In this document: positions 1 to 63,794 of the stretch, one piece after another
Position numbering within the stretch: position 1 is the first letter of the stretch
Layout: each line of letters opens with the position of its first letter
Virus record (IMG/VR): IMGVR_UViG_3300048061_000324
Location: 1-63,794 of that record
Direction: 5' to 3' (one strand)
DNA length: 63,794 bases
Source: a virus
Translations under genes and position numbers: made by a program
Notes under the pieces: model-generated
The model's database searches: none
What the model was told of the DNA's origin: nothing
The model's input: only the letters and a program-made list of their open reading frames with translations

Positions 1-321
1 ATGATTCTTTTTATCAAAGGTAAATTGTTTATTAAGAGCACCTCTGGTAGTCCATGTACTACTGCGATCACCAAACATTCCTTGTCCGGCATATAGTTCT
101 CTAGTCTTTTTTAACCAAGGTGTTTCATAAAACCCAATAGCATCAAACTTTCCGTATCCTTCTTGATATGATAATGCTTGTTTAATTATTGGTTCACATA
201 AATCTTTATCGTGTTTCTTTTTACTATATCTTTCACTATGTCCAGCAAAAACAATTTCACCATCTTCTACGACAGCCAATCCTGCGTCATGAAATCCTGC
301 ACTTACTCCTAGTGTTAACAT
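1..321 (-). CDS. Carbamoyltransferase, NodU/TobZ family (N-terminal part only)
   Basis: Only the first 107 codons are present; the ATG is at 321 and the gene leaves the window on the left. The translation opens LTLGVSAGFHDAGLAVVEDG, followed by GHSERYSKKKHD. This is the ASKHA-fold start of NodU/CmcH/TobZ O-carbamoyltransferases, which use carbamoyl phosphate and ATP to carbamoylate a hydroxyl on a sugar or similar acceptor. The stop of the upstream amidinotransferase shares one base with this start (TAATG), so the two are probably co-translated. The C-terminal acceptor domain is outside the window, so the substrate is unknown. A sugar acceptor is inferred from the neighbours; a DNA-base acceptor is an alternative. 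Confidence 0.8.
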   Translation of the reverse strand, partial: MLTLGVSAGFHDAGLAVVEDGEIVFAGHSERYSKKKHDKDLCEPIIKQALSYQEGYGKFDAIGFYETPWLKKTRELYAGQGMFGDRSSTWTTRGALNKQFTFDKKNH

Positions 322-1325
322 TATGCTCTTCTCTCCAAGTCTAACGTGGCACAGTGATGACCTCCTCCTAGTGTACGACTATGTGTTAGTTGTACAGGAA
401 TAACTTCAAACTTTGCACGTTCTAATTTCTTAATTAACTTTGGTTGTCTAGGATCGACAACAACTGTTTTAGGATCAATGCTTAACACATTCATTCCAAT
501 CCAATTACTAGCATATGGATATTTGTGAAACTCCATATCCTCTACACTGTCAACCCAAATGCGTTTATGCTTCTTTAAAAACTTTGGTAACTGCGACGGC
601 TTAACTCTTTGTTTGTTAATTAAAAGAGTTGATTCGTTAAGTGCCGCGATAGTACTATCAATATGAGCATATGCATAAACGTCTTCCCATATATGAACTG
701 TATACTTGGAACCAAGTACTGTACTTAACCATTGAGCACCTGCGGCATTACCTGTTTGACTTTTTAAGTATAACAAGTCATTACCAAAACGCATTACGTT
801 AGCCGCATCAAAGATTGGAGTCTTCTCTGTAAGTTTACCATCTTCAAATACTTCGTGTACTGGTAGTGCGTGTCTTGGTGCACTAATCCACTTAACACCT
901 GACTTCATTGCTTCGTGTCTAATGTCACGGTATGCTTCTGTTTCATGAAACCTACTATGAAACAATACTGGTGTTTCAATTACAACGTTTCCTATTACAA
1001 GGATAACATCACGTGGGCAATAATTATAAAAGCCATCTGCAAAGTATCTGTATCCATGTACAGTTTGTTGAAAGTCTAATTGTCTTGGACGTAAAACTTC
1101 AACACCTAAATCTGTTAATACTTTTTCAAACTGTCGTAGTTCATGATCTGTTAGGTCTATTATATCTTTATTAATTGGTCCAACTGGCTGTGCAGTTTCA
1201 GTCCACTTGCTATGTTTAGCAACTTCATTAAAAACATCATCATACTTTGGAAACCTTGCTCCGTGAACATCTCCTAGTACAACCTTCTTTAATGGATCCC
1301 ATTCGTTATGTGATTCAATAATCAT
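321..1325 (-). CDS. Glycine/inosamine-type amidinotransferase
   Basis: A 334-residue protein of the arginine:glycine amidinotransferase (AGAT)/StrB1 family, which moves the amidino group of arginine to an amine to give a guanidino product. The catalytic triad can be placed: Asp173 in IFDAANVMRFG, His221 in HIDST and Cys325 in GGGHHCATLD, each in its AGAT/StrB1 context. A PRD motif lies near residues 104-106. Length is close to the family's usual 340-390. It starts just inside the end of the DegT aminotransferase gene (4-base overlap) and runs into the carbamoyltransferase. Family assignment is firm. Whether the acceptor is glycine or an aminated sugar/cyclitol is inference; the neighbours favour the sugar. 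Confidence 0.88.
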   Translation of the reverse strand: MIIESHNEWDPLKKVVLGDVHGARFPKYDDVFNEVAKHSKWTETAQPVGPINKDIIDLTDHELRQFEKVLTDLGVEVLRPRQLDFQQTVHGYRYFADGFYNYCPRDVILVIGNVVIETPVLFHSRFHETEAYRDIRHEAMKSGVKWISAPRHALPVHEVFEDGKLTEKTPIFDAANVMRFGNDLLYLKSQTGNAAGAQWLSTVLGSKYTVHIWEDVYAYAHIDSTIAALNESTLLINKQRVKPSQLPKFLKKHKRIWVDSVEDMEFHKYPYASNWIGMNVLSIDPKTVVVDPRQPKLIKKLERAKFEVIPVQLTHSRTLGGGHHCATLDLERRA

Positions 1326-2020
1326 TTGTAACTTCCCATTTTAAAACATTTTGTAATACTTGGATACTTCACGTGTTGTGGTGTTTTCTCTTTGTATTGA
1401 TCTAATTTAACTATACCAACTGCTGATTGCTCAGGGGACAAATAATAATGATATCCAACTTCTTCATACTGTTCCTTATCCCAGGGAGACACTTTTAGAT
1501 CTCTGCCATCGTACCTGGCACGAATAATCCAATCATATGCTTCTCTACTATCTAATAGTATAGCACCTCCTTTACCGATTGTCAATGGTTTTCCATTACC
1601 AAAACTCAAGCATTTAAAGGTTTCTTGTTCATACATATTGCGTTGTAATCTTCTAGCACTATCGTATATAGGCAAGTGTCCTAGTTTGTATTCACCTATC
1701 CATTTGTCTTCGTTAATAACAAATGATAAACCCAAACGTTCAAGCATCATAGGTATACTTAAATATGTTTGGTCTGGTATTTCAATATGAGGGATATGAC
1801 TTGGGTGTTTTCTTTTATACCATCTTATGCACAATTCGATTGCGTGTGTACAACAATCAGTTGTTACTACATATGGTGCTCCAGTATAATCAGCAAGACG
1901 TTTTTCAAATTCTCTTATAACATCATACGGATCATTCCAACCAACACCATAATCTTTTAACATCTCTAGGATGTCAAGATTAATAATGTCCTGTAATTTG
2001 TAAGGTGTATCTTGGTTCAT
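1322..2020 (-). CDS. Short DegT/DnrJ/StrS-family PLP aminotransferase
   Basis: A 232-residue PLP-dependent protein of the DegT/DnrJ/EryC1/StrS sugar aminotransferase family. Visible landmarks are TTDCCTHAIEL near residues 53-63 (cofactor-phosphate region), Asp120 in YDSARRL, and LSFGNGKPLTIGKGGAIL near 138-154 with Lys144 as the likely Schiff-base lysine. The usual family length is 360-400, so the C-terminal domain is largely missing; this may be a compact phage form. Its start overlaps the upstream 2OG oxygenase by 41 bases; a later in-frame Met (residue 20) would remove most of that overlap. Expected role: amination of a keto-sugar, giving the amine the neighbouring amidinotransferase needs. 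Confidence 0.78.
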   Translation of the reverse strand: MNQDTPYKLQDIINLDILEMLKDYGVGWNDPYDVIREFEKRLADYTGAPYVVTTDCCTHAIELCIRWYKRKHPSHIPHIEIPDQTYLSIPMMLERLGLSFVINEDKWIGEYKLGHLPIYDSARRLQRNMYEQETFKCLSFGNGKPLTIGKGGAILLDSREAYDWIIRARYDGRDLKVSPWDKEQYEEVGYHYYLSPEQSAVGIVKLDQYKEKTPQHVKYPSITKCFKMGSYK

Positions 2021-2504
2021 AACCTATATTGCCTGCACTGTGTGGAACTCTTCCACGCCAAAGCACGGCTCCTCCTTTGTGCCAATTCATACTATATTGG
2101 TCTACTTCAAACATATGTCCTTGTTTTTTATCTTCTAAAAATACTAAACAACGTAACACATCATCACTACTTTCGATATGAAAGAGTTCTTTATATTTGT
2201 TATAGTGATCTGCGTGTGGTGGTAGTATGTCACCTGTTGTCATTTTATAGAATGTATAACCGCAGTCTTTCCATTCTAAAATTTTTCCAATGTCTTTTGC
2301 CCATTGTGGAATTGCTGACTGATCATTAAACATCATACCAGTAAAGTTATCATGCGTATGTCCAGCAGTTCTCCATTTTGCTAATTGCTCTAAGTCTCCG
2401 TAAGCAACTCGTTTATAATCAAAACTTTCAAAGTCTTTTGTTTCCCATACAGGATCAAGTTCCAGTGTATGATATTCTAAAGGACTAATCTCTTGTGTTG
2501 CCAT
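1980..2504 (-). CDS. 2OG-Fe(II) oxygenase, aspartyl/prolyl-hydroxylase-like
   Basis: A 174-residue protein with the facial triad and 2-oxoglutarate arginine of the cupin-fold dioxygenases: His97 and Asp99 in PPHADHY, His155 in RVPHSAGN and Arg165 in EPRYTLQITGH. The family couples oxidative decarboxylation of 2-oxoglutarate to hydroxylation of a protein, sugar or small molecule. It overlaps the dehydrogenase upstream by 20 bases and the aminotransferase downstream by 41, so it belongs to the same operon. The substrate cannot be told from sequence. A sugar-modifying role is inferred from context. Confidence 0.75.
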   Translation of the reverse strand: MATQEISPLEYHTLELDPVWETKDFESFDYKRVAYGDLEQLAKWRTAGHTHDNFTGMMFNDQSAIPQWAKDIGKILEWKDCGYTFYKMTTGDILPPHADHYNKYKELFHIESSDDVLRCLVFLEDKKQGHMFEVDQYSMNWHKGGAVLWRGRVPHSAGNIGYEPRYTLQITGHY

Positions 2505-3633
2505 AATGTATTACTTTCACTTTTGGATCTTTGGCTGTGTATGTACGCCATGGATCGAAAACTATTGTTGCACTGTCGACATTAAAGTTATGGTCAGTTG
2601 GGTGAGTTATAACCATAACTTCAACTGCATGGTCGAAACCATTAACAATCATTCCACCCAACTTTCCAATATAGTGTTGAACTAGTAATGCATAAGATCC
2701 ATCAGTGTATGCTACTCCTGGCTTATATGTATCACTCGTAAAGCAAATTTGCTTTCCATGTTTTAATATTTCTTTTGCCATACGTTCGGCTTGTACTTCC
2801 CTACTTTTGGCAATCGCGTCGAACAAGTCATATCCTAAGTCTAATCGTTCCGCTAAATGTCTTAGGGCAATATTATCTCTAGGGTGACAAGGTCCACCAT
2901 CGCCCATGCCTGCTTTCATATAAGCGGCACTGGTAATTCGGTATCCTGCATTACTTAAACTATTTGTTACAACATCAACATTCATATTCCCAACACTTTG
3001 GGCAACGTCTTGAATCATATTAACTAGACTTAACCTTGCACTAATAAATGTGTTGTAAAATATTTTTGTTGCTTCTGCTTCTTCCCATGTACCAATATTA
3101 TAATGCGGATCATTCTCCATTACTGTTTTGTAAAATTTTACTAATGCTTTTGCATCAGTGTCGTTTGGTTTGTTGCCTCCAATGATAACCATATCTGGAT
3201 TTACCATATCCCAAGCAACTGTACCCATAGCAATTAAGTATGGGTTATAAATTAATCTTGCTTTATCTAATAAGCCTGCGAATTCTCTTCTTGTTGTTCC
3301 TGGAAGTACTGTACTAATTAAAACAACAATAGTATCTTCTGTTGCATATTTGTTAATTTCTTTTAAACATTCTTTAACAGGATCTAATCCAAAGTCTTTG
3401 TTTGGTAAATGTGTTATAGGAGTTTCTCCACCATAGTCTTTATGGTGTGGAGTTTGTACTGCAACAAAGACAAAGTCCTGTCCTACTACTGCTTCTTTTG
3501 GTGTCTTAGACACTCGTACAAGCCCACTAAAGCGTTCTACCTTGTCATACCCTGTAACTGTATGTCCTTTCTTAACTAACATCTCAGAACTAATCATTCC
3601 AAGTTTTCCTAAACCAAACCAACCTATTTTCAT
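2485..3633 (-). CDS. UDP/GDP-sugar 6-dehydrogenase family
   Basis: A 382-residue nucleotide-sugar dehydrogenase of the Ugd/WecC/WbpA type, which oxidises C6 of a nucleotide sugar to a uronic acid with two NAD+. The N-terminal Rossmann motif is GWFGLGKLG (residues 4-12). The middle domain carries EATKIFYN (about 187-194). The nucleophile is Cys249 in GGPCHPRDN, a variant of the usual GGxCxPKD. Family members are usually 390-440 residues, so this one is slightly short at the C terminus. It overlaps its upstream neighbour by 4 bases. With the DegT aminotransferase it recalls amino-uronic acid routes such as WbpA/WbpE; the exact sugar is unknown. Confidence 0.85.
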   Translation of the reverse strand: MKIGWFGLGKLGMISSEMLVKKGHTVTGYDKVERFSGLVRVSKTPKEAVVGQDFVFVAVQTPHHKDYGGETPITHLPNKDFGLDPVKECLKEINKYATEDTIVVLISTVLPGTTRREFAGLLDKARLIYNPYLIAMGTVAWDMVNPDMVIIGGNKPNDTDAKALVKFYKTVMENDPHYNIGTWEEAEATKIFYNTFISARLSLVNMIQDVAQSVGNMNVDVVTNSLSNAGYRITSAAYMKAGMGDGGPCHPRDNIALRHLAERLDLGYDLFDAIAKSREVQAERMAKEILKHGKQICFTSDTYKPGVAYTDGSYALLVQHYIGKLGGMIVNGFDHAVEVMVITHPTDHNFNVDSATIVFDPWRTYTAKDPKVKVIHYGNTRD

Positions 3634-4835
3634 AATTCTAATACCTTTGTAATATGTTTTCTAATCTCACCTGTCCTAATTAAGTTACGATTGTGTATAA
3701 GGATTGGTTCCATATGTTTCTTTATTCTTTTTAATTCTCTATATGATTGATTACTGATGTCAATAATAATATCAAATACTTTATCCATTCTTTTAATGGG
3801 ATCAGTTTCTTCATCATAACTTTCATCCCAGAACTCGTGGAATGTTTTTGCTCCCCAATGTTTCAACAAGTCTAAACTATGTGTACCTGCTAATAATAAT
3901 ACAGGTGAGCCTTGCTTCATAGGGTTTAATGTTTTTTCACTTATTTGTCCCCAAGGGTATTCGTAGTTTGTTTCACATACTAAACTAGCAAACGAGTTCC
4001 AATAAGTATCTTCCAACGGATCAGAAGTAGTAATATTATTTATGGTTCCTACTTGAGGGTTTATATAATCTTTCATGCTTACTATTTGACATTCAGTATC
4101 TTCTTTTGTTAATGGCAAATGAGCCATAAGGTCTTTACAACCTTTGCTATAAGATTCAAAATGTTTACTGTTGTTTAATGGAAATTTTAAAAGTACATCA
4201 TCTGTTTTATGATAATGTGTAATAACACTGTCCTCTGGCATTATGTTATATAAGAAACTAACAGCCATATGTCTATGCTGATCCCAGCGATATGTGAAAC
4301 AGTTTATTTTATGATTAATTTCTTCTGGTAGACCATTGCTAGGTTCTCTGTTATAATGACAAGCGCCTAAACTAAAAGTGTCTAATGGGTATATTGCCCA
4401 GTCGGAATACTTTGTGTTTTGTAATTGTTCTAACATACGATACTCATTTGTAAATATTTTAAACTTACAGTTGTGCTTTTTACACCAGTTTTGTATCATA
4501 TCGAATTCATTGATGCTACAATCTTCTTGTATTAACCCGTCTGGGCAACTATACCTGGAGTGATTTTGCCATACTGATAATACTTCGTACAAAAAGAAAT
4601 ATACTGTCGTATGGTCTACAAAGTTAATACTTGAATCTGACCAAGATTCGAACCATTCACACGGACCGTCAAATATAAAATAAGGGGTTTTGATTTCTAA
4701 ACTTTGGAGTGATTCTGCTGTTTTTCGAAATCTTCCACGTGTGTCACTAAATTTAGTGATGGTTGACGTTGCATCAACTACAGAGTGGTTTATTGCTTTG
4801 TTAATGTTATTTATGTAAATTGAATTAAATTGCAT
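3630..4835 (-). CDS. Glycosyltransferase-like protein, fucosyltransferase-type C-terminal motif
   Basis: A 401-residue soluble protein without a recognised N-terminal domain. Around residues 285-330 it contains LVCETNYEYPWGQISEKTLN followed by PMKQGSPVLLLAGTHSL. The pattern of a Glu, then SEKT, then a pocket of small residues is the donor-binding signature of GT10-like and related GT-B folds. This supports a glycosyltransferase, probably using a product of the surrounding sugar genes, but it is one motif only. It sits between the radical SAM gene (11-base overlap) and the dehydrogenase (4-base overlap). Confidence 0.5.
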   Translation of the reverse strand: MQFNSIYINNINKAINHSVVDATSTITKFSDTRGRFRKTAESLQSLEIKTPYFIFDGPCEWFESWSDSSINFVDHTTVYFFLYEVLSVWQNHSRYSCPDGLIQEDCSINEFDMIQNWCKKHNCKFKIFTNEYRMLEQLQNTKYSDWAIYPLDTFSLGACHYNREPSNGLPEEINHKINCFTYRWDQHRHMAVSFLYNIMPEDSVITHYHKTDDVLLKFPLNNSKHFESYSKGCKDLMAHLPLTKEDTECQIVSMKDYINPQVGTINNITTSDPLEDTYWNSFASLVCETNYEYPWGQISEKTLNPMKQGSPVLLLAGTHSLDLLKHWGAKTFHEFWDESYDEETDPIKRMDKVFDIIIDISNQSYRELKRIKKHMEPILIHNRNLIRTGEIRKHITKVLEL

Positions 4836-6183
4836 CGAACCAAGCCATATATTCGGGAAAAACTTCGCTAAAAATGGTACTTCTACGTTTATCGAGCTCT
4901 TTAGTATATACTTTAAAGTTCTGCTTATGATTATTACTATCTACTGTTTGTTGACTTCTCCAGTATTCAATAATACGTTCTAGTTTAGCAGTTTCACTAT
5001 TGTGCATTAACTCTACAATTTCCATCTGTTTCATATACTCAACTGTATTAGTCATGTATTCTTCAAATGTTTTATCTAGTATTTTAACATCCATCATCTC
5101 AGGATATCTTAAAAAAGGTATGTCAATGTACATACAATCTCTACCGTATTGTTTTCTTATTTCAACTAAATCTTTTAGAAAGTCTTTGAATGATGTTACA
5201 CTTAATGCATTGTAGGTACACATGAATGTAACTACAAACCTGTCTTCATTTTTAAATTCTTCTAATACACGTTTTACATTTTTTATAAACTTGTTATAAT
5301 CTAAACCATTTCTAATATACTCTGCTTTATTACCAAATGCTTCTGCACTTGTGTAAACTTCTAGTTTACGAACTTTGCCACTTGCTAATACTTTCTTTGC
5401 TTGATTAATAAACTTATCGAATAGTTTGTCCTCAACACAAAAGTTACTATTAATACCTAACAATAAATCTTTATTTGGTTTATCTGTTTCAATGATCCAG
5501 TCCATCATTTTAAATGTGTTCTTATTCATAAGTGGCTCGCCACCTGTAACACGGAACGTATGCAATGCTGGGTACAACTCAGGCCACCATTCCCAAAATG
5601 CTTCTACATATGGATTGTGTTCTCTTTCCGGTATAGGCATTCTGCCTCTGCGTTCTGTCCATGTTATGTCGTTGTAATTGTCTGAGGTGCTAAAGCCTCC
5701 ATGTTGTTTTACTTCTTGCATCCACGCACTACTGATAGCCGGACTGCAATACATACATTTAAAATTACAAGCATAACCAAAACTTACTTCTACATAACTT
5801 GGTTGAAAGTTTGTACTCCAATCATTATTTTTAATTGTATCAAAGTGTTTGTTACTCCAACTAAATGCACTCTTTAAATGTCTGTCACTTAAAGCATTTG
5901 GATCTGCATCTTCAACTCTCCAACAGTAGTCACATTCTTTAGGTCTACCACCTTCGAGCATTTCTTTACGTTGTTGTTTTTTATATATAGAGTTGTGTAG
6001 TGAACTAGGGTCTAGTTTAATTTCGTCAACTGGTACTTGGTGTACCGGTGGGTGATGACAACTATGTGCAGTTCCATTTTGTAAGTTAAGTGTAAGTTGT
6101 GTCCACTTTGCTAAACAGAATCCAGGACCTACTGCATTCAGTTTGGCTTTCATTTCATGCGGATCTGTTCCGGTAAAACTCAT
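4825..6183 (-). CDS. Radical SAM protein, twitch-domain type
   Basis: A 452-residue radical SAM enzyme. The [4Fe-4S]-binding CxxxCxxC is Cys139-Cys143-Cys146 in FGYACNFKCMYCSPAIS, and the SAM-contacting GGEP motif appears as VTGGEPLMNKNT near residue 213. Extra Cys residues before the core (42, 84, 87) may hold a second cluster or zinc. Phage members of this family are usually called twitch-domain radical SAM proteins; no substrate is established. Placed between a phosphomannomutase-like gene and a glycosyltransferase-like gene, it could perform a radical step on a sugar or a peptide. That is inference. Confidence 0.85.
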   Translation of the reverse strand: MSFTGTDPHEMKAKLNAVGPGFCLAKWTQLTLNLQNGTAHSCHHPPVHQVPVDEIKLDPSSLHNSIYKKQQRKEMLEGGRPKECDYCWRVEDADPNALSDRHLKSAFSWSNKHFDTIKNNDWSTNFQPSYVEVSFGYACNFKCMYCSPAISSAWMQEVKQHGGFSTSDNYNDITWTERRGRMPIPEREHNPYVEAFWEWWPELYPALHTFRVTGGEPLMNKNTFKMMDWIIETDKPNKDLLLGINSNFCVEDKLFDKFINQAKKVLASGKVRKLEVYTSAEAFGNKAEYIRNGLDYNKFIKNVKRVLEEFKNEDRFVVTFMCTYNALSVTSFKDFLKDLVEIRKQYGRDCMYIDIPFLRYPEMMDVKILDKTFEEYMTNTVEYMKQMEIVELMHNSETAKLERIIEYWRSQQTVDSNNHKQNFKVYTKELDKRRSTIFSEVFPEYMAWFDAI

Positions 6184-6887
6184 TACGAATAATCTTCTTT
6201 AAGTATATCCCAAGTATCATAAGGCCCTTTGACTTGATGCCATTTATCTCCAGGGTTTGTCATTTTGTCTGCTAATGGTTTATCGTTTCCATTAACATGA
6301 ATTCTGTCTCCAAAGAATATCATTGGTGTCCCAATAATATCATATACTTGTGCTTTGTTCTTTCCTTTTAGATGAATATCTATACTAGTGTTACCACCTA
6401 GTTCTGCTTCAAATCCTGGAAAAGTTTCGTTAAACATTTCACAAATACTAACACGTTCATTATTTACTTTGTCCCATTCATAATAATCATCACGTTGTTG
6501 CCCTACGGCATTTCTTCCTACAGTACTAAAGTTTATTAACCCTGTACGTTTTTCAATATGAAGTCCATACTTGTGTTTATATTTACTGAAGTCTACTTGT
6601 TGTTCTAACCATGTGTCCATATCTTCTGGAGCATTAAGGTTACTACTCGAAACTTCAATACCATTACGCCATACACTGTTACCTGCACATTGAAATACCA
6701 TTGTACAGTTGTCTACGATCTCGTGTCCTATTTGTTCTATTGTTTTAGGTCTATCACTACCTGTAACAATAAAGACACTTTTGTTTTTCATCCAGTTTAA
6801 GAACCAGAGTCTAAAGTCAACAGGAATTACTTGCCTACTTTCAGACAAGGTTCCATCTACGTCAAATACATAATTTACACGGTCCAA
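6183..6887 (-). CDS. Phosphomannomutase-like HAD-superfamily enzyme (TTG start)
   Basis: A 234-residue protein resembling eukaryotic-type phosphomannomutase (PMM): the HAD nucleophile motif FDVDGTL (Asp9, Asp11), a cap segment STVGRNAVGQQRDDYYEWDK, then LGGNTSIDIHLKGKNKAQV and FFGDRIHVNGNDKPLA, matching the PMM GR..s...R..F.e.Dk and FFGD...GGND blocks in order. Expected chemistry is 1,6-phosphomutase or phosphatase action on a hexose phosphate. No ATG or GTG fits the frame. A TTG at 6887 is used, about a dozen bases after AAGGAG, and an in-frame stop lies 33 bases upstream of it. The start lies inside the end of the 53-codon gene. Confidence 0.8.
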   Translation of the reverse strand: MDRVNYVFDVDGTLSESRQVIPVDFRLWFLNWMKNKSVFIVTGSDRPKTIEQIGHEIVDNCTMVFQCAGNSVWRNGIEVSSSNLNAPEDMDTWLEQQVDFSKYKHKYGLHIEKRTGLINFSTVGRNAVGQQRDDYYEWDKVNNERVSICEMFNETFPGFEAELGGNTSIDIHLKGKNKAQVYDIIGTPMIFFGDRIHVNGNDKPLADKMTNPGDKWHQVKGPYDTWDILKEDYS

Positions 6888-7036
6888 CTTTTCAACTGCT
6901 CCTTTGTTGGTTTCATTGGTTCAAGTTTTTCTATCTTGCCACCCTTCTCTAAAAACTTTTTCATTCGTTCATCTAGTTTTCTTTGAAGTTCAGCAGGTTC
7001 TGGTTTTGTATAATCTTTTTGTTTATTATCTATCAT
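6875..7036 (-). CDS. Small basic hypothetical protein, 53 aa
   Basis: A 53-codon ORF begins with ATG at 7036, overlapping the stop of the RuBisCO-like gene (ATGA), and ends inside the start of the phosphomannomutase-like gene. The product is lysine-rich and predicted to be mostly helical (MIDNKQKDYTKPEPAELQRK, then LDERMKKFLEKGG). No family is recognised. The 4-base overlap and the AAGGAG near its end, which serves the next gene, indicate it is translated. It may simply couple translation of its neighbours. Confidence 0.55.
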   Translation of the reverse strand: MIDNKQKDYTKPEPAELQRKLDERMKKFLEKGGKIEKLEPMKPTKEQLKSWTV

Positions 7037-8169
7037 TGTGTTACACTGTCTATTGCTTTTCTTAATTTTAATGCTCCGGCTTTCATACCGTCTGGGTGTT
7101 CGTGAATTGCTCCACCAACATTTGCCATATAGTCAACACCGAAGCGTCTTGTTATTTCTGGAATAAGTTCTGCTGTCATACCACAACTTAAAGCAGGCAC
7201 TACATTGTTGTTACTTAACATATGCATTGTGCTTCGAAGTTCATTTTCATCATCACTTAGATATCCGCCCCACATACCTGTATGGATTGTATCTACTCCA
7301 CAGATACTTGCTAACTTACATAACACATACCAACTAATACGATATGCATTCTTTGTACTGCTTATTACTTTGTCGCCTGACTTCTGATAATGTATATACA
7401 AAGGTAAGTTTAATTTGTTAATACTTTTATAAGATCCGTGTCCACTCCAGAAGTTAACGTGTACTCCATTACCTCCGCCATCTGCAACCATTTTGGCTCT
7501 ATCTAGCAAGTGCAAAGGATCACTATTAATACAATAGCAATACACAACGTTTGTTCCTGCTAACACCCGCTGTATGACGTCTATGCGAGTCTTAAGGGGT
7601 AAACAAGCCGGGTTTGCCATTATCTCATCTTCTTTAATAAAGTCAACTCCGCCTTCTACGAATGCAGTAACAATTTCAACTAATGCTTGTTCTGTTAGTC
7701 CTGTCTTAGGTTTAACAATACTACCTAGTAATGGTTTGTTATAATTGCCTGTAAGTTTTCTAAATCCTGATAATCCGTAACGTGGTGCAACTGCATCACA
7801 TAATGAAAAATCGATATCTAAATCTAATAGTTCACATCTGTGAATATAATCGATGTCCATTTGTCCACCCATTAACACACAAAGTAATTGTGCTATTCCA
7901 TCAGTTTCCCAGTCAATAATTCTATAGGGCCAAGCAATTTTAACTATGCCTGTGTTCTTTCCTATAAAGTCTGCTGGCTGTCCAATAATCTTTGCTGAGT
8001 ATTGTTCAATCAACTCTGGTGTTTCATATTCATTTCTTACACTAGGGTTACCTACACTTTGCCCGACTGCTAATCCAAATGCCGCCTTGTTTAAGTCGTT
8101 ACCTTCTAGTTTGTATGTTACTGTAAAGTATTCCTTGGGATCTACTTCACTCACGTATATATCAAGCAT
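7033..8169 (-). CDS. RuBisCO-like protein (form IV type)
   Basis: A 378-residue homologue of the RuBisCO large subunit. The C-terminal barrel is clear: PLLGSIVKPKTGLT (Lys153/Lys155, matching the catalytic KPK), GGVDFIKEDE with Lys179, Asp181 and Glu182 matching the carbamylated lysine and two Mg2+ ligands, His260, DTIHTG with His296, SCGM near 328, and VGGAIHEHPDG near 351-361 at the phosphate-binding site. Loop 6 reads GMWGGYLSDD and has no lysine at the position of Lys334, which CO2 fixation requires. It should therefore be a form IV enolase/isomerase-like protein, not a carboxylase. At 378 residues it is shorter than the usual 410-470. Neighbours are a cupin and sugar genes. The substrate is unknown. 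Confidence 0.88.
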   Translation of the reverse strand: MLDIYVSEVDPKEYFTVTYKLEGNDLNKAAFGLAVGQSVGNPSVRNEYETPELIEQYSAKIIGQPADFIGKNTGIVKIAWPYRIIDWETDGIAQLLCVLMGGQMDIDYIHRCELLDLDIDFSLCDAVAPRYGLSGFRKLTGNYNKPLLGSIVKPKTGLTEQALVEIVTAFVEGGVDFIKEDEIMANPACLPLKTRIDVIQRVLAGTNVVYCYCINSDPLHLLDRAKMVADGGGNGVHVNFWSGHGSYKSINKLNLPLYIHYQKSGDKVISSTKNAYRISWYVLCKLASICGVDTIHTGMWGGYLSDDENELRSTMHMLSNNNVVPALSCGMTAELIPEITRRFGVDYMANVGGAIHEHPDGMKAGALKLRKAIDSVTQ

Positions 8170-8186
8170 AATGTATTGTACCTTCT

Positions 8187-8516
8187 TTATTCTTTAATGT
8201 CAAACATATATTTGTCATCTGTGTCACAAATATCTCTAACTACTGTTAATTCTACATCGGTTAAGTATTCAACTTGACTAACTTCATATGGGTATAATAT
8301 AAAAATGTCGCCTTCGCTAAATATTTGTCCGTTAATTTTTACTTTTCCTTTTCGCATACAGTTGATCTCTGTACCTTTTTTATGAAAGTGATCCTGATGG
8401 AATTCACCTTTTTTGTGTCTGTGAATACCAACTTCAAAGTTTGCCTTAAAAGCCGTAGGTTCAAAGTTACCTACAAACCATCCACCTTTCATATCATCTA
8501 ATTTAAATTTCTTCAT
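8187..8516 (-). CDS. Single-domain cupin
   Basis: A 109-residue small beta-barrel protein. Cupin motif 1 is HFHKKGTEINCMRKGK, with His43, His45 and Glu50 as likely metal ligands, followed by GQIFSEGDIFILYPYEVSQV as motif 2. Small cupins of this kind are often sugar isomerases/epimerases or metal-dependent dioxygenases. It overlaps the preceding gene by 4 bases and is followed after 17 bases by the RuBisCO-like gene, so the two are probably made together. The motif-2 histidine is not obvious. A binding or isomerase role is inference. Confidence 0.75.
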   Translation of the reverse strand: MKKFKLDDMKGGWFVGNFEPTAFKANFEVGIHRHKKGEFHQDHFHKKGTEINCMRKGKVKINGQIFSEGDIFILYPYEVSQVEYLTDVELTVVRDICDTDDKYMFDIKE

Positions 8517-8797
8517 TTATGTTCCTCTAACAAGTTATATTCATATAACTCTTTTGGTGTATTAACTATAAGCATATCAGGATCGTGTACATCCATAAAC
8601 TTAACTTCGTTAACGTAAACTTTACACATATCAGTTAGTTCAGGATAGTCTAATATTAATTCATTATCTAATATTACAGTATCAAAGTTTCCTACTTCAA
8701 GTGTTCTTTGTAAAACACTTCTGCCATTACAGGCAACAACTGCGATTGGGTAATCCCAACCTATCCACTTATCGTTTGATACAGATAGTTTGCCCAT
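8513..8797 (-). CDS. Hypothetical protein, 94 aa
   Basis: An unrecognised 94-residue protein with alternating hydrophobic strands (YPIAVVACNGRSVLQRTL, FDTVILDNELIL, PDMLIVNTPKELYEY), compatible with a small alpha/beta fold. A GAAGGA sequence about 8 bases before the ATG supports the start, although that start lies 37 bases inside the end of the SGNH gene upstream. Its stop overlaps the cupin start by 4 bases. No function is proposed. Confidence 0.55.
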   Translation of the reverse strand: MGKLSVSNDKWIGWDYPIAVVACNGRSVLQRTLEVGNFDTVILDNELILDYPELTDMCKVYVNEVKFMDVHDPDMLIVNTPKELYEYNLLEEHK

Positions 8798-9456
8798 CCT
8801 TTATGTCCTTCATCTAATGTGTGTCCACCTGTGCCACAGGGCCAGCCTTGACTTTTTGTCATGTCAATAAAACTTGGCATAATGTAATTAACATCTTTAA
8901 GCCATTCGCTGTCTGGTTCGTCAAGTGCAAACGTTTGTATTAATTTTACTTTTAAACTTTTTGCAATTTGTTGTAAGTTCCACATACGTTCAAACTGCAT
9001 TTGTTTTCTACTTTCAGTTCCTAGTGTTGTTGTATACAGTTTATGCATTTTATTAATTGTGTCAACTAACATAGGATCTAAATTCATTTCATCGTTACCT
9101 GGTATATGTCCTGGTATGTTATAACATACATTATGATAAGGTATATACTTTGCACCTTGCCAATCCACTGGTAACTCATCACGTTCAAACGTTGTCCAAC
9201 AAACAACAACAAGTAATTCTGCACCTGGATGTTTATTACACCATTCACGCATAAAACGTATTGTGCGTCTTGCTATTCTGTTCCCACTTGTTCCACGCAT
9301 TGCTTCATTTACAACTGCTGGTATACTTAACTTATCTGCAAGTAGTTTGGGCCAACTGTTACGCAATCTGTATGTAGGTGTGTCATCATTATAAGGTAAT
9401 CCTAATTCATCACCTTCGGTCCAACTATCACCATTTGCATACAAACATTTAATCAT
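8761..9456 (-). CDS. SGNH-hydrolase-like protein (copy 1)
   Basis: A 231-residue GDSL/SGNH-type protein. Block I is YANGDSWTEG (nucleophile Ser in GDS), an Asn-containing block is GTSGNRIARR, and a C-terminal Asp...His block is TLDEGHKGWA. I chose ATG 9456 because it forms a 4-base ATGA overlap with the nucleotidyltransferase stop and aligns with the starts of the paralogues at 11062 and 12712; an in-frame ATG at 9468 would add four residues. SGNH enzymes deacylate or transfer acyl groups on sugars, glycans or lipids. Here the likely target is a glycan linked to the cassette's sugar. Confidence 0.72.
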   Translation of the reverse strand: MIKCLYANGDSWTEGDELGLPYNDDTPTYRLRNSWPKLLADKLSIPAVVNEAMRGTSGNRIARRTIRFMREWCNKHPGAELLVVVCWTTFERDELPVDWQGAKYIPYHNVCYNIPGHIPGNDEMNLDPMLVDTINKMHKLYTTTLGTESRKQMQFERMWNLQQIAKSLKVKLIQTFALDEPDSEWLKDVNYIMPSFIDMTKSQGWPCGTGGHTLDEGHKGWANYLYQTISG

Positions 9457-10175
9457 CCACGCCACCATTTGTTATGATAGTTAGATAAATCTTCTGGAGT
9501 ACCAACCGGGCTAAAGTTCTTTGCTTCTACCTCATACGGTTTAACAATATTATTTTTAAGTGTGTAATTATACACTGGTGCTAGATAAAATTCGTTATTA
9601 TGTCTATCATTGTTTTCAATCATTTGTTCAGCACCTTCAACAAATAAACTTCCTTTGCTCCAATGGTATAAACCAACAGTAGCCATATTACTAATTGCGA
9701 CTTTCTCTGCCGCTTCTGTTATGTGCCCGTCGTCATTAATCTTAACAAAACTATGTTTATTATGATTATGTGGGTAGGTCATTACCCAACTCACGTGGGG
9801 CTCAAGTTTACATTTTTCTAAAAACATTTCGCTATCCCAATGTAACACTTGATCACTGTTAATACTAATTAAAGGTTCATCGTTGTTTATAAATTCTTTT
9901 GCTTTTAATAAACTACAAGCGGCACCTTCTGTAAGATGATCTAATACAACAATATTAACATTGTCTGCAAAACTTTCTAAATGTTCTCTGAGCCATGGAT
10001 AATCAACAAGATGTTCTTGTTGGACTACGAATGTATAGTTACCAGCAATACCTAAACTATCAACAGCACTTTGTATCATTGTAGTGCCGCCAACTCTTAC
10101 TAGAGGTTTAGGAACAGTGTATCCTGCATCTTTGAATCTACTGCCGGCTCCTGCCATTCCAATTATAATATTCAT
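9453..10175 (-). CDS. Sugar-1-phosphate nucleotidyltransferase
   Basis: A 240-residue NTP_transferase-fold protein. The N terminus IIIGMAGAGSRFKDAGYTVPKP is a phage-style variant of the GxGxR...PKP nucleotide-binding signature, with the PKP lysine at residue 23. LISINSDQVLHWD near 103-115 carries the metal-binding aspartate, and LTEGAACSLL matches the segment that reads the base or sugar. Expected role: making an NDP-sugar from sugar-1-phosphate, downstream of the phosphomannomutase-like enzyme. It overlaps the SGNH gene that follows by 4 bases. Confidence 0.78.
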   Translation of the reverse strand: MNIIIGMAGAGSRFKDAGYTVPKPLVRVGGTTMIQSAVDSLGIAGNYTFVVQQEHLVDYPWLREHLESFADNVNIVVLDHLTEGAACSLLKAKEFINNDEPLISINSDQVLHWDSEMFLEKCKLEPHVSWVMTYPHNHNKHSFVKINDDGHITEAAEKVAISNMATVGLYHWSKGSLFVEGAEQMIENNDRHNNEFYLAPVYNYTLKNNIVKPYEVEAKNFSPVGTPEDLSNYHNKWWRG

Positions 10176-10182
10176 TGATTTC

Positions 10183-10305
10183 CTACTTATATATGTATGG
10201 GTCTTTTTTCTTAATCTCTTTTAATTTTTTTCTGTAAGCACGTTCAAGTTTAATTCGGTAAACTATGTCACCAAACCAACGTTTAATTTTTTTTAGTATA
10301 TACAT
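10183..10305 (-). CDS. Small lysine-rich peptide, 40 aa
   Basis: A 40-codon ORF in the otherwise unexplained gap between an SGNH gene and the nucleotidyltransferase gene. It reads MYILKKIKRWFGDIVYRIKL, then ERAYRKKLKEIKKKDPYIYK: a basic, probably amphipathic helix with an aromatic end. A weak ribosome site (GGAAC) precedes it, and it ends 8 bases before the next start. I see no known family; it may bind membrane or nucleic acid. Confidence 0.5.
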   Translation of the reverse strand: MYILKKIKRWFGDIVYRIKLERAYRKKLKEIKKKDPYIYK

Positions 10306-10324
10306 TTTATGAGTTCCATATTGT

Positions 10325-11062
10325 TTACTGTTGCAAGTGAGCAACAATAGTTTTTGCTAATTTTATATGTCCTAATTCATTAGGGTGTCTTCCGGGAGCC
10401 CTTACGTCTTCAAGGTGTTCGTATTCCATTAATTGTCTATTGAAACTAATGGGATATGGGGATATTGCATCCAACCATTTATTATTTGCTTCAGGTCTAC
10501 CTACTACAAATTCAGGATTGTCTAACGCATATACTTGTAATAAGTTAATTCCTAAGTTATCACAGGCTTGCTTTAACAACCATTGTAAGTTAAAGAACTT
10601 ATAACTATTTACCTTACTACTGTTCAGCATAGTACGAATCTTATGATATTCTGGAAGTAGTCTATCTAAATCCTTATCATTTGTTTTATTTAAATGGGGA
10701 TTGTTTAATAGCATACTAATATACTCATTGTCAATTGATTCCCATTCTGTATATCCATTATTGTGTTTTCGTTTGACACTAACTGGCGCCTCTATTCTTT
10801 CGTATGTTGTCCAGGCAACTATTACTTGTAATTCATTTGGATTACCTTTATAGTTTCTAATGTAATCTATTGTTTTACGAAATATTCGATCATTACTGCC
10901 GCCACCTAATCCTTCATTAACTAGTTGAGGTATCTTTAATTGCCTAGCAACGTGCCAGGGCCATGACTTATAAAATTTATAATCCAGCTCGTCAATAGTA
11001 CCATCTTTAAGTTCTTGCCCAAACGTCCAACTATCTCCATTAACATATAAAGTTTTAATCAT
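10325..11062 (-). CDS. SGNH-hydrolase-like protein (copy 2)
   Basis: A 245-residue paralogue of the 9456 and 12712 genes. Block I is YVNGDSWTFGQEL, the Asn block is GGGSNDRIFRKT, and the C-terminal block is HPNELGHIKLAK with the catalytic-type Asn/His pair. The start is placed at ATG 11062, one base beyond the upstream stop (TAA-T-ATG), because it aligns with the other copies. An upstream in-frame ATG at 11083 is possible; GTGGGATC about 10 bases before 11062 could serve as ribosome site. Function as for copy 1. Confidence 0.72.
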   Translation of the reverse strand: MIKTLYVNGDSWTFGQELKDGTIDELDYKFYKSWPWHVARQLKIPQLVNEGLGGGSNDRIFRKTIDYIRNYKGNPNELQVIVAWTTYERIEAPVSVKRKHNNGYTEWESIDNEYISMLLNNPHLNKTNDKDLDRLLPEYHKIRTMLNSSKVNSYKFFNLQWLLKQACDNLGINLLQVYALDNPEFVVGRPEANNKWLDAISPYPISFNRQLMEYEHLEDVRAPGRHPNELGHIKLAKTIVAHLQQ

Positions 11063-11063
11063 A

Positions 11064-11852
11064 TTAGTGATCCCACTGTGCATCTACTTTAGGTTTAATA
11101 ATTTCAAACACTTGTCTATGTCCTTCGTAGTCACAATGTCCTGTATTCCTTTTGTCAGGGTACTCTCTACTAAAATATCCCCAATCAACATTTGCATAAT
11201 TTACTTCAGGTAGCAGTCTTTCAAAGTCTGGCTGGTGTCCCATAAAAATGTGTGGTATATTATTTGTTTTCATCAGCAAGTGTGCTGATGTTAAAATACC
11301 AATGTCATACTCATTTTTAATATCAAATGAGAAAAAGTCTGCTACCCAATTCTGTAATACTCTTAAACGTGCATCTGGTTCGTGTCTTTCAAACTGTGCC
11401 CAATGTGCCTTAACATCTCTATCAAAAAAACTATCTAAATTTTGTAGTGTTTCACTTTGCATACTATTATCAGTTGTAACTGGAATAGGTCTTCGAAACT
11501 CTGCTGGTGTGTATCTGTCATATGGTGGATAGTCTTCATAATTTAAATGTTCGATTGTTGGTTCTGTTCCCATAGGTTTATCTTGCCCAGGTTTAAACCA
11601 AACAGTTCTTGCCGCATTTGTCATGCTAATAATAACAAAAGGTTTATAATTACCTACTGTCATTCTTTCAACTGCGTGTTTAACTTGCAACCAAATAGTG
11701 AAGTTACAACACCCACTTCTACCAATTACTTTTTGTTCCACACCTTTGTATTCGGCAGTAAGTCCACCAAAACTTTTTTCAAAACAATCATGGTCAGGTA
11801 GTCCACTACCATTACTAAAACTATCACCGCACGTTATAATTAAATTTCGCAT
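11064..11852 (-). CDS. SGNH-hydrolase-like protein, divergent (copy 3)
   Basis: A 262-residue protein starting LIITCGDSFSNGSGLPDHDC, a GDS block I, and ending in GHCDYEGHRQVFE, a block V-like Asp/His segment. The middle is diverged from the other copies, including VIISMTNAARTVWF where they have a VIVAWTTYER-type strand. Active-site serine and histidine candidates are still present. It overlaps its upstream paralogue by 13 bases. Acyl-ester hydrolase or transferase on a glycan is the family-level guess. Confidence 0.62.
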   Translation of the reverse strand: MRNLIITCGDSFSNGSGLPDHDCFEKSFGGLTAEYKGVEQKVIGRSGCCNFTIWLQVKHAVERMTVGNYKPFVIISMTNAARTVWFKPGQDKPMGTEPTIEHLNYEDYPPYDRYTPAEFRRPIPVTTDNSMQSETLQNLDSFFDRDVKAHWAQFERHEPDARLRVLQNWVADFFSFDIKNEYDIGILTSAHLLMKTNNIPHIFMGHQPDFERLLPEVNYANVDWGYFSREYPDKRNTGHCDYEGHRQVFEIIKPKVDAQWDH

Positions 11853-12712
11853 ATGTTATTTTCTCTAATATATCTGTTAAGTTCTCTTGCCCAAAGCATA
11901 TGTCCGTATTTGTTTGGATGCATACCCGAAATAACTTTTGTATTATATTCAGTGTCATCTTGATTTGTAATATATCCATGAAAACTATGTGGTGCTTCTG
12001 TTTTACCATAGAATCTTTTACTGTCTACTTGTTCCCATAACCAACCATCGTTTTGTCCGTTGTAATGAAAGTTCCAACGTGGATCAGCATTACCTACCGT
12101 CATCTTTTCTGTTTCACTGTTAACGTAATTTTTATCTTGCCATTGCGATATCTGTGTTTCATCTACATTATAAAATGCTTGAAAGAACAAGTAGTTAATC
12201 TTATGTACTTTAAAAAAGTTTTCTAATTGTAGTACTTGTTGTACATATCGATTAACATACTCTTCTTTATTCCATAAGTACATTCTGTAGTTATCAAAGA
12301 AGGGTTGCATACCTCTTTGCATATACGGATGGTTAGTTTGATTGGGCCATATAGTAGTCCAGCCAGAGCCGTTACGTTCGTCTACAGGATCCTTATAGTA
12401 AAAGTCCTTACGTTCAGGACTAGTTAAGCCAACTATGACAAACAAATTGTTTTCACAGTCTATATCAGGCTTAATATAATTTTCAGTAATCCAACTTAAT
12501 GTTGTTCTTACAATTCTATCATTACTTGCGGCAGGATAAGATATGTTTGTTAAGTCATCTGCTTTAATCATATCCTTTAACATAGTGGGCCAAATTTTAG
12601 GAATGCGATATGCATTGTTCTCTGGATCCCAATCACTTACAGTGTCTGGTAAAGCAGGATCTCTAATCTCACTGCCAAATGTCCAACTATCTCCTGTTGT
12701 TAATAAGTGCAT
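11840..12712 (-). CDS. SGNH-hydrolase-like protein (copy 4)
   Basis: A 290-residue paralogue. Block I is LLTTGDSWTFGSEIRD, the Asn block is PAASNDRIVRTT, a strand reads FVIVGLTSPERKDFY, and the end is GMHPNKYGHMLWARELN with the His in block V. It shares one base with the preceding glycosyltransferase-like gene. It is the longest of the four copies because of an insertion near residues 200-240. Confidence 0.7.
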   Translation of the reverse strand: MHLLTTGDSWTFGSEIRDPALPDTVSDWDPENNAYRIPKIWPTMLKDMIKADDLTNISYPAASNDRIVRTTLSWITENYIKPDIDCENNLFVIVGLTSPERKDFYYKDPVDERNGSGWTTIWPNQTNHPYMQRGMQPFFDNYRMYLWNKEEYVNRYVQQVLQLENFFKVHKINYLFFQAFYNVDETQISQWQDKNYVNSETEKMTVGNADPRWNFHYNGQNDGWLWEQVDSKRFYGKTEAPHSFHGYITNQDDTEYNTKVISGMHPNKYGHMLWARELNRYIRENNICEI

Positions 12713-13461
12713 TAATAAGCCGCCTTTATCTCTTCAAATTGTGTACTTGGATCTAAATCTTCTACACTAGTTCTCCAAAGTGTTTCCATTAATTGTGGAA
12801 CAATTTGTATCATTTTAATATTTCTTTTTTGTGCTTGTTGATATATTAATGTTCCAGGACTTAACATACTATCTCCTGGATCTGTAGTATAACCACCTTG
12901 TAGTTTTAATGCTAATGGATAAGTTTCCCAATTATAATAACGATATGAATCACAAGCAATATCCATACTAGGACTATCACCCCAGAATATAATATCACTT
13001 AATCCGTGTTTACCAAAGTCGTTTGGTACTAAACCTCTGTTACCAATACTATAGTATATACTTCTTTCTTCAATAGGTCTCGGACCAAATGTTTTTCCAT
13101 CTGGTGTTAGCATATCATATCTGCATTTAATTACTTTATCATATCTAAAATTATTCTTTACTTCAACTTCACGTTTCATAAAGTTTGATTTTTGTATACT
13201 GTAAAGCATATTACCAAACGGGCCTGCATGATTAATTGAAGTTTGATAATCTAGTTTAATTAAATTATGTACACTATCATTAATAGTTTCTTCTAATATT
13301 TTGTAGTCATCTAATTTATGTAACTTGTCACCTGAGGTTGTCCAAGTATGACAATAAATATCTGCTGGTGTATCTCTAAAGTAATCCATTAAACGTGGCA
13401 TAGCAACTTTAAAAGTTCTAAGTTCACCACTAAAACATATTGCAGTATTAGAGTGTTTCAT
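12712..13461 (-). CDS. Glycosyltransferase-like protein, paralogue A
   Basis: A 249-residue protein paired with the next gene. Both begin with AICxSGxLR (here TAICFSGELRTF), contain YCHTW / YFGHTW, then a basic-Asp block (KVIKCRYDMLTPDG, versus VVRLRWDTMFDED), and share the order of a GDxxx...DIACDxY segment. The layout resembles GT-A-like transferases with a DxD-type metal site. I recognise no finer family. Overlap with the neighbour is 14 bases. Confidence 0.5.
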   Translation of the reverse strand: MKHSNTAICFSGELRTFKVAMPRLMDYFRDTPADIYCHTWTTSGDKLHKLDDYKILEETINDSVHNLIKLDYQTSINHAGPFGNMLYSIQKSNFMKREVEVKNNFRYDKVIKCRYDMLTPDGKTFGPRPIEERSIYYSIGNRGLVPNDFGKHGLSDIIFWGDSPSMDIACDSYRYYNWETYPLALKLQGGYTTDPGDSMLSPGTLIYQQAQKRNIKMIQIVPQLMETLWRTSVEDLDPSTQFEEIKAAY

Positions 13462-14185
13462 AATCGCCTCCTCCTGTCATATGTTCTTGTTTAGGTCTTA
13501 CTAGTTTAATTGGGGGATATATTTGTTCTAAGTTTAAGTTACATTCTTTTAAGTAATACATAAAAACGTGTTCAGGTCCATAATGTAATTTCTCTGGCAT
13601 TTCAAAAAACTCTATTGGGTGTCTATGAAAGTGACTGTAAAAATCACAAGCAATATCATAAACATCTGTTGGTCCTTGCCAATACAAATCTCCACAACGA
13701 CTTCTGTGATTGCCTTCTTCAAATCCTAAATGTATAACTTGTAACGTATCTTTCTTAGGTTCAGGTACTTGCCAATCTTCGTCAAACATAGTGTCCCAAC
13801 GTAATCTGACAACTAAATCAAAGTTACTATTATTCTCTATCTCAAATTTCTTTTTTAAATGTGATGCCACCATTACGCCATAAAACTGACTTTGGTAATT
13901 AACATCATGTAATGCTTGGTCTAACCCTGGAGTAAATTCAATTTGTTTTTGTGATACTATTTCTAGTCCAGGCAATTCTCTACGAAGTTCTTGTATTTCA
14001 GAATTAGGAACCTCTTCTATGTCATCAATACCTTTAGTCACTTTAACAAAGTTTGGTGCACTACGAGTATTCCATGTATGTCCAAAGTAATGTACTTCAT
14101 GTTCTTTAAATACATCTTTCCAAGTTGGTAAACATTTACGCCAACTCTGTCTTAATTGTCCACTTAAACAAATTGCTATTTTCAT
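13448..14185 (-). CDS. Glycosyltransferase-like protein, paralogue B
   Basis: A 245-residue paralogue of the preceding entry, starting KIAICLSGQLRQSW and carrying VVRLRWDTMFDEDW as the probable donor/metal site, and DVYDIACDFYSHFHRHP in the second half. It probably glycosylates a small acceptor or a virion or surface glycan. It ends 14 bases inside the neighbour and starts 12 bases after the membrane-protein gene. Confidence 0.5.
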   Translation of the reverse strand: MKIAICLSGQLRQSWRKCLPTWKDVFKEHEVHYFGHTWNTRSAPNFVKVTKGIDDIEEVPNSEIQELRRELPGLEIVSQKQIEFTPGLDQALHDVNYQSQFYGVMVASHLKKKFEIENNSNFDLVVRLRWDTMFDEDWQVPEPKKDTLQVIHLGFEEGNHRSRCGDLYWQGPTDVYDIACDFYSHFHRHPIEFFEMPEKLHYGPEHVFMYYLKECNLNLEQIYPPIKLVRPKQEHMTGGGDYETL

Positions 14186-14197
14186 AATGTTATCCTT

Positions 14198-14440
14198 TTA
14201 AAACCAGTTCCAAACTCCACGTATTGCTAAACACAAATACATAAGTTCCATTAGTGCTCTGGGTATATCTTTATCTTTGTAACCCATGTATACCCAAATA
14301 CTACAACTGAATAATGCAACTGCCCACCCTAGCCACTGTAGTTCTTCGTTACCACTTGATAATATAAATGCACTTATCATTGCTAGGATAAAACCTAACC
14401 ATCTAAATCCATCCAGTTTTTCGTAAAAGCGAATTTTCAT
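14198..14440 (-). CDS. Small membrane protein with three predicted helices
   Basis: An 80-residue protein with three hydrophobic stretches at about residues 14-30 (WLGFILAMISAFILSSG), 35-53 (LQWLGWAVALFSCSIWVYMG) and 60-80. Short polar loops contain KDKD. It looks like a small inner-membrane protein; the size and three-helix layout recall SemiSWEET/PQ-loop-type proteins, but no motif confirms this. It overlaps the phosphodiesterase-like gene by 38 bases. Confidence 0.6.
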   Translation of the reverse strand: MKIRFYEKLDGFRWLGFILAMISAFILSSGNEELQWLGWAVALFSCSIWVYMGYKDKDIPRALMELMYLCLAIRGVWNWF

Positions 14441-14858
14441 AATTGCTTACCCAATCTGAGCAAATACCAAAGCAACCTTCAGGGACGGTATCTTTCTCAT
14501 TTTGCAAACATATAACACTTTTAGATGTTACTTGTTTGTAAGGGTATGTCCAAATATACCCTTTACTTGTTAATGTTCTTTCATCTTGTTCATGCCAAAA
14601 GCAATGTATGTAATTAAATAACATAAATTCTAATGCTTCTAAATTTTTTGCATGATTCCAAAATGCATTGTTGCTTATAAAATTTTGTGTAACAGGGTAT
14701 GTAGGTTTGTCGTGTCCTAGCCATAACCTTTCATTAACAAACCACACATCAACTTCGCAGTCAAAACCTTTGTCAACTGCGTTAAGTAAATACTCAGGAT
14801 CGTTTTCCCTCTCAGGTTTTGGACCTGCTGTATTTCCTCTATGTGCGATTAGTTTCAT
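14403..14858 (-). CDS. Short glycerophosphodiester phosphodiesterase-like protein
   Basis: A 151-residue protein with the active-site start of the GDPD family: LIAHRGN (His6, Arg7), EVDVWF (Glu35, Asp37) and LWLGHDKPTY (His49), i.e. the HRG...ExD...H metal and acid/base set in correct order. Typical GDPD proteins have 240-300 residues and a full TIM barrel; only about half is present, so it is either a reduced enzyme or a binding protein. Possible roles are phospholipid head-group turnover or sugar phosphodiester cleavage. It overlaps both neighbours. Confidence 0.65.
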   Translation of the reverse strand: MKLIAHRGNTAGPKPERENDPEYLLNAVDKGFDCEVDVWFVNERLWLGHDKPTYPVTQNFISNNAFWNHAKNLEALEFMLFNYIHCFWHEQDERTLTSKGYIWTYPYKQVTSKSVICLQNEKDTVPEGCFGICSDWVSNYENSLLRKTGWI

Positions 14859-15036
14859 CTTTTTTTCTTATACTCCAAGTTTTATCATCCAGTTCTTCCC
14901 AAATAAGATTATCGCCTACGTCCCATCCTACTTGATCTAAACACCCAGGGGGAAATTCTAAAAACAGTTCTTTTGTCTTGCCGTTCTCTTGTATTTCTAC
15001 TGTCCAACTATTTGTTCCTGTTTGTTTATATTTCAT
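14839..15036 (-). CDS. Hypothetical protein, 65 aa
   Basis: A 65-residue acidic protein with a mixed beta pattern (TNSWTVEIQENGKTKELFLE, then FPPGCLDQVGWDVGDNLIWE). The spacing of a strand, FPP, then GWxxGDxLxWE is reminiscent of AbrB/SpoVT-like swapped-hairpin domains, without the basic residues needed for confident DNA binding. It shares one base with the upstream gene and overlaps the phosphodiesterase-like gene by 20 bases. Confidence 0.5.
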   Translation of the reverse strand: MKYKQTGTNSWTVEIQENGKTKELFLEFPPGCLDQVGWDVGDNLIWEELDDKTWSIRKKDETNRT

Positions 15037-15971
15037 TATTTCTTCCTGTCTGCTTCTTGTTCTGTAATCATTACACCATAACGTTTTGGATTTTGGTATA
15101 CACTTTTAAACCATATACTACCTTGTGCATCTAAATCTGCAACTCTGTAATGAAGTTCATCTCTTAATCTATCGCCATAGTGTTGCAATTTTTTCAAACG
15201 ATCTTTAGGATTTGAATATACTTTTGTTTTCTCTCGTACAAAAGGTTGCATAAAACCATAGTCGGCAATTTGTGTATGATCCCAGCCATCTAAATTTATT
15301 TTCGCAACTGCTTCTCTGGCTCCTAATATTGCCCAATCACCATTTGGAACATCCATACCAACACTACACCAAATACTAAGACGTTGCATATTTTTAATAT
15401 GATTCTGTGTTAAGAATTTATTTTTAGGAGGAAGTATACCTTTATCTAAACTCATTTTAACGCCTTCTCTAAAGCCGCCTCTGTATGCTTGTTCTGGTGT
15501 TGCGTTAATAACTACATCACTAAATGTGTCTGCCATTTGGAAGTATGTATGCATCCAACAAAAGTCTACACTATGAGCACCATCTTCACTTTGGTCATTC
15601 TCATGACTATTCATATTCTCAATAACGTGTTTGGGCCATAGTTTAAGTCCACCATTACCGTATGCTAAACTATTAACAATGTTATGTCCACACCAACTAA
15701 AGATATAATCGCTTTGTTCTTCTTCGTCAATCTCAATAGTTTGTTTAAAGAAATCTTTGTGTACAACATTGTCCCCGTCTACTGTAACTAATCTTCTTTT
15801 AGTTGCAATCCTACCTGCTTCATTGTGTGCCGCATCGAAACCCGTAAAGCCGTCAACACGTTTAGCCCATGGGCACTTGCTTAACAAGTCTGCCCAATTC
15901 TTTTCTTTGTTTGGTTCATCGTAACTAATGTAAATTACATCAAAGTCACTAATTGGATAAGTCTGTTTCAT
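15036..15971 (-). CDS. GT-A glycosyltransferase-like protein
   Basis: A 311-residue protein whose first third fits a GT-A nucleotide-sugar-binding domain: FDVIYISYDEPN, then GFDAAHNEAGRIATKRRLVT, then VDGDN at about residues 73-77 as the DxD-type metal site. The remainder has many aromatic residues and no recognised domain. It probably transfers a sugar made by the cassette. It overlaps the 199-residue hypothetical by 23 bases. Confidence 0.55.
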   Translation of the reverse strand: MKQTYPISDFDVIYISYDEPNKEKNWADLLSKCPWAKRVDGFTGFDAAHNEAGRIATKRRLVTVDGDNVVHKDFFKQTIEIDEEEQSDYIFSWCGHNIVNSLAYGNGGLKLWPKHVIENMNSHENDQSEDGAHSVDFCWMHTYFQMADTFSDVVINATPEQAYRGGFREGVKMSLDKGILPPKNKFLTQNHIKNMQRLSIWCSVGMDVPNGDWAILGAREAVAKINLDGWDHTQIADYGFMQPFVREKTKVYSNPKDRLKKLQHYGDRLRDELHYRVADLDAQGSIWFKSVYQNPKRYGVMITEQEADRKK

Positions 15972-16548
15972 TTTCTATTTCCTTATAAGCCATAAACACA
16001 TTTACATCATCTTCTGTAAGTATTTCACAACTATTGATTTTTTTATATTCTTTAATATGATATTCTAATTCTTGCTTATGTTGTAAATCTATTTCAGCAA
16101 GTGATAGCAAATAATTTCCTTTTGGCACTACCCATAATTTTCTTTTAGAAGGTAAACTACTTGCTACATTAATTTTTAAATTTCTTGTTTCTTTATTAAA
16201 AAGTAATGTTACAAGTCTTTCAGGATTCCATAAAGACGGATCTAATTTATGTAACATTGAATTGTTTCGAGAAGCATTGCTACTAATGTCAACAATCTTT
16301 ACAGGGTCTGAATCTTTATCAATAATGTAATTATTTAAATTAACATCTTGCATTTTTAAAAATTCTTCTCTAGTAATATTTGTTACTAGATCATCTTTAA
16401 ATTCTTCTTGTTGATTCGCTGACATTGATAATATTTTACCAAACGAATCGTAATAAAGAAAAAACTGTTGTTCTTCTTTATCTTTTTTTAGAGAACCAAA
16501 ATGTTGTTGCATCATTTGATTAAATTCTAAATCGCTAAATTCTGACAT
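15949..16548 (-). CDS. Hypothetical protein, 199 aa
   Basis: A 199-residue, charged, soluble protein (starts MSEFSDLEFNQMMQQHFGSL, contains KLWVVPKGNYLLSLAEIDLQ near 135-154). No motif is recognised. It lies between two glycosyltransferase-like genes and overlaps both by 1-23 bases, so it may be a partner of one of them. Confidence 0.5.
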   Translation of the reverse strand: MSEFSDLEFNQMMQQHFGSLKKDKEEQQFFLYYDSFGKILSMSANQQEEFKDDLVTNITREEFLKMQDVNLNNYIIDKDSDPVKIVDISSNASRNNSMLHKLDPSLWNPERLVTLLFNKETRNLKINVASSLPSKRKLWVVPKGNYLLSLAEIDLQHKQELEYHIKEYKKINSCEILTEDDVNVFMAYKEIENETDLSN

Positions 16549-17411
16549 TATACTCCTGCTTGTTTCTCTAAAGTTTTAATTAATTCATCTGTACACCATG
16601 ACTTAACACAATAATGTACTGGCTTTGTTTGATAGTAGTTATTAATCCACAAACCTTCTTCATTATATTGTCCGTCTAAATAATCTGTCCAGTCTGTATC
16701 ACTAACTGTGTAATCTAATAATCCTTGGCATCTACTTTTCATATGTACAAAACTAAAAGATTGTGGAGGTGTTACTTTATCTTCCCAACCTAATAATCTA
16801 ATTGCCATTCCATAAACCTCATCAGTGTAAGCAACATCATTAGTATTAATTCTCATAAACTCGTTTGAATACTTTTCCCAATCCCTATAGATATCTTCTA
16901 CTTGTAAATAAAACAATAGTGCTTCTTTACTTTTCTTAAAGTATGTTAATGCACTGTAGGCATTATAAAATTGATTTTCAGAAAACCCTCTTCTATAATA
17001 AGTATCGTCTCCAACTATATCTCTAAACGTGTGTATTTTATTACACACTCCAATTGGGAAGTTTCTGGCTTTCATTATTTCCCAATAGTAGTTTACATCT
17101 GTTGTGAAAAGCATATCAGCATCAAGTTTAATAGTTTCGTCATATGGCGTCATATGATAAACTTTCCACTCATTTTGTAACTTCCAATTATGCATTATTG
17201 CTTCGTCTGTCCAGGGGATAATTTTGACATCGAAAACGTCTAAATAATGCTTAGGTAGTTTTTCTAAATCTTCTTCAGTCATACCTACTGTTAAGTCACT
17301 CGGCCCTTTTGTTTGACTTGCTTTCAAACTTAATGCTAGTGCATATGCCATTCGAGGATAGTCCCCAAATTTCTTACTGTATTGTGCAAATGTAAAATAT
17401 CCTTTACTCAT
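16548..17411 (-). CDS. Glycosyltransferase-like protein with DxD (GT8-like), paralogue C
   Basis: A 287-residue protein with PYDETIKLDADMLFTTDVNY near residues 89-108, where DAD is a DxD metal and nucleotide-sugar site as in GT8/glycogenin-like folds. SALTYFKKS and TDEVYGMAIRLLG follow in positions typical of the acceptor side. The next gene upstream has the same arrangement (SPFDETILIDTDYLIQNDV). It overlaps that gene by 4 bases. Confidence 0.6.
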   Translation of the reverse strand: MSKGYFTFAQYSKKFGDYPRMAYALALSLKASQTKGPSDLTVGMTEEDLEKLPKHYLDVFDVKIIPWTDEAIMHNWKLQNEWKVYHMTPYDETIKLDADMLFTTDVNYYWEIMKARNFPIGVCNKIHTFRDIVGDDTYYRRGFSENQFYNAYSALTYFKKSKEALLFYLQVEDIYRDWEKYSNEFMRINTNDVAYTDEVYGMAIRLLGWEDKVTPPQSFSFVHMKSRCQGLLDYTVSDTDWTDYLDGQYNEEGLWINNYYQTKPVHYCVKSWCTDELIKTLEKQAGV

Positions 17412-18241
17412 GAATAAATCTCCATAAACTTATCATAATTTTTTTCTAAAGATTGTTTGTTGAGCATATGTACATTTGTATCTTTAAGTAATACAGGAAT
17501 AGTTTCTGTTTCTAAAACTATACTTCCTTTTTTAACATCTAATATATTTTCCATTCCAAAACTATTGATTTGTCTAACAGGTAAAGGTTTAATATAGTCG
17601 TCTCTAAAGCCGCCAATTATATGACTTGCAATCGCGGCTGTTATATCATTACGAAAGTATTGATAAGGAATTCTAAATGTCTTTTTATAAAAGTCGTAAT
17701 TTTCTTTTACATACTTTGCAATATCAAACCATTCTTTAGTTTCTTCACACTTGCGAAAGTACATAACTGTAAACCAGTGTACTTTGCTAAACCCATCTTG
17801 CACAACAAGTTCATAAATGTGTTGTTGATGTTTAGCAGGAATTCTTGTATGTGTGTTCATAAGCATGGGTTCTTTGTTTCCCCATACAGAGTTTAGCACA
17901 TCATTTTGTATTAAGTAATCAGTGTCAATTAATATTGTTTCATCAAATGGAGATAGATCGTATGCAGTGAGCCTATCAAGATTATGCCATTGTACAGGAG
18001 TAAATTTTCCATCCACGTACATTGGTCTTAAATTTATCTCTTCTACTTTTGCTTTCCAATCAATAATGACATCAAATAATGATAAATCTTCTTCGCATTC
18101 ATCTAAAGGTGTTACTATTGCAACAGGTACATTTAGATAGTGTTTGGCAAGTACTGCCGACACTTTTGCTTGTTTTATATAATTAAAGTCTTTATTGTTT
18201 TTTGCAAAGAGAAGAATACCTTTATTCTTCGTTGAAGTCAT
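17408..18241 (-). CDS. Glycosyltransferase-like protein with DxD, paralogue D
   Basis: A 277-residue paralogue of the previous entry. GILLFAKNNKDFNYIKQA at the N terminus is a nucleotide-binding strand-loop, SPFDETILIDTDYLIQNDV near 97-115 holds the DTD metal site, and FTVMYFRKCEETKEWF follows. The acceptor is unknown. It overlaps the first gene of the operon (119 aa) by 20 bases. Confidence 0.58.
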   Translation of the reverse strand: MTSTKNKGILLFAKNNKDFNYIKQAKVSAVLAKHYLNVPVAIVTPLDECEEDLSLFDVIIDWKAKVEEINLRPMYVDGKFTPVQWHNLDRLTAYDLSPFDETILIDTDYLIQNDVLNSVWGNKEPMLMNTHTRIPAKHQQHIYELVVQDGFSKVHWFTVMYFRKCEETKEWFDIAKYVKENYDFYKKTFRIPYQYFRNDITAAIASHIIGGFRDDYIKPLPVRQINSFGMENILDVKKGSIVLETETIPVLLKDTNVHMLNKQSLEKNYDKFMEIYS

Positions 18242-18581
18242 ATTGAACTAACTCTTCGATTGTCCTTGCTTGTCTTAATCGTCTTATCTCTGCTAGTGCA
18301 TTGTTCTGCTCTTGAGCATATTTCTTCATGCAACTATCTTTGAATTCTTTTACGTTTGTAATTTCAGTTGGGTTTCCGTTGATATCGTCTATAACTGCTG
18401 AGTCATATCCAGAACGGTTTAAGTGGTCTAAATGATTTAGAAGCTCACTATTGATATAAAATAGTCCGCCAAGATGACCAACAGTGAGCTTCTCTTTGAT
18501 TAATTCTTTAAGAAGGTTTAATTGATTTTGTTGAACTGCTATATATTTTGATTTGTCAAAAATTGTTTCTAAGTTTTGCAT
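18222..18581 (-). CDS. Hypothetical protein, 119 aa, first gene of the sugar cassette
   Basis: A 119-residue charged, helix-rich protein with no recognised domain (NQLNLLKELIKEKLTVGHLG near 19-38 and LAEIRRLRQARTIEELVQYD near 95-114). AGGAAAAATA before the ATG is a good ribosome site. It is the first gene after the promoter at 18653-18625, so it may be an early protein. It could alternatively be a tail-fibre accessory protein because it follows the fibre genes. Confidence 0.5.
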   Translation of the reverse strand: MQNLETIFDKSKYIAVQQNQLNLLKELIKEKLTVGHLGGLFYINSELLNHLDHLNRSGYDSAVIDDINGNPTEITNVKEFKDSCMKKYAQEQNNALAEIRRLRQARTIEELVQYDFNEE

Positions 18582-18594
18582 TATTTTTCCTATT

Positions 18595-18629
18595 AAAATA
18601 GTAGAGTAATTGTCTTACTCTACTATTTT
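18595..18629 (-). terminator. Hairpin terminator after the tail-fibre operon
   Basis: A perfect 15-bp inverted repeat (18595-18609 and 18615-18629) with a 5-base loop. Read on the minus strand, the 3' arm ends in ACTATTTTAATA, a U-rich run. It lies 41 bases past the stop of the 305-residue virion gene and should end late transcripts from the right. Confidence 0.75.
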
Positions 18630-18653
18630 ATATGATAGGGGGATAAATGTCAA
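18625..18653 (-). promoter_or_regulatory. Sigma70-like promoter for the sugar cassette
   Basis: On the minus strand TTGACA (18653-18648), a 17-base spacer and TAAAAT (18630-18625) form a near-consensus host-type promoter. The predicted start, around 18618, is inside the 5' arm of the terminator hairpin, so transcripts begun here cannot form that hairpin. Confidence 0.68.
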
Positions 18654-18669
18654 TCTAAATATTTAATAT

Positions 18670-19587
18670 TTAGAATCCAGATACTTGTGTGTTTGATGGT
18701 GTAGCAGGAGCATATACTGTACTCTTTCTAAACCCAACACTTACGGCTGTTCCAGATGCTACTGTGTCAGCAGTACTTGGAGCAATCGCCACAGATGCAT
18801 CTACTAATGAAATAGTAAAGTATACTCTGTGATTTGTTTCGTCTATTTTTGCTGTTACGTTAACATCGTTGGCACCGTATGCGCCACCACCAATGTTAGT
18901 ACCAGTATAAACTGCTTGGTAACTACCAGATAATGAAGTATAACCAAAAGCGGCTAAAGTACCACTACTACCTGTTCTTGTAGTTGCAGTTTTACCTAAT
19001 TTTAGTGTACCAATTTTGTTATTAAAAATGTCTCTCCAGTCATTATCTTGTGATGTTGACCCACTTGCGTGTTGGAAAGTTAAGTGGATTTCGCCACCTG
19101 TGTTAAAGAAACCATCTAAAGCCGCCTGTGAAGCGAACTGTGAATAAATTTCTGCAGTAATAGTTTCACTGCCGCCTGAACCCCAAGTACTGCCTCTTGA
19201 AGAAACAGCCGAGCCAGCCACTGTAGTTTGTTGTGCGGCATCAACGTTATTAGCATTTGTACTAATATCTGATACTGCTGATGATAAGTTTAATGTACCT
19301 GAACCCGATGTTGAACCATCTAATGCTTCAATCGTGTCACTTGTACTTGGGTTACTACCAATATTAATTGATGTACCCTGGTGTGTTGCGGCATTTGTTA
19401 CCGCTGTCATTAATGTCGCCCATGAACTTGCACTAACAGTTGCCGAAGCAGATACTGTTGATAGTGAAGTCTGACCGTAGCCCGAGCCACTTCTATAAGA
19501 AGCACTGTTACCAATTACGGTATTAACAGTACTTACGAACGAGTTGTAGTCTGCGGCTAAAATTGTATTGCCTGAACTATATGTCAT
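18670..19587 (-). CDS. Virion structural protein, probable tail-fibre/appendage component
   Basis: A 305-residue protein very rich in Ser, Thr, Gly and Ala (for example SGSGYGQTSLSTVSASATVS near residues 33-52), with no charged core and a predicted beta-rich C-terminal half. It begins MTYSSGNTILAADYNSFVST, a start style common in marine-myovirus appendage proteins that build phage structures. An excellent ribosome site (TAGGGGAA) precedes the ATG. It follows two fibre genes and ends before the terminator, so it is the last gene of the late tail operon. Confidence 0.62.
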   Translation of the reverse strand: MTYSSGNTILAADYNSFVSTVNTVIGNSASYRSGSGYGQTSLSTVSASATVSASSWATLMTAVTNAATHQGTSINIGSNPSTSDTIEALDGSTSGSGTLNLSSAVSDISTNANNVDAAQQTTVAGSAVSSRGSTWGSGGSETITAEIYSQFASQAALDGFFNTGGEIHLTFQHASGSTSQDNDWRDIFNNKIGTLKLGKTATTRTGSSGTLAAFGYTSLSGSYQAVYTGTNIGGGAYGANDVNVTAKIDETNHRVYFTISLVDASVAIAPSTADTVASGTAVSVGFRKSTVYAPATPSNTQVSGF

Positions 19588-19617
19588 TTATATTCCCCTA
19601 TATTCGAATAGTTGTTT

Positions 19618-21090
19618 TTAGTTTACTTTAACGAAGCACATTACTGAACCTTCGTCTTCCGTATATTTATTTTCCAATGCTCTACCAATAGTATTAAACG
19701 CATTGATTTCACTTGAAGAACCTGCTCTCGCAACTCCGTTACCTGCACTAATTAAACGATCGCCTTTGTTCACAGTACCGACTACCATTACTGGGACACG
19801 ACCTTGAATAGCAACTGCTGGGTGAGTATCCTCACTACCTGCTCCTGCATTCATTAAGTATGCTGGTCTAGTTGAGATAACGCCAAAAACTTTACTTGAA
19901 GCCTCTTCGTTAACTCTTGTAATTTCTTCTACTCCGCCTAGTGCTACTACTGTACCTGGAGCATAAACATTGTCAGAAGCAAAACGCTCTGCCAAGTCAG
20001 CATATTGTGCCGATGTACTTTCTCCATGAAATGTAGTTGCGTGTACTTCAGCAAATTTAGTTCCAGTAGAACCTAAGTCTCTTGTATTGTTTGCATCTGG
20101 TAATAAATCACCTGCTAATGCAACACTACCGTCACTTGCTAATGTACCGGAAGAACCTAATACACCATCAACGTATGCTTTAGTGGCTACACCTAATGTT
20201 TGTGTAGGAGCACCTAAAACTAAAACTTCACCCGTTGCGCCATCGATAGTTAATGCACTTTTTGGAGTACCACCATCGTTAACACCAAGAATTAAATCTC
20301 CGTCTGATGTATTATTTTTAATTGTAACATCATTACTTGCGATTGTCAATGTTAAATCATTATCAGCACCAACTGTTACACCACCGTCATTAAGAATACC
20401 TAATGTTCCGCTTGATGTGTCGTTAGCGTCTGAACGCAAATAACTTGTTGCGGCTTGACCACCTAATGAATCTGAATCAGTGGCTGTGCCGTTTAATTTG
20501 TTGTTTGTAACACCAGTACTTAAATTGTACCCTGGTGCAATACTTGAAAATCCTGTTATAGTTGGACTTGGTGTAAATGCTGTATCTTTACTTACGATTG
20601 CAACAATTACATCTGAAATCATTATTTTTACAATAACGTGGGCTGTTCCACCGCCATCATTTACTGATTCAACTACCGGTCCACTTTGTCCAGCACCTGA
20701 ACTAAACGCAGGTCCTACTAGTGTCCATGTTGCACCATTATAAACTTTTAATTGAGTATTAGCGGTATCCCACCATAAATCTCCTACTACACCTGACGCT
20801 GGCTGTGAGGCACTTGCAGTTGAACTTGAAACAGTTTTAAAAGTACTACCTGTGTAAACTTTTAATAAATTGTTTGTAGAATCCCACCAAAGTTGACCTG
20901 CCAACGGTGAACTAGGAGCAGTTGTGTTTGAGAAGTTCTCTAGCAGTTTGACAAAGTTTTCGTTTAACGCATCGCCGTAACCACTATAATTTTTTCCAAT
21001 AAGCGTTAAGTCAGCAGTTGAGCTGTCAATAGTACCGTCTGCCACGTTGGCTAGTACTGTTCCGCTTGTTTTATTAATTGTATAGGCCAT
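19618..21090 (-). CDS. Tail-fibre protein with C-terminal YADLAE domain
   Basis: A 490-residue fibre-like protein. Two WWD repeats (LAGQLWWDSTNNLLKVYTGS and VVGDLWWDTANTQLKVYNGA, about residues 63-115) resemble phage carbohydrate-contact repeats. A middle region holds TKAYVDG and beta-repeat sequence. The last ~135 residues (AQYADLAERF, then GVISTRPAYLMN, then GRVPVMVVGTV) match the end of the 744-residue fibre and look like a shared C-terminal trimerisation or autoproteolytic-type domain. A late promoter lies at 21121-21114. Confidence 0.75.
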   Translation of the reverse strand: MAYTINKTSGTVLANVADGTIDSSTADLTLIGKNYSGYGDALNENFVKLLENFSNTTAPSSPLAGQLWWDSTNNLLKVYTGSTFKTVSSSTASASQPASGVVGDLWWDTANTQLKVYNGATWTLVGPAFSSGAGQSGPVVESVNDGGGTAHVIVKIMISDVIVAIVSKDTAFTPSPTITGFSSIAPGYNLSTGVTNNKLNGTATDSDSLGGQAATSYLRSDANDTSSGTLGILNDGGVTVGADNDLTLTIASNDVTIKNNTSDGDLILGVNDGGTPKSALTIDGATGEVLVLGAPTQTLGVATKAYVDGVLGSSGTLASDGSVALAGDLLPDANNTRDLGSTGTKFAEVHATTFHGESTSAQYADLAERFASDNVYAPGTVVALGGVEEITRVNEEASSKVFGVISTRPAYLMNAGAGSEDTHPAVAIQGRVPVMVVGTVNKGDRLISAGNGVARAGSSSEINAFNTIGRALENKYTEDEGSVMCFVKVN

Positions 21091-21113
21091 TTTATCTTTG
21101 CTCCAATTTATTG

Positions 21114-21121
21114 TATTTATT
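21114..21121 (-). promoter_or_regulatory. T4-type late promoter
   Basis: AATAAATA followed by CAATAAATTG on the minus strand, 24-31 bases before the start of the 490-residue fibre gene. It matches the T4 late -10 consensus TATAAATA at 7 of 8 positions. Confidence 0.55.
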
Positions 21122-21143
21122 CAATTTTTAATATATCCATGTA

Positions 21144-21812
21144 TTAACTAATAGTACTTAGGTTGGTTAAAGTCTGAATTCTAACCGTATAATCTATTTG
21201 GATTAAGCGGTTTAATGACTTTTGTACTGGGTGAAACACTACATGAGTCAGTAATTTACCTGTTCCCACTGTTCCATTCCACGATTTAAGTCCTAATTCG
21301 TCAAATACATATGTGCTTTCGAAGTTACTTGCGTTGTCGAAAGCGGCTTGTCCACTAGGTTCACCATAATCTAGTAGGCAACTTACAACGATGTCAGTGT
21401 AAACCAAACTACTTGTATGGCTTACTTGAATTTTGTTTCTTACTGGGTCTGTGTTTAAACTACTTGTATCATCCACTACTTTATAGTAAGTTGGGTTATA
21501 CAAGTTTGCACTTTGTCCAGTATTGTTAGCAGGCAAATATGTAATAACTCCAGTTGGGTCAACACTTGTACCACCATTACCAAAGTGCATTTCGTGAACA
21601 AAACCGTTTGTTTTATTTGCTAAACTCATTGCTAATGCTTCACTCATATTCTCATAATGAATTGCATTACGTTTGTTTACAAATACTTCGCCGTTTTCAG
21701 GATCAAAGATTTTAATGTGTCCTTGAACTTGTACGCCGCCATTCTCATCTGGTTTTTTCATTTGTTTACTCTCGTTTTCTTTTTCGTTTTTAATTTCTGT
21801 TTCTTTTGTCAT
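21144..21812 (-). CDS. Virion structural protein, 222 aa
   Basis: A 222-residue protein with a charged N-terminal tail (Lys/Glu-rich, residues 1-25) followed by a beta-rich body: VQVQGHIKIFDPENGEVFVN, NAIHYENMSEALAMSLAN, and VHEMHFGNGGTSVDPTGVIT. It lies between two fibre genes in the late operon and starts 2 bases after the fibre gene's stop. Probable small tail or appendage component; the precise role is not visible. Confidence 0.6.
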   Translation of the reverse strand: MTKETEIKNEKENESKQMKKPDENGGVQVQGHIKIFDPENGEVFVNKRNAIHYENMSEALAMSLANKTNGFVHEMHFGNGGTSVDPTGVITYLPANNTGQSANLYNPTYYKVVDDTSSLNTDPVRNKIQVSHTSSLVYTDIVVSCLLDYGEPSGQAAFDNASNFESTYVFDELGLKSWNGTVGTGKLLTHVVFHPVQKSLNRLIQIDYTVRIQTLTNLSTIS

Positions 21813-21813
21813 A

Positions 21814-24048
21814 TTATAACTTCAACATAATTTCTACTAACTTGTCACCATTGTCAGTATTTGTTTCTAATGCAATACCAACTATTGGTCCTGATCCGTT
21901 CATACTTGCTTTACCGTCTGCAATAGCAAGTGCCGGAGCACCTTTAGTAATTGGACCAGACACTATACAAGGTACACGACCTACTAGTGCTATTGGTTGT
22001 CCATCTGCATCTTTGTTCATTAAGTATGCAGGTGCAGTTGAAATAACTCCAGCAATATAATCATCGCCAGGTTGATATTTTCTAACTTCTTCAGTGCCAC
22101 CAACTACAACAACTGTACCTGGTAATAATTCAGCATTTGGTTTATATACCTCAGCCAAGTCAGCATATTGAGCCTGGGTAGCAGTTCCGCTAAACACACT
22201 TGCCATTAATGTATCTGTACTTGGATTATATGTTAAATTAGTATCAACATATAAATCTTCGTCTCCAGATGTAGCATCAGCAAATGTTAAATAATGTGTC
22301 GCGTTTGTACTACTGCTTTGTATATTTATCTTATCTGCATTTACGGCATCTGTAGCATTGGCTACTGTGCCAGTAACATTAATAGTCATTGTGTTATCTG
22401 TTGTAGCAGTGGTAATATTTGTTCCACCTGCAAATACTAATGTATCAGTACCAACAGTAACGTTGTCTGTAGTTGAACCATCACTAACTGTTAGTGTAGT
22501 ACTTAAACCTGAAACTTGTGCGTCAACATACGCCTTAGTAGAGGCATCTTGTGCCGCTGTTGGATCAGCCATTGCTGTAATTTTATTACTGCCCATTGCT
22601 AATTCACCAGCCATTGTTCCACCTGCTAGTGCAAGTTTAGTAGTGTCTGCTGTTGTTAATGCGTTTAGTTGTGTTTGGATAGCACTTGTTACACCATCTA
22701 AATATCCAATTTCTGTATAAGTTAATGTTGATGGTATTCCGTCTAATACATTTAATTCTGTTGCTGTTGCTGTAATACCAAGTCCGCCTAATGTTGCACT
22801 TGTTGGAGTTACAAACGTAACTACACCTGATCCATCAGTTGTTAATACTTGGTTGGCTGAGCCATCTGCTGTTGGTAAAGTGTATGCACCGTTAACATCA
22901 ATTCCGCCAGTAGTTTTTATACCTGTTGCTGTTGTCTCAAATTTCTTATTTGCATTGTGAAATATTTCAATTTGTGCACCGTTGTAACCTTTTAAGAAAT
23001 TTGTACCACTGCCATTTTCTAATACTAATGTGTTTGCTTGAAGTCTTAAACTTCCTGTTCCGCTATGTGTAAGAAAACTATGTGATGCATTATGTTGTAT
23101 TGTTAAATCTTGTGTGTTACCAAATGTTGCTTTAGCATTGTCGTTAAACTCTAGTCTATCACTTGCACTTGTCCAACCTGCGTTAGCACTTGCACCTGTT
23201 AGTGTTAAGTTTCCTCCAATGGTAACATTATTTGGTAATCCTACTGTTACTGTATTATCTGTAACGGCAGTTTCAATCTCATTCGCAGTACCAAGTATTG
23301 CTAAAGTATCTGTACCTACTGCTACTGTATCTGTTGTACTTCCATCACCAATTGTTAAAGAACTACTAAATCCTGATATAGCAGTATCAACATAGGCTTT
23401 AGTAGCCGCGTGTTGGGCCGCTGTTGGATCTACTACATTAATAATTTTTTGTGTGTTTGCATCTACATCTGTCGTTGGAGTAAATGCAACGTCAATTGTA
23501 TTGTTACCAGTATTTTGTGTAACTGCAATTATAGTATCAGTAGAACGTATTGTATTAAATTCTAAATCGATACCTACTTTTTGTTTGAATAAACTTCTAC
23601 CAGTTCCAATGTTTGAAACTGTGTTTGCTTCACCACCTGCCGCACCCGGTGCCGCCGCTGGTTTAAATTTTGTTCCGTCCCAAGTTAAAACATCACTAAC
23701 ACTTGGAACCGCAGTAGTTGTATCAACGTCACTTAATCCGTTAATTGATGTTGCCGCAATTCTTGTATCTACTAAACTATTTGAGAAGTATAAATTTGTG
23801 CTACCTTGTGTTAAATCATCTGTGGTTTTTGCAGTAAGTCTAGTATCAAAACGTGCATCAGTATAATATAAATTTGTATTTTCTGTAATTTGTGCAGTAG
23901 TAAGTGTAACGTTTCCTGAAAGCCCATTAACCGCAGAAACATTGGTAGTTTCTATAGTTGTAAGTCTAGAATCTATATCCGTAAAGTTGCCGTCTAACTC
24001 GTCAAAAGTTAGCGGTATTGCTTTATTGCTACGAAGTACTATTGCCAT
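21814..24048 (-). CDS. Tail-fibre protein, 744 aa, with internal duplication
   Basis: A 744-residue fibre protein. The N terminus (AIVLRSNKAIPLTFDELDGN) is typical of the virion-attached end of marine phage fibres. About 50 residues are duplicated: DPTAAQHAATKAYVDTAISG near 207-226 and DPTAAQDASTKAYVDAQVSG near 495-514, each followed by a GDGSTTD/SDGSTTD strand and VGTDTL. ELNVLDGIPSTLTYTEIGYL near 431-450 is another common fibre repeat. The last ~125 residues repeat the YADLAE...GVIST.PAYLMN domain of the 490-residue fibre. The late promoter at 24086-24079 precedes it. Confidence 0.78.
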   Translation of the reverse strand: MAIVLRSNKAIPLTFDELDGNFTDIDSRLTTIETTNVSAVNGLSGNVTLTTAQITENTNLYYTDARFDTRLTAKTTDDLTQGSTNLYFSNSLVDTRIAATSINGLSDVDTTTAVPSVSDVLTWDGTKFKPAAAPGAAGGEANTVSNIGTGRSLFKQKVGIDLEFNTIRSTDTIIAVTQNTGNNTIDVAFTPTTDVDANTQKIINVVDPTAAQHAATKAYVDTAISGFSSSLTIGDGSTTDTVAVGTDTLAILGTANEIETAVTDNTVTVGLPNNVTIGGNLTLTGASANAGWTSASDRLEFNDNAKATFGNTQDLTIQHNASHSFLTHSGTGSLRLQANTLVLENGSGTNFLKGYNGAQIEIFHNANKKFETTATGIKTTGGIDVNGAYTLPTADGSANQVLTTDGSGVVTFVTPTSATLGGLGITATATELNVLDGIPSTLTYTEIGYLDGVTSAIQTQLNALTTADTTKLALAGGTMAGELAMGSNKITAMADPTAAQDASTKAYVDAQVSGLSTTLTVSDGSTTDNVTVGTDTLVFAGGTNITTATTDNTMTINVTGTVANATDAVNADKINIQSSSTNATHYLTFADATSGDEDLYVDTNLTYNPSTDTLMASVFSGTATQAQYADLAEVYKPNAELLPGTVVVVGGTEEVRKYQPGDDYIAGVISTAPAYLMNKDADGQPIALVGRVPCIVSGPITKGAPALAIADGKASMNGSGPIVGIALETNTDNGDKLVEIMLKL

Positions 24049-24078
24049 TTTGTTTTATAATCCTGCTTCTTATATGTT

Positions 24079-24086
24079 TATTTATT
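24079..24086 (-). promoter_or_regulatory. T4-type late promoter
   Basis: AATAAATA then AACATATAAG on the minus strand, 31-38 bases before the start of the 744-residue fibre gene. It overlaps the stop codon of the 4177-residue gene. 7 of 8 matches to TATAAATA. Confidence 0.52.
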
Positions 24087-27000
24087 CGTTAATTTGGACG
24101 TAGTTATCGTCTACATAGCCACTTGCTATATATCTTCCACTTTGATCAAAAGTTACACCAACAAGTGGTACTGTTCCTTGACATTCAGTTAAAAATTTAG
24201 CCTGATTAGACGTTTGATCCTGGATTGTATTAGTATCACCGTATGTGTACCACACTTTACTATGCCCGTCTACTATCTCTTGACGTTCACTAACATCAAT
24301 AACTTGATCAGTTTCATAATGTCTAAATGCTCTTGCTGTTCCCATTGTTCCTCTGTGGATATTTTTTAATTTATTTCCATCAATTTCCCAATAAACAATA
24401 CGTTCTCCTGCAATCCAAATTACACCTGGAATATTGGCATTTAAGTTTGGTGTTGCTAATTTACTTGCATCTACTACTGAAATTTCTTTATCTGTTCTTA
24501 ATAAATCTGTTGCTAGTGCAGTTGTGTTATCTTCACACAACCTGTAGTAACGAACTTGTCCTAGTATGTCTTGCCATACTTTCCAAGAAACTCTTTGCTT
24601 AATAATGTTTTCACTAAATTGTGATATTACAATGATATCTGTGTTACCAATATTAGTTGTTAGTTTAAGTTTACCATCTTCAATTTCGTAATCTTGTTCT
24701 ACACTTAAACGTACACCGTTTTTACTAACCCAAAGATAATTTGCATTACTTGGAGTTCTATAGAGTGTGTAAGTCGGTGTATTAATAATTTGTGTTGTTG
24801 CAACATCAAATGAAGTTGATCCGTCAAACGGTGCACTATCAAAACCATTTGCTAATATAACTGCTGAAGCAGATGCACCTTTAAATGTTTGCGTTGTCAT
24901 ATCTAATACATTGTGGCTACTAAATGTTGTTACATTTAATTTAAATCCACTTGTAATAGTTAATCCACTTGCTAGTGTAATGTTTGTACTTGAAACTGTG
25001 TACTCGGCGTTTGTATTATCACCTATTGCAATTTTGGAACCACTTGATGGAGCAGAAGAAAATTGAACTTCCTTCGTACCCGAATTGTCAACGAGTGTCC
25101 AACCTGAGTTAGATACTCCATCAATAAACACTGAAACGTCTGATGCTGTTATAGTTGCGTGGTCTATATCAGCAACGTCAGTTAAAGCAAAGTTAGTTAA
25201 AGTCCCGTCACCAGTTGCGTATGTGTATACCGCAGGACGTAAACGTTCCTCTGCTAGTTCTACATAAATTTTAGCATCAACTGGACCTTCGTATAAAGGT
25301 TCGTTTGCGAGAGTAAAAGTCCTCGTACTACCATCCATAGTAAAGATCTCTTGCCCAATGTGGCTATACGCAATCCTTACACTTGGATCCAAATTGAATA
25401 CAAATATATGTATGTGGTCACCCACTGTCGGTTTATAACCGCCTGTGAATTCTAATTCTGCTCTGCTATTAATATTGTTAATTTGGTTATCTTTTTTAAC
25501 TCCATTAACTAATACTAATGCCTGTTGAGCAATACTTGAACTAATTGGAAGATTGTATTTTGCGTCAACACCATCTCCAGTTAGTACATAATCTAAAATC
25601 ATATTTTCACCACTGTTGCCTAAACTAACAATGTCGATAATATCTCCAACAACAGGAGCAACATTAAACACAACTTCGAAAGTTGTAAAATCAAGTGTAT
25701 ACTCATCTGGCTGTACCTTACCAGTCTGTGTTGTATAAATTAATAAGTTCATATTGTGATGTCCGTCACTAGTTCTAAAACTAAATCTTGTTTTGTTACC
25801 ATCACCTGTATGTTTAATAACATCTATTCTTGGGCTTAATCCATCGGTACCACCATATTCACTTGTAGGTGTTTGATAAATTTCCATATCTAAACTATCA
25901 AACACTCTACCAGGAACAAACTCTTCTGGTGCGTGTGAATTGTATTGGTCTACAAACTTGCCGCCAACTATGTTAATGTCTTCTGGTCTTGTGCCTAATA
26001 ATGAATCTCCAAACCTACTGCTAATATGTGTATCAGCAACTCCACTTATCATTGGAACACCTTCAGCACCAATCTCAAAGTTATCAAATGGAGAGTCATC
26101 AAATCCTGCACGATCCATACCAGGCTGTTTATCAAATCCTGGTCCTAATATTTTATTACCAGGATAGTCAATACCATAAAACAAGTTTTCTAATTCTTTA
26201 GCAGGTTGAATATCTGTTGGTTGGTAATATGCAATAGTTCTGTCCATTGCGTTTGCAAAAGTTTCATCAGCAATTACTGTTAAACTATCACTAGTAAATG
26301 TTGTTCCACTAGTAAAGTTCTCATCGGCTGTATATACTTCTCCTTGGTATGTAATTTTATTACCTGTAGTATATGATGTATTTGCTTGCCATTCTATAAT
26401 CTCTGAAGTATATTTGATTCTATCAAACTTCATTGTAGTGTCTATAGAACGTGCTTTTAAATTTTCTAATTGTGCATATCCAAGTGCAGTAGTACCAGTA
26501 CTAGTTGCAATTGATACATTAGGTGTACTAACATAACCTGTACCTTTATTTGTAATTTCAATACCTGTAACTACACCGGATTCTACTGTTGCTGTTGCTT
26601 TAGCACCAGATCCACCGCCACCAGTAATTGTTACTGCTGGAACAAAGTTATATCCTGTTCCACCATTAGTTACTGCTACACTGCCAATAGAATGTTTATA
26701 GTTATCGTTCCAAGGCTTATTAAATCCTGTTGACAGTCTTACTGAATCTTCACTATCACTGCCATCTGGTTTTCTATAATAACCTAAGTTAGAATCAAAA
26801 TAACTATTGATATCAAAATCAGTTAAGTCACCTGTCCACGGATCAGTTTTATTATAGTTTGAAATATATTCTCTAATCTTAGTTCTGTAAGGTTTTGCTT
26901 CTGCAATAAACTCACTAACATATGTTTGATTATCTTTACGGTAATATGGTAAATCATCTAAGGCTCTAATTTTATGATTAACACCAATGAATGATGTTTT

Positions 27001-30000
27001 AAATAACCAATCAATAAATGGTTGTTCATCTAATACATAATACAACATTGTAAATATTGTATTGTTTGCCGACAGAGCCATATCATCAATTAAAATTTTA
27101 TTTAAAATTGTTTCAACAATTTTTCTTGTTTCAATTTGTGGCTCTTGGTCAAATAATTGGAAGTCAAAAACTTCAGTGGCAAAACCATAACGTGTAGAAG
27201 TGTAATTCCAAATACCTTCGCTAATTTGTATAGTTGCGTTTTTAATACCTACAGTTGTATACTCAGTTCCGTTCCAATATAGTAACTCCCAGTTACCACC
27301 ATTTTCTACTTTAACTGTTTGTCCTACTGTAGGCGTTACATCAACTAAATCTTTTTTAAGTGCAATACTATAATCAATATAAGTGTCTGCACTAAAGTTT
27401 GTTTCATACCAGTCAGTGTATGACCAATAGTTACTAACGTCGTAGCCTTGTAACTTACCAAGTACCCAAGTATTATCTGCTCTTTTAGAATATATACTCC
27501 ATCTATTTTGTACAGTTGTATCTGTGCCAACAAGCACTTTATATCCTACTGGTTTTTCTTTAATACGAACATAACTTAATTCTGTATTGTTGGAAACTCT
27601 TTGATCCCAGTCGCCACTTGCTTGTTTAGGTTCTGGATCTTTTGCTAATAAATCAGTAATGTCTTTAGTTAATGTAATGGTATTTTTAGCCATTACTGTA
27701 TTAACCGTTGTTAAAAATTCTTTTAATGCAGACATTCTATTAATGAATAAACTTTGTCTTGGTCTAAATTGAATACCGTATTGCTCACTTGCACTTAATG
27801 TAGGATCTGGTACACTATTACCATAACTGTCTGCACCTACTAAACTATCTATTAACTTTCTTTTAAAGTTAGTAGGTAATGTAGCATCAGCAACATTCTC
27901 TTTTATTAGTGCCCATTCATTGTGAATTATTTTATCGTTTTTAGTTTTATCATAATCGATAACTAAAACAGTTCCAGTATTTTTTAATTCTGATGCAAAG
28001 TTATATAATGAAACATCACTTGAACCTGTAAATGCAACATACTTTAATTCAGCAGTTGTAGGATCGATTAATATATCTGTAACATCTTTAATACTTTTTG
28101 TTTTGTTCTTGGCTAAATCTAAAACATTTTTAACCCAGAAGAAATATCTATTTTTAACAACTGTACCTTGTATTTTAGAAACTGTTGTATACAGGCTTGT
28201 ACTATAAACTGTTCCAGAACCTTCGTATGCACTTGGAACCTTATCGCTTTCAACCCACTGGTAAACATTTATACTACTTCCAGGAAATACACTTCCCCAG
28301 AAACTACTTCTATATGCCCAGTCACCTTGTTCAGCATAAACATATTTTACTGTTGATAGATCCCACCAAATTTTTCCTACTTGATCCGGTCCCCAAGTAT
28401 GAGCACCTTCGATGGCATATGTTGCCGGATCCCATAATGTTTTGTAATCAATATTTTCATCTGCTATACCTGGGATCTTTCCTTTAATAGGATCGACCCA
28501 GTCATAATAATTAATAACTTCGTTTTTAATTTTATCGTAACTAAACACACGATTAATTTTTGTTATATCTACTAATTGTTGCTCTTGTTCATGAGTAACA
28601 AATATATCTTTTGCAGAACAGTAATGTGCAACTTGACCTGAATCAATAATGCTTCCTGACTTATCGTCATTAGGCATACCAATATAAATGTCATTACTGT
28701 CTAGTACTTGTAAAGCACTACCGAATAAATCATCAGCATCTATATTTGTGTTTGTAAATTTTTGTGTTTGTATGTAACTTGTATCTAACTCTTGATACGC
28801 ATAAACATTACCACCACGTTTTGTTGCATCGGCAAAGTGTGTACTGCTACTATCAAAATCTGTACCTTGTGTATCAAAAGACATCTGTGCGTTATATGTA
28901 CTTGTAGGCGCACCTACAACTAAAACTTTACCAGTTGTATCGATTGCAATCGATTTACCAAATTCTTGTCCATCAGTTTTAGCATTTTGTACAATATTTT
29001 GTACATTACCAAATTGGTCGCCAATAACATTCGCAAATAAGTTACCTGAAATATCTACAATAATAAGTTCGTTATCTTTGTCTGCAGATGTAATAGTTAA
29101 TTTATTATTACTAGCAGAAGCAGATATATTTGTTATACTTGCATTATTAATTTGTGTTGCAATGTCTTCTACATTTTTAGTATTAACACTTACTGTAGTT
29201 CCGTTAATTACTATTGAACCTGATGTAGTAGTTGTGTACTCAGGCCCAGTGTGCGACTTCGTAGGACCGCTTACGAGCCCTATTTTTGTAACAAGTCCAC
29301 TTGCTCTTTCAAATCTATTACAACCTGGAGCACCTGCAAATAATTTTGTAAATGTATTATTACAAGCAACACTTTCACCATAACGTCCATCAACATTATT
29401 AAGTGTAGTTGTTATTTTTTGTGTTTTAGAATATCCAGTTGAATTATATTTACTGTATACATACACTGCACCTTCGTTAGAATATGTAGTGTTTTCTGCT
29501 GGAGCACCAATAATAATATTGTCGCCTGTTTTATCTGTATCAATTGCAAAACCGAATTCAGTACTTGCTGTTCCATTAATTGTTGCTTTTAATTCCCAAC
29601 CAGGTCCTGACTTAACTCTAATTTCTGCACTTGTGGCTGGTGCTGTTGTAAATGTAATAGTTGTTCCTGATACAGTAACATCTTCGTGTTGTATTTGTAC
29701 AACACCATCTACAGTAACAATACTTGCTTCTGCGTTTGCTGTTGTTGTGAATGCTGTTGTTGTGTTATCGCCGGTAAACGAATCTGTAGTTGTAAACGTA
29801 TCTGTGTCTGTTGCTCTTTTAAACACATAAACTTTATCCACACCTGGAGCACCTGCAACTAATGTACTTCCGTCTTTACTAAATTTAACATTTAGTTTTG
29901 AAGTACCTGTTATACTTGGCGGTGCCCAAGCAAAAGAAACATTATACTGATTTCCTTCTTGATAATAAATGTGTAAGTTACCTTCTGGACAGCCTACACT

Positions 30001-33000
30001 TGTTTTACTACCTACTGCAAATTTATTATCTTTAATATCTATGCTGTGTCCAAACCCTGCGAATCTATTGTCTTGTGCTGGACTAATAACTTTTGCTTCT
30101 GCTAAATCACCTTGTCCATTTGGAATGTACACAACTAATTTTCCATATGCATCGTAGTCTGCATAACCAAATACACCTAATGACTTATCTTGATTAATAG
30201 CAATACTATTACCCATTTTACCATTAGTGTATGCATAGTTGTTTGGTATTAAACTTGTTTTTGCTTTATATTCGTTTAATTTTTGGAATACTTTCCAGCC
30301 ATTGTCTGAAACTTTATCAACAAAAACTTTGTCGTTAAGTTTCCAGCCATTAACAGGAGTGTATCCTAATAAGTCACTACTAGTTTTGTATCTAATACTT
30401 CTGAACTTAAGAATAGTTGCTTCACCTGAAACATCTAAAGCATCTGATTGTTCATTAGTTTCAAAACTTTTTAATCCAGTAGTTCTTAAAACTTTGTGTA
30501 CACCGTTTGCCGCACCAAATCCTTTAATAACAATTAAGTCATCTTTTAGTATATCGTGGTGTTCTTTAGTTGTCCAAAGTATTGTATTATTATCACTTGC
30601 TTGTGCAGTTAATACAACATCTTTTGTTATGTCTAAGTAGTAGAAATTCCAATCTAAGTTTTCATCATTAGCAACGTATAAATGATATCCGATACTCATA
30701 TTAGAAACACTGTTGTTTAAATTTTCATAAGAAGAAATATTAAACAGTGTAGCATCTGCATCTGTAATTTTAGCATAGCCTGTATAAGGTAGTACATCAC
30801 CTTGTAATCCTATTGTTGTATTTGTAGGAATCCAATTAGGTGTAATTTCCGGTGGTGCTTTATAAAAATCTTCTGTTAAGACATTTTTAACACCTTCTAA
30901 TTTATTTTCAATACTATCAATTGAGTGTAATACTGTTGGGTTACCATTAATGTCATCGTTCTTAAGTTCTAACTCTACACGTTTGTTAATATCTAGTCCG
31001 CCATATTCGCCAACACGAACTGCCCATTCTTCATACATATCAATATTTGAAGTAGTGTTATCGAGTTTGGCACGAAGTAACTTATCAATTGCGTTGCTTG
31101 TGCCTTTCTCTTTAATCATACCTTGATAGAATTTAACTTGTGAAGTATCATCTAATCCAAGGTTTTCTAAATAATTTCTGCTTTGATATCCAATAACACT
31201 CTTACCAAATTTGTCTGCACTACTTTCTAAGTTCACAGTATCGACATCGTAATAACTTTCAAAATCGCCACCTAGTGTGTCCCAGTTAGGAAGTAATCCT
31301 AATTTGAAACTATCAGTTGGTGTCCACTTATCAAAGTCAAATGTTAACCCACTAGTATGCGTTTCACTTGCAGTATACAACTTGTCGTTGTTTTTAATAA
31401 TTTCGCCTTTTGCGTAATCTGTATTTTGTATCCATAGGTCAACTTTACCTTGGTTAAGAACAAATCCTTGAGCTGTTAAACTGCCATCCCAGTCACTTGT
31501 TCTCCAACCAACAAGTTTTAATCTGTTTTGTCTATTACCTAATTCTGGTTGGTATATAATATCGTTAAAGATTGTACTATTATTAAGAACAAGTGTGTGT
31601 TCGTATTGAACTGTTTTAATGTTAGCAAAATACAGTCCGCCTACAGTTGCTTCAGGTGTAACTTCGAACTCACCATCTTCTCTTGTAGTTTTAAATTTGT
31701 CTACAGTTAAGTTTTCAAAACTTTGATTCATTATAGATTTACCATTGTAATGATTAACTAAACTATCAACCATACTATCTGCTCTTCTAAATGTAAGTCT
31801 GTTTGCACTTGGACTTAATGTGATAACTGCATCAGTTCCCCACTTTTGTTGAACCCAATATCCAAATTCTTTACCTGCCATTGTCCAGTTAGCAACTTCA
31901 ATACCACCAGCCATTTGTTCGCTGTTGTTTGCAAAATCATATCCTAATGATGTTAGATATCTACCGTAACTAACTAAAAAGTCAAATACTTGTTGCGGTG
32001 TACTTAATTCTGTTCCGTATGGTACAGTTAATACTGAATCTTCTTTATCTTTGTATTCAATAAACCTTTGATCTAAAACTTGGTGTACATTAATGTTTCT
32101 AGATTGTCTACTTGGGATAACATTAAACACAGGATTCTGTGTGTCATATCCGTATATTGCATAACCACTATCAGTTTGCTGTACAATTACACCACTGTAA
32201 GGTGCACTTACAATAGGACTTGTTTTAGTAACAACTAGCTCATAATCCTCATCAGGGATCATAACGTTTTCACTAATTGCATTTGGACTTACTTGTTCAG
32301 CAAGTACTTTTAAGAATTTTTTATCTGTGTATCCACTTAATTTTACTGCAAGATTAATATCTACTCTATCAATAATATCTTTTAGTACACTAGGTGCTAC
32401 ACCTAAAAAGTTTAAATGATTAGCAACATAGAAACTGTATCCATTAATTACATTCTGATCAACTAACGGAGTTTCGAAATCACTTCTTTGTAACTGTTTG
32501 TTTGTAGTAACACTTACAATATTATTTGTAATTGGTGTTCTAATAACCTTGTCTGTATCAAAAAGTAAACTAAAATATTTTGCAGGTTTCATTACTGCGT
32601 TAGCAATTTGTTTCATAAACGGAAACTCACTAGACTTTTCCCAAGCCGCTTGAGCAGGACCGCCGTCTCCAACTGCCCACTTGTCGTTTAATTCAAATAC
32701 AGTACTTCCTGTTGCTAATGATTTCCATGGACTAACTAGTGTTCCATTTTCATTAACAGGAATCATATCTAGTAAATCTGCTCTTTTATAAAGATTATTT
32801 ACAGTATATGTTTGTGTTGTTGCGTCGTAAATTTTTCCATCACGTAGGTCTTCCCACATAACTCGGTTACCACTTGTATAAGGTGCAGGACCGTATTGCG
32901 TTTCCCACCAAGTTGGTTTAACATCTATACCTAACATTTCCCACGGATGTGTATGTGGTCTATCTGTATCGTAATAATGTTTGTAAATTTGTCTCCAGCC

Positions 33001-36000
33001 GCCTGGTAATAATTCGCCAGATATTTTATCTGCCATCTTATTATAGTTCCAAGTAAATTCATTACCACGCTCGTAACCATCGTGCGTACTCCAATCAATT
33101 CTATTTTTAATTGACCATTGTAAAAAATGTCTACTTAAAATTGACTGATATTCAGATCTACTATATCCAGTATCTCTCCAACGTCCAGGTTGTGTTTCGT
33201 GTATATTGAAAACATCTGGTTTGTATGTTGCTTTAATATTATTATAAATTCTTTTTTCTAATTCTAAGATAACATCATCTAAAACATCACCGTATGCTTT
33301 TGTTAAACTACCATCGTGTCCTTGAATAAAGTCGACGTTAGTTACATATGTATCGTCAGTATATTTAATTGGTTCGTATTTAGGATACATACCCATCTTA
33401 CTAGGTGTAGGCGGGATATAATTTCCTATAGTATTATTGTAATCTACAATTTTAATAACAGTAGCCAATGCAGGTTCGTTAACCATTTCAATAGCAGGTC
33501 TTGTTGCATTGAAAGTGTAATCTTTGCCTAGTACCGCTTGTACTCCATTAATGTAAACTAATACCGAACGATTTGTATTTGTTTTTGGATTAAAGGTAGA
33601 TCCCATTTGATAACTTTTGATTCTGTTATCTGTTACTGTGTATGTGTAATTCTTTTTATTTGTACCGTGTCCAACCATGTCGCTGTAGTAAAATGGAAAA
33701 GATGCACTTTTTGTACTATTAATACTTGCTAAAATTTTATCAACTGCTGTTGGTATATCTTCAAAGTCTAAGTCCAACGTTTCTGCCGCGGCAATAAACT
33801 TCTGTTTAAATTTTGTATATTCGTCTGAAGCATATTTTAATGCAGTTGTGACATTTAAATGATCTTCTTGTAAAAATATTCCAGGAAATACTAACCCACT
33901 TGAGTGATGTAAAATTTTACCTGCGTACTTTCCTGCATTGCCAATATCTCGTAAATTACCTGCTCCAGGATACACACCTGAAAATCCGTCAACAGTTTTA
34001 ATAATTTCGCTAACGTGCGAACGCATTTGTCCTAACGTAATGTCGCTAAAGTTTTTATTAAAAGCGTTGTTACTTAAATTGTTTGGAACCTCATAATATC
34101 CAAATGATGTTTGGTTATCAGATAATACTTTAATTGTTATTTGTGTTGAAACTGTTGGTGCAGTTGTAAATTCGATAATATGTCTTCCACTATCTAGTTT
34201 ATATTCCCAACCTGTTTTAATTTCTGTGCTATCTGTAAAAACAATAATTTCAGGTAGTTCTCCAACTGTTGGTGCAACACCTATTTCAAATTGTTTAGCA
34301 GTACCATTAGCAACGTATGTTACTACTTGATACTGTACACTTGGTGTATCAATCTTTTTCCAGCCATCAATGTAAGATACAGTTTTGTTACTATCTGTAA
34401 CTTTAATAAACCCTGTGCTTACGTTTAATGTTGAACTTCCTGTTGTTGCTGTATATGTAAATGTGTCTAAACTATATTTGTTGTCGAATACAATATCACC
34501 TATATTACTAAAGTTTTTATACTTTAAGTTAATACCTAATTCAGGATCTAATGTTGTTCCTGATCCTTTACCATATGCAAACAAAGATGTTCCTGCAAAA
34601 TTTGATGATTGGTAAGTAGTTTTATTAGTATAACTTTTACCATTGTTATCAAAGATGTCAAAAAGAGGTTCTTGGTTAACAAGTGTTTTTTGTTGACCTA
34701 CTACCCAGTTTGTTCCGTTGAACCAATATGTTTTACCTTTTAATTTTTCACCATCTTTAGCAACAACTTGGTCGCCATTAACTAATGATGTTGTACTTGG
34801 AATTAGTTTTACTTCTGATGTTCCATCATTTTGAAAGTCCACCATACTAACTGTAAATATTTTATTTTTAACTTCTAAATCTGTATCAGCAGTAAAAATA
34901 ACTTTCATTCCATTAGTTACTGCTTTACTATCAATAAAAAATGACGGGCCGTTGTTAATATTACTTAATGCATCAGTTGTAGTTGTATCAATTAAATCAA
35001 CAGAACCTGAACTCATGTTACCTGAGTTTAATAATGCAAGGTCTTTTTTAAATTCTATGATAGGACGTTTTGCTCTATTGTCTTGGTCAATAACTGCACT
35101 TTCGTTGTTATATCCTGCAATAGTAGTAATAACATCTTTATGGTACCAGTTATTATTTCTGGCCCATGCGTTACTATCAGCACTACCTACAGAACTAACT
35201 ATATAATCTTTTGTTTCGCTTGTTTCTAATTCGTATGCAACATGGTTGTCTTTTGGTACTAATCTAATTGATTCCCCAACACCGTCTACAATATATGTTT
35301 TGCTTCTGTAAGATATTGGACTTACCGTTGTATCAGTTTGTATATGCATACCATTAGAAAATACAACACCGTTAGGTGTAGTGTAATTCTTTTTACCAAT
35401 AATATCAGTAGTAACATCAATAATTTTTGTAGTAGAATCTAATAATTTAATTTCACCATATTTGCTACTGTCTGTAGGATCAACATAATAAAATGTACTC
35501 ATAGGTGCTGTAACGGCTGGTACTTCTAATAAAGTTGTACTATCAGATGATCTATAATATTCAAATGTACTAAAGTTTTCACCTTCTTGTATTTGTACTT
35601 TTTTATTAACTCCAATAAGTGTAACACCTTGCAAACTAATTGTTCCGCCACTTACTAAAATTCTAAATACTTGAAACTTCTCATCATTAGAAAATGTATT
35701 GGGCCATGCATTAGAAGTATTAACATCGGCATTGAAAATAACAGTTTTGTTTTCTAAATATAGTTGTCCGTCAATACCACCTGCATCCATTACAGTCTGT
35801 AAAGTTGCTCCGTTTAAACTTTCGTAAGTATATTCACTACATCTTAAATCAACATCAGAAACATTTACAACAGTTTTTGTAAAAAAGTTTTGGTCTGTTG
35901 ATTGAGGTACATTAAATGTAATTGTACCAGTTGATGTTCCGTTATTAATAACTCCATAAACATCTCTTGTAGTTCTATTGAAACTAACTGCACTTTTACC

Positions 36001-36615
36001 TGTAGTCCCTAATTCTGTTTGTATCCAAAAAGGATTAGTTTGGTCTACTGCAAAAGTATAACTACCACCACGTACTAGATAGATAGTTGGATTTTTTGTA
36101 GTTCCGTATGTTGGTGTAACTGAATACTTTTTTGCAGTACTAGTTACTGTAAAATCTTGTGTTGTTGGAACTTCAGCCGCTGTAACGTTAGCAGTACCTG
36201 GTCCACTTGGTAACCAATAGTATTCGCCAAAGTTAATTAATTTATCATAATTAACAAAGCCGTCCCAATTATAATACTCTTGGTCAAACAGTCTACTATG
36301 TTTGTTTGTTTTTCCGCCTGCTTCTTTAATAGAATTAAGCAAGTCATCATATGTAATTAATGTTTGTACTTCTTTTTTAATATCTTTATATACAACACTT
36401 GGCTCTAATTGATAAGATGTTCTATATTGTCCAACTGTTGTTAAGTATGGATCTTTGATAGAATAACTTGGCCCAAAGCGTCTCCCAACATAACCATCTA
36501 CTCTTTCTAAACTTTTAGAATTAAGTAACTGGTCAAGTGTTGAATGTAAGAACTTTTTGTTCTTATCTGTTTGTAACCACTTGGGTAGGAAGGATGCGGA
36601 TTTACGTTTTGCCAT
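24082..36615 (-). CDS. Giant baseplate/tail structural protein, 4177 aa
   Basis: A single 4177-codon gene, one fifth of the window. The N terminus (KSASFLPKWLQTDKNKKFLH) is basic; YYNWDGFVNYDKLINFGEYY follows near residue 113. Features in order: an extension module with TAPTVSTQITIKV (~residue 810), a long central region, about six FG-GAP-like blades (~2125-2665), Gly-rich GTGY repeats (~3300-3360), then several ~65-residue repeats of the pattern DG..T.F...vdG...F..AP..G..I. Its start overlaps the gp6 stop (TAATG). Position right after gp6 suggests it replaces T4 gp7/gp10-type wedge proteins and may form long appendages. No frameshift is seen along its length. Confidence 0.82.
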   Translation of the reverse strand: MAKRKSASFLPKWLQTDKNKKFLHSTLDQLLNSKSLERVDGYVGRRFGPSYSIKDPYLTTVGQYRTSYQLEPSVVYKDIKKEVQTLITYDDLLNSIKEAGGKTNKHSRLFDQEYYNWDGFVNYDKLINFGEYYWLPSGPGTANVTAAEVPTTQDFTVTSTAKKYSVTPTYGTTKNPTIYLVRGGSYTFAVDQTNPFWIQTELGTTGKSAVSFNRTTRDVYGVINNGTSTGTITFNVPQSTDQNFFTKTVVNVSDVDLRCSEYTYESLNGATLQTVMDAGGIDGQLYLENKTVIFNADVNTSNAWPNTFSNDEKFQVFRILVSGGTISLQGVTLIGVNKKVQIQEGENFSTFEYYRSSDSTTLLEVPAVTAPMSTFYYVDPTDSSKYGEIKLLDSTTKIIDVTTDIIGKKNYTTPNGVVFSNGMHIQTDTTVSPISYRSKTYIVDGVGESIRLVPKDNHVAYELETSETKDYIVSSVGSADSNAWARNNNWYHKDVITTIAGYNNESAVIDQDNRAKRPIIEFKKDLALLNSGNMSSGSVDLIDTTTTDALSNINNGPSFFIDSKAVTNGMKVIFTADTDLEVKNKIFTVSMVDFQNDGTSEVKLIPSTTSLVNGDQVVAKDGEKLKGKTYWFNGTNWVVGQQKTLVNQEPLFDIFDNNGKSYTNKTTYQSSNFAGTSLFAYGKGSGTTLDPELGINLKYKNFSNIGDIVFDNKYSLDTFTYTATTGSSTLNVSTGFIKVTDSNKTVSYIDGWKKIDTPSVQYQVVTYVANGTAKQFEIGVAPTVGELPEIIVFTDSTEIKTGWEYKLDSGRHIIEFTTAPTVSTQITIKVLSDNQTSFGYYEVPNNLSNNAFNKNFSDITLGQMRSHVSEIIKTVDGFSGVYPGAGNLRDIGNAGKYAGKILHHSSGLVFPGIFLQEDHLNVTTALKYASDEYTKFKQKFIAAAETLDLDFEDIPTAVDKILASINSTKSASFPFYYSDMVGHGTNKKNYTYTVTDNRIKSYQMGSTFNPKTNTNRSVLVYINGVQAVLGKDYTFNATRPAIEMVNEPALATVIKIVDYNNTIGNYIPPTPSKMGMYPKYEPIKYTDDTYVTNVDFIQGHDGSLTKAYGDVLDDVILELEKRIYNNIKATYKPDVFNIHETQPGRWRDTGYSRSEYQSILSRHFLQWSIKNRIDWSTHDGYERGNEFTWNYNKMADKISGELLPGGWRQIYKHYYDTDRPHTHPWEMLGIDVKPTWWETQYGPAPYTSGNRVMWEDLRDGKIYDATTQTYTVNNLYKRADLLDMIPVNENGTLVSPWKSLATGSTVFELNDKWAVGDGGPAQAAWEKSSEFPFMKQIANAVMKPAKYFSLLFDTDKVIRTPITNNIVSVTTNKQLQRSDFETPLVDQNVINGYSFYVANHLNFLGVAPSVLKDIIDRVDINLAVKLSGYTDKKFLKVLAEQVSPNAISENVMIPDEDYELVVTKTSPIVSAPYSGVIVQQTDSGYAIYGYDTQNPVFNVIPSRQSRNINVHQVLDQRFIEYKDKEDSVLTVPYGTELSTPQQVFDFLVSYGRYLTSLGYDFANNSEQMAGGIEVANWTMAGKEFGYWVQQKWGTDAVITLSPSANRLTFRRADSMVDSLVNHYNGKSIMNQSFENLTVDKFKTTREDGEFEVTPEATVGGLYFANIKTVQYEHTLVLNNSTIFNDIIYQPELGNRQNRLKLVGWRTSDWDGSLTAQGFVLNQGKVDLWIQNTDYAKGEIIKNNDKLYTASETHTSGLTFDFDKWTPTDSFKLGLLPNWDTLGGDFESYYDVDTVNLESSADKFGKSVIGYQSRNYLENLGLDDTSQVKFYQGMIKEKGTSNAIDKLLRAKLDNTTSNIDMYEEWAVRVGEYGGLDINKRVELELKNDDINGNPTVLHSIDSIENKLEGVKNVLTEDFYKAPPEITPNWIPTNTTIGLQGDVLPYTGYAKITDADATLFNISSYENLNNSVSNMSIGYHLYVANDENLDWNFYYLDITKDVVLTAQASDNNTILWTTKEHHDILKDDLIVIKGFGAANGVHKVLRTTGLKSFETNEQSDALDVSGEATILKFRSIRYKTSSDLLGYTPVNGWKLNDKVFVDKVSDNGWKVFQKLNEYKAKTSLIPNNYAYTNGKMGNSIAINQDKSLGVFGYADYDAYGKLVVYIPNGQGDLAEAKVISPAQDNRFAGFGHSIDIKDNKFAVGSKTSVGCPEGNLHIYYQEGNQYNVSFAWAPPSITGTSKLNVKFSKDGSTLVAGAPGVDKVYVFKRATDTDTFTTTDSFTGDNTTTAFTTTANAEASIVTVDGVVQIQHEDVTVSGTTITFTTAPATSAEIRVKSGPGWELKATINGTASTEFGFAIDTDKTGDNIIIGAPAENTTYSNEGAVYVYSKYNSTGYSKTQKITTTLNNVDGRYGESVACNNTFTKLFAGAPGCNRFERASGLVTKIGLVSGPTKSHTGPEYTTTTSGSIVINGTTVSVNTKNVEDIATQINNASITNISASASNNKLTITSADKDNELIIVDISGNLFANVIGDQFGNVQNIVQNAKTDGQEFGKSIAIDTTGKVLVVGAPTSTYNAQMSFDTQGTDFDSSSTHFADATKRGGNVYAYQELDTSYIQTQKFTNTNIDADDLFGSALQVLDSNDIYIGMPNDDKSGSIIDSGQVAHYCSAKDIFVTHEQEQQLVDITKINRVFSYDKIKNEVINYYDWVDPIKGKIPGIADENIDYKTLWDPATYAIEGAHTWGPDQVGKIWWDLSTVKYVYAEQGDWAYRSSFWGSVFPGSSINVYQWVESDKVPSAYEGSGTVYSTSLYTTVSKIQGTVVKNRYFFWVKNVLDLAKNKTKSIKDVTDILIDPTTAELKYVAFTGSSDVSLYNFASELKNTGTVLVIDYDKTKNDKIIHNEWALIKENVADATLPTNFKRKLIDSLVGADSYGNSVPDPTLSASEQYGIQFRPRQSLFINRMSALKEFLTTVNTVMAKNTITLTKDITDLLAKDPEPKQASGDWDQRVSNNTELSYVRIKEKPVGYKVLVGTDTTVQNRWSIYSKRADNTWVLGKLQGYDVSNYWSYTDWYETNFSADTYIDYSIALKKDLVDVTPTVGQTVKVENGGNWELLYWNGTEYTTVGIKNATIQISEGIWNYTSTRYGFATEVFDFQLFDQEPQIETRKIVETILNKILIDDMALSANNTIFTMLYYVLDEQPFIDWLFKTSFIGVNHKIRALDDLPYYRKDNQTYVSEFIAEAKPYRTKIREYISNYNKTDPWTGDLTDFDINSYFDSNLGYYRKPDGSDSEDSVRLSTGFNKPWNDNYKHSIGSVAVTNGGTGYNFVPAVTITGGGGSGAKATATVESGVVTGIEITNKGTGYVSTPNVSIATSTGTTALGYAQLENLKARSIDTTMKFDRIKYTSEIIEWQANTSYTTGNKITYQGEVYTADENFTSGTTFTSDSLTVIADETFANAMDRTIAYYQPTDIQPAKELENLFYGIDYPGNKILGPGFDKQPGMDRAGFDDSPFDNFEIGAEGVPMISGVADTHISSRFGDSLLGTRPEDINIVGGKFVDQYNSHAPEEFVPGRVFDSLDMEIYQTPTSEYGGTDGLSPRIDVIKHTGDGNKTRFSFRTSDGHHNMNLLIYTTQTGKVQPDEYTLDFTTFEVVFNVAPVVGDIIDIVSLGNSGENMILDYVLTGDGVDAKYNLPISSSIAQQALVLVNGVKKDNQINNINSRAELEFTGGYKPTVGDHIHIFVFNLDPSVRIAYSHIGQEIFTMDGSTRTFTLANEPLYEGPVDAKIYVELAEERLRPAVYTYATGDGTLTNFALTDVADIDHATITASDVSVFIDGVSNSGWTLVDNSGTKEVQFSSAPSSGSKIAIGDNTNAEYTVSSTNITLASGLTITSGFKLNVTTFSSHNVLDMTTQTFKGASASAVILANGFDSAPFDGSTSFDVATTQIINTPTYTLYRTPSNANYLWVSKNGVRLSVEQDYEIEDGKLKLTTNIGNTDIIVISQFSENIIKQRVSWKVWQDILGQVRYYRLCEDNTTALATDLLRTDKEISVVDASKLATPNLNANIPGVIWIAGERIVYWEIDGNKLKNIHRGTMGTARAFRHYETDQVIDVSERQEIVDGHSKVWYTYGDTNTIQDQTSNQAKFLTECQGTVPLVGVTFDQSGRYIASGYVDDNYVQINE
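28620..30250 (-). repeat. FG-GAP-like blades inside the giant protein
   Basis: Six related segments encode FGHSIDIKDNKFAVGS, FSKDGSTLVAGAPG, FGFAIDTDKTGDNIIIGAPA, YGESVACNNTFTKLFAGAPG, FGKSIAIDTTGKVLVVGAPT and FGSALQVLDSNDIYIGMPND. This is the FG...GAP signature of integrin-type beta-propellers. Other sequence is inserted between blades 3 and 5. Blade boundaries are approximate. Confidence 0.7.
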
Positions 36616-39600
36616 TAATAGCCAGAGCCTCCAGAACTAGTTGTATTAGTTGTACTTTGTGAAATGCTCGATGTTGTTGCTGTTCCAGTGTTAACTGTTC
36701 CAGTTGCTTTAATACCTGCGGCTGTAATTGCATCAATGATTGTAACATCATTAACTGTTGCCGCATTGGCAAATATTTCATCATGCTCACAACTTATTTG
36801 ATATAAACTACCAAACCCTTGTGAACTGTCATTAGGAACTAGTACTACACTGTTTAAGTACGGTGTAAGAGCTGAATGCAAGTATGCACTTAACTCTGAG
36901 AAATAAAATGTTTCTCCGAAGTCCCAATTTGAAACTTCAAAATATTCGTTTAATGCCGCTACTAGTTTTGACTTGATTTCACTATCACTAATACTAAAGC
37001 CTGGATTCTTAACTACTTTAAATGTTGCTTGTAGGTTTGATGTTGCTTTTGTACCAAATAATGGTTTAAATTTTGCACTGTGTAGAACAAGTGCGTCACT
37101 TAATGTTTTATAGCCTTCTAGTGTACCAAACTGCGAACGTAAACTATTAACTGTTGGTTTAGTTGGCTCTGTTACAGTACTTGTTGTATCTGTAATGTAT
37201 TGTGTATACGAGTCGCTATAATTTTTAGTTAATACAAATATATCAATAATATTACCTGGGCTCGGATCAATACGTCTGTCATTTGGTGCATTATGTGTAT
37301 AATGAAATTTAAGTCCGGCTCTGCCTGTATATACTTTGTAGTCTAAACTTTCAACTAGTGATTTAACATTATTGTTTTCTGTTACTACATAAAATTTATT
37401 ATCCGTTACTGCATACAATACTGAATTAGTAATTAAACTATTAATAACACTTTCAATATTTCCTTTTGTTGAGTAATCATGATTGATAACTGAATCTGCA
37501 ACTGTAACATATTTGTTAAAATTATCATAATCTGTTTGACGTTTTAAGAATACAAACTTTCGTAAATTGTTTGCTAGTGTAGTTGCTTCATCACCTACTA
37601 CTTCGTCAAATGCATTTGGATTATCAATAACACCGTCGTCATCGTTATCAGCAAACGTAACTAGGATTTTTGTATTGTCTTTGTATCCGTCTGTATCTGT
37701 TACAACGTCATAAACATTGAACGGAATATTTCTTACTAACGAAGTGTTTGCATCTGGTTTTGTATTAATACCTAAAACTTCAATATTATCTTTTTTACTT
37801 AATCCAGTTACTGGATCAAAAATCTTACTGGCTTTATCAAAGTAAAAACGTGTTTCTTCTACACTACTAAAGAAATATTCTAAACCTCTATATGCAACAT
37901 TGTAAATTGCTCCATCAGTTGTAAATTTAATCAACCAACTTGCATCTTTGTTTGTGTTTGTTTTATCTTTTGCAAAGGCATTGTCAAATGTATTTGATAC
38001 ACTAATATCTCTATTAGAAATAGTGTACCAAGTTCCTGCTAGGTGATCAAAGCCTAATGCAAAATTTTTATATTGTTTAATATTTGTAAACAGTTCACTT
38101 TCAATCACTGAAGGTAAATCAGAAACAAATGTTGGTAGTACTTTTGAAACTACTGCACCTGTTGGTACATTTTCGTTCAAACTCACTGCTCCTACAAATG
38201 CAGTAACTTTACCGTCGTTAACACCAATACCATTGTTGTTGATGCTAATAACACCTGCATATGCTTTATCTGTACTTCCTTTATGATTTGCACTACCTGA
38301 CATTAGTGTACCATTATCCATAAAGTGTTGATCTGCAGGTGCAGTAAATGTTACAAGTCCAGCATTTTTTAGATATTGTAAGTTATTACTACTTACACTG
38401 CCTACTTGTGCTACATTGTTTTCACTGTCGTTAAAGTAACCTGTACTTTTATTTGTTCCTACACTAACTCTTTGCCAAGTTGTATTAAGTGTACTAACGT
38501 CTACTTTACTAAAGTTTTTAAAATAAAAATGTTCCATTTCTTTACTTCTAAGAACTGGTTCAACTGTATTCCTAATTGCATCATAGATGTCATTATCATT
38601 AATCCAATTGAATGTTTTATTTTTTAAGAATTCGTTTTTATAAATTGCACCGTCATTAGAAAAAATGTTTGTACTAGAATATTTTCCAGTTACATCTTTA
38701 ATATCTAAAAATCTACTAATACCACTGCTTGTTCTATTCACACTTTTACTTTTAATAATATTGTTAAAGTTTGTTAATGGAAAAATATTATAATCTTCGC
38801 CATTAACCATTCTATTTTGTGTATAGTATTGTTGTGGTGCTTTTAGTTTAATATCTTCAATTGTATCTCTTGCTGTTGCATTGTCGATAGTATATTGTAA
38901 ACTTAAACCAACTGTTAAAGTTTCAACATTGCCCGTTCTACTTACATAAGGAATATCAATTTTAATTCCTCTAATATCATTAGGCTTAACTCTATATGTT
39001 CTTCCATTACTTACTCTGTGATAACTTCTAAAGTTACCAACCGGAATATCTGCAAATACGCCATCACCAAATAATAAATCAATTTGATCATTTGCTCTGC
39101 CGTTAATTGCATATAGTGAACGAACACTTTCACTTAAACTATTGTATATAACATTAGCACCTGTTACTGCTGGAACTTTTGTCCATTCTGTACTAACGTT
39201 TCCGTTATTGTCTAAATTAAATAACCAAACATCATCATTATTAATTCCGTTTTTATCAACTTCAACAATACGATTACTTAATGCGTTTTGTAAATTAAAT
39301 TCTACAGTTTCTAATGCACCTTGTTTAAAGTATACAAAGAAACCTGTGTTACTTGAACTTGCACCTTTACCATCTTGTCTATAAAACATATTAAATGTGT
39401 TACCTGGTTTAGGACTTTGTTCGTAAATAAATTCTTTATTTTGGAATGTTCCATTAACAACTTCAAACTTCATACTTTCTCCTGCCACATCAGCAGTGAA
39501 TGGCAATACTGGAATAGTATTCGGTAAAGTGTTAATTTCGTATAATTCTGTTTTGATATCGCTTAATGTTTTAGTTAATGCAGGATTTCCAAAACTTTGA

Positions 39601-40100
39601 GCACTTGACATTGCCGCATTCATTATTACTGCAAAATGTTCTAAGTAATCTGGGTTTGTACTATCATTGTATACAATGAAACTATCTGATAAGTTGCGTC
39701 CTGAACTATCATAAACATCTTCAGTTGTTTGTATGTTAGCAATTTTTAACATACCTCTTGCTGGCTGATTTCTTTTAGGTTGATAACTTAAAAGTTTTGC
39801 CAAACGTAATACACTGTCTCTTCTTTGTGCTGTCTCTAAAAAGTTTTCTCTAGAATTTAGATCTTGTCTAAATGCTAAACTTTGCCCAAAGTATGCAATC
39901 AAGTCCATTAGAGCTACAAACTCTGAACTTTCAATGTAATCGTTAAAATCTTCTGGGTAATTGTTGCGTAGGTACTGAACCATTGTCGAACGCAAAGTTT
40001 CATAGTCATAAGACTGGAAGTCTGCATCACGGAATGTCTGATAGATTTTAGTCCAATCTTCAGATACAAATAGACTATTTTGTCGCTTACTGGTGCTCAT
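36615..40100 (-). CDS. 6: Baseplate wedge protein gp6
   Basis: An 1161-residue protein whose N terminus is the conserved gp6 region of T4-like phages (WTKIYQTFRDADFQSYDYET, then LMDLIAYFGQSLAFRQDLNS, then RRDSVLRLAKLLSYQPKRNQ). gp6 forms the inner ring of baseplate wedges and holds gp25 and gp53. T4 gp6 has 660 residues; this one carries about 500 extra, mostly in the middle and C-terminal parts. The operon order gp25-gp6 and the late promoter at 40135-40128 agree with the assignment. The C terminus is Thr/Ser/Gly-rich. Confidence 0.88.
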   Translation of the reverse strand: MSTSKRQNSLFVSEDWTKIYQTFRDADFQSYDYETLRSTMVQYLRNNYPEDFNDYIESSEFVALMDLIAYFGQSLAFRQDLNSRENFLETAQRRDSVLRLAKLLSYQPKRNQPARGMLKIANIQTTEDVYDSSGRNLSDSFIVYNDSTNPDYLEHFAVIMNAAMSSAQSFGNPALTKTLSDIKTELYEINTLPNTIPVLPFTADVAGESMKFEVVNGTFQNKEFIYEQSPKPGNTFNMFYRQDGKGASSSNTGFFVYFKQGALETVEFNLQNALSNRIVEVDKNGINNDDVWLFNLDNNGNVSTEWTKVPAVTGANVIYNSLSESVRSLYAINGRANDQIDLLFGDGVFADIPVGNFRSYHRVSNGRTYRVKPNDIRGIKIDIPYVSRTGNVETLTVGLSLQYTIDNATARDTIEDIKLKAPQQYYTQNRMVNGEDYNIFPLTNFNNIIKSKSVNRTSSGISRFLDIKDVTGKYSSTNIFSNDGAIYKNEFLKNKTFNWINDNDIYDAIRNTVEPVLRSKEMEHFYFKNFSKVDVSTLNTTWQRVSVGTNKSTGYFNDSENNVAQVGSVSSNNLQYLKNAGLVTFTAPADQHFMDNGTLMSGSANHKGSTDKAYAGVISINNNGIGVNDGKVTAFVGAVSLNENVPTGAVVSKVLPTFVSDLPSVIESELFTNIKQYKNFALGFDHLAGTWYTISNRDISVSNTFDNAFAKDKTNTNKDASWLIKFTTDGAIYNVAYRGLEYFFSSVEETRFYFDKASKIFDPVTGLSKKDNIEVLGINTKPDANTSLVRNIPFNVYDVVTDTDGYKDNTKILVTFADNDDDGVIDNPNAFDEVVGDEATTLANNLRKFVFLKRQTDYDNFNKYVTVADSVINHDYSTKGNIESVINSLITNSVLYAVTDNKFYVVTENNNVKSLVESLDYKVYTGRAGLKFHYTHNAPNDRRIDPSPGNIIDIFVLTKNYSDSYTQYITDTTSTVTEPTKPTVNSLRSQFGTLEGYKTLSDALVLHSAKFKPLFGTKATSNLQATFKVVKNPGFSISDSEIKSKLVAALNEYFEVSNWDFGETFYFSELSAYLHSALTPYLNSVVLVPNDSSQGFGSLYQISCEHDEIFANAATVNDVTIIDAITAAGIKATGTVNTGTATTSSISQSTTNTTSSGGSGY

Positions 40101-40127
40101 TTTTTAATATCCACGCTTTATTAATAG

Positions 40128-40135
40128 TATTTATT
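40128..40135 (-). promoter_or_regulatory. T4-type late promoter before gp6
   Basis: Minus-strand GAATAAATACTATTAATA: apart from the first base it is identical to the extended T4 late consensus TATAAATACTATT. It lies 28-35 bases before the gp6 start. Confidence 0.68.
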
Positions 40136-40155
40136 CGTATTATAAACTGGGTATA

Positions 40156-40533
40156 TTATACTTGAACTGCTGAAGTGGAACGTTGGTCAAAATTGACTTT
40201 CATTGTTTCTACTTCATTAGTTTCTGCATATACCAAGTCTAGTGCTACGGATAAACCATGTTCATATTCAGCAACATCAATATCTCTTAATACTACTCTA
40301 GGATCCTTAGCCACAATTTCCTGGAGGTTTTCAATTATATTAAATTTAGCATTATCAGTGAATGGGTCGAACAAATATTGCCACACTAAACAACCAAATG
40401 TCGGTTGCATAACTCTTTCACCCTGTCTTGTATTAAAATGATTTAACAAGTCAGCACGAACTAGAGCAGTGTCTACAACTTCTGTACCACTAAAATTTCT
40501 ACCTACTGATGAATAACCTTTATATATTGCCAT
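40156..40533 (-). CDS. 25: Baseplate wedge protein gp25
   Basis: A 125-residue protein of the gp25-like family (T4 gp25 has 132 residues), shared by contractile tails and type VI secretion sheath baseplates. The family core is visible: VRADLLNHFNTRQGERVMQP, TFGCLVWQYLFDPF, and NIIENLQEIVAKDPRVVLRD. gp25 is part of the wedge core and starts sheath polymerisation. It lies between the spike-tip gene and gp6. Confidence 0.92.
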   Translation of the reverse strand: MAIYKGYSSVGRNFSGTEVVDTALVRADLLNHFNTRQGERVMQPTFGCLVWQYLFDPFTDNAKFNIIENLQEIVAKDPRVVLRDIDVAEYEHGLSVALDLVYAETNEVETMKVNFDQRSTSAVQV

Positions 40534-40550
40534 ATTAGTATTTACCTACT

Positions 40551-41633
40551 TTAAATTCCACACATTTGTAGAGCGCCTTGACGCTCATATGTAAATCTAT
40601 TTGCCACACTTTGTTTAACTTTTGCTGTAGAACTAGCAAAGTATTTGTTAACGTTGTCTCTTTCATCAAAGATTGCGTTAATAATATCATCATCTGTTGG
40701 ATTTGCTCCTGCATTGGCTATTCCTAGTGTAGGTATTCTACTACCAGGACCATGTTGTACAGATATACTCCATACTGCGTCTTGTAGCCCGTTACAATGC
40801 GTTCCATCACATATGTCTATGCCAGTATCGTTTTTAATTTTTTTAACTAATTTATCATAATGTGTTACTTGTATAAAGTCATGTTGTGCTTGTTTAAATT
40901 GTGGATCTGCGGCTAACGATACCCAAGTATTTTTAAATGCTGTTGTTCCGTTTGTTGCACCAGTATTTCCACCTGCACTTTGTAATTGACTATACATATC
41001 TGTATACTGCTTCATATATGAAAGGAAACTATTCATAGTTCCTACTTTTGTTGCAATTTGATATGTACCATAACTGTAACCACCTGTTCTATCTCTACCT
41101 ATTGCGGCAGGATCTCCGTTACTCTCGTACCTTTCAGATAATGTTCCAATATCTGTTCTTGTACAAAGGCTTGGTTCGCCTGGAGTAAACTCTACACCTG
41201 CATTAACAAACGGACCTCCATCTACTCTAGGAGCAATAGCGCCACCACCTGGTGTGTTGGATTCTGCTCTATCTGGTTGATCAGTAATTGGTGTTTGTGT
41301 TGGTTGGTCTTCTAATTCAAAAGCAATAGTTGTTGGACTTAATGCTCTTGCAGTTGGAAAGCCAACGAATATAGTTCCACTTCCGCTTGACGCTGGTGTA
41401 CTAACGTGACCAGGTACAGGATCAGCCGCACCAGGATCACCATTTCTAATAACTAACTTACCTTCAACATAAACTCCATTTGCTTGTGAACTTAATGCTC
41501 CACCGCCATGTGAGTTTTCATCTGGTTCTACAGAAACTAATAATCCGTCTGCTGTAACTGTACTTTGATTAGATACAACTGTTGTTGCTCCACAACTTCT
41601 GTCATCACTGTGTCTGTGAATTGCAATTCCCAT
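40551..41633 (-). CDS. PAAR-like spike tip fused to a lysozyme-like domain
   Basis: A 360-residue two-domain protein. Residues ~1-95 are a PAAR-like cone (IAIHRHSDDRSCGATTVV, VYVEGKLVIRNGDPGAADPV, PGHVSTPASSGSGTIFVG), the tip that caps the central spike. After a Pro/Thr-rich linker, residues ~160-360 resemble phage/VgrG-type peptidoglycan hydrolases: LSERYESNGDPAAIGRDRTG and GYSYGTYQIATKVGTMNSFL, with the Glu in RYES as probable catalytic acid. In T4, tip (gp5.4) and lysozyme (inside gp5) are separate; here the gp5 homologue next door has no lysozyme. It probably pierces the cell wall during injection. Confidence 0.72.
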   Translation of the reverse strand: MGIAIHRHSDDRSCGATTVVSNQSTVTADGLLVSVEPDENSHGGGALSSQANGVYVEGKLVIRNGDPGAADPVPGHVSTPASSGSGTIFVGFPTARALSPTTIAFELEDQPTQTPITDQPDRAESNTPGGGAIAPRVDGGPFVNAGVEFTPGEPSLCTRTDIGTLSERYESNGDPAAIGRDRTGGYSYGTYQIATKVGTMNSFLSYMKQYTDMYSQLQSAGGNTGATNGTTAFKNTWVSLAADPQFKQAQHDFIQVTHYDKLVKKIKNDTGIDICDGTHCNGLQDAVWSISVQHGPGSRIPTLGIANAGANPTDDDIINAIFDERDNVNKYFASSTAKVKQSVANRFTYERQGALQMCGI

Positions 41634-42982
41634 TATGAATCATCTTTCCCTGCATTCTTTTCTTCATGTAATGTCCAAGGTTCGTGTTGTGGTACACGTT
41701 TTGAAATATATGCTTTAGGTTGTCCAGCAGTACCTGTCGAGTCTACTGTTGGTAATTCTTGTGTTGGTATCCGTGCTGATTGACTTGCCGCTGTACCACC
41801 ATTCATATGAATTGCTGTTGCAGTTTCTAAATGACTTGTACCTGAATTAATATGTGATGTTGCACCTGAAGTAATTTTTGTATCTCCTTGTGCTACTGAA
41901 TTTAAATTATTAGTATCTAAATTTATATCAGTCATTGATTTAATGTTTACACTTTCGCCTGCTTCAAGATTAATATTTTTATCTGCTGTCATATTAATAT
42001 TATTTGCAGTACGAATACTAATACTATCTTCACTATAAACATCTATCTTACCATGCTCTGATAATTCTATCCATGCTTTACCATTGTTAGTTCCAATATA
42101 CATTAAATTGTTTGTATCATCCATTAAGATTTGATGACCTGTGCTTGTACGCAAACGAACTAATTTACTATCACCATTAACATCTCCGTCATCTAAAACA
42201 AGACTATGTCCTGGCATACGTTTTCTAATTTCTAAATCTTCAGTAGTTGCTTCGCCTGATTGCATTCTTGATTTTAATGCACTATCGGTAGCAGGATCTT
42301 TATCTCCTCTACCTGGTGTACTAATTCCAAACACTGCACTATTGTTTTCTCTTTGCGGTGTACTAAAACTTTGTCCTCTAATAGTATCTCCTAGAAGACC
42401 TTGTCCTTTTAAAATTCTTGCTAGTTCAATGTTAACTGGTCTGTAAATTTGATGAGTTTGTTTTGTATCTCTTTCAACTTTAGTATTAAATTCTGTTACA
42501 GGTAAAAAATGTTCATCGGGGTTATATCCTGGAAACTCTGTTTCTACTTCTGCTGTTTTAACCCATTTTTTACTACTAGCCAAGCCAGGTGTCATATGAT
42601 TTGCAACATCATCGATAATTGATCCTATTACAACTCCGTTATTCTTTTGTCCTTGAATAAAGATAACAAGTACTTTACTTTCAGGATCAGGCAATGTTGC
42701 CCACATACCATAACTGTATACTCCTGAACTTTCTTGTTTATCTAATAATTTCTTATCCGTTGTTCCTAAGAATGGACTCATATATTTTACAGGTGTCCAA
42801 CTTCTAGGATCGGTTGGTATACCACCTAATGCAGGAATATAAACATCCATACGTCCAGTTCGTCTTGTGTCATTGTTATTTTTAACATAGGCTTCGTAAG
42901 GACCAGGATCGACAATAGCGCCTTTTTTATTAACGTCTAAGTCTGGATTAATTTTATTAATGTATTGTTGGAATGTTGGCAT
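41633..42982 (-). CDS. 5: Central spike protein gp5-like (no lysozyme domain)
   Basis: A 449-residue spike protein. The N-terminal ~150 residues include an OB-fold-like region (GRMDVYIPALGG, GTTDKKLLDKQESSGVYSYG, WATLPDPESKVLVIFIQGQK, NNGVVIGSI). The C-terminal ~170 residues are a triple-stranded beta-helix with short repeats (INMTADKNINLEAGESVNIK, SMTDINLDTNNLN), as in gp5 and VgrG needles. T4 gp5 carries a lysozyme between these parts; this one does not. Overlaps are 1 base with each neighbour. Confidence 0.8.
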   Translation of the reverse strand: MPTFQQYINKINPDLDVNKKGAIVDPGPYEAYVKNNNDTRRTGRMDVYIPALGGIPTDPRSWTPVKYMSPFLGTTDKKLLDKQESSGVYSYGMWATLPDPESKVLVIFIQGQKNNGVVIGSIIDDVANHMTPGLASSKKWVKTAEVETEFPGYNPDEHFLPVTEFNTKVERDTKQTHQIYRPVNIELARILKGQGLLGDTIRGQSFSTPQRENNSAVFGISTPGRGDKDPATDSALKSRMQSGEATTEDLEIRKRMPGHSLVLDDGDVNGDSKLVRLRTSTGHQILMDDTNNLMYIGTNNGKAWIELSEHGKIDVYSEDSISIRTANNINMTADKNINLEAGESVNIKSMTDINLDTNNLNSVAQGDTKITSGATSHINSGTSHLETATAIHMNGGTAASQSARIPTQELPTVDSTGTAGQPKAYISKRVPQHEPWTLHEEKNAGKDDS

Positions 42983-45738
42983 TACTCTACTATCTCTCCT
43001 TCAGCACCTTCGTTAAAAGAGTCATTTAAAAATTTATCAGCAGTGTTAACTACTTCTTCAACTGGTGCTGGTGTAACTACTGTACCAGGTTTAGGATTCC
43101 ATTCTTGTCCTACTGCCTCAGGTCCATCTGTTGTATTGACATCCATATTAGATAGTTGTCCTCTTTCATCTGCTGTTGTGTAATTATTAGGTGTATATTC
43201 ATATGCACTAGCACTTTTATAATTACCCATACTACTTAATGCGTTTCGTTGTTCACCTGTTAACCCTGTGCCAATTGTATTACTTTTAACATCAACCTTT
43301 TTCTTTGTCGCTGTTCTCATAATAGCATCTTGGTATACTTCTGTTCTTTCAGTTGATGTTTTTTCTTTTTTATCAATAGTGTTAAGTGGTTGCTTACGTT
43401 CTCTTACACATTCTAAATTTTGTGTAAACTGTCCGTTACTAAAGTTACTTGTTACTTTAATTACTTTATATTCTCCGCTAATACTCGGTGTGTTAACACT
43501 TGTCTTTCCAGTTTCATCAATATTAAAACCTTTCATAAGTCCTGTACTTGCATCTAAATCAGTTGGGTTTCTAAACTTAATGTATATGTGCCATTCTTTA
43601 TCTGTATTTAAACTTCCGTCTGGCAAACGATAATCTAAATTATCTTGCACTAATACACTTCTAAAATCTTTTGTTTGTATGTAACTCATATCGCCTACAA
43701 TACGCATATTCATTTGTAATAAGTCAGCACCTGTATCAAATACATTTTGCATAAAGTTATCGATGGTTACACTTTTATGACTTGAACTTGGATCATTAAT
43801 ATCATTACTTGTTGCTGTTTGTGTTACAACATTTCTAACATAAGGTGTCCATCTTGCAAGAGGATCATTTCCTGCTTTTGCAGTTTGTCCTTCGTGTATT
43901 GTTTCATTAAGTTTTGTCTGTGCTAATGGTGTGGCAAAAGATCCTGCTTTTTCCATTTGGTTATAAGTGTACGTTTGAAAATAAGCCGCATTAAAGTCAA
44001 TATCAAAACTTAAGATATCTTGATTGTTTCCTGTAAAAAAGTAATCATAATATTTTGAAATATATTCAACTGGTTTTTGACCTAAGTTTTCAAAGTCTTT
44101 ACCATGCATTTGATATTTTTTAATAACAAACGTAATAAATTTAGCATACATATTTCTAATTTTATCAAAAGGCCCTAATGTTATTCTAGGAACAATTCTA
44201 TAAAAATCAATTGGCTTATCGTCGACGTCTTCGTAACCTTCAACACCACTATCTTTTTGCTTTTTTAAATCTGCACTAATCACCTGATCTGTCATATATT
44301 CTGATGAACGTAAGATACTATGTATTGTTTGAATAATACTAGTTCCTGCTCTAATACTATATGTTTTAGTTGTTTCATCAAATATAAAGTTTTCAGAAAA
44401 ACGTTGTTGTGCAACTTTACCTGGATCACTTGTATTTGATGTTTTGGCTAAATCAACTGCTTCTTGTGTTACAATTTTAGAATTTGCAATGTCAGGATCT
44501 ATTTCAAAAGAATAAATGTCTGGTACGCCTTTTAATTTTGCTTCTACATGGTCATCTTCTAATTTATTTAAATATCCTACTAAACCTTTTTCTAATTGTT
44601 TTACTGGAATCATTGGTTGATTGGGCGGACCGTTTGGTCTCATATCTCCATTGTCAACTCTTAATGCTACATTAAAAAAGTCATGTACTGTTTTTGCTTC
44701 AATTTGTATATCAACAGGAATAGTTGTTGCTGTTGATTGTACACCCATGCTGTTATATGGAACCGCAGTAACATCATAAGTTGTACCTTGTTCTGTAACT
44801 CCAAATTTAAAATCTGTAAATCTAATTGGAATATATCTTGTACGTTGTCCTATAGAGTTTCTAGATCCTACTGGTTTTCCAAAACTATCGTATCCTGTTA
44901 TAAAAACTTTTAGTAAGTATGGCTGTTCAATATAATTGTATGATCCAAAATGATTCGCCGATAGTACAAGACTATTTAAAAGTGTCATACCGTATGGTTC
45001 TGTAATTTTAAAACTTAACCCTGTGTTAACTGCACCTTTGTTTTGACCGCCTGGACTAATAACACTATCAATTTCTAAATCGTCCATATAAAAATCATTA
45101 GTAAAGAACGGATTTCTCATACCGTAATTACCGCCACCTGATTTTATTAATAATCTTCCTGGGCTACTTTCTATTGTAAATTTAGGATCGTTTACAAAAT
45201 TATTATAATCATCGTATGTTAAAATATATAACTCAAAGTTATAAGTGTACGACGCTAATCCGTGTAATATGTTTTTCTTTTCATTTTCATTTAATAATGT
45301 TTGTGATAATACTGGTTTTGCTTGATTATTATTAATGCTTGTTGCTGTTGCTTTAATTGTAGAACCAATGTTACCTAACGCACCACCTAAATTTTGTAAG
45401 CCTGCATCTTCTAAATTTTCTTTGAAAGCATTTATGTCAATGTTTGATTCTAAATTTATTCCTTGAACAGCCGCATTTATTGACTTGGTAGCATCATCAA
45501 TAGGAAATACTGTGTCACCCGCTACTATCTGTGGAAACTCTCCTAGTTTAGGAAGTCCGTCTCCGAGATTTAATTCGTTTGCTACTCCTGAGATTTCGTT
45601 CTGTACCCAATTTCTGGCATCTTCTAATTTTGCAATTCCACTCGATACGATTTGATCACTATCACCAACAGTGATAGGTGTACCATCTTTGCTTCTTACC
45701 GGATCACCGAACTCATCATAGAGAGGAAAGTCAGCCAT
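42982..45738 (-). CDS. Baseplate hub protein, gp27-like position
   Basis: A 918-residue protein between the gp53-like and gp5-like genes. It has no low-complexity regions. Segments such as GMTLLNSLVLSANHFGSYNY, FITGYDSFGKP, and YKVIKVTSNFSNGQFTQNLE near the C terminus are of the type found in tail-hub proteins that bind the spike trimer. T4 gp27 is only 391 residues, so sequence alone does not prove equivalence. Role inferred: hub ring linking tail tube and spike. Confidence 0.58.
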   Translation of the reverse strand: MADFPLYDEFGDPVRSKDGTPITVGDSDQIVSSGIAKLEDARNWVQNEISGVANELNLGDGLPKLGEFPQIVAGDTVFPIDDATKSINAAVQGINLESNIDINAFKENLEDAGLQNLGGALGNIGSTIKATATSINNNQAKPVLSQTLLNENEKKNILHGLASYTYNFELYILTYDDYNNFVNDPKFTIESSPGRLLIKSGGGNYGMRNPFFTNDFYMDDLEIDSVISPGGQNKGAVNTGLSFKITEPYGMTLLNSLVLSANHFGSYNYIEQPYLLKVFITGYDSFGKPVGSRNSIGQRTRYIPIRFTDFKFGVTEQGTTYDVTAVPYNSMGVQSTATTIPVDIQIEAKTVHDFFNVALRVDNGDMRPNGPPNQPMIPVKQLEKGLVGYLNKLEDDHVEAKLKGVPDIYSFEIDPDIANSKIVTQEAVDLAKTSNTSDPGKVAQQRFSENFIFDETTKTYSIRAGTSIIQTIHSILRSSEYMTDQVISADLKKQKDSGVEGYEDVDDKPIDFYRIVPRITLGPFDKIRNMYAKFITFVIKKYQMHGKDFENLGQKPVEYISKYYDYFFTGNNQDILSFDIDFNAAYFQTYTYNQMEKAGSFATPLAQTKLNETIHEGQTAKAGNDPLARWTPYVRNVVTQTATSNDINDPSSSHKSVTIDNFMQNVFDTGADLLQMNMRIVGDMSYIQTKDFRSVLVQDNLDYRLPDGSLNTDKEWHIYIKFRNPTDLDASTGLMKGFNIDETGKTSVNTPSISGEYKVIKVTSNFSNGQFTQNLECVRERKQPLNTIDKKEKTSTERTEVYQDAIMRTATKKKVDVKSNTIGTGLTGEQRNALSSMGNYKSASAYEYTPNNYTTADERGQLSNMDVNTTDGPEAVGQEWNPKPGTVVTPAPVEEVVNTADKFLNDSFNEGAEGEIVE

Positions 45739-45739
45739 G

Positions 45740-46039
45740 TTATATTCCTAATTCGTTGAATAATCTATCTTGCTTGGGCAAGAAAATTGTAGTTCCTCTT
45801 TTCATATCCCAAATTGGATCTTTAATTTCGTTTGGATTTCTTGCGGCAAAGACCCACCATAATTTAGGATTGTCATATAAGTCATTTGCTAATAAGTCTG
45901 GTCTAAATTCATATGTTGCATTTATAATTAATTTTTGATCTGATGGGTAAGCACTAATTACTCTGCGATCTAACACATCTAAATAATTTCCAAATGTTTC
46001 TGTTTTATAGAAAGGACTGTCTGCATTATAATCTGCCAT
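45740..46039 (-). CDS. 53: Baseplate wedge protein, gp53-like (LysM-like)
   Basis: A 99-residue protein with the pattern FRPDLLANDLYDNPKLWWVF, AARNPNEIKDPIWDMKRGTT, IFLPKQD. Phage wedge clamps of the gp53/LysM type have this arrangement of a YDNPxLWWV helix followed by a loop and G..I..P. T4 gp53 is longer (196). It starts 1 base after the end of the tube-cap-like gene. Confidence 0.55.
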   Translation of the reverse strand: MADYNADSPFYKTETFGNYLDVLDRRVISAYPSDQKLIINATYEFRPDLLANDLYDNPKLWWVFAARNPNEIKDPIWDMKRGTTIFLPKQDRLFNELGI

Positions 46040-47004
46040 TAGATGTGTCCTCCTGTTACATTATTAATTAATGCACCTGCTGTTAATCGGTCTACACCAA
46101 ATGACCTCATTTGTGCTCTGCTGTATACTGGAGTTAAACCAACGTTAATATCTAAACTTTTTGGCACTCTTGTTGTTTGTGCTTTTCCAGCCTGATCCAT
46201 TCCGCCTGTTGGTATTGAAATATAATCAACATTGTTAGGCATAGTAATGGAAACTGTGTTTACTACTACTGGAACATTTGGTAACATATATTGACCATGT
46301 CCAGTTAATCTTAATACAGGTGGTGGATTACCTGCTAGAGCATCTGTATTACTAAACATTTTAGTAACTGCTCTTAAAAATGTTATAACTGCAAGTACAT
46401 ATTGTGCATCTTGCCCGTTCTCACTTACAAATTCTCCAAACATTGATATGTCACTCACATTACTTGCATTGTAATAATTTAAAGGATAATTACTATGTGT
46501 AGGACTACTACGACTATAATCTGCATTATGTTGGAATATAAGTTGTGGTGTATATGGAAAGATTATACCATTAGTATCAATTAATGGTCTTAACAAATAA
46601 GGAACATTGGCTTTTTGGTAGTGAATATTAGCACCCTGGGGTAGAGACAATCTTACTCTATGATCATCTTTGCTTTTACCGACTGCAGAACTTGAAGCCG
46701 CAATATCAGCCAATTTATCGTTAGGATTAGCACCTTTGTCAATGCCAGCACCTTTTAACCTAGCAGTTACCGGATCACCGTTAAATGCATCAGTAAATGC
46801 TCCTTTGGCTTTGGATAACATACCTGTAAAATCACTACTAAATTGGTCAATACCATCAGTGAATGCTTTACTGGCTCCGCCTATACTAAAGGCACCTGTT
46901 TGGGCTACCTTAGTAGTATTTGTTGCTTTAGCAGTATTGAAGCCTGGATTACCCGTTAATTGGATACCTGGCTTGTTCGGATCTTGGTCTGTAAATGTTG
47001 CCAT
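46039..47004 (-). CDS. Baseplate tail-tube cap/initiator, gp48/gp54-like
   Basis: A 321-residue protein, first gene of the late baseplate operon. After a flexible N terminus the segments SSPTHSNYPLNYYNASNVSD, YVLAVITFLRAVTKMFSNTD, PPPVLRLTGHGQYMLPNVPV and NNVDYISIPTG match the pattern of myovirus proteins that join the baseplate to the first tube ring (gp48/gp54). Which of the two T4 proteins it corresponds to cannot be told. A GAGGAAAG ribosome site and a late promoter (47042-47035) precede it. Confidence 0.58.
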   Translation of the reverse strand: MATFTDQDPNKPGIQLTGNPGFNTAKATNTTKVAQTGAFSIGGASKAFTDGIDQFSSDFTGMLSKAKGAFTDAFNGDPVTARLKGAGIDKGANPNDKLADIAASSSAVGKSKDDHRVRLSLPQGANIHYQKANVPYLLRPLIDTNGIIFPYTPQLIFQHNADYSRSSPTHSNYPLNYYNASNVSDISMFGEFVSENGQDAQYVLAVITFLRAVTKMFSNTDALAGNPPPVLRLTGHGQYMLPNVPVVVNTVSITMPNNVDYISIPTGGMDQAGKAQTTRVPKSLDINVGLTPVYSRAQMRSFGVDRLTAGALINNVTGGHI

Positions 47005-47024
47005 AATAAATTTAATCTTTCCTC

Positions 47025-47053
47025 TTGATATTAGTATTTATCGAGTGTATAAT
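47025..47053 (+). promoter_or_regulatory. Sigma70-like early promoter of gp55
   Basis: TTGATA (47025-47030), exactly 17 bases, then TATAAT (47048-47053): a near-consensus host promoter ending 30 bases before the gp55 ATG. AAGGAA near 47069 is the ribosome site. Confidence 0.75.
47035..47042 (-). promoter_or_regulatory. T4-type late promoter for the baseplate operon
   Basis: Minus-strand GATAAATACTAATATC, 31-38 bases before the tube-cap start; close to TATAAATACTATT. It lies between the -35 and -10 of the divergent gp55 promoter. Confidence 0.65.
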
Positions 47054-47083
47054 ATGAGTATATAATTTAAGGAATGAAAAACT

Positions 47084-47920
47084 ATGGCAGTAAGAAATTA
47101 CCTCAATAACAGAGATTTATTAATAGAAATTCATAAATCTAAGACAACTTTTGGTTCGTTTTTAGATGATGATGCTAAAATCTTTGATATTATTTTAACC
47201 TCAACAAAAGAAATTAAAAAAAGTACAATCGATCAAGCTCGTAAAAATAGAGCAGATAGAATACAAAAGAACGGATATAAAGAGAATACTATAAAAGGAA
47301 AAAAGATGGCAGACTTTGCCGTTGATCCTAAGTCATTTAAAAAACAAGAACTTGTATTTAGAATTATGTCATACGAGCATATACCGTTAGACCCGGAACG
47401 TAAAAAGAATCCTAAAACAGTTGCAGATCATCATGTTAAATTAAACTTTCCCTCATATCAACATTGGCGTTTTAATGAAGAAAACGATTTGATATGTTGT
47501 GGTAAGTCTCATTGGACAGGTGGTATGGATAACGGATACTTTAGTTTATCTGAAGGTAAAGTAACAAAGAAGTTAGCACATATGTATATGATGCTTTGTG
47601 AACGTTACAGTCATAGATATAACTGGAGAGGATACACATACGTTGATGAAATGCGAGGACAAGCATTATTACAATTAGCACAAATTGGTTTACAGTTTGA
47701 CGAAAGTAAATCAGACAATCCTTTTGCATATTACACGGCGGCAATAACCAACAGTTTTACTAGGGTATTAAACATCGAAAAACGTAATCAAAATATTAGA
47801 GATGACATTTTAGAGATGAACGATTTAGCACCTAGTTTTACTAGACAACACGCCAACGATAGTGCGGCTGAACAAAAAAGAGTTCAAGCATTCAATGAGA
47901 AAACAAAGAAAAAGGCATAA
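47084..47920 (+). CDS. 55: Late sigma factor gp55
   Basis: A 278-residue homologue of the T4 late-transcription sigma factor. The C-terminal half carries the gp55/sigma region-2-like core: LCERYSHRYNWRGYTYVDEM, RGQALLQLAQIGLQFDESKS, DNPFAYYTAAITNSFTRVLN. gp55 binds host RNA polymerase and directs it to TATAAATA promoters, which are present before the structural operons here. T4 gp55 has 185 residues; the first ~110 here are an extra basic domain. It is made from an early-type promoter, as expected. Confidence 0.85.
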   Translation: MAVRNYLNNRDLLIEIHKSKTTFGSFLDDDAKIFDIILTSTKEIKKSTIDQARKNRADRIQKNGYKENTIKGKKMADFAVDPKSFKKQELVFRIMSYEHIPLDPERKKNPKTVADHHVKLNFPSYQHWRFNEENDLICCGKSHWTGGMDNGYFSLSEGKVTKKLAHMYMMLCERYSHRYNWRGYTYVDEMRGQALLQLAQIGLQFDESKSDNPFAYYTAAITNSFTRVLNIEKRNQNIRDDILEMNDLAPSFTRQHANDSAAEQKRVQAFNEKTKKKA

Positions 47921-47926
47921 ATCTGG

Positions 47927-47955
47927 TTGACTTTGAGTATATCTTACAGTATTAT
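47927..47955 (+). promoter_or_regulatory. Sigma70-like promoter before gp47
   Basis: TTGACT (47927-47932), a 17-base spacer and TATTAT (47950-47955), in the 67-base gap before gp47. It should start transcription near 47962, giving gp47/gp46 and following genes their own early transcript. Confidence 0.7.
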
Positions 47956-47987
47956 AGTAAGTGTATGTAATTTAATTTAGGAAAAGC

Positions 47988-49001
47988 ATGAGCAATCTAT
48001 TCAAGAAAGCCATTGCCTTTACTGATATTCACTTTGGTAATAAGTCTAATAGTTTAGCACATAACGAAGATTGTGTAGACTTTGTAAAGTGGATAATCAA
48101 ACAAGGTAAAGAAAAGAACTGCGAAACTTGTATGTTCTTAGGTGACTGGCATCACCAACGAGCTAGTATTAATGTTGCAACACTAAATCACAGTGTAGAA
48201 GCATTAACTTTACTCAGCAAAAACTTCGACCAAGTTATTTTTATTCCTGGCAACCACGACGAATACTATAGAGACAAAAGAGATTTCAATAGTATTACTT
48301 GGGCCAGACATATTCCAAATGTAAGACTTTTTAATGAGATCACTACAGAAGGTGATGTCGCAATAGTTCCATGGCTAGTAGGTGACGAATATAAGTCACT
48401 TAAAAAAATTGAAGCAAAATATATGTTAGGACATTTTGAACTTCCTAACTTTTATATGAATGCAATGGTACAAATGCCAGACCATGGAGAAATTAAACAT
48501 TCGGACTTCAGAGGTGTTGAGCGAATGTTTACCGGTCACTTCCACAAGCGTCAAGAAGTAGGTAATATTACATACATCGGAAATGCTTTCCCACACAACT
48601 ACAGTGACGCTTGGGATGATGATCGGGGAGCAATGATATTAGAATGGGGCGAGCCACACTATTATGTTAAGTGGGATAACGCACCTAAATACAAAGTATT
48701 AAAATTAAGTCAATTACTTGATAAGCCGGCAGAACTACTGCTACCTAAAACATATTGTCGAGTAAACTTAGATATCAATATTAGTTACGAAGAAGCAAAC
48801 TTTATTAAAGAAACATTCTACGAACAATATGATGTAAGAGAAATTGCACTTATTCCACAAAAAGAAGTTGATACAAACTTTGATGAATCAGCAGAGATTA
48901 ATTTTGAAAGTGTCGACAGTATTGTTATGAGTCAATTAAAATCTGTAGATTCAGAGTTATATGATCCAAAACTTTTAATGGAAATATACAGGAACCTTTA
49001 A
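47988..49001 (+). CDS. 47: Recombination nuclease subunit gp47 (Mre11/SbcD-like)
   Basis: A 337-residue metallophosphoesterase. Phosphoesterase motifs occur in order: FTDIHFG (residues ~11-17), GDWHHQR, PGNHDEYYRD and TGHFHKRQ, giving the Asp/His/Asn set that binds two Mn2+. In T4, gp47 with gp46 processes DNA ends for recombination-dependent replication and host DNA breakdown. Length equals T4 gp47 (339). TTTAGGAAAAGC provides the ribosome site, and gp46 begins 3 bases after its stop. Confidence 0.93.
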   Translation: MSNLFKKAIAFTDIHFGNKSNSLAHNEDCVDFVKWIIKQGKEKNCETCMFLGDWHHQRASINVATLNHSVEALTLLSKNFDQVIFIPGNHDEYYRDKRDFNSITWARHIPNVRLFNEITTEGDVAIVPWLVGDEYKSLKKIEAKYMLGHFELPNFYMNAMVQMPDHGEIKHSDFRGVERMFTGHFHKRQEVGNITYIGNAFPHNYSDAWDDDRGAMILEWGEPHYYVKWDNAPKYKVLKLSQLLDKPAELLLPKTYCRVNLDINISYEEANFIKETFYEQYDVREIALIPQKEVDTNFDESAEINFESVDSIVMSQLKSVDSELYDPKLLMEIYRNL

Positions 49002-49004
49002 TTA

Positions 49005-50774
49005 ATGTTTAAACTAAACAACTTAACTGTTAAGAATTTCATGAGTGTGGGTAACAGTACTCAGGCACTAGACTTTAACAGAAATGATTTAACACTTGTA
49101 CTAGGAGAGAACTTGGACACTGGAGGAGGTGACCATGGTGCTAGGAATGGTACAGGTAAAACTACTATCATTAATGCATTAAGTTTTGCATTGTACGGAA
49201 ATGCTTTAACAAATATTCGTAAAGATAATCTAGTAAACAAAACTAACGGCAAAAGTATGTTAGTTACTTGTGGATTTGAATATGGTGGAAAACAATATCG
49301 AGTAGAACGTGGCAGAAAGCCTAACGTACTAAAATTTTATGTAGATGGACAAGAACAAGAAGCATCAGATTCAGCACAAGGTGATAGTAGAGAAACACAA
49401 AAAGAAATAGAGATATTGTTGGGTATGAGCCATGAAATGTTTAAACACATTGTGGCACTGAATACATATACACAACCTTTCTTAAGTTTAAAACACAATG
49501 AACAAAGAGTTATTATCGAACAGTTGTTAGGTATAACATTATTAAGTGAAAAATCTGATCAACTAAAAGAACAGTTGCGTATTAATAAAGATTTAATTAC
49601 ACAAGAAGAATATAAAATTAAAGCAATTGGTGATGCTAATGAAAAAATTAGAGAACAGATTGACGCTCTTAAACGTAGAAGTAAGATGTGGTCAGATAAA
49701 AAGGTACAAGAATCTGGTCAATTACAAAAAGCATTAGATGATTTAACTCATGTTGATATCGATAACGAAATACAATCACACAACTTGCTAACAGAATATG
49801 TTGAAAAAGCAAGACAGTTTACAGATTTACAAGATCAACTTGCAAGACTTGTTAATGAATCAGATAGATATATTAAGAATCAAGCAAAATTAGAAAAAGA
49901 AGTTGAATCTTTAGAAGAGCATAAATGTTATGCTTGTGGACAAGAATTACATGATAATAAACATGAAGAAATACTTAAAGATAAAAAAGAATTATTAACT
50001 GAAGCAGTTTCTTTTATAGAAAACAGTAAAAAATCTGAAGAAGAACTGACATCTCAACTAGCAAGTATGGGAGATTTAGGCACAAAACCTGTTGTATTTT
50101 ATGACAAAATTGAAGATGCTTACAACCACAGGTCTAGTTTAGAGCAGTTAAAAAGTGAATTAACCAGCCTTCAAGCACAGGAAGATCCATATCTGGAACA
50201 GATTCAAGAAATGGAAGAACATGGAATTGAAGAGGTTAAGTACGATACAGTAAACGAATTAACTAGAGTTAAGGATCATCAAGATTTCTTGTTGAAACTT
50301 TTAACTAGTAAAGATTCGTTTATTCGTAAACGTATTATAGACCAAAATCTAGCATTCCTTAACAAGCGTCTTGCTTATTATTTGGAACGTATTGGATTAC
50401 CACATAGTGTTGTATTCCAAAATGATCTTACTGTAATAATTACGGAACTAGGACGGGAGTTAGATTTTGATAACCTAAGCAGAGGGGAACGTAACAGACT
50501 TATACTTTCTTTAAGTTGGGCGTTCAGAGATGTTTGGGAAAACTTATACCAGCCCATTAACTTGTTGTTTATTGATGAACTTGTTGACTCTGGTATGGAT
50601 AGCTCAGGTGTAGAAAATAGTCTGGCTATACTTAAAAAAATCAGTAGAGAACGTAAGAAGTCTGTTTGGCTTGTGTCACACAGAGACGAACTCGCTGGTC
50701 GGGTTAATAACATTTTATCCGTTATTAAAGAAAACGGATTTACTAGTTATAATACTGACATTGACGTTGTATAG
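49005..50774 (+). CDS. 46: Recombination nuclease subunit gp46 (Rad50/SbcC-like)
   Basis: A 589-residue SMC-type ATPase. Walker A is GARNGTGKTT (residues 45-54), the zinc-hook CxxC is Cys308-Cys311 (CYACGQE) between two coiled coils, the ABC signature is LSRGERNRL near 491 and Walker B is LLFIDELVDSG near 520. T4 gp46 has 560 residues. It partners gp47 at DNA ends. Confidence 0.94.
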   Translation: MFKLNNLTVKNFMSVGNSTQALDFNRNDLTLVLGENLDTGGGDHGARNGTGKTTIINALSFALYGNALTNIRKDNLVNKTNGKSMLVTCGFEYGGKQYRVERGRKPNVLKFYVDGQEQEASDSAQGDSRETQKEIEILLGMSHEMFKHIVALNTYTQPFLSLKHNEQRVIIEQLLGITLLSEKSDQLKEQLRINKDLITQEEYKIKAIGDANEKIREQIDALKRRSKMWSDKKVQESGQLQKALDDLTHVDIDNEIQSHNLLTEYVEKARQFTDLQDQLARLVNESDRYIKNQAKLEKEVESLEEHKCYACGQELHDNKHEEILKDKKELLTEAVSFIENSKKSEEELTSQLASMGDLGTKPVVFYDKIEDAYNHRSSLEQLKSELTSLQAQEDPYLEQIQEMEEHGIEEVKYDTVNELTRVKDHQDFLLKLLTSKDSFIRKRIIDQNLAFLNKRLAYYLERIGLPHSVVFQNDLTVIITELGRELDFDNLSRGERNRLILSLSWAFRDVWENLYQPINLLFIDELVDSGMDSSGVENSLAILKKISRERKKSVWLVSHRDELAGRVNNILSVIKENGFTSYNTDIDVV

Positions 50775-50785
50775 GAGAAAATAAA

Positions 50786-50962
50786 ATGGCAATACATGAC
50801 GACATCGTAGCACACTACGACAATTATCTTAAAGAAAACGAAGCATTTGAAACTAAAGGTGTAAAAGCCGCGGCGGCAAGAGCTCGTAAGGCTTTAGGAG
50901 AAATGGGCAAACTTGCAAAAGCAAGACGTGCCGAGATCCAAGAGAAAAAGAACAGTATGTAA
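50786..50962 (+). CDS. Histone H1-like (Hc1-type) basic peptide, 58 aa
   Basis: A 58-codon ORF after TAGGAGAAAATAAA (strong ribosome site), with stop directly abutting the next ATG (TAA-ATG). The product contains FETKGVKAAAARARKALGEM and GKLAKARRAEIQEKK, i.e. the KG.KAA..RARKAL.E..KLAK..R.E.QE pattern of bacterial Hc1-type histone H1 homologues. It probably binds or compacts DNA, or modulates host nucleoid. The family call rests on pattern memory over ~35 residues. Confidence 0.68.
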   Translation: MAIHDDIVAHYDNYLKENEAFETKGVKAAAARARKALGEMGKLAKARRAEIQEKKNSM

Positions 50963-52318
50963 ATGATTTCTATTACAAGATTATCTAATAATTTTGAAAT
51001 AGTTGATCTTATTACTGATACCCAGTTAGACAAAACAAAGTTAATGCGTTTTGCTTCTGGGTATCAGCAACTGTTCCGTAAACATAATCTAAAAAAAGGT
51101 GACAGAATTGGCCTTGCTCTGCAAGAAGACTTCCATCATCTTGCCTGTGTCTTCGCGGCAATTGATTATGGACTTATAATTGTTATAAGTGGTGAACATG
51201 AAATAACAGACAAATATATTTCTAGAAGACAAATAAAAGCATTTATATCACGGGGTGTACAACCTTGTACAGTTCATGCAACTAATGTTAATCATATTGA
51301 ATTAACAGAAGACGTTACTGAATCAAACAAAGATTACATTATCGATCATTCTGATATTTTAGTAGAAGCATTAACAAGTGGTAGTACTGGAGAACCTAAG
51401 TGTATTCAACATACACATTTTAGTGTAGAAAGTGCAACAGAAAATAGCATAAAACATTATTGGAAAGAAGCAGACACTAGTTGGTTTTTCCATAACATTG
51501 TACATTTAGGTGTAAGCAGTGTTTACTTTTTTCCTGCATTGTTTTCTAGTAAAAGAATTATTTTACCTCCGTTAGATAATCCATATGATGAAGTATTACT
51601 GTCTAAGTATAAACCAGACATAATGTTAATATTTCCATCACATTACCAAGAGTATTCTAAACAAGGAATACATTTAAGAGATTTAAGTCACGTTAAGTGG
51701 GTACTAACAGGCGGAAGTGTAATAGACCGTTCTTTTATTAGACGCATGATAAAAAATCAAGGCGTAGAAAAAGTTGCAGTAATATATGGACTTACTGAAT
51801 GTTTACCACCTTTAATACATAAAGTTGTTGACAAAGAAAATTTAGACTCGTATAATGTTAAAGAGATGGGTTACATCATCGACAGTACAGGAACATACGA
51901 TATTAACAAAGATGAAATACTTACAATTAAAGGTAGTAATCATTTATGTAAAAGTATAAACGACAAACCTGTAGATACATTTATTACTCAAGATGTTGTA
52001 AGTGCAGGTAGTGATTCATTTTTCTTTGAAAAACGTAATAGCGATTTAATAAGAATAAATGATACATTAATAAATCCACAACAACTAGTACCAAATTGGT
52101 TAGATGGTTATTGTTGTGTCTTTAGTACTTCACAGACACACGTTGTAGTGGTTATGCATCACAAAAAAGTAAATGTAAAAGAGTTGATTCAGAAATTAAC
52201 CGTTAACGGAATCAACCATGATAAATTAATTACGCCGATAAAACTTAATGTTCTCGGCAAACCAGATATCAATAAATTAAAGGGAATCTATGATAGGGCA
52301 AATAAGGGCACATCTTAA
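50963..52318 (+). CDS. AMP-dependent synthetase/ligase (ANL superfamily)
   Basis: A 451-residue adenylate-forming enzyme. The ATP-binding P-loop is ALTSGSTGEPK (residues ~136-146), the A5-type motif is IYGLTE (274-279), a degenerate Asp block appears as TQDVVSAGSDSFFFEKRNSD, and the C-terminal lysine motif is VLGKPDIN with Lys433, so the catalytic half-reaction residues look intact. The family activates carboxylic acids as acyl-AMP for transfer to CoA or a carrier thiol. Typical lengths are 500-600; the C-terminal domain here is compact. No carrier protein is visible nearby. Substrate unknown; unusual cargo for a T4-like core replication region. Confidence 0.85.
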   Translation: MISITRLSNNFEIVDLITDTQLDKTKLMRFASGYQQLFRKHNLKKGDRIGLALQEDFHHLACVFAAIDYGLIIVISGEHEITDKYISRRQIKAFISRGVQPCTVHATNVNHIELTEDVTESNKDYIIDHSDILVEALTSGSTGEPKCIQHTHFSVESATENSIKHYWKEADTSWFFHNIVHLGVSSVYFFPALFSSKRIILPPLDNPYDEVLLSKYKPDIMLIFPSHYQEYSKQGIHLRDLSHVKWVLTGGSVIDRSFIRRMIKNQGVEKVAVIYGLTECLPPLIHKVVDKENLDSYNVKEMGYIIDSTGTYDINKDEILTIKGSNHLCKSINDKPVDTFITQDVVSAGSDSFFFEKRNSDLIRINDTLINPQQLVPNWLDGYCCVFSTSQTHVVVVMHHKKVNVKELIQKLTVNGINHDKLITPIKLNVLGKPDINKLKGIYDRANKGTS

Positions 52319-52532
52319 AGAAGCCGGCAAATCGTATTTCGCACATACAAAATTTGCAATCGTGGCTGGCTTAGACTTGATACTAACCGGTATCATCAGC
52401 ATCATACACGGCATTGTTCCAACTCTGTTTCCTTTTTATGCAGAGAAAAAGATTGACGAATACCATCAAAAGGTGTTATTGTTAAACAAACATAGGAAGA
52501 AGAATGCCAAGCAAACAAAAAGCAAAAGGTAG
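52290..52532 (+). CDS. DUF6356 family small membrane protein
   Basis: An 80-residue protein matching the DUF6356 pattern: HLKEAGKSYFAHTKFAIVAG, one hydrophobic helix (residues ~22-45, LDLILTGIISIIHGIVPTLF), then PF and a basic tail. Probably an inner-membrane peptide; no function is known for the family. It starts 29 bases inside the ligase gene with AAGGGA as ribosome site and overlaps the nuclease gene by 29 bases. Confidence 0.7.
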   Translation: MIGQIRAHLKEAGKSYFAHTKFAIVAGLDLILTGIISIIHGIVPTLFPFYAEKKIDEYHQKVLLLNKHRKKNAKQTKSKR

Positions 52533-53013
52533 TAATTGGGAAAGAGACGTTGCACGTTTCTTATCTGATCTATATCAGGAATCTTTTATTAGAGCACCTG
52601 GCTCAGGAGCCTATGTAGGCGGAACTAATACTGTCCGTAAAGAAGTATTACATGAAGGTCAAATACGTGGATTCAAAGGGGACATTGTTCCTGGACAATC
52701 ATTTCCAAAATTTAATGCAGAATGCAAATCGTATAAAGACTTTCCATTTCATCAACTGTTAACTTCAGACAAAGTTCGTATGCTGGAAGACTGGCTGGAC
52801 CAATTAATGGATGCGGCAGATGATGGTGACTTCAATATTTTAATAATGAAGTTTAACAACAAAGGCAAATTTGTAGCAACCCCCTCAACACATCAACTTA
52901 AAACAACACGACAATTCACATATCATTCCCCCAAGCACAACACATGGCTCATTACAGGCTTCGACGAATTTTGGCAAAGAAACGCAGACAGAGTTAAGAC
53001 TCTGTGTGCATAG
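52504..53013 (+). CDS. PD-(D/E)XK nuclease, Holliday-junction-resolvase-like
   Basis: A 169-residue protein with an Hjc/RecB-like core: KGSNWERDVARFLSDLY (helix with Glu), FIRAPGSGAYVGG, GDIVPGQSFPKFNAECKSYK. The Asp in GDI and Glu-x-Lys in ECK form the D...ExK metal site. The family cuts junctions or other branched DNA and fits a recombination role next to gp46/gp47. AGGAAG precedes the start. It is the last protein gene before the ~440-nt non-coding region. Confidence 0.72.
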   Translation: MPSKQKAKGSNWERDVARFLSDLYQESFIRAPGSGAYVGGTNTVRKEVLHEGQIRGFKGDIVPGQSFPKFNAECKSYKDFPFHQLLTSDKVRMLEDWLDQLMDAADDGDFNILIMKFNNKGKFVATPSTHQLKTTRQFTYHSPKHNTWLITGFDEFWQRNADRVKTLCA

Positions 53014-53019
53014 GCAAAT

Positions 53020-53455
53020 CATTTAGCACATAAGGTTAGCGGGCCAGTTTAATATACCGCTGTGGAAAAACTTATAGAGATATAAGACACGCAACACACT
53101 ATGAAACACGGCAGACCGTGAATGTCCATTCAAACAAATTGGGACGTGGATTGGTGTAGTACGAATGCTAACGTATGACAAACGCACATAACTCTTAAAA
53201 ACTGTAACGATAGGAACGAGGTTACAGACTGCTAACGCAGGATCAGTATAGGTTGGGAAAGGCTAGAGCCCATAGAGTTGCGATAAAATACCTATTTCCA
53301 ATAAAGTCTGGCTGGGGCGAACTCACATGAAGACAGGACGGAACCTTAAAAGTGGTTCCGTCTGACTGAAACAATCTACATGATGACTATCGCTTCGCTC
53401 TTAACTTATATGTATTTCTAATTAAAAATAAACAACGAACGAAAGTGAAGTTGTT
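53020..53455 (+). ncRNA. Unidentified structured RNA, about 440 nt
   Basis: No frame carries a credible gene over this stretch, the longest gap in the window. Many short perfect hairpins follow each other: 53038-53042/53057-53061; CTTATA with a GAGA (GNRA) loop at 53071-53086; CACGG/CCGTG 53107-53120; GTCC/GGAC 53124-53145; CTGTAAC/GTTACAG 53202-53227; CTGC-TAAC-GCAG 53229-53240; ATAGGT/ACCTAT 53248-53295 enclosing TGGG/CCCA; GACGGAACC/GGTTCCGTC 53337-53362; AACAAC/GTTGTT 53431-53455. Base content looks more G+C-rich than neighbouring genes, and a terminator follows. It is not tmRNA, RNase P or a group I intron by any motif I can see. Strand is inferred from the terminator; ends are approximate. 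Confidence 0.62.
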
Positions 53456-53477
53456 AGATGTACGAAGTACATCTTTT
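53456..53477 (+). terminator. Intrinsic terminator of the early plus-strand operon
   Basis: AGATGTAC-GAA-GTACATCT with an 8-bp perfect stem followed by TTTTA; only the plus-strand reading has the U-run. It separates the early operon/ncRNA from the converging gp26 unit. Confidence 0.8.
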
Positions 53478-53489
53478 AATGTGAATCTA

Positions 53490-53678
53490 TTATAAGATAG
53501 GTAATCCAGTTTTATTAACTGTTTTAATATTCTCTTCGATAATATCGGCTATGTGTTTAGTGTCAGATCTCGACAACATATAAGCCTGATCTAAATTAAT
53601 ACCACCACGCATATACCATACGATTCGAGTAAGTTCTTTTTTTATAATTTGGGCTTCTTTGTCGTAGTCTTTAACCAT
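53490..53678 (-). CDS. gp51-position tail-assembly protein (likely -1 frameshift extension of gp26)
   Basis: 62 codons from ATG 53678, reading YMRGGINLDQAYMLSRSDTK, then HIADIIEENIKTVNKTGLPI. The MRGG...L...I..II.EN...T.KTGLP pattern is one I associate with short proteins found next to gp26 in marine T4-like phages, at the T4 gp51 position. No good ribosome site precedes the ATG. The frame is open back to the gp26 slippery site at 53723-53729, so the segment is more likely made as the C terminus of a gp26 frameshift product (about 353 residues). Confidence 0.62.
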   Translation of the reverse strand: MVKDYDKEAQIIKKELTRIVWYMRGGINLDQAYMLSRSDTKHIADIIEENIKTVNKTGLPIL

Positions 53679-53713
53679 CTGTGCAATTTCTTCGTTGGCG
53701 AGACTCAGAAGCC

Positions 53714-54550
53714 TTATACGAAAAAATTTGCGTTATCGAATAATATTGGAGTCGACAACTCCGTTTCACAGTTAGAACACTTACCTTCAAATTGTTTAAA
53801 ACTGTTTTTATCTCTTTGTTGGTCTAGGTGATCTTGTACCGCTTTAAAAGTTTTTCTATCAACGTTTGATACAAACTCTGCAATATGATTTGGATCCTCT
53901 ACAACAACTCCATTAGACATTTCAATTTTACAAATTGTTTTTCCAATTAACCCTACTGTTAAGGCAGTAAGTCTTAAAAATGCATCTTGAAATAATTCAC
54001 GCTTCTTTTCATCGTCAATAGTTTCATTATTAACAATTTTCATAATTTTTGATTCTTCAAAATTACGCAAACTTTCAGCATTAATTTCTTTATAGTTTAA
54101 TGGTTGAAATGTAATTTTTAAATCACCTACTTCAAGTAAGTCGTCAAATTTCCAATTTTTAGTTTCATCCATTAAATGTGTTAAGTCAATTCCAAAATCA
54201 TTTTTGGTTTGACATTTAGGACAGCCGATGGTAATATCCATTTGCTCTCCATAAGTTGCAATACGAACGGCTATTAATAATGCGTCCATGTCGATACTAG
54301 GAACTTGCCAAGGATCCGAGATCGCTGGTACACAACTTCTTATTACTTCAACAGTACTAGCACCGTTGAGTAATGCATCTGGCGTTTTTAGGACTAACTC
54401 GTCCCTAGCAGTCATTGGGTAAATCCCAAGTTCGCCGTTAGGTGGCAAGTCTAAAACACCTTGTTTATAGTACTTTCCTTGACTAGGTAGTGCAATATAA
54501 ACTTCTGGTTTACGAAAATATCCCACTAAAGGGTTTTGATTGTTTTCCAT
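53714..54550 (-). CDS. 26: Baseplate hub/tail-assembly protein gp26
   Basis: A 278-residue protein of the gp26 family of T4-like phages (T4 gp26 has 208). It starts with YFRKPEVYIALPSQGKYYKQ, GVLDLPPNGELGIYPMTARD, contains a zinc-ribbon-like pair (CPKCQTKNDFG near residue 109 and CSNCETELSTP near 261), and ends NANFFV. The family is linked to hub and tape-measure assembly. It is divergent from the tape-measure gene with a shared late promoter region. The last codons form the slippery sequence A AAT TTT, linking it to the downstream -1 frame. Confidence 0.78.
   Translation of the reverse strand: MENNQNPLVGYFRKPEVYIALPSQGKYYKQGVLDLPPNGELGIYPMTARDELVLKTPDALLNGASTVEVIRSCVPAISDPWQVPSIDMDALLIAVRIATYGEQMDITIGCPKCQTKNDFGIDLTHLMDETKNWKFDDLLEVGDLKITFQPLNYKEINAESLRNFEESKIMKIVNNETIDDEKKRELFQDAFLRLTALTVGLIGKTICKIEMSNGVVVEDPNHIAEFVSNVDRKTFKAVQDHLDQQRDKNSFKQFEGKCSNCETELSTPILFDNANFFV
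53723..53729 (-). promoter_or_regulatory. Predicted -1 ribosomal frameshift site
   Basis: Minus-strand A AAT TTT (gp26 zero frame AAT TTT TTC GTA TAA) is a canonical X XXY YYZ heptamer, two codons before the gp26 stop. After a -1 slip, the frame reads F-R-I-R-L-L-S-L-A-N-E-E-I-A-Q and then the 62-codon ORF without a stop. Confidence 0.65.
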
Positions 54551-54562
54551 GTTTTTGACTCC

Positions 54563-54570
54563 GATAAATA
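54563..54570 (+). promoter_or_regulatory. T4-type late promoter for the tape-measure gene
   Basis: GATAAATAACTATATAA on the plus strand, 54 bases before the tape-measure ATG; one arm of a 51-base near-palindrome (54563-54613). Confidence 0.62.
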
Positions 54571-54605
54571 ACTATATAAAATACTTCTTATGAAGTATAC
54601 ATAGT

Positions 54606-54613
54606 TATTTATC
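54606..54613 (-). promoter_or_regulatory. T4-type late promoter for gp26
   Basis: Minus-strand GATAAATAACTATGTAT, the other arm of the same near-palindrome. Predicted start near 54599, so the gp26 leader would overlap the tape-measure leader by about 20 bases in antisense. Confidence 0.62.
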
Positions 54614-54623
54614 TGGGTATATA

Positions 54624-56981
54624 ATGGCAGTTGAAATAGATATAGACAATAATAAAGTCACACTCAATAATGTTGCTACTGAAGAAACATTAAAGCGATT
54701 AGTGGATAAAATGGAAGGTTCTTCTTCCGGATCTACTGGTGGCGTTGCTTTCAAAGACGCAGTTGAGCAAACCAACAAAATGGCAAAAGGCACTAAAAAG
54801 CTCAACGTTGAGCTTAAAGGTCTTACTAAAAGTGCTGACGATTTAGCAGAAGAATTAGATGATGCGGCTGATTCTGCCCAAGGATTTGGCAGTAAAGTTG
54901 GTAACATGGCTAACAAAGTCATGGGTGCCGCCGAAGACGTAGTTAAATTTGGTGCTAGTACAGCCGGCGTTGGCTTAACAATGAAAGACGTTGGTGGAGC
55001 AGTTGACAAGTTTGCTAGTGCTATTCCTTATGCCGGGGCGGCTCTTGGAGCGGCTGGCGGAGCCATTATTGGACATACTGCAAATTTGGCAGATAGTTTT
55101 GACCAATTATCTAGAACAGGTGCAAACTTTAGCGGTAACTTATTTGATATTGAACGTGCCGCGGCAAAAAGTTATTTAAATTTAGAACAGTTTGGTGGAA
55201 TTATAAGAGAGAACTCAGCAAGTTTGGCTGTATTTGGTGGTAATGCTAAACTTGGTGCTAAACGATTTGTAGACATCAATGTCGCAATGAATGAAACATC
55301 ACGTGACAGATTGAGAATGCTTGGTATCAGTGCTGAAGAAAGTGCTGAAATGCTCGGTGAATATATTACGATGCAACAGCGTAATACTGCTTTCCAAGGA
55401 ATGAGTGTAAGGCAACAAAGTCAAGCGGCGGCAAATTATTCAGAAGAAATTACAAAACTTGCTACATTAACTGGACAAGACAGAAAACAACTTGCTGAAA
55501 AAATGGCAAGAGAAAAACAAGCGGCTGATATTGAATTACGTTTATCAGAGATGACTGCAAAAGGTAATACTGATACAAGAAATTCACTACAGTTACTAAA
55601 AGAAAAATTCGGCGATGTACCAGGTGCAATGGATCTTGTTACACAAGGTATGCGTGGATTTACAGTTGGTGCAACAACTGAAGGTAACGTTTTATTACAA
55701 AGTCCAATGGGGCAAGAGCTTAATAAACTTGGACAACAAATGCGTAATGGTACATTAACGCAAGAAGAAGTTATTAAGCGAATGGGTTCAGTATATGAAC
55801 AACAAAAAGGCACAATGGATGGTATGCGTGACTTGGGCGGATTTAGTCCTATAGCAGACCAAATGAACCAAAGTGTATTAGCACTTCAAGGTGTTAATCA
55901 GCAGTACAAAGTTATAATGGAAAAATTTGGCGGAGATATGACGGCATACTCCGAATCACTAAAACCAGATGTTAGCGAAGAAACAAAAACTGTGAAAAAG
56001 ACACAGATGGTAATTGAGGATTTAGGTAAAACAACAAGACTTGGAGTTAATAAAGTAGCCGAAGGTGCAATAGCATCGATGGGTGGAGTTGTTACACAAT
56101 TAAAAAATTTAGTTGACGGTGTTGAACTTGATGAAGATACTAAAAAAGAATTAACTAATTTCAAAACTAATACACAAGCGGCGGCTGGAGCGGCATCAGG
56201 ACTTGCCAAAGCGGCAACAAAAGCGGCAACTACTTTAGGTGAGATAGCAGTTAAAAATGCCGAAACAGTAAAACAAGTTGCAAAAGCGGCAACGTCGACA
56301 GGATCGTCAGCAACAACAGGAGTTGCAAAAGCAGTTACAAGTAACGCAGATGAGGTTGCTAAAACAGGTGGTGCAGTAGCATCAGCAGTAAAAGGAACAG
56401 CGGCGGCAACTGGGTCAGTTGGATCTAGTGTTGCGGCAAATTTACTTAAAAAAATTCCAATACTAGGTGCTTTAGCAACAGGTGGTATTAACTATGCAAC
56501 AAGTGACCAAGATACACAAGTAGGTAAAGTAGCAGAAGGTGTTGGTTCAGGACTTGGATCATTTGGTGGTGGTTTAGGTGGAGCGGCGGCAGGTGCCGCA
56601 ATTGGTACTGCAATTCTTCCTGTTGTAGGAACTGCCATTGGTGGTATTATTGGTGGTATTGCTGGAAGTTTAGCAGGTGATAAAGCAGGTAAAGGATTAG
56701 GCGGTTGGTTTGCAGATAAGTTTGGATTTGAAGATGGCGGTATTATTAGACAACCAACATTAAGTATGATAGGTGAAGGCGCAAGTGACGAAGCAGTTGT
56801 TCCTTTAGCAAATAACCGTAGTATTCCTGTAGATATCGACATGGCACCTATTGCAAATTTAACAAAAAGTGTTGAAAAACTTGTAGAAATGCAAAATATG
56901 AAAGCCGATAATACAGAATTAGTTAATGAATTAAAGAAAATGAATCGTCAAACAGGACAAATAGTAAAACTTCAATCTTAA
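54624..56981 (+). CDS. Tail tape-measure protein (gp29 role)
   Basis: A 785-residue protein with the composition of a tape measure: long helical stretches (residues ~50-130 and 220-420), an Ala/Gly-rich hydrophobic segment near 130-155 (YAGAALGAAGGAIIGHTANL), and a second Gly/Ala membrane-like region near 650-700 (GGLGGAAAGAAIGTAILPVV, GTAIGGIIGGIAGSL). T4 gp29 (590 residues) sets tail length and helps injection. It lies directly opposite gp26, its presumed assembly partner, and before the portal gene. Sequence similarity to gp29 is weak, so the role rests on architecture and place. Confidence 0.72.
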   Translation: MAVEIDIDNNKVTLNNVATEETLKRLVDKMEGSSSGSTGGVAFKDAVEQTNKMAKGTKKLNVELKGLTKSADDLAEELDDAADSAQGFGSKVGNMANKVMGAAEDVVKFGASTAGVGLTMKDVGGAVDKFASAIPYAGAALGAAGGAIIGHTANLADSFDQLSRTGANFSGNLFDIERAAAKSYLNLEQFGGIIRENSASLAVFGGNAKLGAKRFVDINVAMNETSRDRLRMLGISAEESAEMLGEYITMQQRNTAFQGMSVRQQSQAAANYSEEITKLATLTGQDRKQLAEKMAREKQAADIELRLSEMTAKGNTDTRNSLQLLKEKFGDVPGAMDLVTQGMRGFTVGATTEGNVLLQSPMGQELNKLGQQMRNGTLTQEEVIKRMGSVYEQQKGTMDGMRDLGGFSPIADQMNQSVLALQGVNQQYKVIMEKFGGDMTAYSESLKPDVSEETKTVKKTQMVIEDLGKTTRLGVNKVAEGAIASMGGVVTQLKNLVDGVELDEDTKKELTNFKTNTQAAAGAASGLAKAATKAATTLGEIAVKNAETVKQVAKAATSTGSSATTGVAKAVTSNADEVAKTGGAVASAVKGTAAATGSVGSSVAANLLKKIPILGALATGGINYATSDQDTQVGKVAEGVGSGLGSFGGGLGGAAAGAAIGTAILPVVGTAIGGIIGGIAGSLAGDKAGKGLGGWFADKFGFEDGGIIRQPTLSMIGEGASDEAVVPLANNRSIPVDIDMAPIANLTKSVEKLVEMQNMKADNTELVNELKKMNRQTGQIVKLQS

Positions 56982-56988
56982 CGGTTGC

Positions 56989-56996
56989 AATAAATA
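56989..56996 (+). promoter_or_regulatory. T4-type late promoter for the head genes
   Basis: CAATAAATACTACTATATG on the plus strand, 43-50 bases before the portal ATG; close to the extended consensus TATAAATACTATT. Confidence 0.65.
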
Positions 56997-57038
56997 CTAC
57001 TATATGTTATAATAAAGCATTGAATATAGGAAAAACGA

Positions 57039-58724
57039 ATGAGTTGGAAAAAATATTTTAAAGTAGTAGACACTAATAGTATGACGGGATCTACAACTAT
57101 GCCCAGAGATTCTCAGGCAGATGTAGGATTTAAAAACTATCAAAGTCATCTACCAGAAGTTTACACTGGACATCCAAATCGTATTGAAAGATATAATCAA
57201 TATGAAACAATGGATAGTGACAGTGAGATCAATGCGGCATTAGATATCCTTGCAGAATTTAGTACTCAAGCAAACGTAGAAAATAGAACACCTTTTGATT
57301 TATTTTTTAAAGATGCACCAAGTGACTCTGAAGTAAAAGTTTTAAAAGAAGCACTCTTTAGTTGGGTAAGTCTTAACGATTTTGATAAAAGAATTTTTAA
57401 AATGTTTCGTAATACTTTAAAGTATGGCGATCAAGTATTTGTAAGAGATCCAGAAACATTTCAATGGCATTGGGTAGACAATGCAGACATTGTAAAAGTT
57501 ATTGTAAACGAAAGTAAAGGTAAAGAACCTGAACAATATGTTTTAAGGAATATTAATCCTAATTTTCAAAACTTAACAGTAACACAACCACAACACAGTG
57601 ATTTAAAATCTGGTAGTCAAATGGGCGGACAAGGTCCAGTTAACAACCAAGGAAACATTTATAATTTAAATCAACCTGGATCAACGGGAACAAGATTTAG
57701 TACACAGTCAAACGAAATGTCAATTGATGCAAGTCATGTTGTACATATTAGTTTAACAGAAGGACTTGATCCTAATTGGCCATTTGGTATTAGTGTATTA
57801 GAAAGTGTATTTAAAGTATACAAGCAAAAAGAATTATTAGAAGACGCTATTATTATTTACAGAGTACAACGTGCTCCGGAAAGACGTGTGTTCTATATTG
57901 ACGTAGGTAATATGCCAGCACACATGGCAATGGGTTACGTTAACAGAGTTAAAAACGAAATACACCAAAGACGTATTCCAACACAAAGTGGTGGCGGTGG
58001 AAGTATGATGGATGCAACATATAATCCATTAAGTATTAATGAAGATTACTTCTTTCCACAAACTGCTGAAGGTAGAGGTAGTAAAGTTGAAACATTACCA
58101 GGTGGAACAAACTTAGGTGAAATTGATGACTTAAAATACTTTACTAATAAGTTGTTTAGAGGTTTAAGAATTCCAAGTAGTTACTTACCAACAGGAGCAG
58201 AAGACGGAAGTTCGGTTGCAAGTGATGGTAGAGTAGGTACTGCATTAATTCAAGAATATAGATTTAATCAATACTGTAAACGTTTACAAGCAACAGTATC
58301 AACATCATTTGACCATGAGTTTAAAATGTATTTAAACTGGAAAGGTTATAATATTGATAGTGCTATGTTTGAGTTGCGTATGAATGAACCACAAAACTTT
58401 GCGGCATACAGACAAGCAGAACTTGATAATCAACGTGCAACTTTATTCTCTAGTTTATCACAAACTCCTTACTTGAGTAAACGATTTATGCTTAAACGTT
58501 TCTTAGGTATTAGTGAAGAAGAAATGGCTGAGAACGATAAATTATGGGCAGAAGAAAATGGAACAACAACGGCACAACAAACAGTAGGCGAAGACTTACG
58601 AAGTGTTGGAGTTACTCCAGGCGGACTTGGAACTGATTTAGAAACAGGAGCAGAACCCGAAGGCGGTGACACAGACATTGATGCACCTGAAGGTGGCGAC
58701 ACTTCCGACGACGTAGAACTGTAA
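57039..58724 (+). CDS. 20: Portal protein gp20
   Basis: A 561-residue portal protein matching T4-like gp20 (T4: 524). Conserved stretches include HPNRIERYNQYETMDSDSEI, NAALDILAEFSTQ, FRNTLKYGDQVFVRDPE, YRVQRAPERRVFYIDVGNMP, ETLPGGTNLGEIDDLKYFTN and KLFRGLRIPSSYLP. It forms the dodecameric vertex ring through which DNA is packaged and ejected, and starts prohead assembly. The C-terminal ~60 residues are acidic and Gly-rich. AGGAAAAACGA precedes the start. Confidence 0.95.
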   Translation: MSWKKYFKVVDTNSMTGSTTMPRDSQADVGFKNYQSHLPEVYTGHPNRIERYNQYETMDSDSEINAALDILAEFSTQANVENRTPFDLFFKDAPSDSEVKVLKEALFSWVSLNDFDKRIFKMFRNTLKYGDQVFVRDPETFQWHWVDNADIVKVIVNESKGKEPEQYVLRNINPNFQNLTVTQPQHSDLKSGSQMGGQGPVNNQGNIYNLNQPGSTGTRFSTQSNEMSIDASHVVHISLTEGLDPNWPFGISVLESVFKVYKQKELLEDAIIIYRVQRAPERRVFYIDVGNMPAHMAMGYVNRVKNEIHQRRIPTQSGGGGSMMDATYNPLSINEDYFFPQTAEGRGSKVETLPGGTNLGEIDDLKYFTNKLFRGLRIPSSYLPTGAEDGSSVASDGRVGTALIQEYRFNQYCKRLQATVSTSFDHEFKMYLNWKGYNIDSAMFELRMNEPQNFAAYRQAELDNQRATLFSSLSQTPYLSKRFMLKRFLGISEEEMAENDKLWAEENGTTTAQQTVGEDLRSVGVTPGGLGTDLETGAEPEGGDTDIDAPEGGDTSDDVEL

Positions 58725-58734
58725 GGAAACTGGA

Positions 58735-59298
58735 ATGATAGAATCTATCTTTCCTACTCCTTTATACAGTAATATTGCTTCTGACAATTTACTAGCAGAC
58801 ATACAAAAAGAAATTTCTAATGTTGTTGAAAAAACAAAATTAGATTATAAATCTGATTGGGGCAAGACCCATAAGATATCATCATTATCAAATAACATAA
58901 TACAAGATAATAATTTAATAAACTTTAAAATGTTTTTAAATGAGAATCTGCATGACTATCTAACACAACTTGGATTCGATGCAAACAGACCACATAGATT
59001 AGAATCGTGGATTACGTTATTAGACACAGATGATTATGGTCATATACACGACCATGGAAACGCAGACGTATCTGGCGTTTACTATTTTCAAACAAATGAA
59101 CAAGACGGTGATATAGTATTTTATAATCCAGCACCACAAGTTGATATGTCAACAATCTTAAAAGCAAGTACTTGGCGTCATAAACCGATAATTGGAAAAA
59201 TGCTTTTATTTCCAGGTTATTTAAAACATGGTATATTCAGGAATGAAACTACATCAACTAGGATTAGTTTATCATTCAATATATTTTTTAATAAATAA
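58735..59298 (+). CDS. 2OG-Fe(II) oxygenase-like protein beside the portal gene
   Basis: A 187-residue protein of the putative 2OG-Fe(II) oxygenase type found in marine T4-like phages: IFPTPLYSNI start, HIHDHGNADVSGVYYFQTNE with the HxD pair, DIVFYNPAP, and LLFPGYLKHGIFRNETTSTR with the distal His and Arg. The metal set is complete. The substrate is unknown; position inside the head operon suggests late expression, so a virion or host protein target is possible. It starts 10 bases after gp20. Confidence 0.78.
   Translation: MIESIFPTPLYSNIASDNLLADIQKEISNVVEKTKLDYKSDWGKTHKISSLSNNIIQDNNLINFKMFLNENLHDYLTQLGFDANRPHRLESWITLLDTDDYGHIHDHGNADVSGVYYFQTNEQDGDIVFYNPAPQVDMSTILKASTWRHKPIIGKMLLFPGYLKHGIFRNETTSTRISLSFNIFFNK
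59290..59297 (+). promoter_or_regulatory. Possible late promoter
   Basis: AATAAATAACATTAAG overlaps the oxygenase stop, 29-36 bases before the next ATG. 7 of 8 matches to TATAAATA, but AT-rich stop regions can match by chance. Confidence 0.42.
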
Positions 59299-59325
59299 CA
59301 TTAAGATAAAGGTAAATATTATATC

Positions 59326-59541
59326 ATGGACTTAAACGATTTATTTGAAAAAAACCGCTATTCTGTAGAGGACGATAAAAGTACACTAATTATAGGTGAT
59401 ACTCGTAAAGTCAAGTTGACTTTAGAACAAATCAATAAACTTAGACGTATTAAAGAAGCGAAGAAGTTTGAAGAGTATGAAAAACTACAGAAAGTTAAAG
59501 CACAATACGGTGCTCAAAAAGACGATAGTGGCGGTTTATAA
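59326..59541 (+). CDS. Small prohead-region protein, 71 aa
   Basis: A 71-residue charged protein (MDLNDLFEKNRYSVEDDKST, LIIGDTRKVKLTLEQINKLR, then a Lys/Glu-rich helix). It lies where T4 has the small core genes 67 and 68, between portal and protease. No sequence match to either is clear, so a core role is positional inference. Confidence 0.55.
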   Translation: MDLNDLFEKNRYSVEDDKSTLIIGDTRKVKLTLEQINKLRRIKEAKKFEEYEKLQKVKAQYGAQKDDSGGL

Positions 59542-59634
59542 GTCCTAAAATAGGTGCATTTTTTGGTATATCTAAATAAAATATCGAAAAACTGCTAATA
59601 TTTCACCTTTTAGACCCCTTTTTTAACTATCTAA

Positions 59635-59642
59635 TGTAAATA
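59635..59642 (+). promoter_or_regulatory. Possible late promoter before the core gene
   Basis: TGTAAATAATATTACC, 7 of 8 to TATAAATA, 36-43 bases before the chosen ATG. A second candidate, TCTAAATA, is at 59571-59578. The rest of this 130-base gap holds no gene. Confidence 0.48.
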
Positions 59643-59677
59643 ATATTACCGATAACTATCCTAATAGGAGTATGAAT

Positions 59678-60454
59678 ATGAGCGATAAATGGAAACAACT
59701 TGTTGACTTGATTGTTAACGAGGAAGAGCAAAAAGCAAGTGATCTGTTTCACGAAATCGTTATTGAGAATTCACGTGAGATTTATGAAAATCTTATTTCT
59801 CAAGAAGATTTAGAAGAAGTATCACAAGACGAAGTGAAAGACTTTGAACAAGATATTAAAGCAGATGAAGAAGGCGTTTCTGAAGAAGACGATGATATGG
59901 AAAACGCTAGTGATGAATTAGAAGCAGAAATGGGTATGGAGCCAGAAGCAGGCGAAGAAGCACCAGCAGATGCAGATAGTGAAGAACTAGAAGATCGTGT
60001 TGTTGATTTAGAAGATAACATTGCTGAACTTCAAAAAGAATTCGAAGAATTATTAAACAAAGAAGACGACGGTGATTCAGAAGAAGCACCTGCAGAAGAG
60101 CCAGAAATGGAAGAAGCAGTAGCAGAAACTGAAGAATCAGTTGAAGAAGCGAAATCAGATGATGAAGCCGAAGCAGTAGAAGAAGCAAAAACTGAAACTG
60201 AAGAGTCTAAAGAAGACGAAGTTACAGAAGAAGCAGAAGAAACTGTAGAAGAAGATGCTGAAAAAGTTGACGAAAGTAAACTTGAAAAGGCACCTGAGGC
60301 TGATAAGGCTGACCATGCAGACAATAAAGCATCACCAGTTGCTAAACAGCAAAAAGGTGGTATGAAAGTTGCTAAAGGCGAAGAAGCAGGCGCTCCTACA
60401 CCTAAATCAACAAGCATGGGCGGTACTACTAAACCGGACGTAAAGAAAGTATAA
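59678..60454 (+). CDS. Acidic prohead core protein
   Basis: A 258-residue, extremely acidic protein: residues ~45-210 are dominated by Glu, Asp and Ala, with a short coiled coil near 105-130 (LEDRVVDLEDNIAELQKEFE). The C terminus turns basic (KQQKGGMKVAKGEEAG). Highly acidic internal core proteins are cut up by the prohead protease in T4-like phages, and this one sits directly before that protease. I prefer ATG 59678 (7 bases after AGGAG) over the in-frame ATG 59672 (1 base after it). Confidence 0.68.
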   Translation: MSDKWKQLVDLIVNEEEQKASDLFHEIVIENSREIYENLISQEDLEEVSQDEVKDFEQDIKADEEGVSEEDDDMENASDELEAEMGMEPEAGEEAPADADSEELEDRVVDLEDNIAELQKEFEELLNKEDDGDSEEAPAEEPEMEEAVAETEESVEEAKSDDEAEAVEEAKTETEESKEDEVTEEAEETVEEDAEKVDESKLEKAPEADKADHADNKASPVAKQQKGGMKVAKGEEAGAPTPKSTSMGGTTKPDVKKV

Positions 60455-60482
60455 TAAAACTTTATTAAAGGAATAATTCAGA

Positions 60483-61118
60483 ATGAACTCAGTATACTTA
60501 AAAGAGAACTTAACATTTGACCAAGCAAGAATGGTTACAGAAAGTGCAAACGACGGCAAGGACTTGTTCCTTAAAGGAATTTGTATTCAAGGTGGTGTGA
60601 AGAATCACAACCAACGACTTTACCCTGTTGATCAAATTGCAACTGCGGTTACTTCTCTTAACGAGCAAATTACTGAAGGAAACTCTGTTTTAGGAGAAGT
60701 AGATCATCCAGACGATTTAAAAATTAACTTGGATCGAGTTTGCCACATGATTACTGAAATGTGGATGGATGGTCCAAATGGTTATGGTAAACTAAAAATT
60801 CTCCCAACACCGATGGGTCAACTGGTACGAACAATGCTAGAAAGCGGTGTCAAATTGGGAGTTTCAAGTCGCGGAAGCGGCGAAGTCAATGATGCAACCG
60901 GAGAGGTTAGCGGATTCGAGATCGTCACAGTAGACGTAGTCGCACAGCCGAGTGCCCCTAATGCCTACCCAACTGCAATTTACGAAGGCTTATTGAACAT
61001 GAAACATGGTCATAAGGTTTTGGGAATAGCGGCAGAGGCTAAAGAAGATACTCGTGTGCAAAAATTTTTAAAAGATGAGGTGGTAAACCTTATCAATGAA
61101 CTTAAATTAAGGAGTTGA
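60483..61118 (+). CDS. 21: Prohead core protease gp21
   Basis: A 211-residue serine protease of the T4 gp21 family (T4: 212). Catalytic-type segments are GEVDHPDD (His75) and LGVSSRGSGEV (Ser128/129). It cuts scaffold and capsid proteins after (L/I)xE motifs during head maturation. KNHNQRLYPVDQI near 40-52 is also conserved. It lies between core and scaffold genes as in T4. Confidence 0.92.
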   Translation: MNSVYLKENLTFDQARMVTESANDGKDLFLKGICIQGGVKNHNQRLYPVDQIATAVTSLNEQITEGNSVLGEVDHPDDLKINLDRVCHMITEMWMDGPNGYGKLKILPTPMGQLVRTMLESGVKLGVSSRGSGEVNDATGEVSGFEIVTVDVVAQPSAPNAYPTAIYEGLLNMKHGHKVLGIAAEAKEDTRVQKFLKDEVVNLINELKLRS

Positions 61119-61123
61119 CCAAA

Positions 61124-62215
61124 ATGTTTGACGCACTCAAACCATTGCTAGATAGCGGTATAGTCAACGAGGAAACTAAGACTGAAATTCAAGAGGCTTG
61201 GGAAACCAAGTTAAATGAAACTAGGGAAGAGATCCGCGGTGAGTTACGTGATGAATTTTCACGTCGTTATGAGCATGATAAAACCACTATGGTTGAGAGT
61301 CTTGACAAAATGGTGAATGAAAACTTAACTAAAGAACTTGAGAAGATTGCAGAAGAACGCAAAGCACTAGAGGAAGACAGAGTTAAATTCAATGTAAAAA
61401 TGAATGAAAACACTGATAAAGTTAAAAACTTTATGTTATCTAAATTAGGTGCTGAATTAAGCGAACTGAATGAAGATCGTAAAGTTCAAGCAGAAACTCT
61501 TGATAAGTTACAAAAGTTTGTTGTAAAAGCTCTTGCAGAAGAGATCGCAGAATTCCATAAAGATAAGGAAGCGGTTGTTGAAACTAGAGTTAAACTTGTT
61601 GCAGAAGGCAAGAAACAACTTTCAAAACTTAAAGAGACTTTTGTTGAACGTTCAAGCAAATTAGTGAAGGATTCAGTCGTTAAGAATCTTAACAACGAGT
61701 TGACTCAACTTAAAGAAGATATTGAGACTGCACGTCAAAATAACTTCGGTCGCAAATTGTTCGAAACATTTGCTGGTGAGTTTGCAACATCACATTTGAA
61801 TGAAAATTCAGAGATTAAAGAGTTGCAAAATACAGTAGCAGAAGTTAAAAAACAACTTGATGAATCGAAAAAAGACGCAGAAACGAAATCAACTTTAGTT
61901 GAAAGCAAAGAAGCAGAAATTCGTAAAATCAACGATCGCATTGTCCGTGATCAAAAATTAAACGAAATGATGGGACCATTAAGCAAAGATCAGAAAACAG
62001 TTATGCAAGATTTACTTGAAAACGTGATTACTGATAAACTTGATGCAACATTTAACAAGTATTTGCCAGCAGTTCTTAAAAACGAAGTTAAAGTAGACAG
62101 TAAAAAGTCTGCTATAATGGAGTCAAAAGAAGTAACTGGTAATAAAAAAGAATCCGTAAACGCAGAAGATGAGGGCAATATCATTGAAATTAAGCGTCTA
62201 GCGGGACTAAACTAA
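61124..62215 (+). CDS. 22: Prohead scaffolding protein gp22
   Basis: A 363-residue, mostly coiled-coil protein (Glu/Lys-rich throughout, e.g. LEKIAEERKALEEDRVKFNV) ending in EDEGNIIEIKRLAGLN. Role and place between gp21 and gp23 match the T4 scaffold (269 residues). ATG 61124 is preceded by AAGGAG at a good distance; the in-frame TTG at 61115 has none, so the ATG is preferred. Confidence 0.85.
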   Translation: MFDALKPLLDSGIVNEETKTEIQEAWETKLNETREEIRGELRDEFSRRYEHDKTTMVESLDKMVNENLTKELEKIAEERKALEEDRVKFNVKMNENTDKVKNFMLSKLGAELSELNEDRKVQAETLDKLQKFVVKALAEEIAEFHKDKEAVVETRVKLVAEGKKQLSKLKETFVERSSKLVKDSVVKNLNNELTQLKEDIETARQNNFGRKLFETFAGEFATSHLNENSEIKELQNTVAEVKKQLDESKKDAETKSTLVESKEAEIRKINDRIVRDQKLNEMMGPLSKDQKTVMQDLLENVITDKLDATFNKYLPAVLKNEVKVDSKKSAIMESKEVTGNKKESVNAEDEGNIIEIKRLAGLN

Positions 62216-62241
62216 AAATATATAATTAGGAGACTAAAAAA

Positions 62242-63489
62242 ATGTCTGATATTTTAGCAGAAGGTCGTTGGGACAATACTAAAGAAGCCCTTTTAGATGG
62301 TTTACAAGGTACTCGTCGCAAGACAATGTCTACTATCCTGGAAAACACTAAACGCCACTTAACAGAAGCGGCAACTAGTGGCGCAACAGCGGCAGGTGGA
62401 GTAGCACAATTAAACAAAGTAATTTTACCCGTAATTAGACGTGTAATGCCTACAGTTATCGCAAACGAAATTGTTGGTGTACAGCCTATGCAAGGTCCAA
62501 TTGCTCAAATTCACACTTTAAGAGTTAAGTACAACTCTGCAAACACTATTAACCCGGCAAATGGTGCGGCTATCCAAGCAACAACAAATGACGGTACAAA
62601 CTTAGGTGCTGGTGACGAAGCGTTAGGTCCAAAGGACATAGCGGCTGGTTATTCAGGTACTGAAAGTGCGGCAGGTGTTAAAGCGGCAGGTACAACAGCA
62701 AGTGGATACTTAGAAGGTGTTCCAGGTAATACTCTTTCTATTGAAATTCTACGTCAAACAGTAGAAGCTCAAACTAGAAGATTATCAGCTCGTTGGACTT
62801 TTGAAGCGGCACAAGATGCTCAATCACAACAAGGTATCGATGTAGAAGCAGAAATCATGGCGGCATTAGCCCAAGAGATTACTGCTGAGATCGACCAAGA
62901 AGTTCTTGCAAGTTTAAGAGCTTTAGCGACTGCTGGTTCAACGGCTTTCGGTGCAAACACTGAAGCATACGACCAAGCGGCAGTTAGTGGTACAGCGACA
63001 TACGTGGGTGATGAACACGCGGCATTGGCTGTAGCAATTAACAGAGTATCTAACAAAATCGCACAGAGAACAAGACGTGGCGCAGGTAACTGGGCTGTTG
63101 TTTCTCCAACTGCATTAACAATGTTACAAAGTGCATCAACTTCAGCGTTCGCAAGAACAACTGAAGGTACTTTTGAAGCACCAACAAATACTAAATTTGT
63201 AGGTACTTTAAACAGTGCAATGAAAATCTACGTTGACAGTTATGCGGCTGATTCAGAAGCAGTTCTTGTTGGTTACAAAGGTAGTTCAGAAGCGGACGCG
63301 GCGGCATTCTATTGTCCTTACGTTCCACTAATGAGTTCAGGTGTAGTACTTGATCCAGCAACATTAGAGCCACTAGTAGGCTTTATGACACGTTACGGTT
63401 ACAGTGAACTTTCACAAACTAGTAGTTCACTTGGAAACGCGGCGGATTACGTTGGTAGAGTAACTATTGCTAACCCAACATTTAGTTAA
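62242..63489 (+). CDS. 23: Major capsid protein gp23
   Basis: A 415-residue gp23 homologue (T4: 521). The N-terminal propeptide ends in RHLTE; cleavage after Glu42 follows the gp21 rule (L/I)xE and would leave AATSGATAAGGVAQLNKVIL as mature start. Further conserved pieces are PVIRRVMPTVIANEIVGVQP, MQGPIAQIHTLRVKYN, ARWTFEAAQDAQSQQGIDVE and VFYCPYVPL-like FYCPYVPLMSSG. Forms the hexameric head lattice. TTAGGAG precedes the start; a strong terminator follows. Confidence 0.95.
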   Translation: MSDILAEGRWDNTKEALLDGLQGTRRKTMSTILENTKRHLTEAATSGATAAGGVAQLNKVILPVIRRVMPTVIANEIVGVQPMQGPIAQIHTLRVKYNSANTINPANGAAIQATTNDGTNLGAGDEALGPKDIAAGYSGTESAAGVKAAGTTASGYLEGVPGNTLSIEILRQTVEAQTRRLSARWTFEAAQDAQSQQGIDVEAEIMAALAQEITAEIDQEVLASLRALATAGSTAFGANTEAYDQAAVSGTATYVGDEHAALAVAINRVSNKIAQRTRRGAGNWAVVSPTALTMLQSASTSAFARTTEGTFEAPTNTKFVGTLNSAMKIYVDSYAADSEAVLVGYKGSSEADAAAFYCPYVPLMSSGVVLDPATLEPLVGFMTRYGYSELSQTSSSLGNAADYVGRVTIANPTFS

Positions 63490-63536
63490 TAGATATCCTT
63501 TTTGGATATTATTGTTAACTAACTGAAAACAATATT

Positions 63537-63564
63537 AGAAAGGCCCTTCGGGGCCTTTCTTTTT
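63537..63564 (+). terminator. Strong intrinsic terminator after gp23
   Basis: A perfect 10-bp stem (63537-63546 with 63551-63560) closed by a TTCG tetraloop and followed by TTTT. A weaker hairpin (ATATCC-TTTTT-GGATAT, 63493-63509) lies just before it. Confidence 0.93.
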
Positions 63565-63581
63565 GACTAAATATTTGTACA

Positions 63582-63630
63582 ACGTTCAGCCGATATAGGC
63601 CGGAAGTAAGCAACTATGCTGAAGGAACGC
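63582..63630 (+). promoter_or_regulatory. Glutamine riboswitch-like element (glnA/Downstream-peptide family)
   Basis: ACGTTCAGCC, then GGCCGGAAGTAAG, then GAAGGAACGC in the order and spacing of the glutamine-binding glnA/Downstream-peptide RNAs. P1 pairs CGTTC (63583-63587) with GAACG (63625-63629), P2 pairs GCC with GGC (63589-63600), and P3 pairs AGCA with TGCT (63609-63620). CGGAAGTAAG is the conserved E-loop-like core. A small ORF starts 26 bases later after AAAAAGGAG, which is the classic Downstream-peptide arrangement. The class is recognised from remembered consensus. Confidence 0.72.
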
Positions 63631-63655
63631 ACTTAACTGTAAAAAGGAGAGTGTA

Positions 63656-63794
63656 ATGAACAGACATGATCATCTACTTAAATCATACCGTGAGCAAAAA
63701 ATGAGAGAACGCAAGGAGAAAATCCTTATGAAAACTCGTAGTGAAGTAAACGTGTATGGAAATGGTACGACTGGATATACTGTTACTGCTGGAG
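63656..63794 (+). CDS. Small basic protein downstream of the riboswitch (partial)
   Basis: Open from ATG 63656 to the window edge (46 codons). It begins MNRHDHLLKSYREQKMRERK, EKILMKTRSEVNVYGNGTTG: a basic helix followed by a Gly/Thr-rich part. AAGGAG lies 9 bases before the ATG. Its place behind a glutamine-riboswitch-like RNA suggests glutamine-dependent expression. Its short, Arg/Lys-rich start is loosely like cyanobacterial glutamine-synthetase inactivating factors, but no match is established. Confidence 0.6.
   Translation, partial: MNRHDHLLKSYREQKMRERKEKILMKTRSEVNVYGNGTTGYTVTAG

Follow-up and report, generated by a model that had tools for sequence, protein, structure and literature searches.

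StrB1, the L-arginine:scyllo-inosamine-4-phosphate amidinotransferase (PDB 1bwd), is the best solved match to the viral amidinotransferase described here, and the catalytic Asp, His and Cys of the two enzymes align. The partners of the viral enzyme differ, being a UDP-glucose/GDP-mannose dehydrogenase-type enzyme (UGD) and a 2OG oxygenase, and a search of eight related virus records found no enzyme that forms a cyclitol. The O-carbamoyltransferases NodU, TobZ, GdmN and NovN share both of their domains (PF02543 and PF16861) with a homologue of the viral carbamoyltransferase, although the best match of that homologue is a decarbamoylnovobiocin carbamoyltransferase and not TobZ. Synechococcus phage S-SCSM2R (PQ898602) carries mini-DegT, 2OG oxygenase, amidinotransferase, radical SAM and glycosyltransferase genes in one island. 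However, its carbamoyltransferase (26.5%) is located elsewhere, away from the island, and the 18.6 kb read held no RuBisCO-like protein (RLP), nucleotidyltransferase or UGD matching those of our locus.

RLPs are a classic family with many members that lack a function. The form IV RLPs (MtnW, the R. rubrum MTRu-1P isomerase and OiaX) and form III RuBisCO share PF00016 with the viral RLP, which keeps the carbamylatable lysine and the metal motif. In contrast to them, the viral protein falls below all specific cut-offs, has E60, T65, H294, R295 and K334 replaced, and has a sugar nucleotidyltransferase as its constant partner among the best 80 of 182 viral matches. Nucleotidyltransferases of the same family, 32-48% identical to ours, occur in cultured cyanophages, and SynMITS9220M01 and Bellamy also have cupin and GDPD-like genes in the nucleotidyltransferase block. 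The cyanophage enzymes differ in being fused to RpiB (SynMITS9220M01), RibB (S-SKS1) or a HAD (S-CAM9), with no RLP. The 2007 Global Ocean Sampling survey described RuBisCO homologues that grouped with none of the known forms (PMC1821046) and that may or may not belong to this clade.

Operon Organization

The window, the whole 63,794-nucleotide stretch analysed, is a fragment of the genome of a jumbo T4-like phage, a marine-type bacterial virus. Its first 10,175 positions form a minus-strand operon of 13 co-directional ORFs, most of which overlap or abut by a few bases. Tail-fibre-region and glycosyltransferase-like genes adjoin the operon. All nine enzymes named in the initial annotation were found within 1-10175, with catalytic residues intact where tested, and the same run of genes also holds unk401, a cupin, u94 and an SGNH/DUF6071 protein. 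The annotation had described a single sugar cassette. The co-directional run agrees with this description, but a second, independent module can be told apart, made up of the RLP, the nucleotidyltransferase, the cupin and a GDPD-like gene at 14403..14858, which lies beyond 1-10175 and is also on the minus strand. The operon is thus apparently a composite of two gene modules, each of which recurs in many other viruses, and the two are united in one lineage only. Our computation established the gene identities, the intact active-site residues and the recurrent linkage within each module. Based on these results, we give a probability of about 50% to the reading that two viral sugar-nucleotide modules have been joined to make a guanidino/carbamoyl surface sugar.

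Amidinotransferase Module

The StrB1-like amidinotransferase (321..1325, 334 aa) matched StrB1 with 279 bits, followed by HsvA (170 bits), SxtG (162 bits) and AGAT (154 bits), closeness being judged here by bit score and not by a tree. Two divergent viral amidinotransferases likewise matched StrB1 best, with 219 and 286 bits. D173, H221 and C325 are kept in 35/35 viral sequences and align to StrB1 D179, H227 and C332, which we take to be the catalytic Asp/His/Cys triad of the pentein fold. The adjoining mini-DegT aminotransferase (1322..2020, PF01041 2.7e-17) has 232 aa, and its listed relatives 197-243 aa, compared with about 360-400 aa for DegT/StrS enzymes with a large and a small domain. 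Its predicted model (pLDDT 81) matched 1b9h in Foldseek (3.7e-9), and K144 and D120, presumably the PLP lysine and the pyridine-binding Asp, are invariant (21/21). Without the usual C-terminal domain, the mini-DegT could be inactive alone.

The UGD (2485..3633, 382 aa; phrog_9148 1.6e-81) passed the cut-offs of both PF03721 and PF00984, and C249 is present in 17/17 sequences. The 2OG-Fe(II) oxygenase of the Asp/Arg hydroxylase type (1980..2504, 174 aa) gave a weak PF05118 match (E 5e-4, below the cut-off), with H97, D99 and H155 kept in 27/27. The NodU/TobZ-type carbamoyltransferase gene (1..321, PF02543) is cut by the window edge and encodes the N-terminal 107 aa. A full-length copy of 504 aa in the relative L010 contains both the Carbam_trans_N and Carbam_trans_C domains (PF02543 6e-40 and PF16861 2e-52), and its best PDB match is 9s2t with 178 bits, against 137 bits for TobZ. 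The unk401 protein (3630..4835) had no Pfam, PHROG or NCBIfam match; from its motif we take it to be a probable glycosyltransferase, and in locus L268 a related protein forms a fusion with a UGD. The next gene (4825..6183) encodes a twitch-domain radical SAM protein with a CNFKCMYC motif (NF033640, 326 bits, cut-off 170).

Outside our lineage, the amidinotransferase was accompanied by the 2OG oxygenase in 44/63 loci, unk401 in 39/63, the mini-DegT in 35/63 and the UGD in 31/63, a linkage that exceeds chance. The carbamoyltransferase is a minority partner (15/63), and an RLP was found beside none of the 63. After grouping at 80% identity and within 5 kb, the 35 amidinotransferase groups gave 27 with unk401, 25 with the 2OG oxygenase, 20 with the UGD, 16 with a mini-DegT, five with the carbamoyltransferase and none with an RLP. 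In the reverse scan, 70 mini-DegT loci lay outside the lineage, near-copies being kept in the count, and 26 of them had an amidinotransferase nearby. Since only 16 of the 35 amidinotransferase groups, fewer than half, have a mini-DegT within 5 kb, the amine may come from elsewhere; a full-size DegT is near the amidinotransferase in some loci (L223, L224).

The guanidino/carbamoyl chemistry that the initial annotation drew from the aminotransferase, amidinotransferase and carbamoyltransferase was partly supported, as viruses carry these genes together with their active sites intact, the carbamoyltransferase less often than the others. Mutated catalytic residues or a lack of co-occurrence in relatives would have spoken against it; the residues of the amidinotransferase, DegT, UGD and 2OG oxygenase were intact in every sequence compared, and the linkage to partners recurs outside the lineage. 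Because the aminotransferase, amidinotransferase, UGD and carbamoyltransferase travel together with intact active sites, a guanidino/carbamoyl amino-uronic sugar is the best reading. An arginine/guanidino auxiliary metabolic gene set, unrelated to glycans and serving a creatine-like solute or nitrogen scavenging, is unlikely. Two searched SAR11 genomes (G001 and G002) do contain amidinotransferase-family genes (~35% identity, C-terminal half), but the viral enzyme scores 279 bits with StrB1 against 154 with AGAT, and the 2OG oxygenase, UGD and unk401 neighbour about half or more of the amidinotransferase loci.

RLP Module

The RLP (7033..8169, 378 aa; PF00016 4.5e-34) has K179, D181 and E182 invariant in 42/42 sequences of alignment A1. 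In a profile alignment to 2cwx, K175, K201, D203 and E204 of RuBisCO (presumably spinach numbering) are kept, and E60, T65, W66, H294, R295 and K334 are replaced. We rejected a CO2-fixing RuBisCO of forms I-III on the replaced active-site residues E60, H294, R295 and K334, and MtnW/DK-MTP-1-P enolase on scores of 127.3 bits against a cut-off of 409 and 103.7 against 513.6. The protein falls below every NCBIfam equivalog cut-off, and no RLP was found in 50,697 phage records.

Its neighbours are a HAD of the eukaryotic-PMM family, a phosphomutase or phosphatase (6183..6887, FDVDGTL; PF03332 74 bits, cut-off 22.4), and a small cupin of 109 aa (8187..8516, phrog_24762 1.5e-32) with H43xH45...E50 in alignment A3. 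The 94-aa protein u94 (8513..8797) follows, seen at 10 loci that all lie within this lineage, then the SGNH-like DUF6071 protein (8761..9468, PF19547 3.7e-11) and the sugar-1-phosphate nucleotidyltransferase-like partner of the RLP (9453..10175, PF00483 2.5e-12), whose profile A4 has 4evw as its best PDB match (1.6e-37). In the short GDPD-like protein (151 aa), H6, R7, E35, D37 and H49 are invariant in alignment A2, and the A2 profile matched the GDPD 7e0v with E 6.5e-5 over 52 positions. Its predicted model (pLDDT 94) had no Foldseek match at E <= 0.001, the best being 2pz0 at 0.046, so the protein may not be a phosphodiesterase.

The viral RLP set comprised the best 80 of 182 matches nearest to the query. 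Among the 74 contigs of this set outside our lineage, the nucleotidyltransferase was present in 74, the GDPD-like gene in 62, the cupin in 52 and a PMM-like HAD near the RLP in four; the amidinotransferase and 2OG oxygenase were in none. The same best 80 formed 33 groups at 80% identity, and within 5 kb the nucleotidyltransferase accompanied 33, the cupin 27 and the GDPD-like gene 25. SAR11 loci repeat the RLP, nucleotidyltransferase and GDPD-like genes, Legionella repeats the RLP and nucleotidyltransferase (with a LicD gene alongside in L. nautarum), and Elusimicrobia and DPANN hold parts of the module. The cyanophage fusions to RpiB and RibB point to a pentulose-phosphate substrate, by analogy only, as no RLP was found in those phages.

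In R. rubrum, the RLP isomerase Rru_A1998 and the cupin Rru_A2000 act on methylthio-pentulose phosphates, and the MTA response table of this species also includes RpiB and DHBP synthase (PMC4958253). This parallel favours methionine/MTA salvage, with the RLP, HAD and cupin acting as MtnW, MtnX and MtnD, or as the R. rubrum isomerase with its cupin sulfurylase. We nevertheless consider salvage improbable. It needs no sugar-1-phosphate-type nucleotidyltransferase, yet all 74 contigs (from the best 80 of 182) have one; the MtnW models reached 127 and 104 bits against cut-offs of 409 and 514; and the RLP-adjacent HAD is PMM-like and found in only four of those 74.

Proposed Pathway

The substrates, the sequence of reactions, what the cupin, radical SAM and GDPD-like proteins do, and where the finished sugar ends up are all inferred from the gene set. 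Module B comprises unk401, the UGD, the 2OG oxygenase, the mini-DegT, the amidinotransferase and the carbamoyltransferase. The UGD-type enzyme would oxidise a nucleotide sugar at C6, the 2OG oxygenase would then oxidise another position, and the mini-DegT would add an amine at the keto carbon. A guanidino sugar would arise when the amidinotransferase transfers the amidino group of arginine to this amine. The carbamoyltransferase could cap a hydroxyl, and glycosyltransferases may attach the sugar to a glycan of the host or of the virion. Module A consists of the RLP, cupin, PMM-family HAD, nucleotidyltransferase and GDPD-like protein. Here the RLP may enolise or isomerise a pentulose-phosphate-like substrate without CO2 fixation, the HAD may move or remove phosphate, and the nucleotidyltransferase may activate the result. 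A wider proposal is tentative: the large viral RuBisCO-superfamily clade, with kin in SAR11, Legionella and DPANN, might make the skeleton in a pathway, as yet undescribed, that leads from pentulose phosphate to a nucleotide-activated surface sugar. One jumbo-phage lineage would join the guanidino-sugar module to this pathway, and its surface sugar would then be positively charged and unusual in two respects.

Modification of peptide or virion-protein side chains by the radical SAM protein, 2OG oxygenase and amidinotransferase is a distant prospect. The operon does encode a radical SAM protein of the twitch type and an oxygenase resembling PF05118, and the amidinotransferase of Campylobacter phage CP220 lies among radical SAM genes, but the UGD and mini-DegT are of sugar-type families and an unsystematic look noticed no precursor-peptide gene. 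A true aminocyclitol pathway of the streptomycin or bluensomycin kind, in which an inositol ring would carry the guanidino/carbamoyl group, has still less chance, and the aminocyclitol label of the initial annotation was dropped. The best solved match, StrB1, amidinates inosamine phosphate, and the DegT, amidinotransferase and TobZ-type carbamoyltransferase genes adjoin in the window. However, inositol-1-phosphate synthase (PF01658) and PF01761, the DHQ-synthase-type family that we take to include 2-deoxy-scyllo-inosose synthase, were absent from 8/8 related virus records, which may be fragments and whose host could supply the ring; of 14 genomes, the control searches gave matches in 6 and 11. 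The nucleotide-sugar dehydrogenase is also a common partner, as expected for a nucleotide sugar. Hypermodification of the phage DNA, another suggestion of that annotation, is very improbable: unusual bases are known from phages, but the operon adjoins tail-fibre-region and glycosyltransferase-like genes, and a reading of the translations in this fragment window turned up no gene for base modification.

Viral contigs commonly carry the RLP clade, nearly always next to a sugar nucleotidyltransferase, and this makes the function of the clade directly testable. From the amidinotransferase module, guanidino sugars are predicted on the surface of the phage or of infected cells, where, if present, they could alter the charge, the recognition of receptors or superinfection. 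In cultured S-SCSM2R, a mini-DegT (37%), a 2OG oxygenase (26%) and an 'inosamine amidinotransferase' (36%) occur together, which opens the core of module B to experiments in a laboratory host.

Results and Discussion

The sugar operon at positions 1–10175 comprises thirteen ORFs, all on the minus strand and mostly touching or overlapping. Two gene modules meet here, in the window's lineage of jumbo T4-like phages: module A is centered on a RuBisCO-like protein (RLP, 7033–8169) and module B on an amidinotransferase (321–1325). A viral contig collection was queried separately with the RLP, the amidinotransferase, and a DegT-type aminotransferase (mini-DegT, 1322–2020), and neighbors were then recorded. 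The RLP set, the best 80 of 182 relatives plus one, gave 81 distinct contigs, 7 within the lineage and 74 outside; the 85 fetched RLP loci include four contigs twice, and contig-level figures use distinct contigs. The best 80 of 295 amidinotransferase relatives gave 79 distinct loci (16 lineage, 63 outside), and the best 80 of at least 576 mini-DegT relatives gave 70 loci outside the lineage, with near-copies kept.

Among the 74 outside contigs from the best 80 of 182 RLP relatives plus one, the RLP was accompanied by a nucleotidyltransferase (9453–10175) in all 74, a GDPD-like gene (14403–14858) in 62, and a cupin (8187–8516) in 52. Neither the amidinotransferase nor the 2OG oxygenase (1980–2504) was found in any of these contigs, and mini-DegT and the nucleotide-sugar dehydrogenase (UGD, 2485–3633) were near the RLP in 2 each. 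When the same RLP set was grouped at 80% identity, the nucleotidyltransferase, cupin, and GDPD-like genes lay within 5 kb in 33, 27, and 25 of 33 groups, respectively.

The amidinotransferase kept different company. At the 63 outside loci from the best 80 of 295 relatives, its neighbors were the 2OG oxygenase (44 loci), unk401, the protein at 3630–4835 (39), mini-DegT (35), UGD (31), radical SAM (23), and carbamoyltransferase (15). RLP and cupin genes were absent from all 63, and the nucleotidyltransferase was present in 2. The mini-DegT query led to the same answer: amidinotransferase, 2OG oxygenase, and RLP genes occurred in 26, 20, and 0 of the 70 outside loci, respectively (best 80 of at least 576 relatives, near-copies kept). 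Since contig ends cut locus flanks, all these absences are lower bounds. The genes of one module being rare or absent around the other serves as a mutual control, which argues that the pairing is not merely generic viral glycan-island content. Partial overlap was seen at three loci (L017, L018, and L044), which carry RLP, HAD, radical SAM, and carbamoyltransferase genes without an amidinotransferase.

We rejected a single pathway for the nine enzyme genes because RLP and amidinotransferase never co-occurred outside the lineage in the loci examined. A composite surface-sugar operon joined from the two modules is our main reading, with a probability of about one in two.

In module A, the RLP fell short of the cut-off of each specific model for RuBisCO or RLPs. 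Its metal and lysine motif (K179, D181, E182) and K153/K155 were invariant in 42 viral sequences. In a profile alignment to 2cwx read by eye, G36, N41, P42, Q262, K263, and Y303 occupy the positions of spinach RuBisCO E60, T65, W66, H294, R295, and K334, respectively. With these active-site residues replaced, enolization or isomerization would be expected rather than carboxylation, and CO2 fixation was rejected on this basis. One translated RLP match (L024, 10001–11101) contained an in-frame stop and was excluded from the alignment.

None of 50,697 phage records searched contained an RLP, and no paper on viral RLPs was found in open-licence PMC text. Cellular relatives were found at 32 loci, including SAR11, Legionella, Azospirillum, Elusimicrobia, and DPANN. 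At several loci in SAR11, a GDPD-like gene and one or two nucleotidyltransferase genes accompanied the RLP, and all three Legionella loci paired it with a nucleotidyltransferase; in L. nautarum, a LicD gene adjoins this locus. In the RLP tree, a single group (98/96) united the viral proteins with 8 cellular ones, next to a group of 14 that was cellular throughout; certain long branches of this tree (L107, L108) cannot be relied on. The GDPD-like protein gave a confident predicted model (pLDDT 94), with no clear match in the PDB.

Cultured cyanophages without an RLP offered a substrate clue. In these phages, a module A-type nucleotidyltransferase is fused to RpiB, RibB, or a HAD, and in two of them the cupin and GDPD-like genes share a block with the fusion. 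RpiB and RibB both act on ribulose-5-phosphate, which by analogy makes a pentulose phosphate the likely starting substrate of module A. A precedent is described in R. rubrum (PMC4958253), where an RLP and then a cupin act on methylthio-pentulose phosphates. Three of the fusions are annotated "phosphatase" or "DHBP synthase" (L128, 4492–5649; L129, 6992–8149; L130, 5001–6428). By Pfam, the L128 partner is RpiB; the L130 partner is RibB. That of L129 is probably RpiB, given the annotation, length, and synteny it shares with L128.

Methionine salvage was retained only as a rival for module A and appears improbable. Under the composite reading, the RLP module provides a testable pathway for a widespread orphan clade.

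Turning to module B, the best-matching solved protein for the amidinotransferase was StrB1 (279 bits, versus 154 for AGAT), and StrB1 also ranked first for two divergent viral homologs (219 and 286 bits). The StrB1 catalytic residues were invariant in 35 of 35 viral amidinotransferases. The same held for the lysine and aspartate of mini-DegT (21 of 21 sequences) and for the UGD cysteine (17 of 17). Cultured cyanophage S-SCSM2R has a mini-DegT, a 2OG oxygenase, and a gene annotated as an inosamine amidinotransferase, together with radical SAM and glycosyltransferase genes, in a stretch of 4 kb. At L268, an unk401 relative is fused to UGD and adjoins DegT and amidinotransferase genes. Among amidinotransferase groups (best 80 of 295), over half had no mini-DegT within 5 kb. 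Searches of open-licence PMC text yielded no paper on Synechococcus phage S-SCSM2, nor any describing an amidinotransferase-aminotransferase cassette in viruses; in PMC11360552, amidinotransferase appears in the reference list only.

Judging from enzyme families, the simplest chemistry would be oxidation of a nucleotide sugar, followed by amination, amidination, and, in some cases, carbamoylation. The 2OG oxygenase may hydroxylate instead of forming a ketone. The guanidino/carbamoyl amino-uronic sugar proposed in the initial annotation thus stands as the best family-based reading, while its aminocyclitol label is unsupported: cyclitol-forming families were searched for and not found in eight related virus records, possibly all fragments. 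We consider that pathway very improbable.

The mini-DegT family is not confined to this setting: viral contigs contain at least 576 relatives, and 44 of the 70 loci outside the lineage (L142–L211; best 80 of at least 576) had no amidinotransferase nearby. At L233, L217, and L223, a second amidinotransferase-family gene lies close to the first.

The window spans an entire 63.8-kb virus record. The nearest matches of its capsid protein come from jumbo T4-like phages (Sinorhizobium phage Phosso, Vibrio phage 2.275.O, and PA5oct; 61–64% identity), and one related contig reaches 306.7 kb. Family matches bore out every enzyme family initially assigned to the operon, with caution for two. The DegT protein is short, at 232 aa. 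The 2OG oxygenase matched Pfam under the cut-off, with its HxD...H triad retained in 27 of 27 aligned relatives. The minus-strand carbamoyltransferase is truncated by the left edge of the window; lineage relatives carry full-length versions of 501–508 aa with both carbamoyltransferase domains and, beyond them, genes for radical SAM proteins, another cupin, and a cytidylyltransferase-like protein. Unk401 and two of its relatives had no family match in Pfam, PHROGs, or NCBIfam, and a third matched only through its fused UGD part.

Three minus-strand DUF6071/SGNH-like paralogues (8761–9468, 10325–11083, and 11840–12712) and a fourth SGNH-like protein named from sequence only (11064–11852) flank the nucleotidyltransferase. 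A plus-strand AMP-binding (acyl-CoA synthetase-type) enzyme (50963–52318; PF00501, E 1.2e-26) stands alone between recombination and head genes. A single minus-strand ORF of 4177 aa (24082–36615) adjoins the tail-fibre-region genes.

Follow-up and report, generated by a model that had tools for sequence, protein, structure and literature searches.

RuBisCO-like proteins (RLPs) with a known job are few and, to our knowledge, act in salvage or catabolism. Enolisation by the metal-carbamate site and its lysines is the established RuBisCO mechanism. The closest described systems are the form III RuBisCO of P. horikoshii (2cwx/2d69), MtnW, the 2,3-diketo-5-methylthiopentyl-1-phosphate enolase (2oek, 2zvi), and OiaX with its relatives, the 3-oxo-isoapionate-4-phosphate branch, where an RLP with a conserved metal site works in sugar metabolism. 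On a Terrarubrum plasmid, an RLP that we take to be of the 5-methylthioribulose-1-phosphate (MTRu) isomerase type adjoins a cupin gene. ADP-heptose-type routes, composed of an isomerase, a PfkB kinase, a HAD phosphatase and a nucleotidyltransferase (NTase), offer a further comparison. Viral rbcL has been described as a carbon-fixation gene (PMC8506154, PMC12615777, PMC13390420), and a landfill study terms the viral gene 'RbcL-like' (PMC12607003). The 2007 GOS paper presented 65 marine homologues of RuBisCO that fall outside the clusters of all known forms (PMC1821046).

We analysed a viral DNA of 63,794 nucleotides from IMG/VR (the window), which carries a gene of the RuBisCO_large family, as do the viral contigs with reported 'rbcL' auxiliary genes. 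An earlier note on this DNA had assigned it to a T4-like phage, and the major head protein indeed matches PHROG 138 (E 1.5e-97); its nearest relatives are in the jumbo phages Phosso, Vibrio 2.275.O and PA5oct (61-64%). Elsewhere, the window encodes an AMP-binding (ANL) enzyme between recombination and nuclease genes (50963-52318, plus strand; Pfam E 1.2e-26), a 2OG-Fe(II) oxygenase in the head-gene region adjoining portal-like and capsid-assembly genes (58735-59298, plus strand; E 1.7e-17) and a single open reading frame of 4177 residues in the structural region (24082-36615, minus strand). The genes around the RLP are listed in Table 1.

Table 1. Position and properties of the RLP and its neighbouring genes in the window
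Feature	Position	Strand	Properties and evidence
RuBisCO-like protein (RLP)	7033..8169	(-)	378 aa, ATG start; Pfam PF00016, model, residues, tree
RLP key residues			K153/K155, K179/D181/E182, Q262, Y303, S328-C329-G330, G352-G353
Stand-alone NTase (NTP_transferase, PHROG 3980)	9453..10175	(-)	Pfam E 2.5e-12; PHROG 3980 E 2.7e-58
Small cupin	8187..8516	(-)	109 aa; 17 bp upstream of RLP; HxH(x4)E metal motif without the second-motif His
Mini GDPD-like protein	14403..14858	(-)	151 aa; about 6.2 kb upstream of RLP; alignments, model, Foldseek
PMM-type HAD	6183..6887	(-)	234 aa; downstream of RLP; Pfam PMM E 1.9e-20
Two interleaved genes: 94-aa protein and SGNH/DUF6071 protein (235 aa)	8513..9468	(-)	Pfam DUF6071 E 3.7e-11
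Nucleotide-sugar (UDP-glucose-type) dehydrogenase	2485..3633	(-)	Pfam E 7e-17; PHROG 9148 E 1.6e-81; same island

RuBisCO fold and altered active site

The RLP matched the Pfam RuBisCO_large profile across the barrel with 118.5 bits (cut-off 30.1; E 4.5e-34), and its closest PDB sequence was the P. horikoshii RuBisCO (E 1.2e-32). The AlphaFold model, computed from a 36-sequence alignment, had a pLDDT of 93 and a pTM of 0.91. Foldseek aligned the model over its full length to the archaeal RuBisCO 2d69 as the best match (TM 0.87, E 6e-33) and likewise over the full length to MtnW 2oem (TM 0.83). The structure prediction proposed in the earlier note therefore upheld its reading of the gene as a RuBisCO homologue. 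By its profile match, its fold and its carbamylatable lysine with the Asp/Glu Mg2+ site, the protein belongs to the RuBisCO superfamily.

The active-site residues were numbered by pea RuBisCO and compared over 57 members of the clade described below and the references; the residues near N123 were left out because the alignment is uncertain there. K153-P-K155 of the RLP corresponds to K175/K177 of RuBisCO, K179 to the carbamylatable K201, D181/E182 to D203/E204, G330 to G381 and G352/G353 to G403/G404, in agreement with the lysines, acidic residues and phosphate-site glycines named in the earlier note. The position of K334 in loop 6, which had been noted to have no lysine, is occupied by Tyr303. 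All 57 members keep K175, K177, K201, D203, E204, S379, G381 and G403. Replaced in every one of them are E60 (by Gly), T65 (Asn), W66 (Pro), H294 (Gln), K334 (Tyr) and G380 (Cys). The changes at E60, T65, H294, K334 and G380 with K177 retained form a signature that none of the references has, and the combination of a retained K177 and a changed H294 alone occurred in 57/57 clade members and in no reference. The missing E60-K334 pair speaks against carboxylation, and the metal-carbamate site and the lysines, which are retained, speak for enolisation. This supports the earlier proposal that the protein is not a carboxylase and probably enolises or isomerises a sugar phosphate. The P1 glycine loops are retained, the R295 position is Lys in 50 of the 57 members and the H327 position is His or Gln, so that one or two bound phosphates are possible. 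A subgroup (L024, L025, L032, L048, L050, L055, L057 and L070) has Gln at the H327 position and the motif QSSGAK, with Ser at the R295 position, and is likely a substrate variant.

A separate clade of phage and cellular RLPs

Pattern scans of IMG/VR yielded 182 relatives with the single RLP as query and 357 viral relatives with an alignment; a 96%-identical copy was located on a 307-kb viral contig. The search of INPHARED (50,697 deposited phage records) gave zero matches, PHROGs had no match for the RLP, and the BFVD structure library returned generic barrels at a TM of 0.42 or less and no RLP relative. The GTDB genomes contained 23 relatives, in SAR11, Legionella, Azospirillum, Bacteroidota, Verrucomicrobiota, Elusimicrobiota and Patescibacteria and also in archaeal bins (Nanoarchaeia/Woesearchaeota/Pacearchaeota). 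The family is therefore widespread and not a single case, a point absent from the earlier note. Several of the cellular matches come from metagenome or single-cell assemblies and lie on short contigs, some of which could have a phage origin; the copies in Legionella and Azospirillum belong to named isolates. Only 2 of 247 SAR11-order genomes and 4 of 143 genomes of the Legionellales carried the gene, a sporadic presence as expected for a mobile glycan gene.

In an IQ-TREE phylogeny of 83 rows, 35 phage RLPs, including the one in the window, and 22 cellular RLPs split off as one clade with a support of 100/99, and phage and cellular members were intermingled within it. The clade was apart from MtnW, the MTRu-isomerase type, Photo, OiaX and relatives, and forms I, II and III. 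In the phylogenetic check suggested in the earlier note, the protein hence fell in none of the branches of the MtnW, Photo or OiaX type. The references covered the branches named here, without the IV-GOS, IV-EnvOnly, DeepYkr and NonPhoto sequences of the older literature; the long branches L123, L098 and L099 and the very long branch of the MTRu-isomerase-type row are unsure in their own positions.

All named NCBIfam RuBisCO and RLP models scored the protein far under their cut-offs. The top-scoring model was form III RuBisCO with 150.8 bits (cut-off 497); the MtnW model NF007095 gave 127.3 (409), the OiaX model 118.1 (700) and the MtnW model TIGR03332 103.7 (513.6). From form III RuBisCO, with which it shares the KPK motif, the metal site and the P1 glycines, the phage RLP also differs in being short and in its glycan cassette. 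With MtnW it has in common the metal-carbamate site, the missing K334 and the expected enolase-type chemistry, but the MtnW branch keeps H294, has no Lys at 177 and has Ser at 334. The OiaX branch is 28-29% identical, keeps H294, R295 and K334 and is without K177; in the loci of this branch that we examined, the neighbours of the RLP are sugar transporters or four-carbon acid sugar kinases, unlike in the phages. The 65 GOS homologues could include the clade of the window phage. In the open-licence literature, which comprises few subscription journals and no preprints, we found no report tying an RLP to nucleotide-sugar synthesis or to such a cassette. As far as could be checked, the clade and its cassette context are new.

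The NTase is the constant partner of the RLP

The proteins of 81 phage RLP loci were clustered, and a thinned set of 35 loci with RLPs below 80% identity was used as the non-redundant sample. The NTase was present in 79 of the 81 loci and, in 35/35 non-redundant loci, on the same strand and at most 3 kb from the RLP. Since many islands hold further NTases, this closeness is partly a trait of glycan islands. The cupin was found in 58/81 loci and in 28 of the 35 non-redundant ones (absent in 7), with a distance to the RLP of 50 bp or less in 24/35. The GDPD-like gene was present in 68/81 loci; in the non-redundant sample, 29 loci had it at any distance (6 had none) and 24 within 3 kb, and it is mostly nearer to the RLP than in the window phage. 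The small size of this protein is combined with the invariant catalytic-type residues H6, R7, E18, N19, E35, D37, H49 and K71 in the alignments. Its model had a pLDDT of 94 and GDPD 2pz0 as the top Foldseek match (E 0.034, prob 0.90), and the GDPD profile matched 1 of 35 members weakly (E 0.033).

The earlier note had correctly placed a cupin directly upstream and a PMM-family HAD downstream of the RLP and had considered the three as a trio. The HAD, however, occurred in only 11/81 loci and was rejected as a functional partner; it is a local neighbour. The NTase, not the HAD, is the constant partner, and the conserved unit is the RLP with the NTase, usually with the cupin and the GDPD-like protein.

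In the window phage's own group, the genes for the 94-aa and the SGNH/DUF6071 proteins sit between the NTase and the cupin. The RLP surroundings comprise glycosyltransferase-like proteins, epimerases, UDP-sugar dehydrogenase and DegT. The adjoining island of the window (321-6183, minus strand) encodes amidinotransferase/deiminase-like, short DegT, beta-hydroxylase-like, UDP-sugar dehydrogenase and twitch radical SAM proteins, and related phages add a carbamoyltransferase (L001:17816-19363).

Other sugar-phosphate enzymes in phages without the RLP

The cupin and GDPD-like genes were also found in phages without an RLP; the RLP was within about 4 kb of the cupin in 60 of 80 cupin loci. In the Bellamy-type cyanophages, genes for a PfkB-type kinase and a HAD come before a gene for an NTase-RpiB fusion (RpiB Pfam E 3.9e-32). 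This arrangement was seen in Synechococcus phage Bellamy (L114:4992-6149) and its IMG/VR relatives (L323-L352), 30 loci in all, of which 27 also had the cupin and 26 the GDPD-like gene. These genes apparently constitute an ADP-heptose-like route for another sugar. In contrast, such a kinase or isomerase is not a constant part of the RLP cassette, where the RLP fills the slot. In cyanophage S-SKS1, the NTase is fused to 3,4-dihydroxy-2-butanone 4-phosphate (DHBP) synthase (E 5.4e-65), which acts on ribulose-5-phosphate; the fusion gene (L117:5001-6428) is annotated solely as DHBP synthase. Most other cyanophage-type loci had HAD-NTase fusions, and this HAD was present in 73/80 NTase loci. TalC adjoins the RLP cassette in L279-281, L303 and L308, and the RLP island of L055 holds DHBP synthase and a TalC-type gene, with TalC further downstream. 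Since sugar-phosphate enzymes fill the slot of the RLP, the RLP is suggested to be one of several makers of the sugar phosphate used by the NTase. The RpiB- and DHBP synthase-fused NTases are only 32-36% identical to that of the window, so their substrates may differ.

The cassette in bacteria and archaea

Every cellular locus long enough to judge had an NTase neighbouring the RLP (counted without the short L089 and the truncated L104; in L084 the NTase is on the opposite strand). In the GC-rich loci L103 and L094, the NTase was located with tblastn. All four genes of the cassette were present in Crocinitomicaceae, Azospirillum oleiclasticum and Elusimicrobia. The A. oleiclasticum locus (L103) has the GDPD-like gene at 3942-4400, the RLP at about 4471-5643, the cupin at 5648-5983 and the NTase from about 5980. 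Pelagibacter showed the order GDPD-NTase-RLP, most of its loci having a further NTase past the RLP, and the cassettes of Verrucomicrobia and Nanoarchaeia carry a full-length GDPD. In four Legionella species (L100, L101, L102, L160-L162), the RLP-NTase pair is beside a divergent gene of the LicD family, and neither the cupin nor the GDPD-like gene is close by.

Proposed function and alternatives

Based on the computed fold, the pattern of residues, the clade, the cassette and the other sugar-phosphate enzymes that take the place of the RLP, we favour with modest confidence that the RLP is a non-carboxylating Mg-carbamate sugar-phosphate isomerase or epimerase that feeds a dedicated nucleotide-sugar route for surface glycans. 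From these results we infer its catalysis, its substrate, the order of steps and the biological use of the cassette as follows. The Mg2+ held by carbamylated Lys179 and Asp181/Glu182 would chelate a ketose phosphate, and the carbamate or K153 would take the C-H proton, with Lys153/Lys155 as acid/base, to enolise the sugar phosphate. The enediolate would be reprotonated on the other carbon or face without addition of CO2, shifting the carbonyl or a stereocentre. The co-encoded NTase would then activate the product as an NDP-linked unit. In the same route, the small cupin may carry out another isomerisation or epimerisation step, and the GDPD-like phosphodiesterase may act as well. Finally, the glycosyltransferases of the island would decorate a surface with the activated unit, either the virion fibres or the infected host. 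A pentulose phosphate from the ribulose-5-phosphate pool is our tentative best guess for the substrate.

Alternatively, the substrate might be a phosphorylated polyol, a phosphonate or a sugar acid, the NTase a cytidylyltransferase whose CDP-linked group is passed on as a phosphodiester by LicD-type enzymes, and the GDPD-like protein an enzyme that edits or hydrolyses phosphodiesters. This would agree with the LicD gene at all examined Legionella loci, with the frequent GDPD-like genes and the full-length GDPDs in Verrucomicrobia and Nanoarchaeia, and with a weak similarity of NTase relatives to IspD. However, LicD occurs at the Legionella loci only and in none of the 81 phage RLP loci, and was rejected as a general partner; the NTase is nearest to generic sugar-phosphate NTases, and it is sugar-phosphate enzymes that replace the RLP. 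We consider a non-sugar substrate rather unlikely.

It is improbable that the RLP has lost its catalytic activity and instead serves the NTase or the cupin as a structural or regulatory subunit. H294 and K334 are replaced across the family, as such a role would allow, but neither the metal-carbamate site nor either of the KPK lysines varies even between deeply diverged members, and a dN/dS of about 0.05-0.09 in comparisons with three close relatives shows strong purifying selection on the gene.

Still less probable is the phage-borne methionine salvage raised in the earlier note, in which the RLP would act as an MtnW-like DK-MTP-1-P enolase or a 5-methylthioribulose-1-P isomerase together with the HAD and the cupin. 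In its favour, the window has RLP, cupin and HAD grouped together, the fold comparison gave MtnW as one of the closer matches, and the Terrarubrum locus also pairs an RLP with a cupin. That cupin is larger (about 166 aa), its neighbour is a serine acetyltransferase instead of an NTase, and its RLP belongs to a different clade. The cupin of the phages had no match to the acireductone dioxygenase (ARD/MtnD) profile, only weak Cupin_7/Cupin_2 matches in one relative, and no further salvage gene was noticed near the RLP. By the tree position outside the MtnW and MTRu-isomerase branches, the MtnW scores and the residue pattern, salvage was rejected.

A genuine or moonlighting CO2-fixing RuBisCO, encoded as a carbon-fixation auxiliary gene, is hardly credible and was rejected by the tree, the form III score under the cut-off and the lost active-site residues, with no phosphoribulokinase or small subunit seen in the glycan-synthesis context, in spite of the retained KPK, K201 and D203/E204, the form III model as the nearest HMM and a soil viral rbcL reported to be functional (PMC12615777).

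The RLP of the window is almost certainly no CO2 fixer, and its position beside a sugar-activating enzyme suggests a new job of the RuBisCO family in building surface sugars. We see about even chances that the clade is an unrecognised RuBisCO branch (KPK...KEDE...QxSG...GMxGGY...SCG) whose members catalyse a new reaction on a sugar phosphate within a mobile pathway to nucleotide sugars that is encoded by four genes (NTase, cupin, RLP and GDPD-like protein) and common to aquatic phages, bacteria and archaea, and that part of the rbcL counted as viral carbon fixation is this glycan enzyme. As the RLP passes the RuBisCO_large threshold easily, automated pipelines may log it as rbcL and carbon fixation, which is contradicted by the active site. 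Because a named Azospirillum strain carries all four genes intact, the question can be tested directly. If the reading is true, the most studied enzyme family would gain a new reaction and a role in biosynthesis through the nucleotide-sugar branch.
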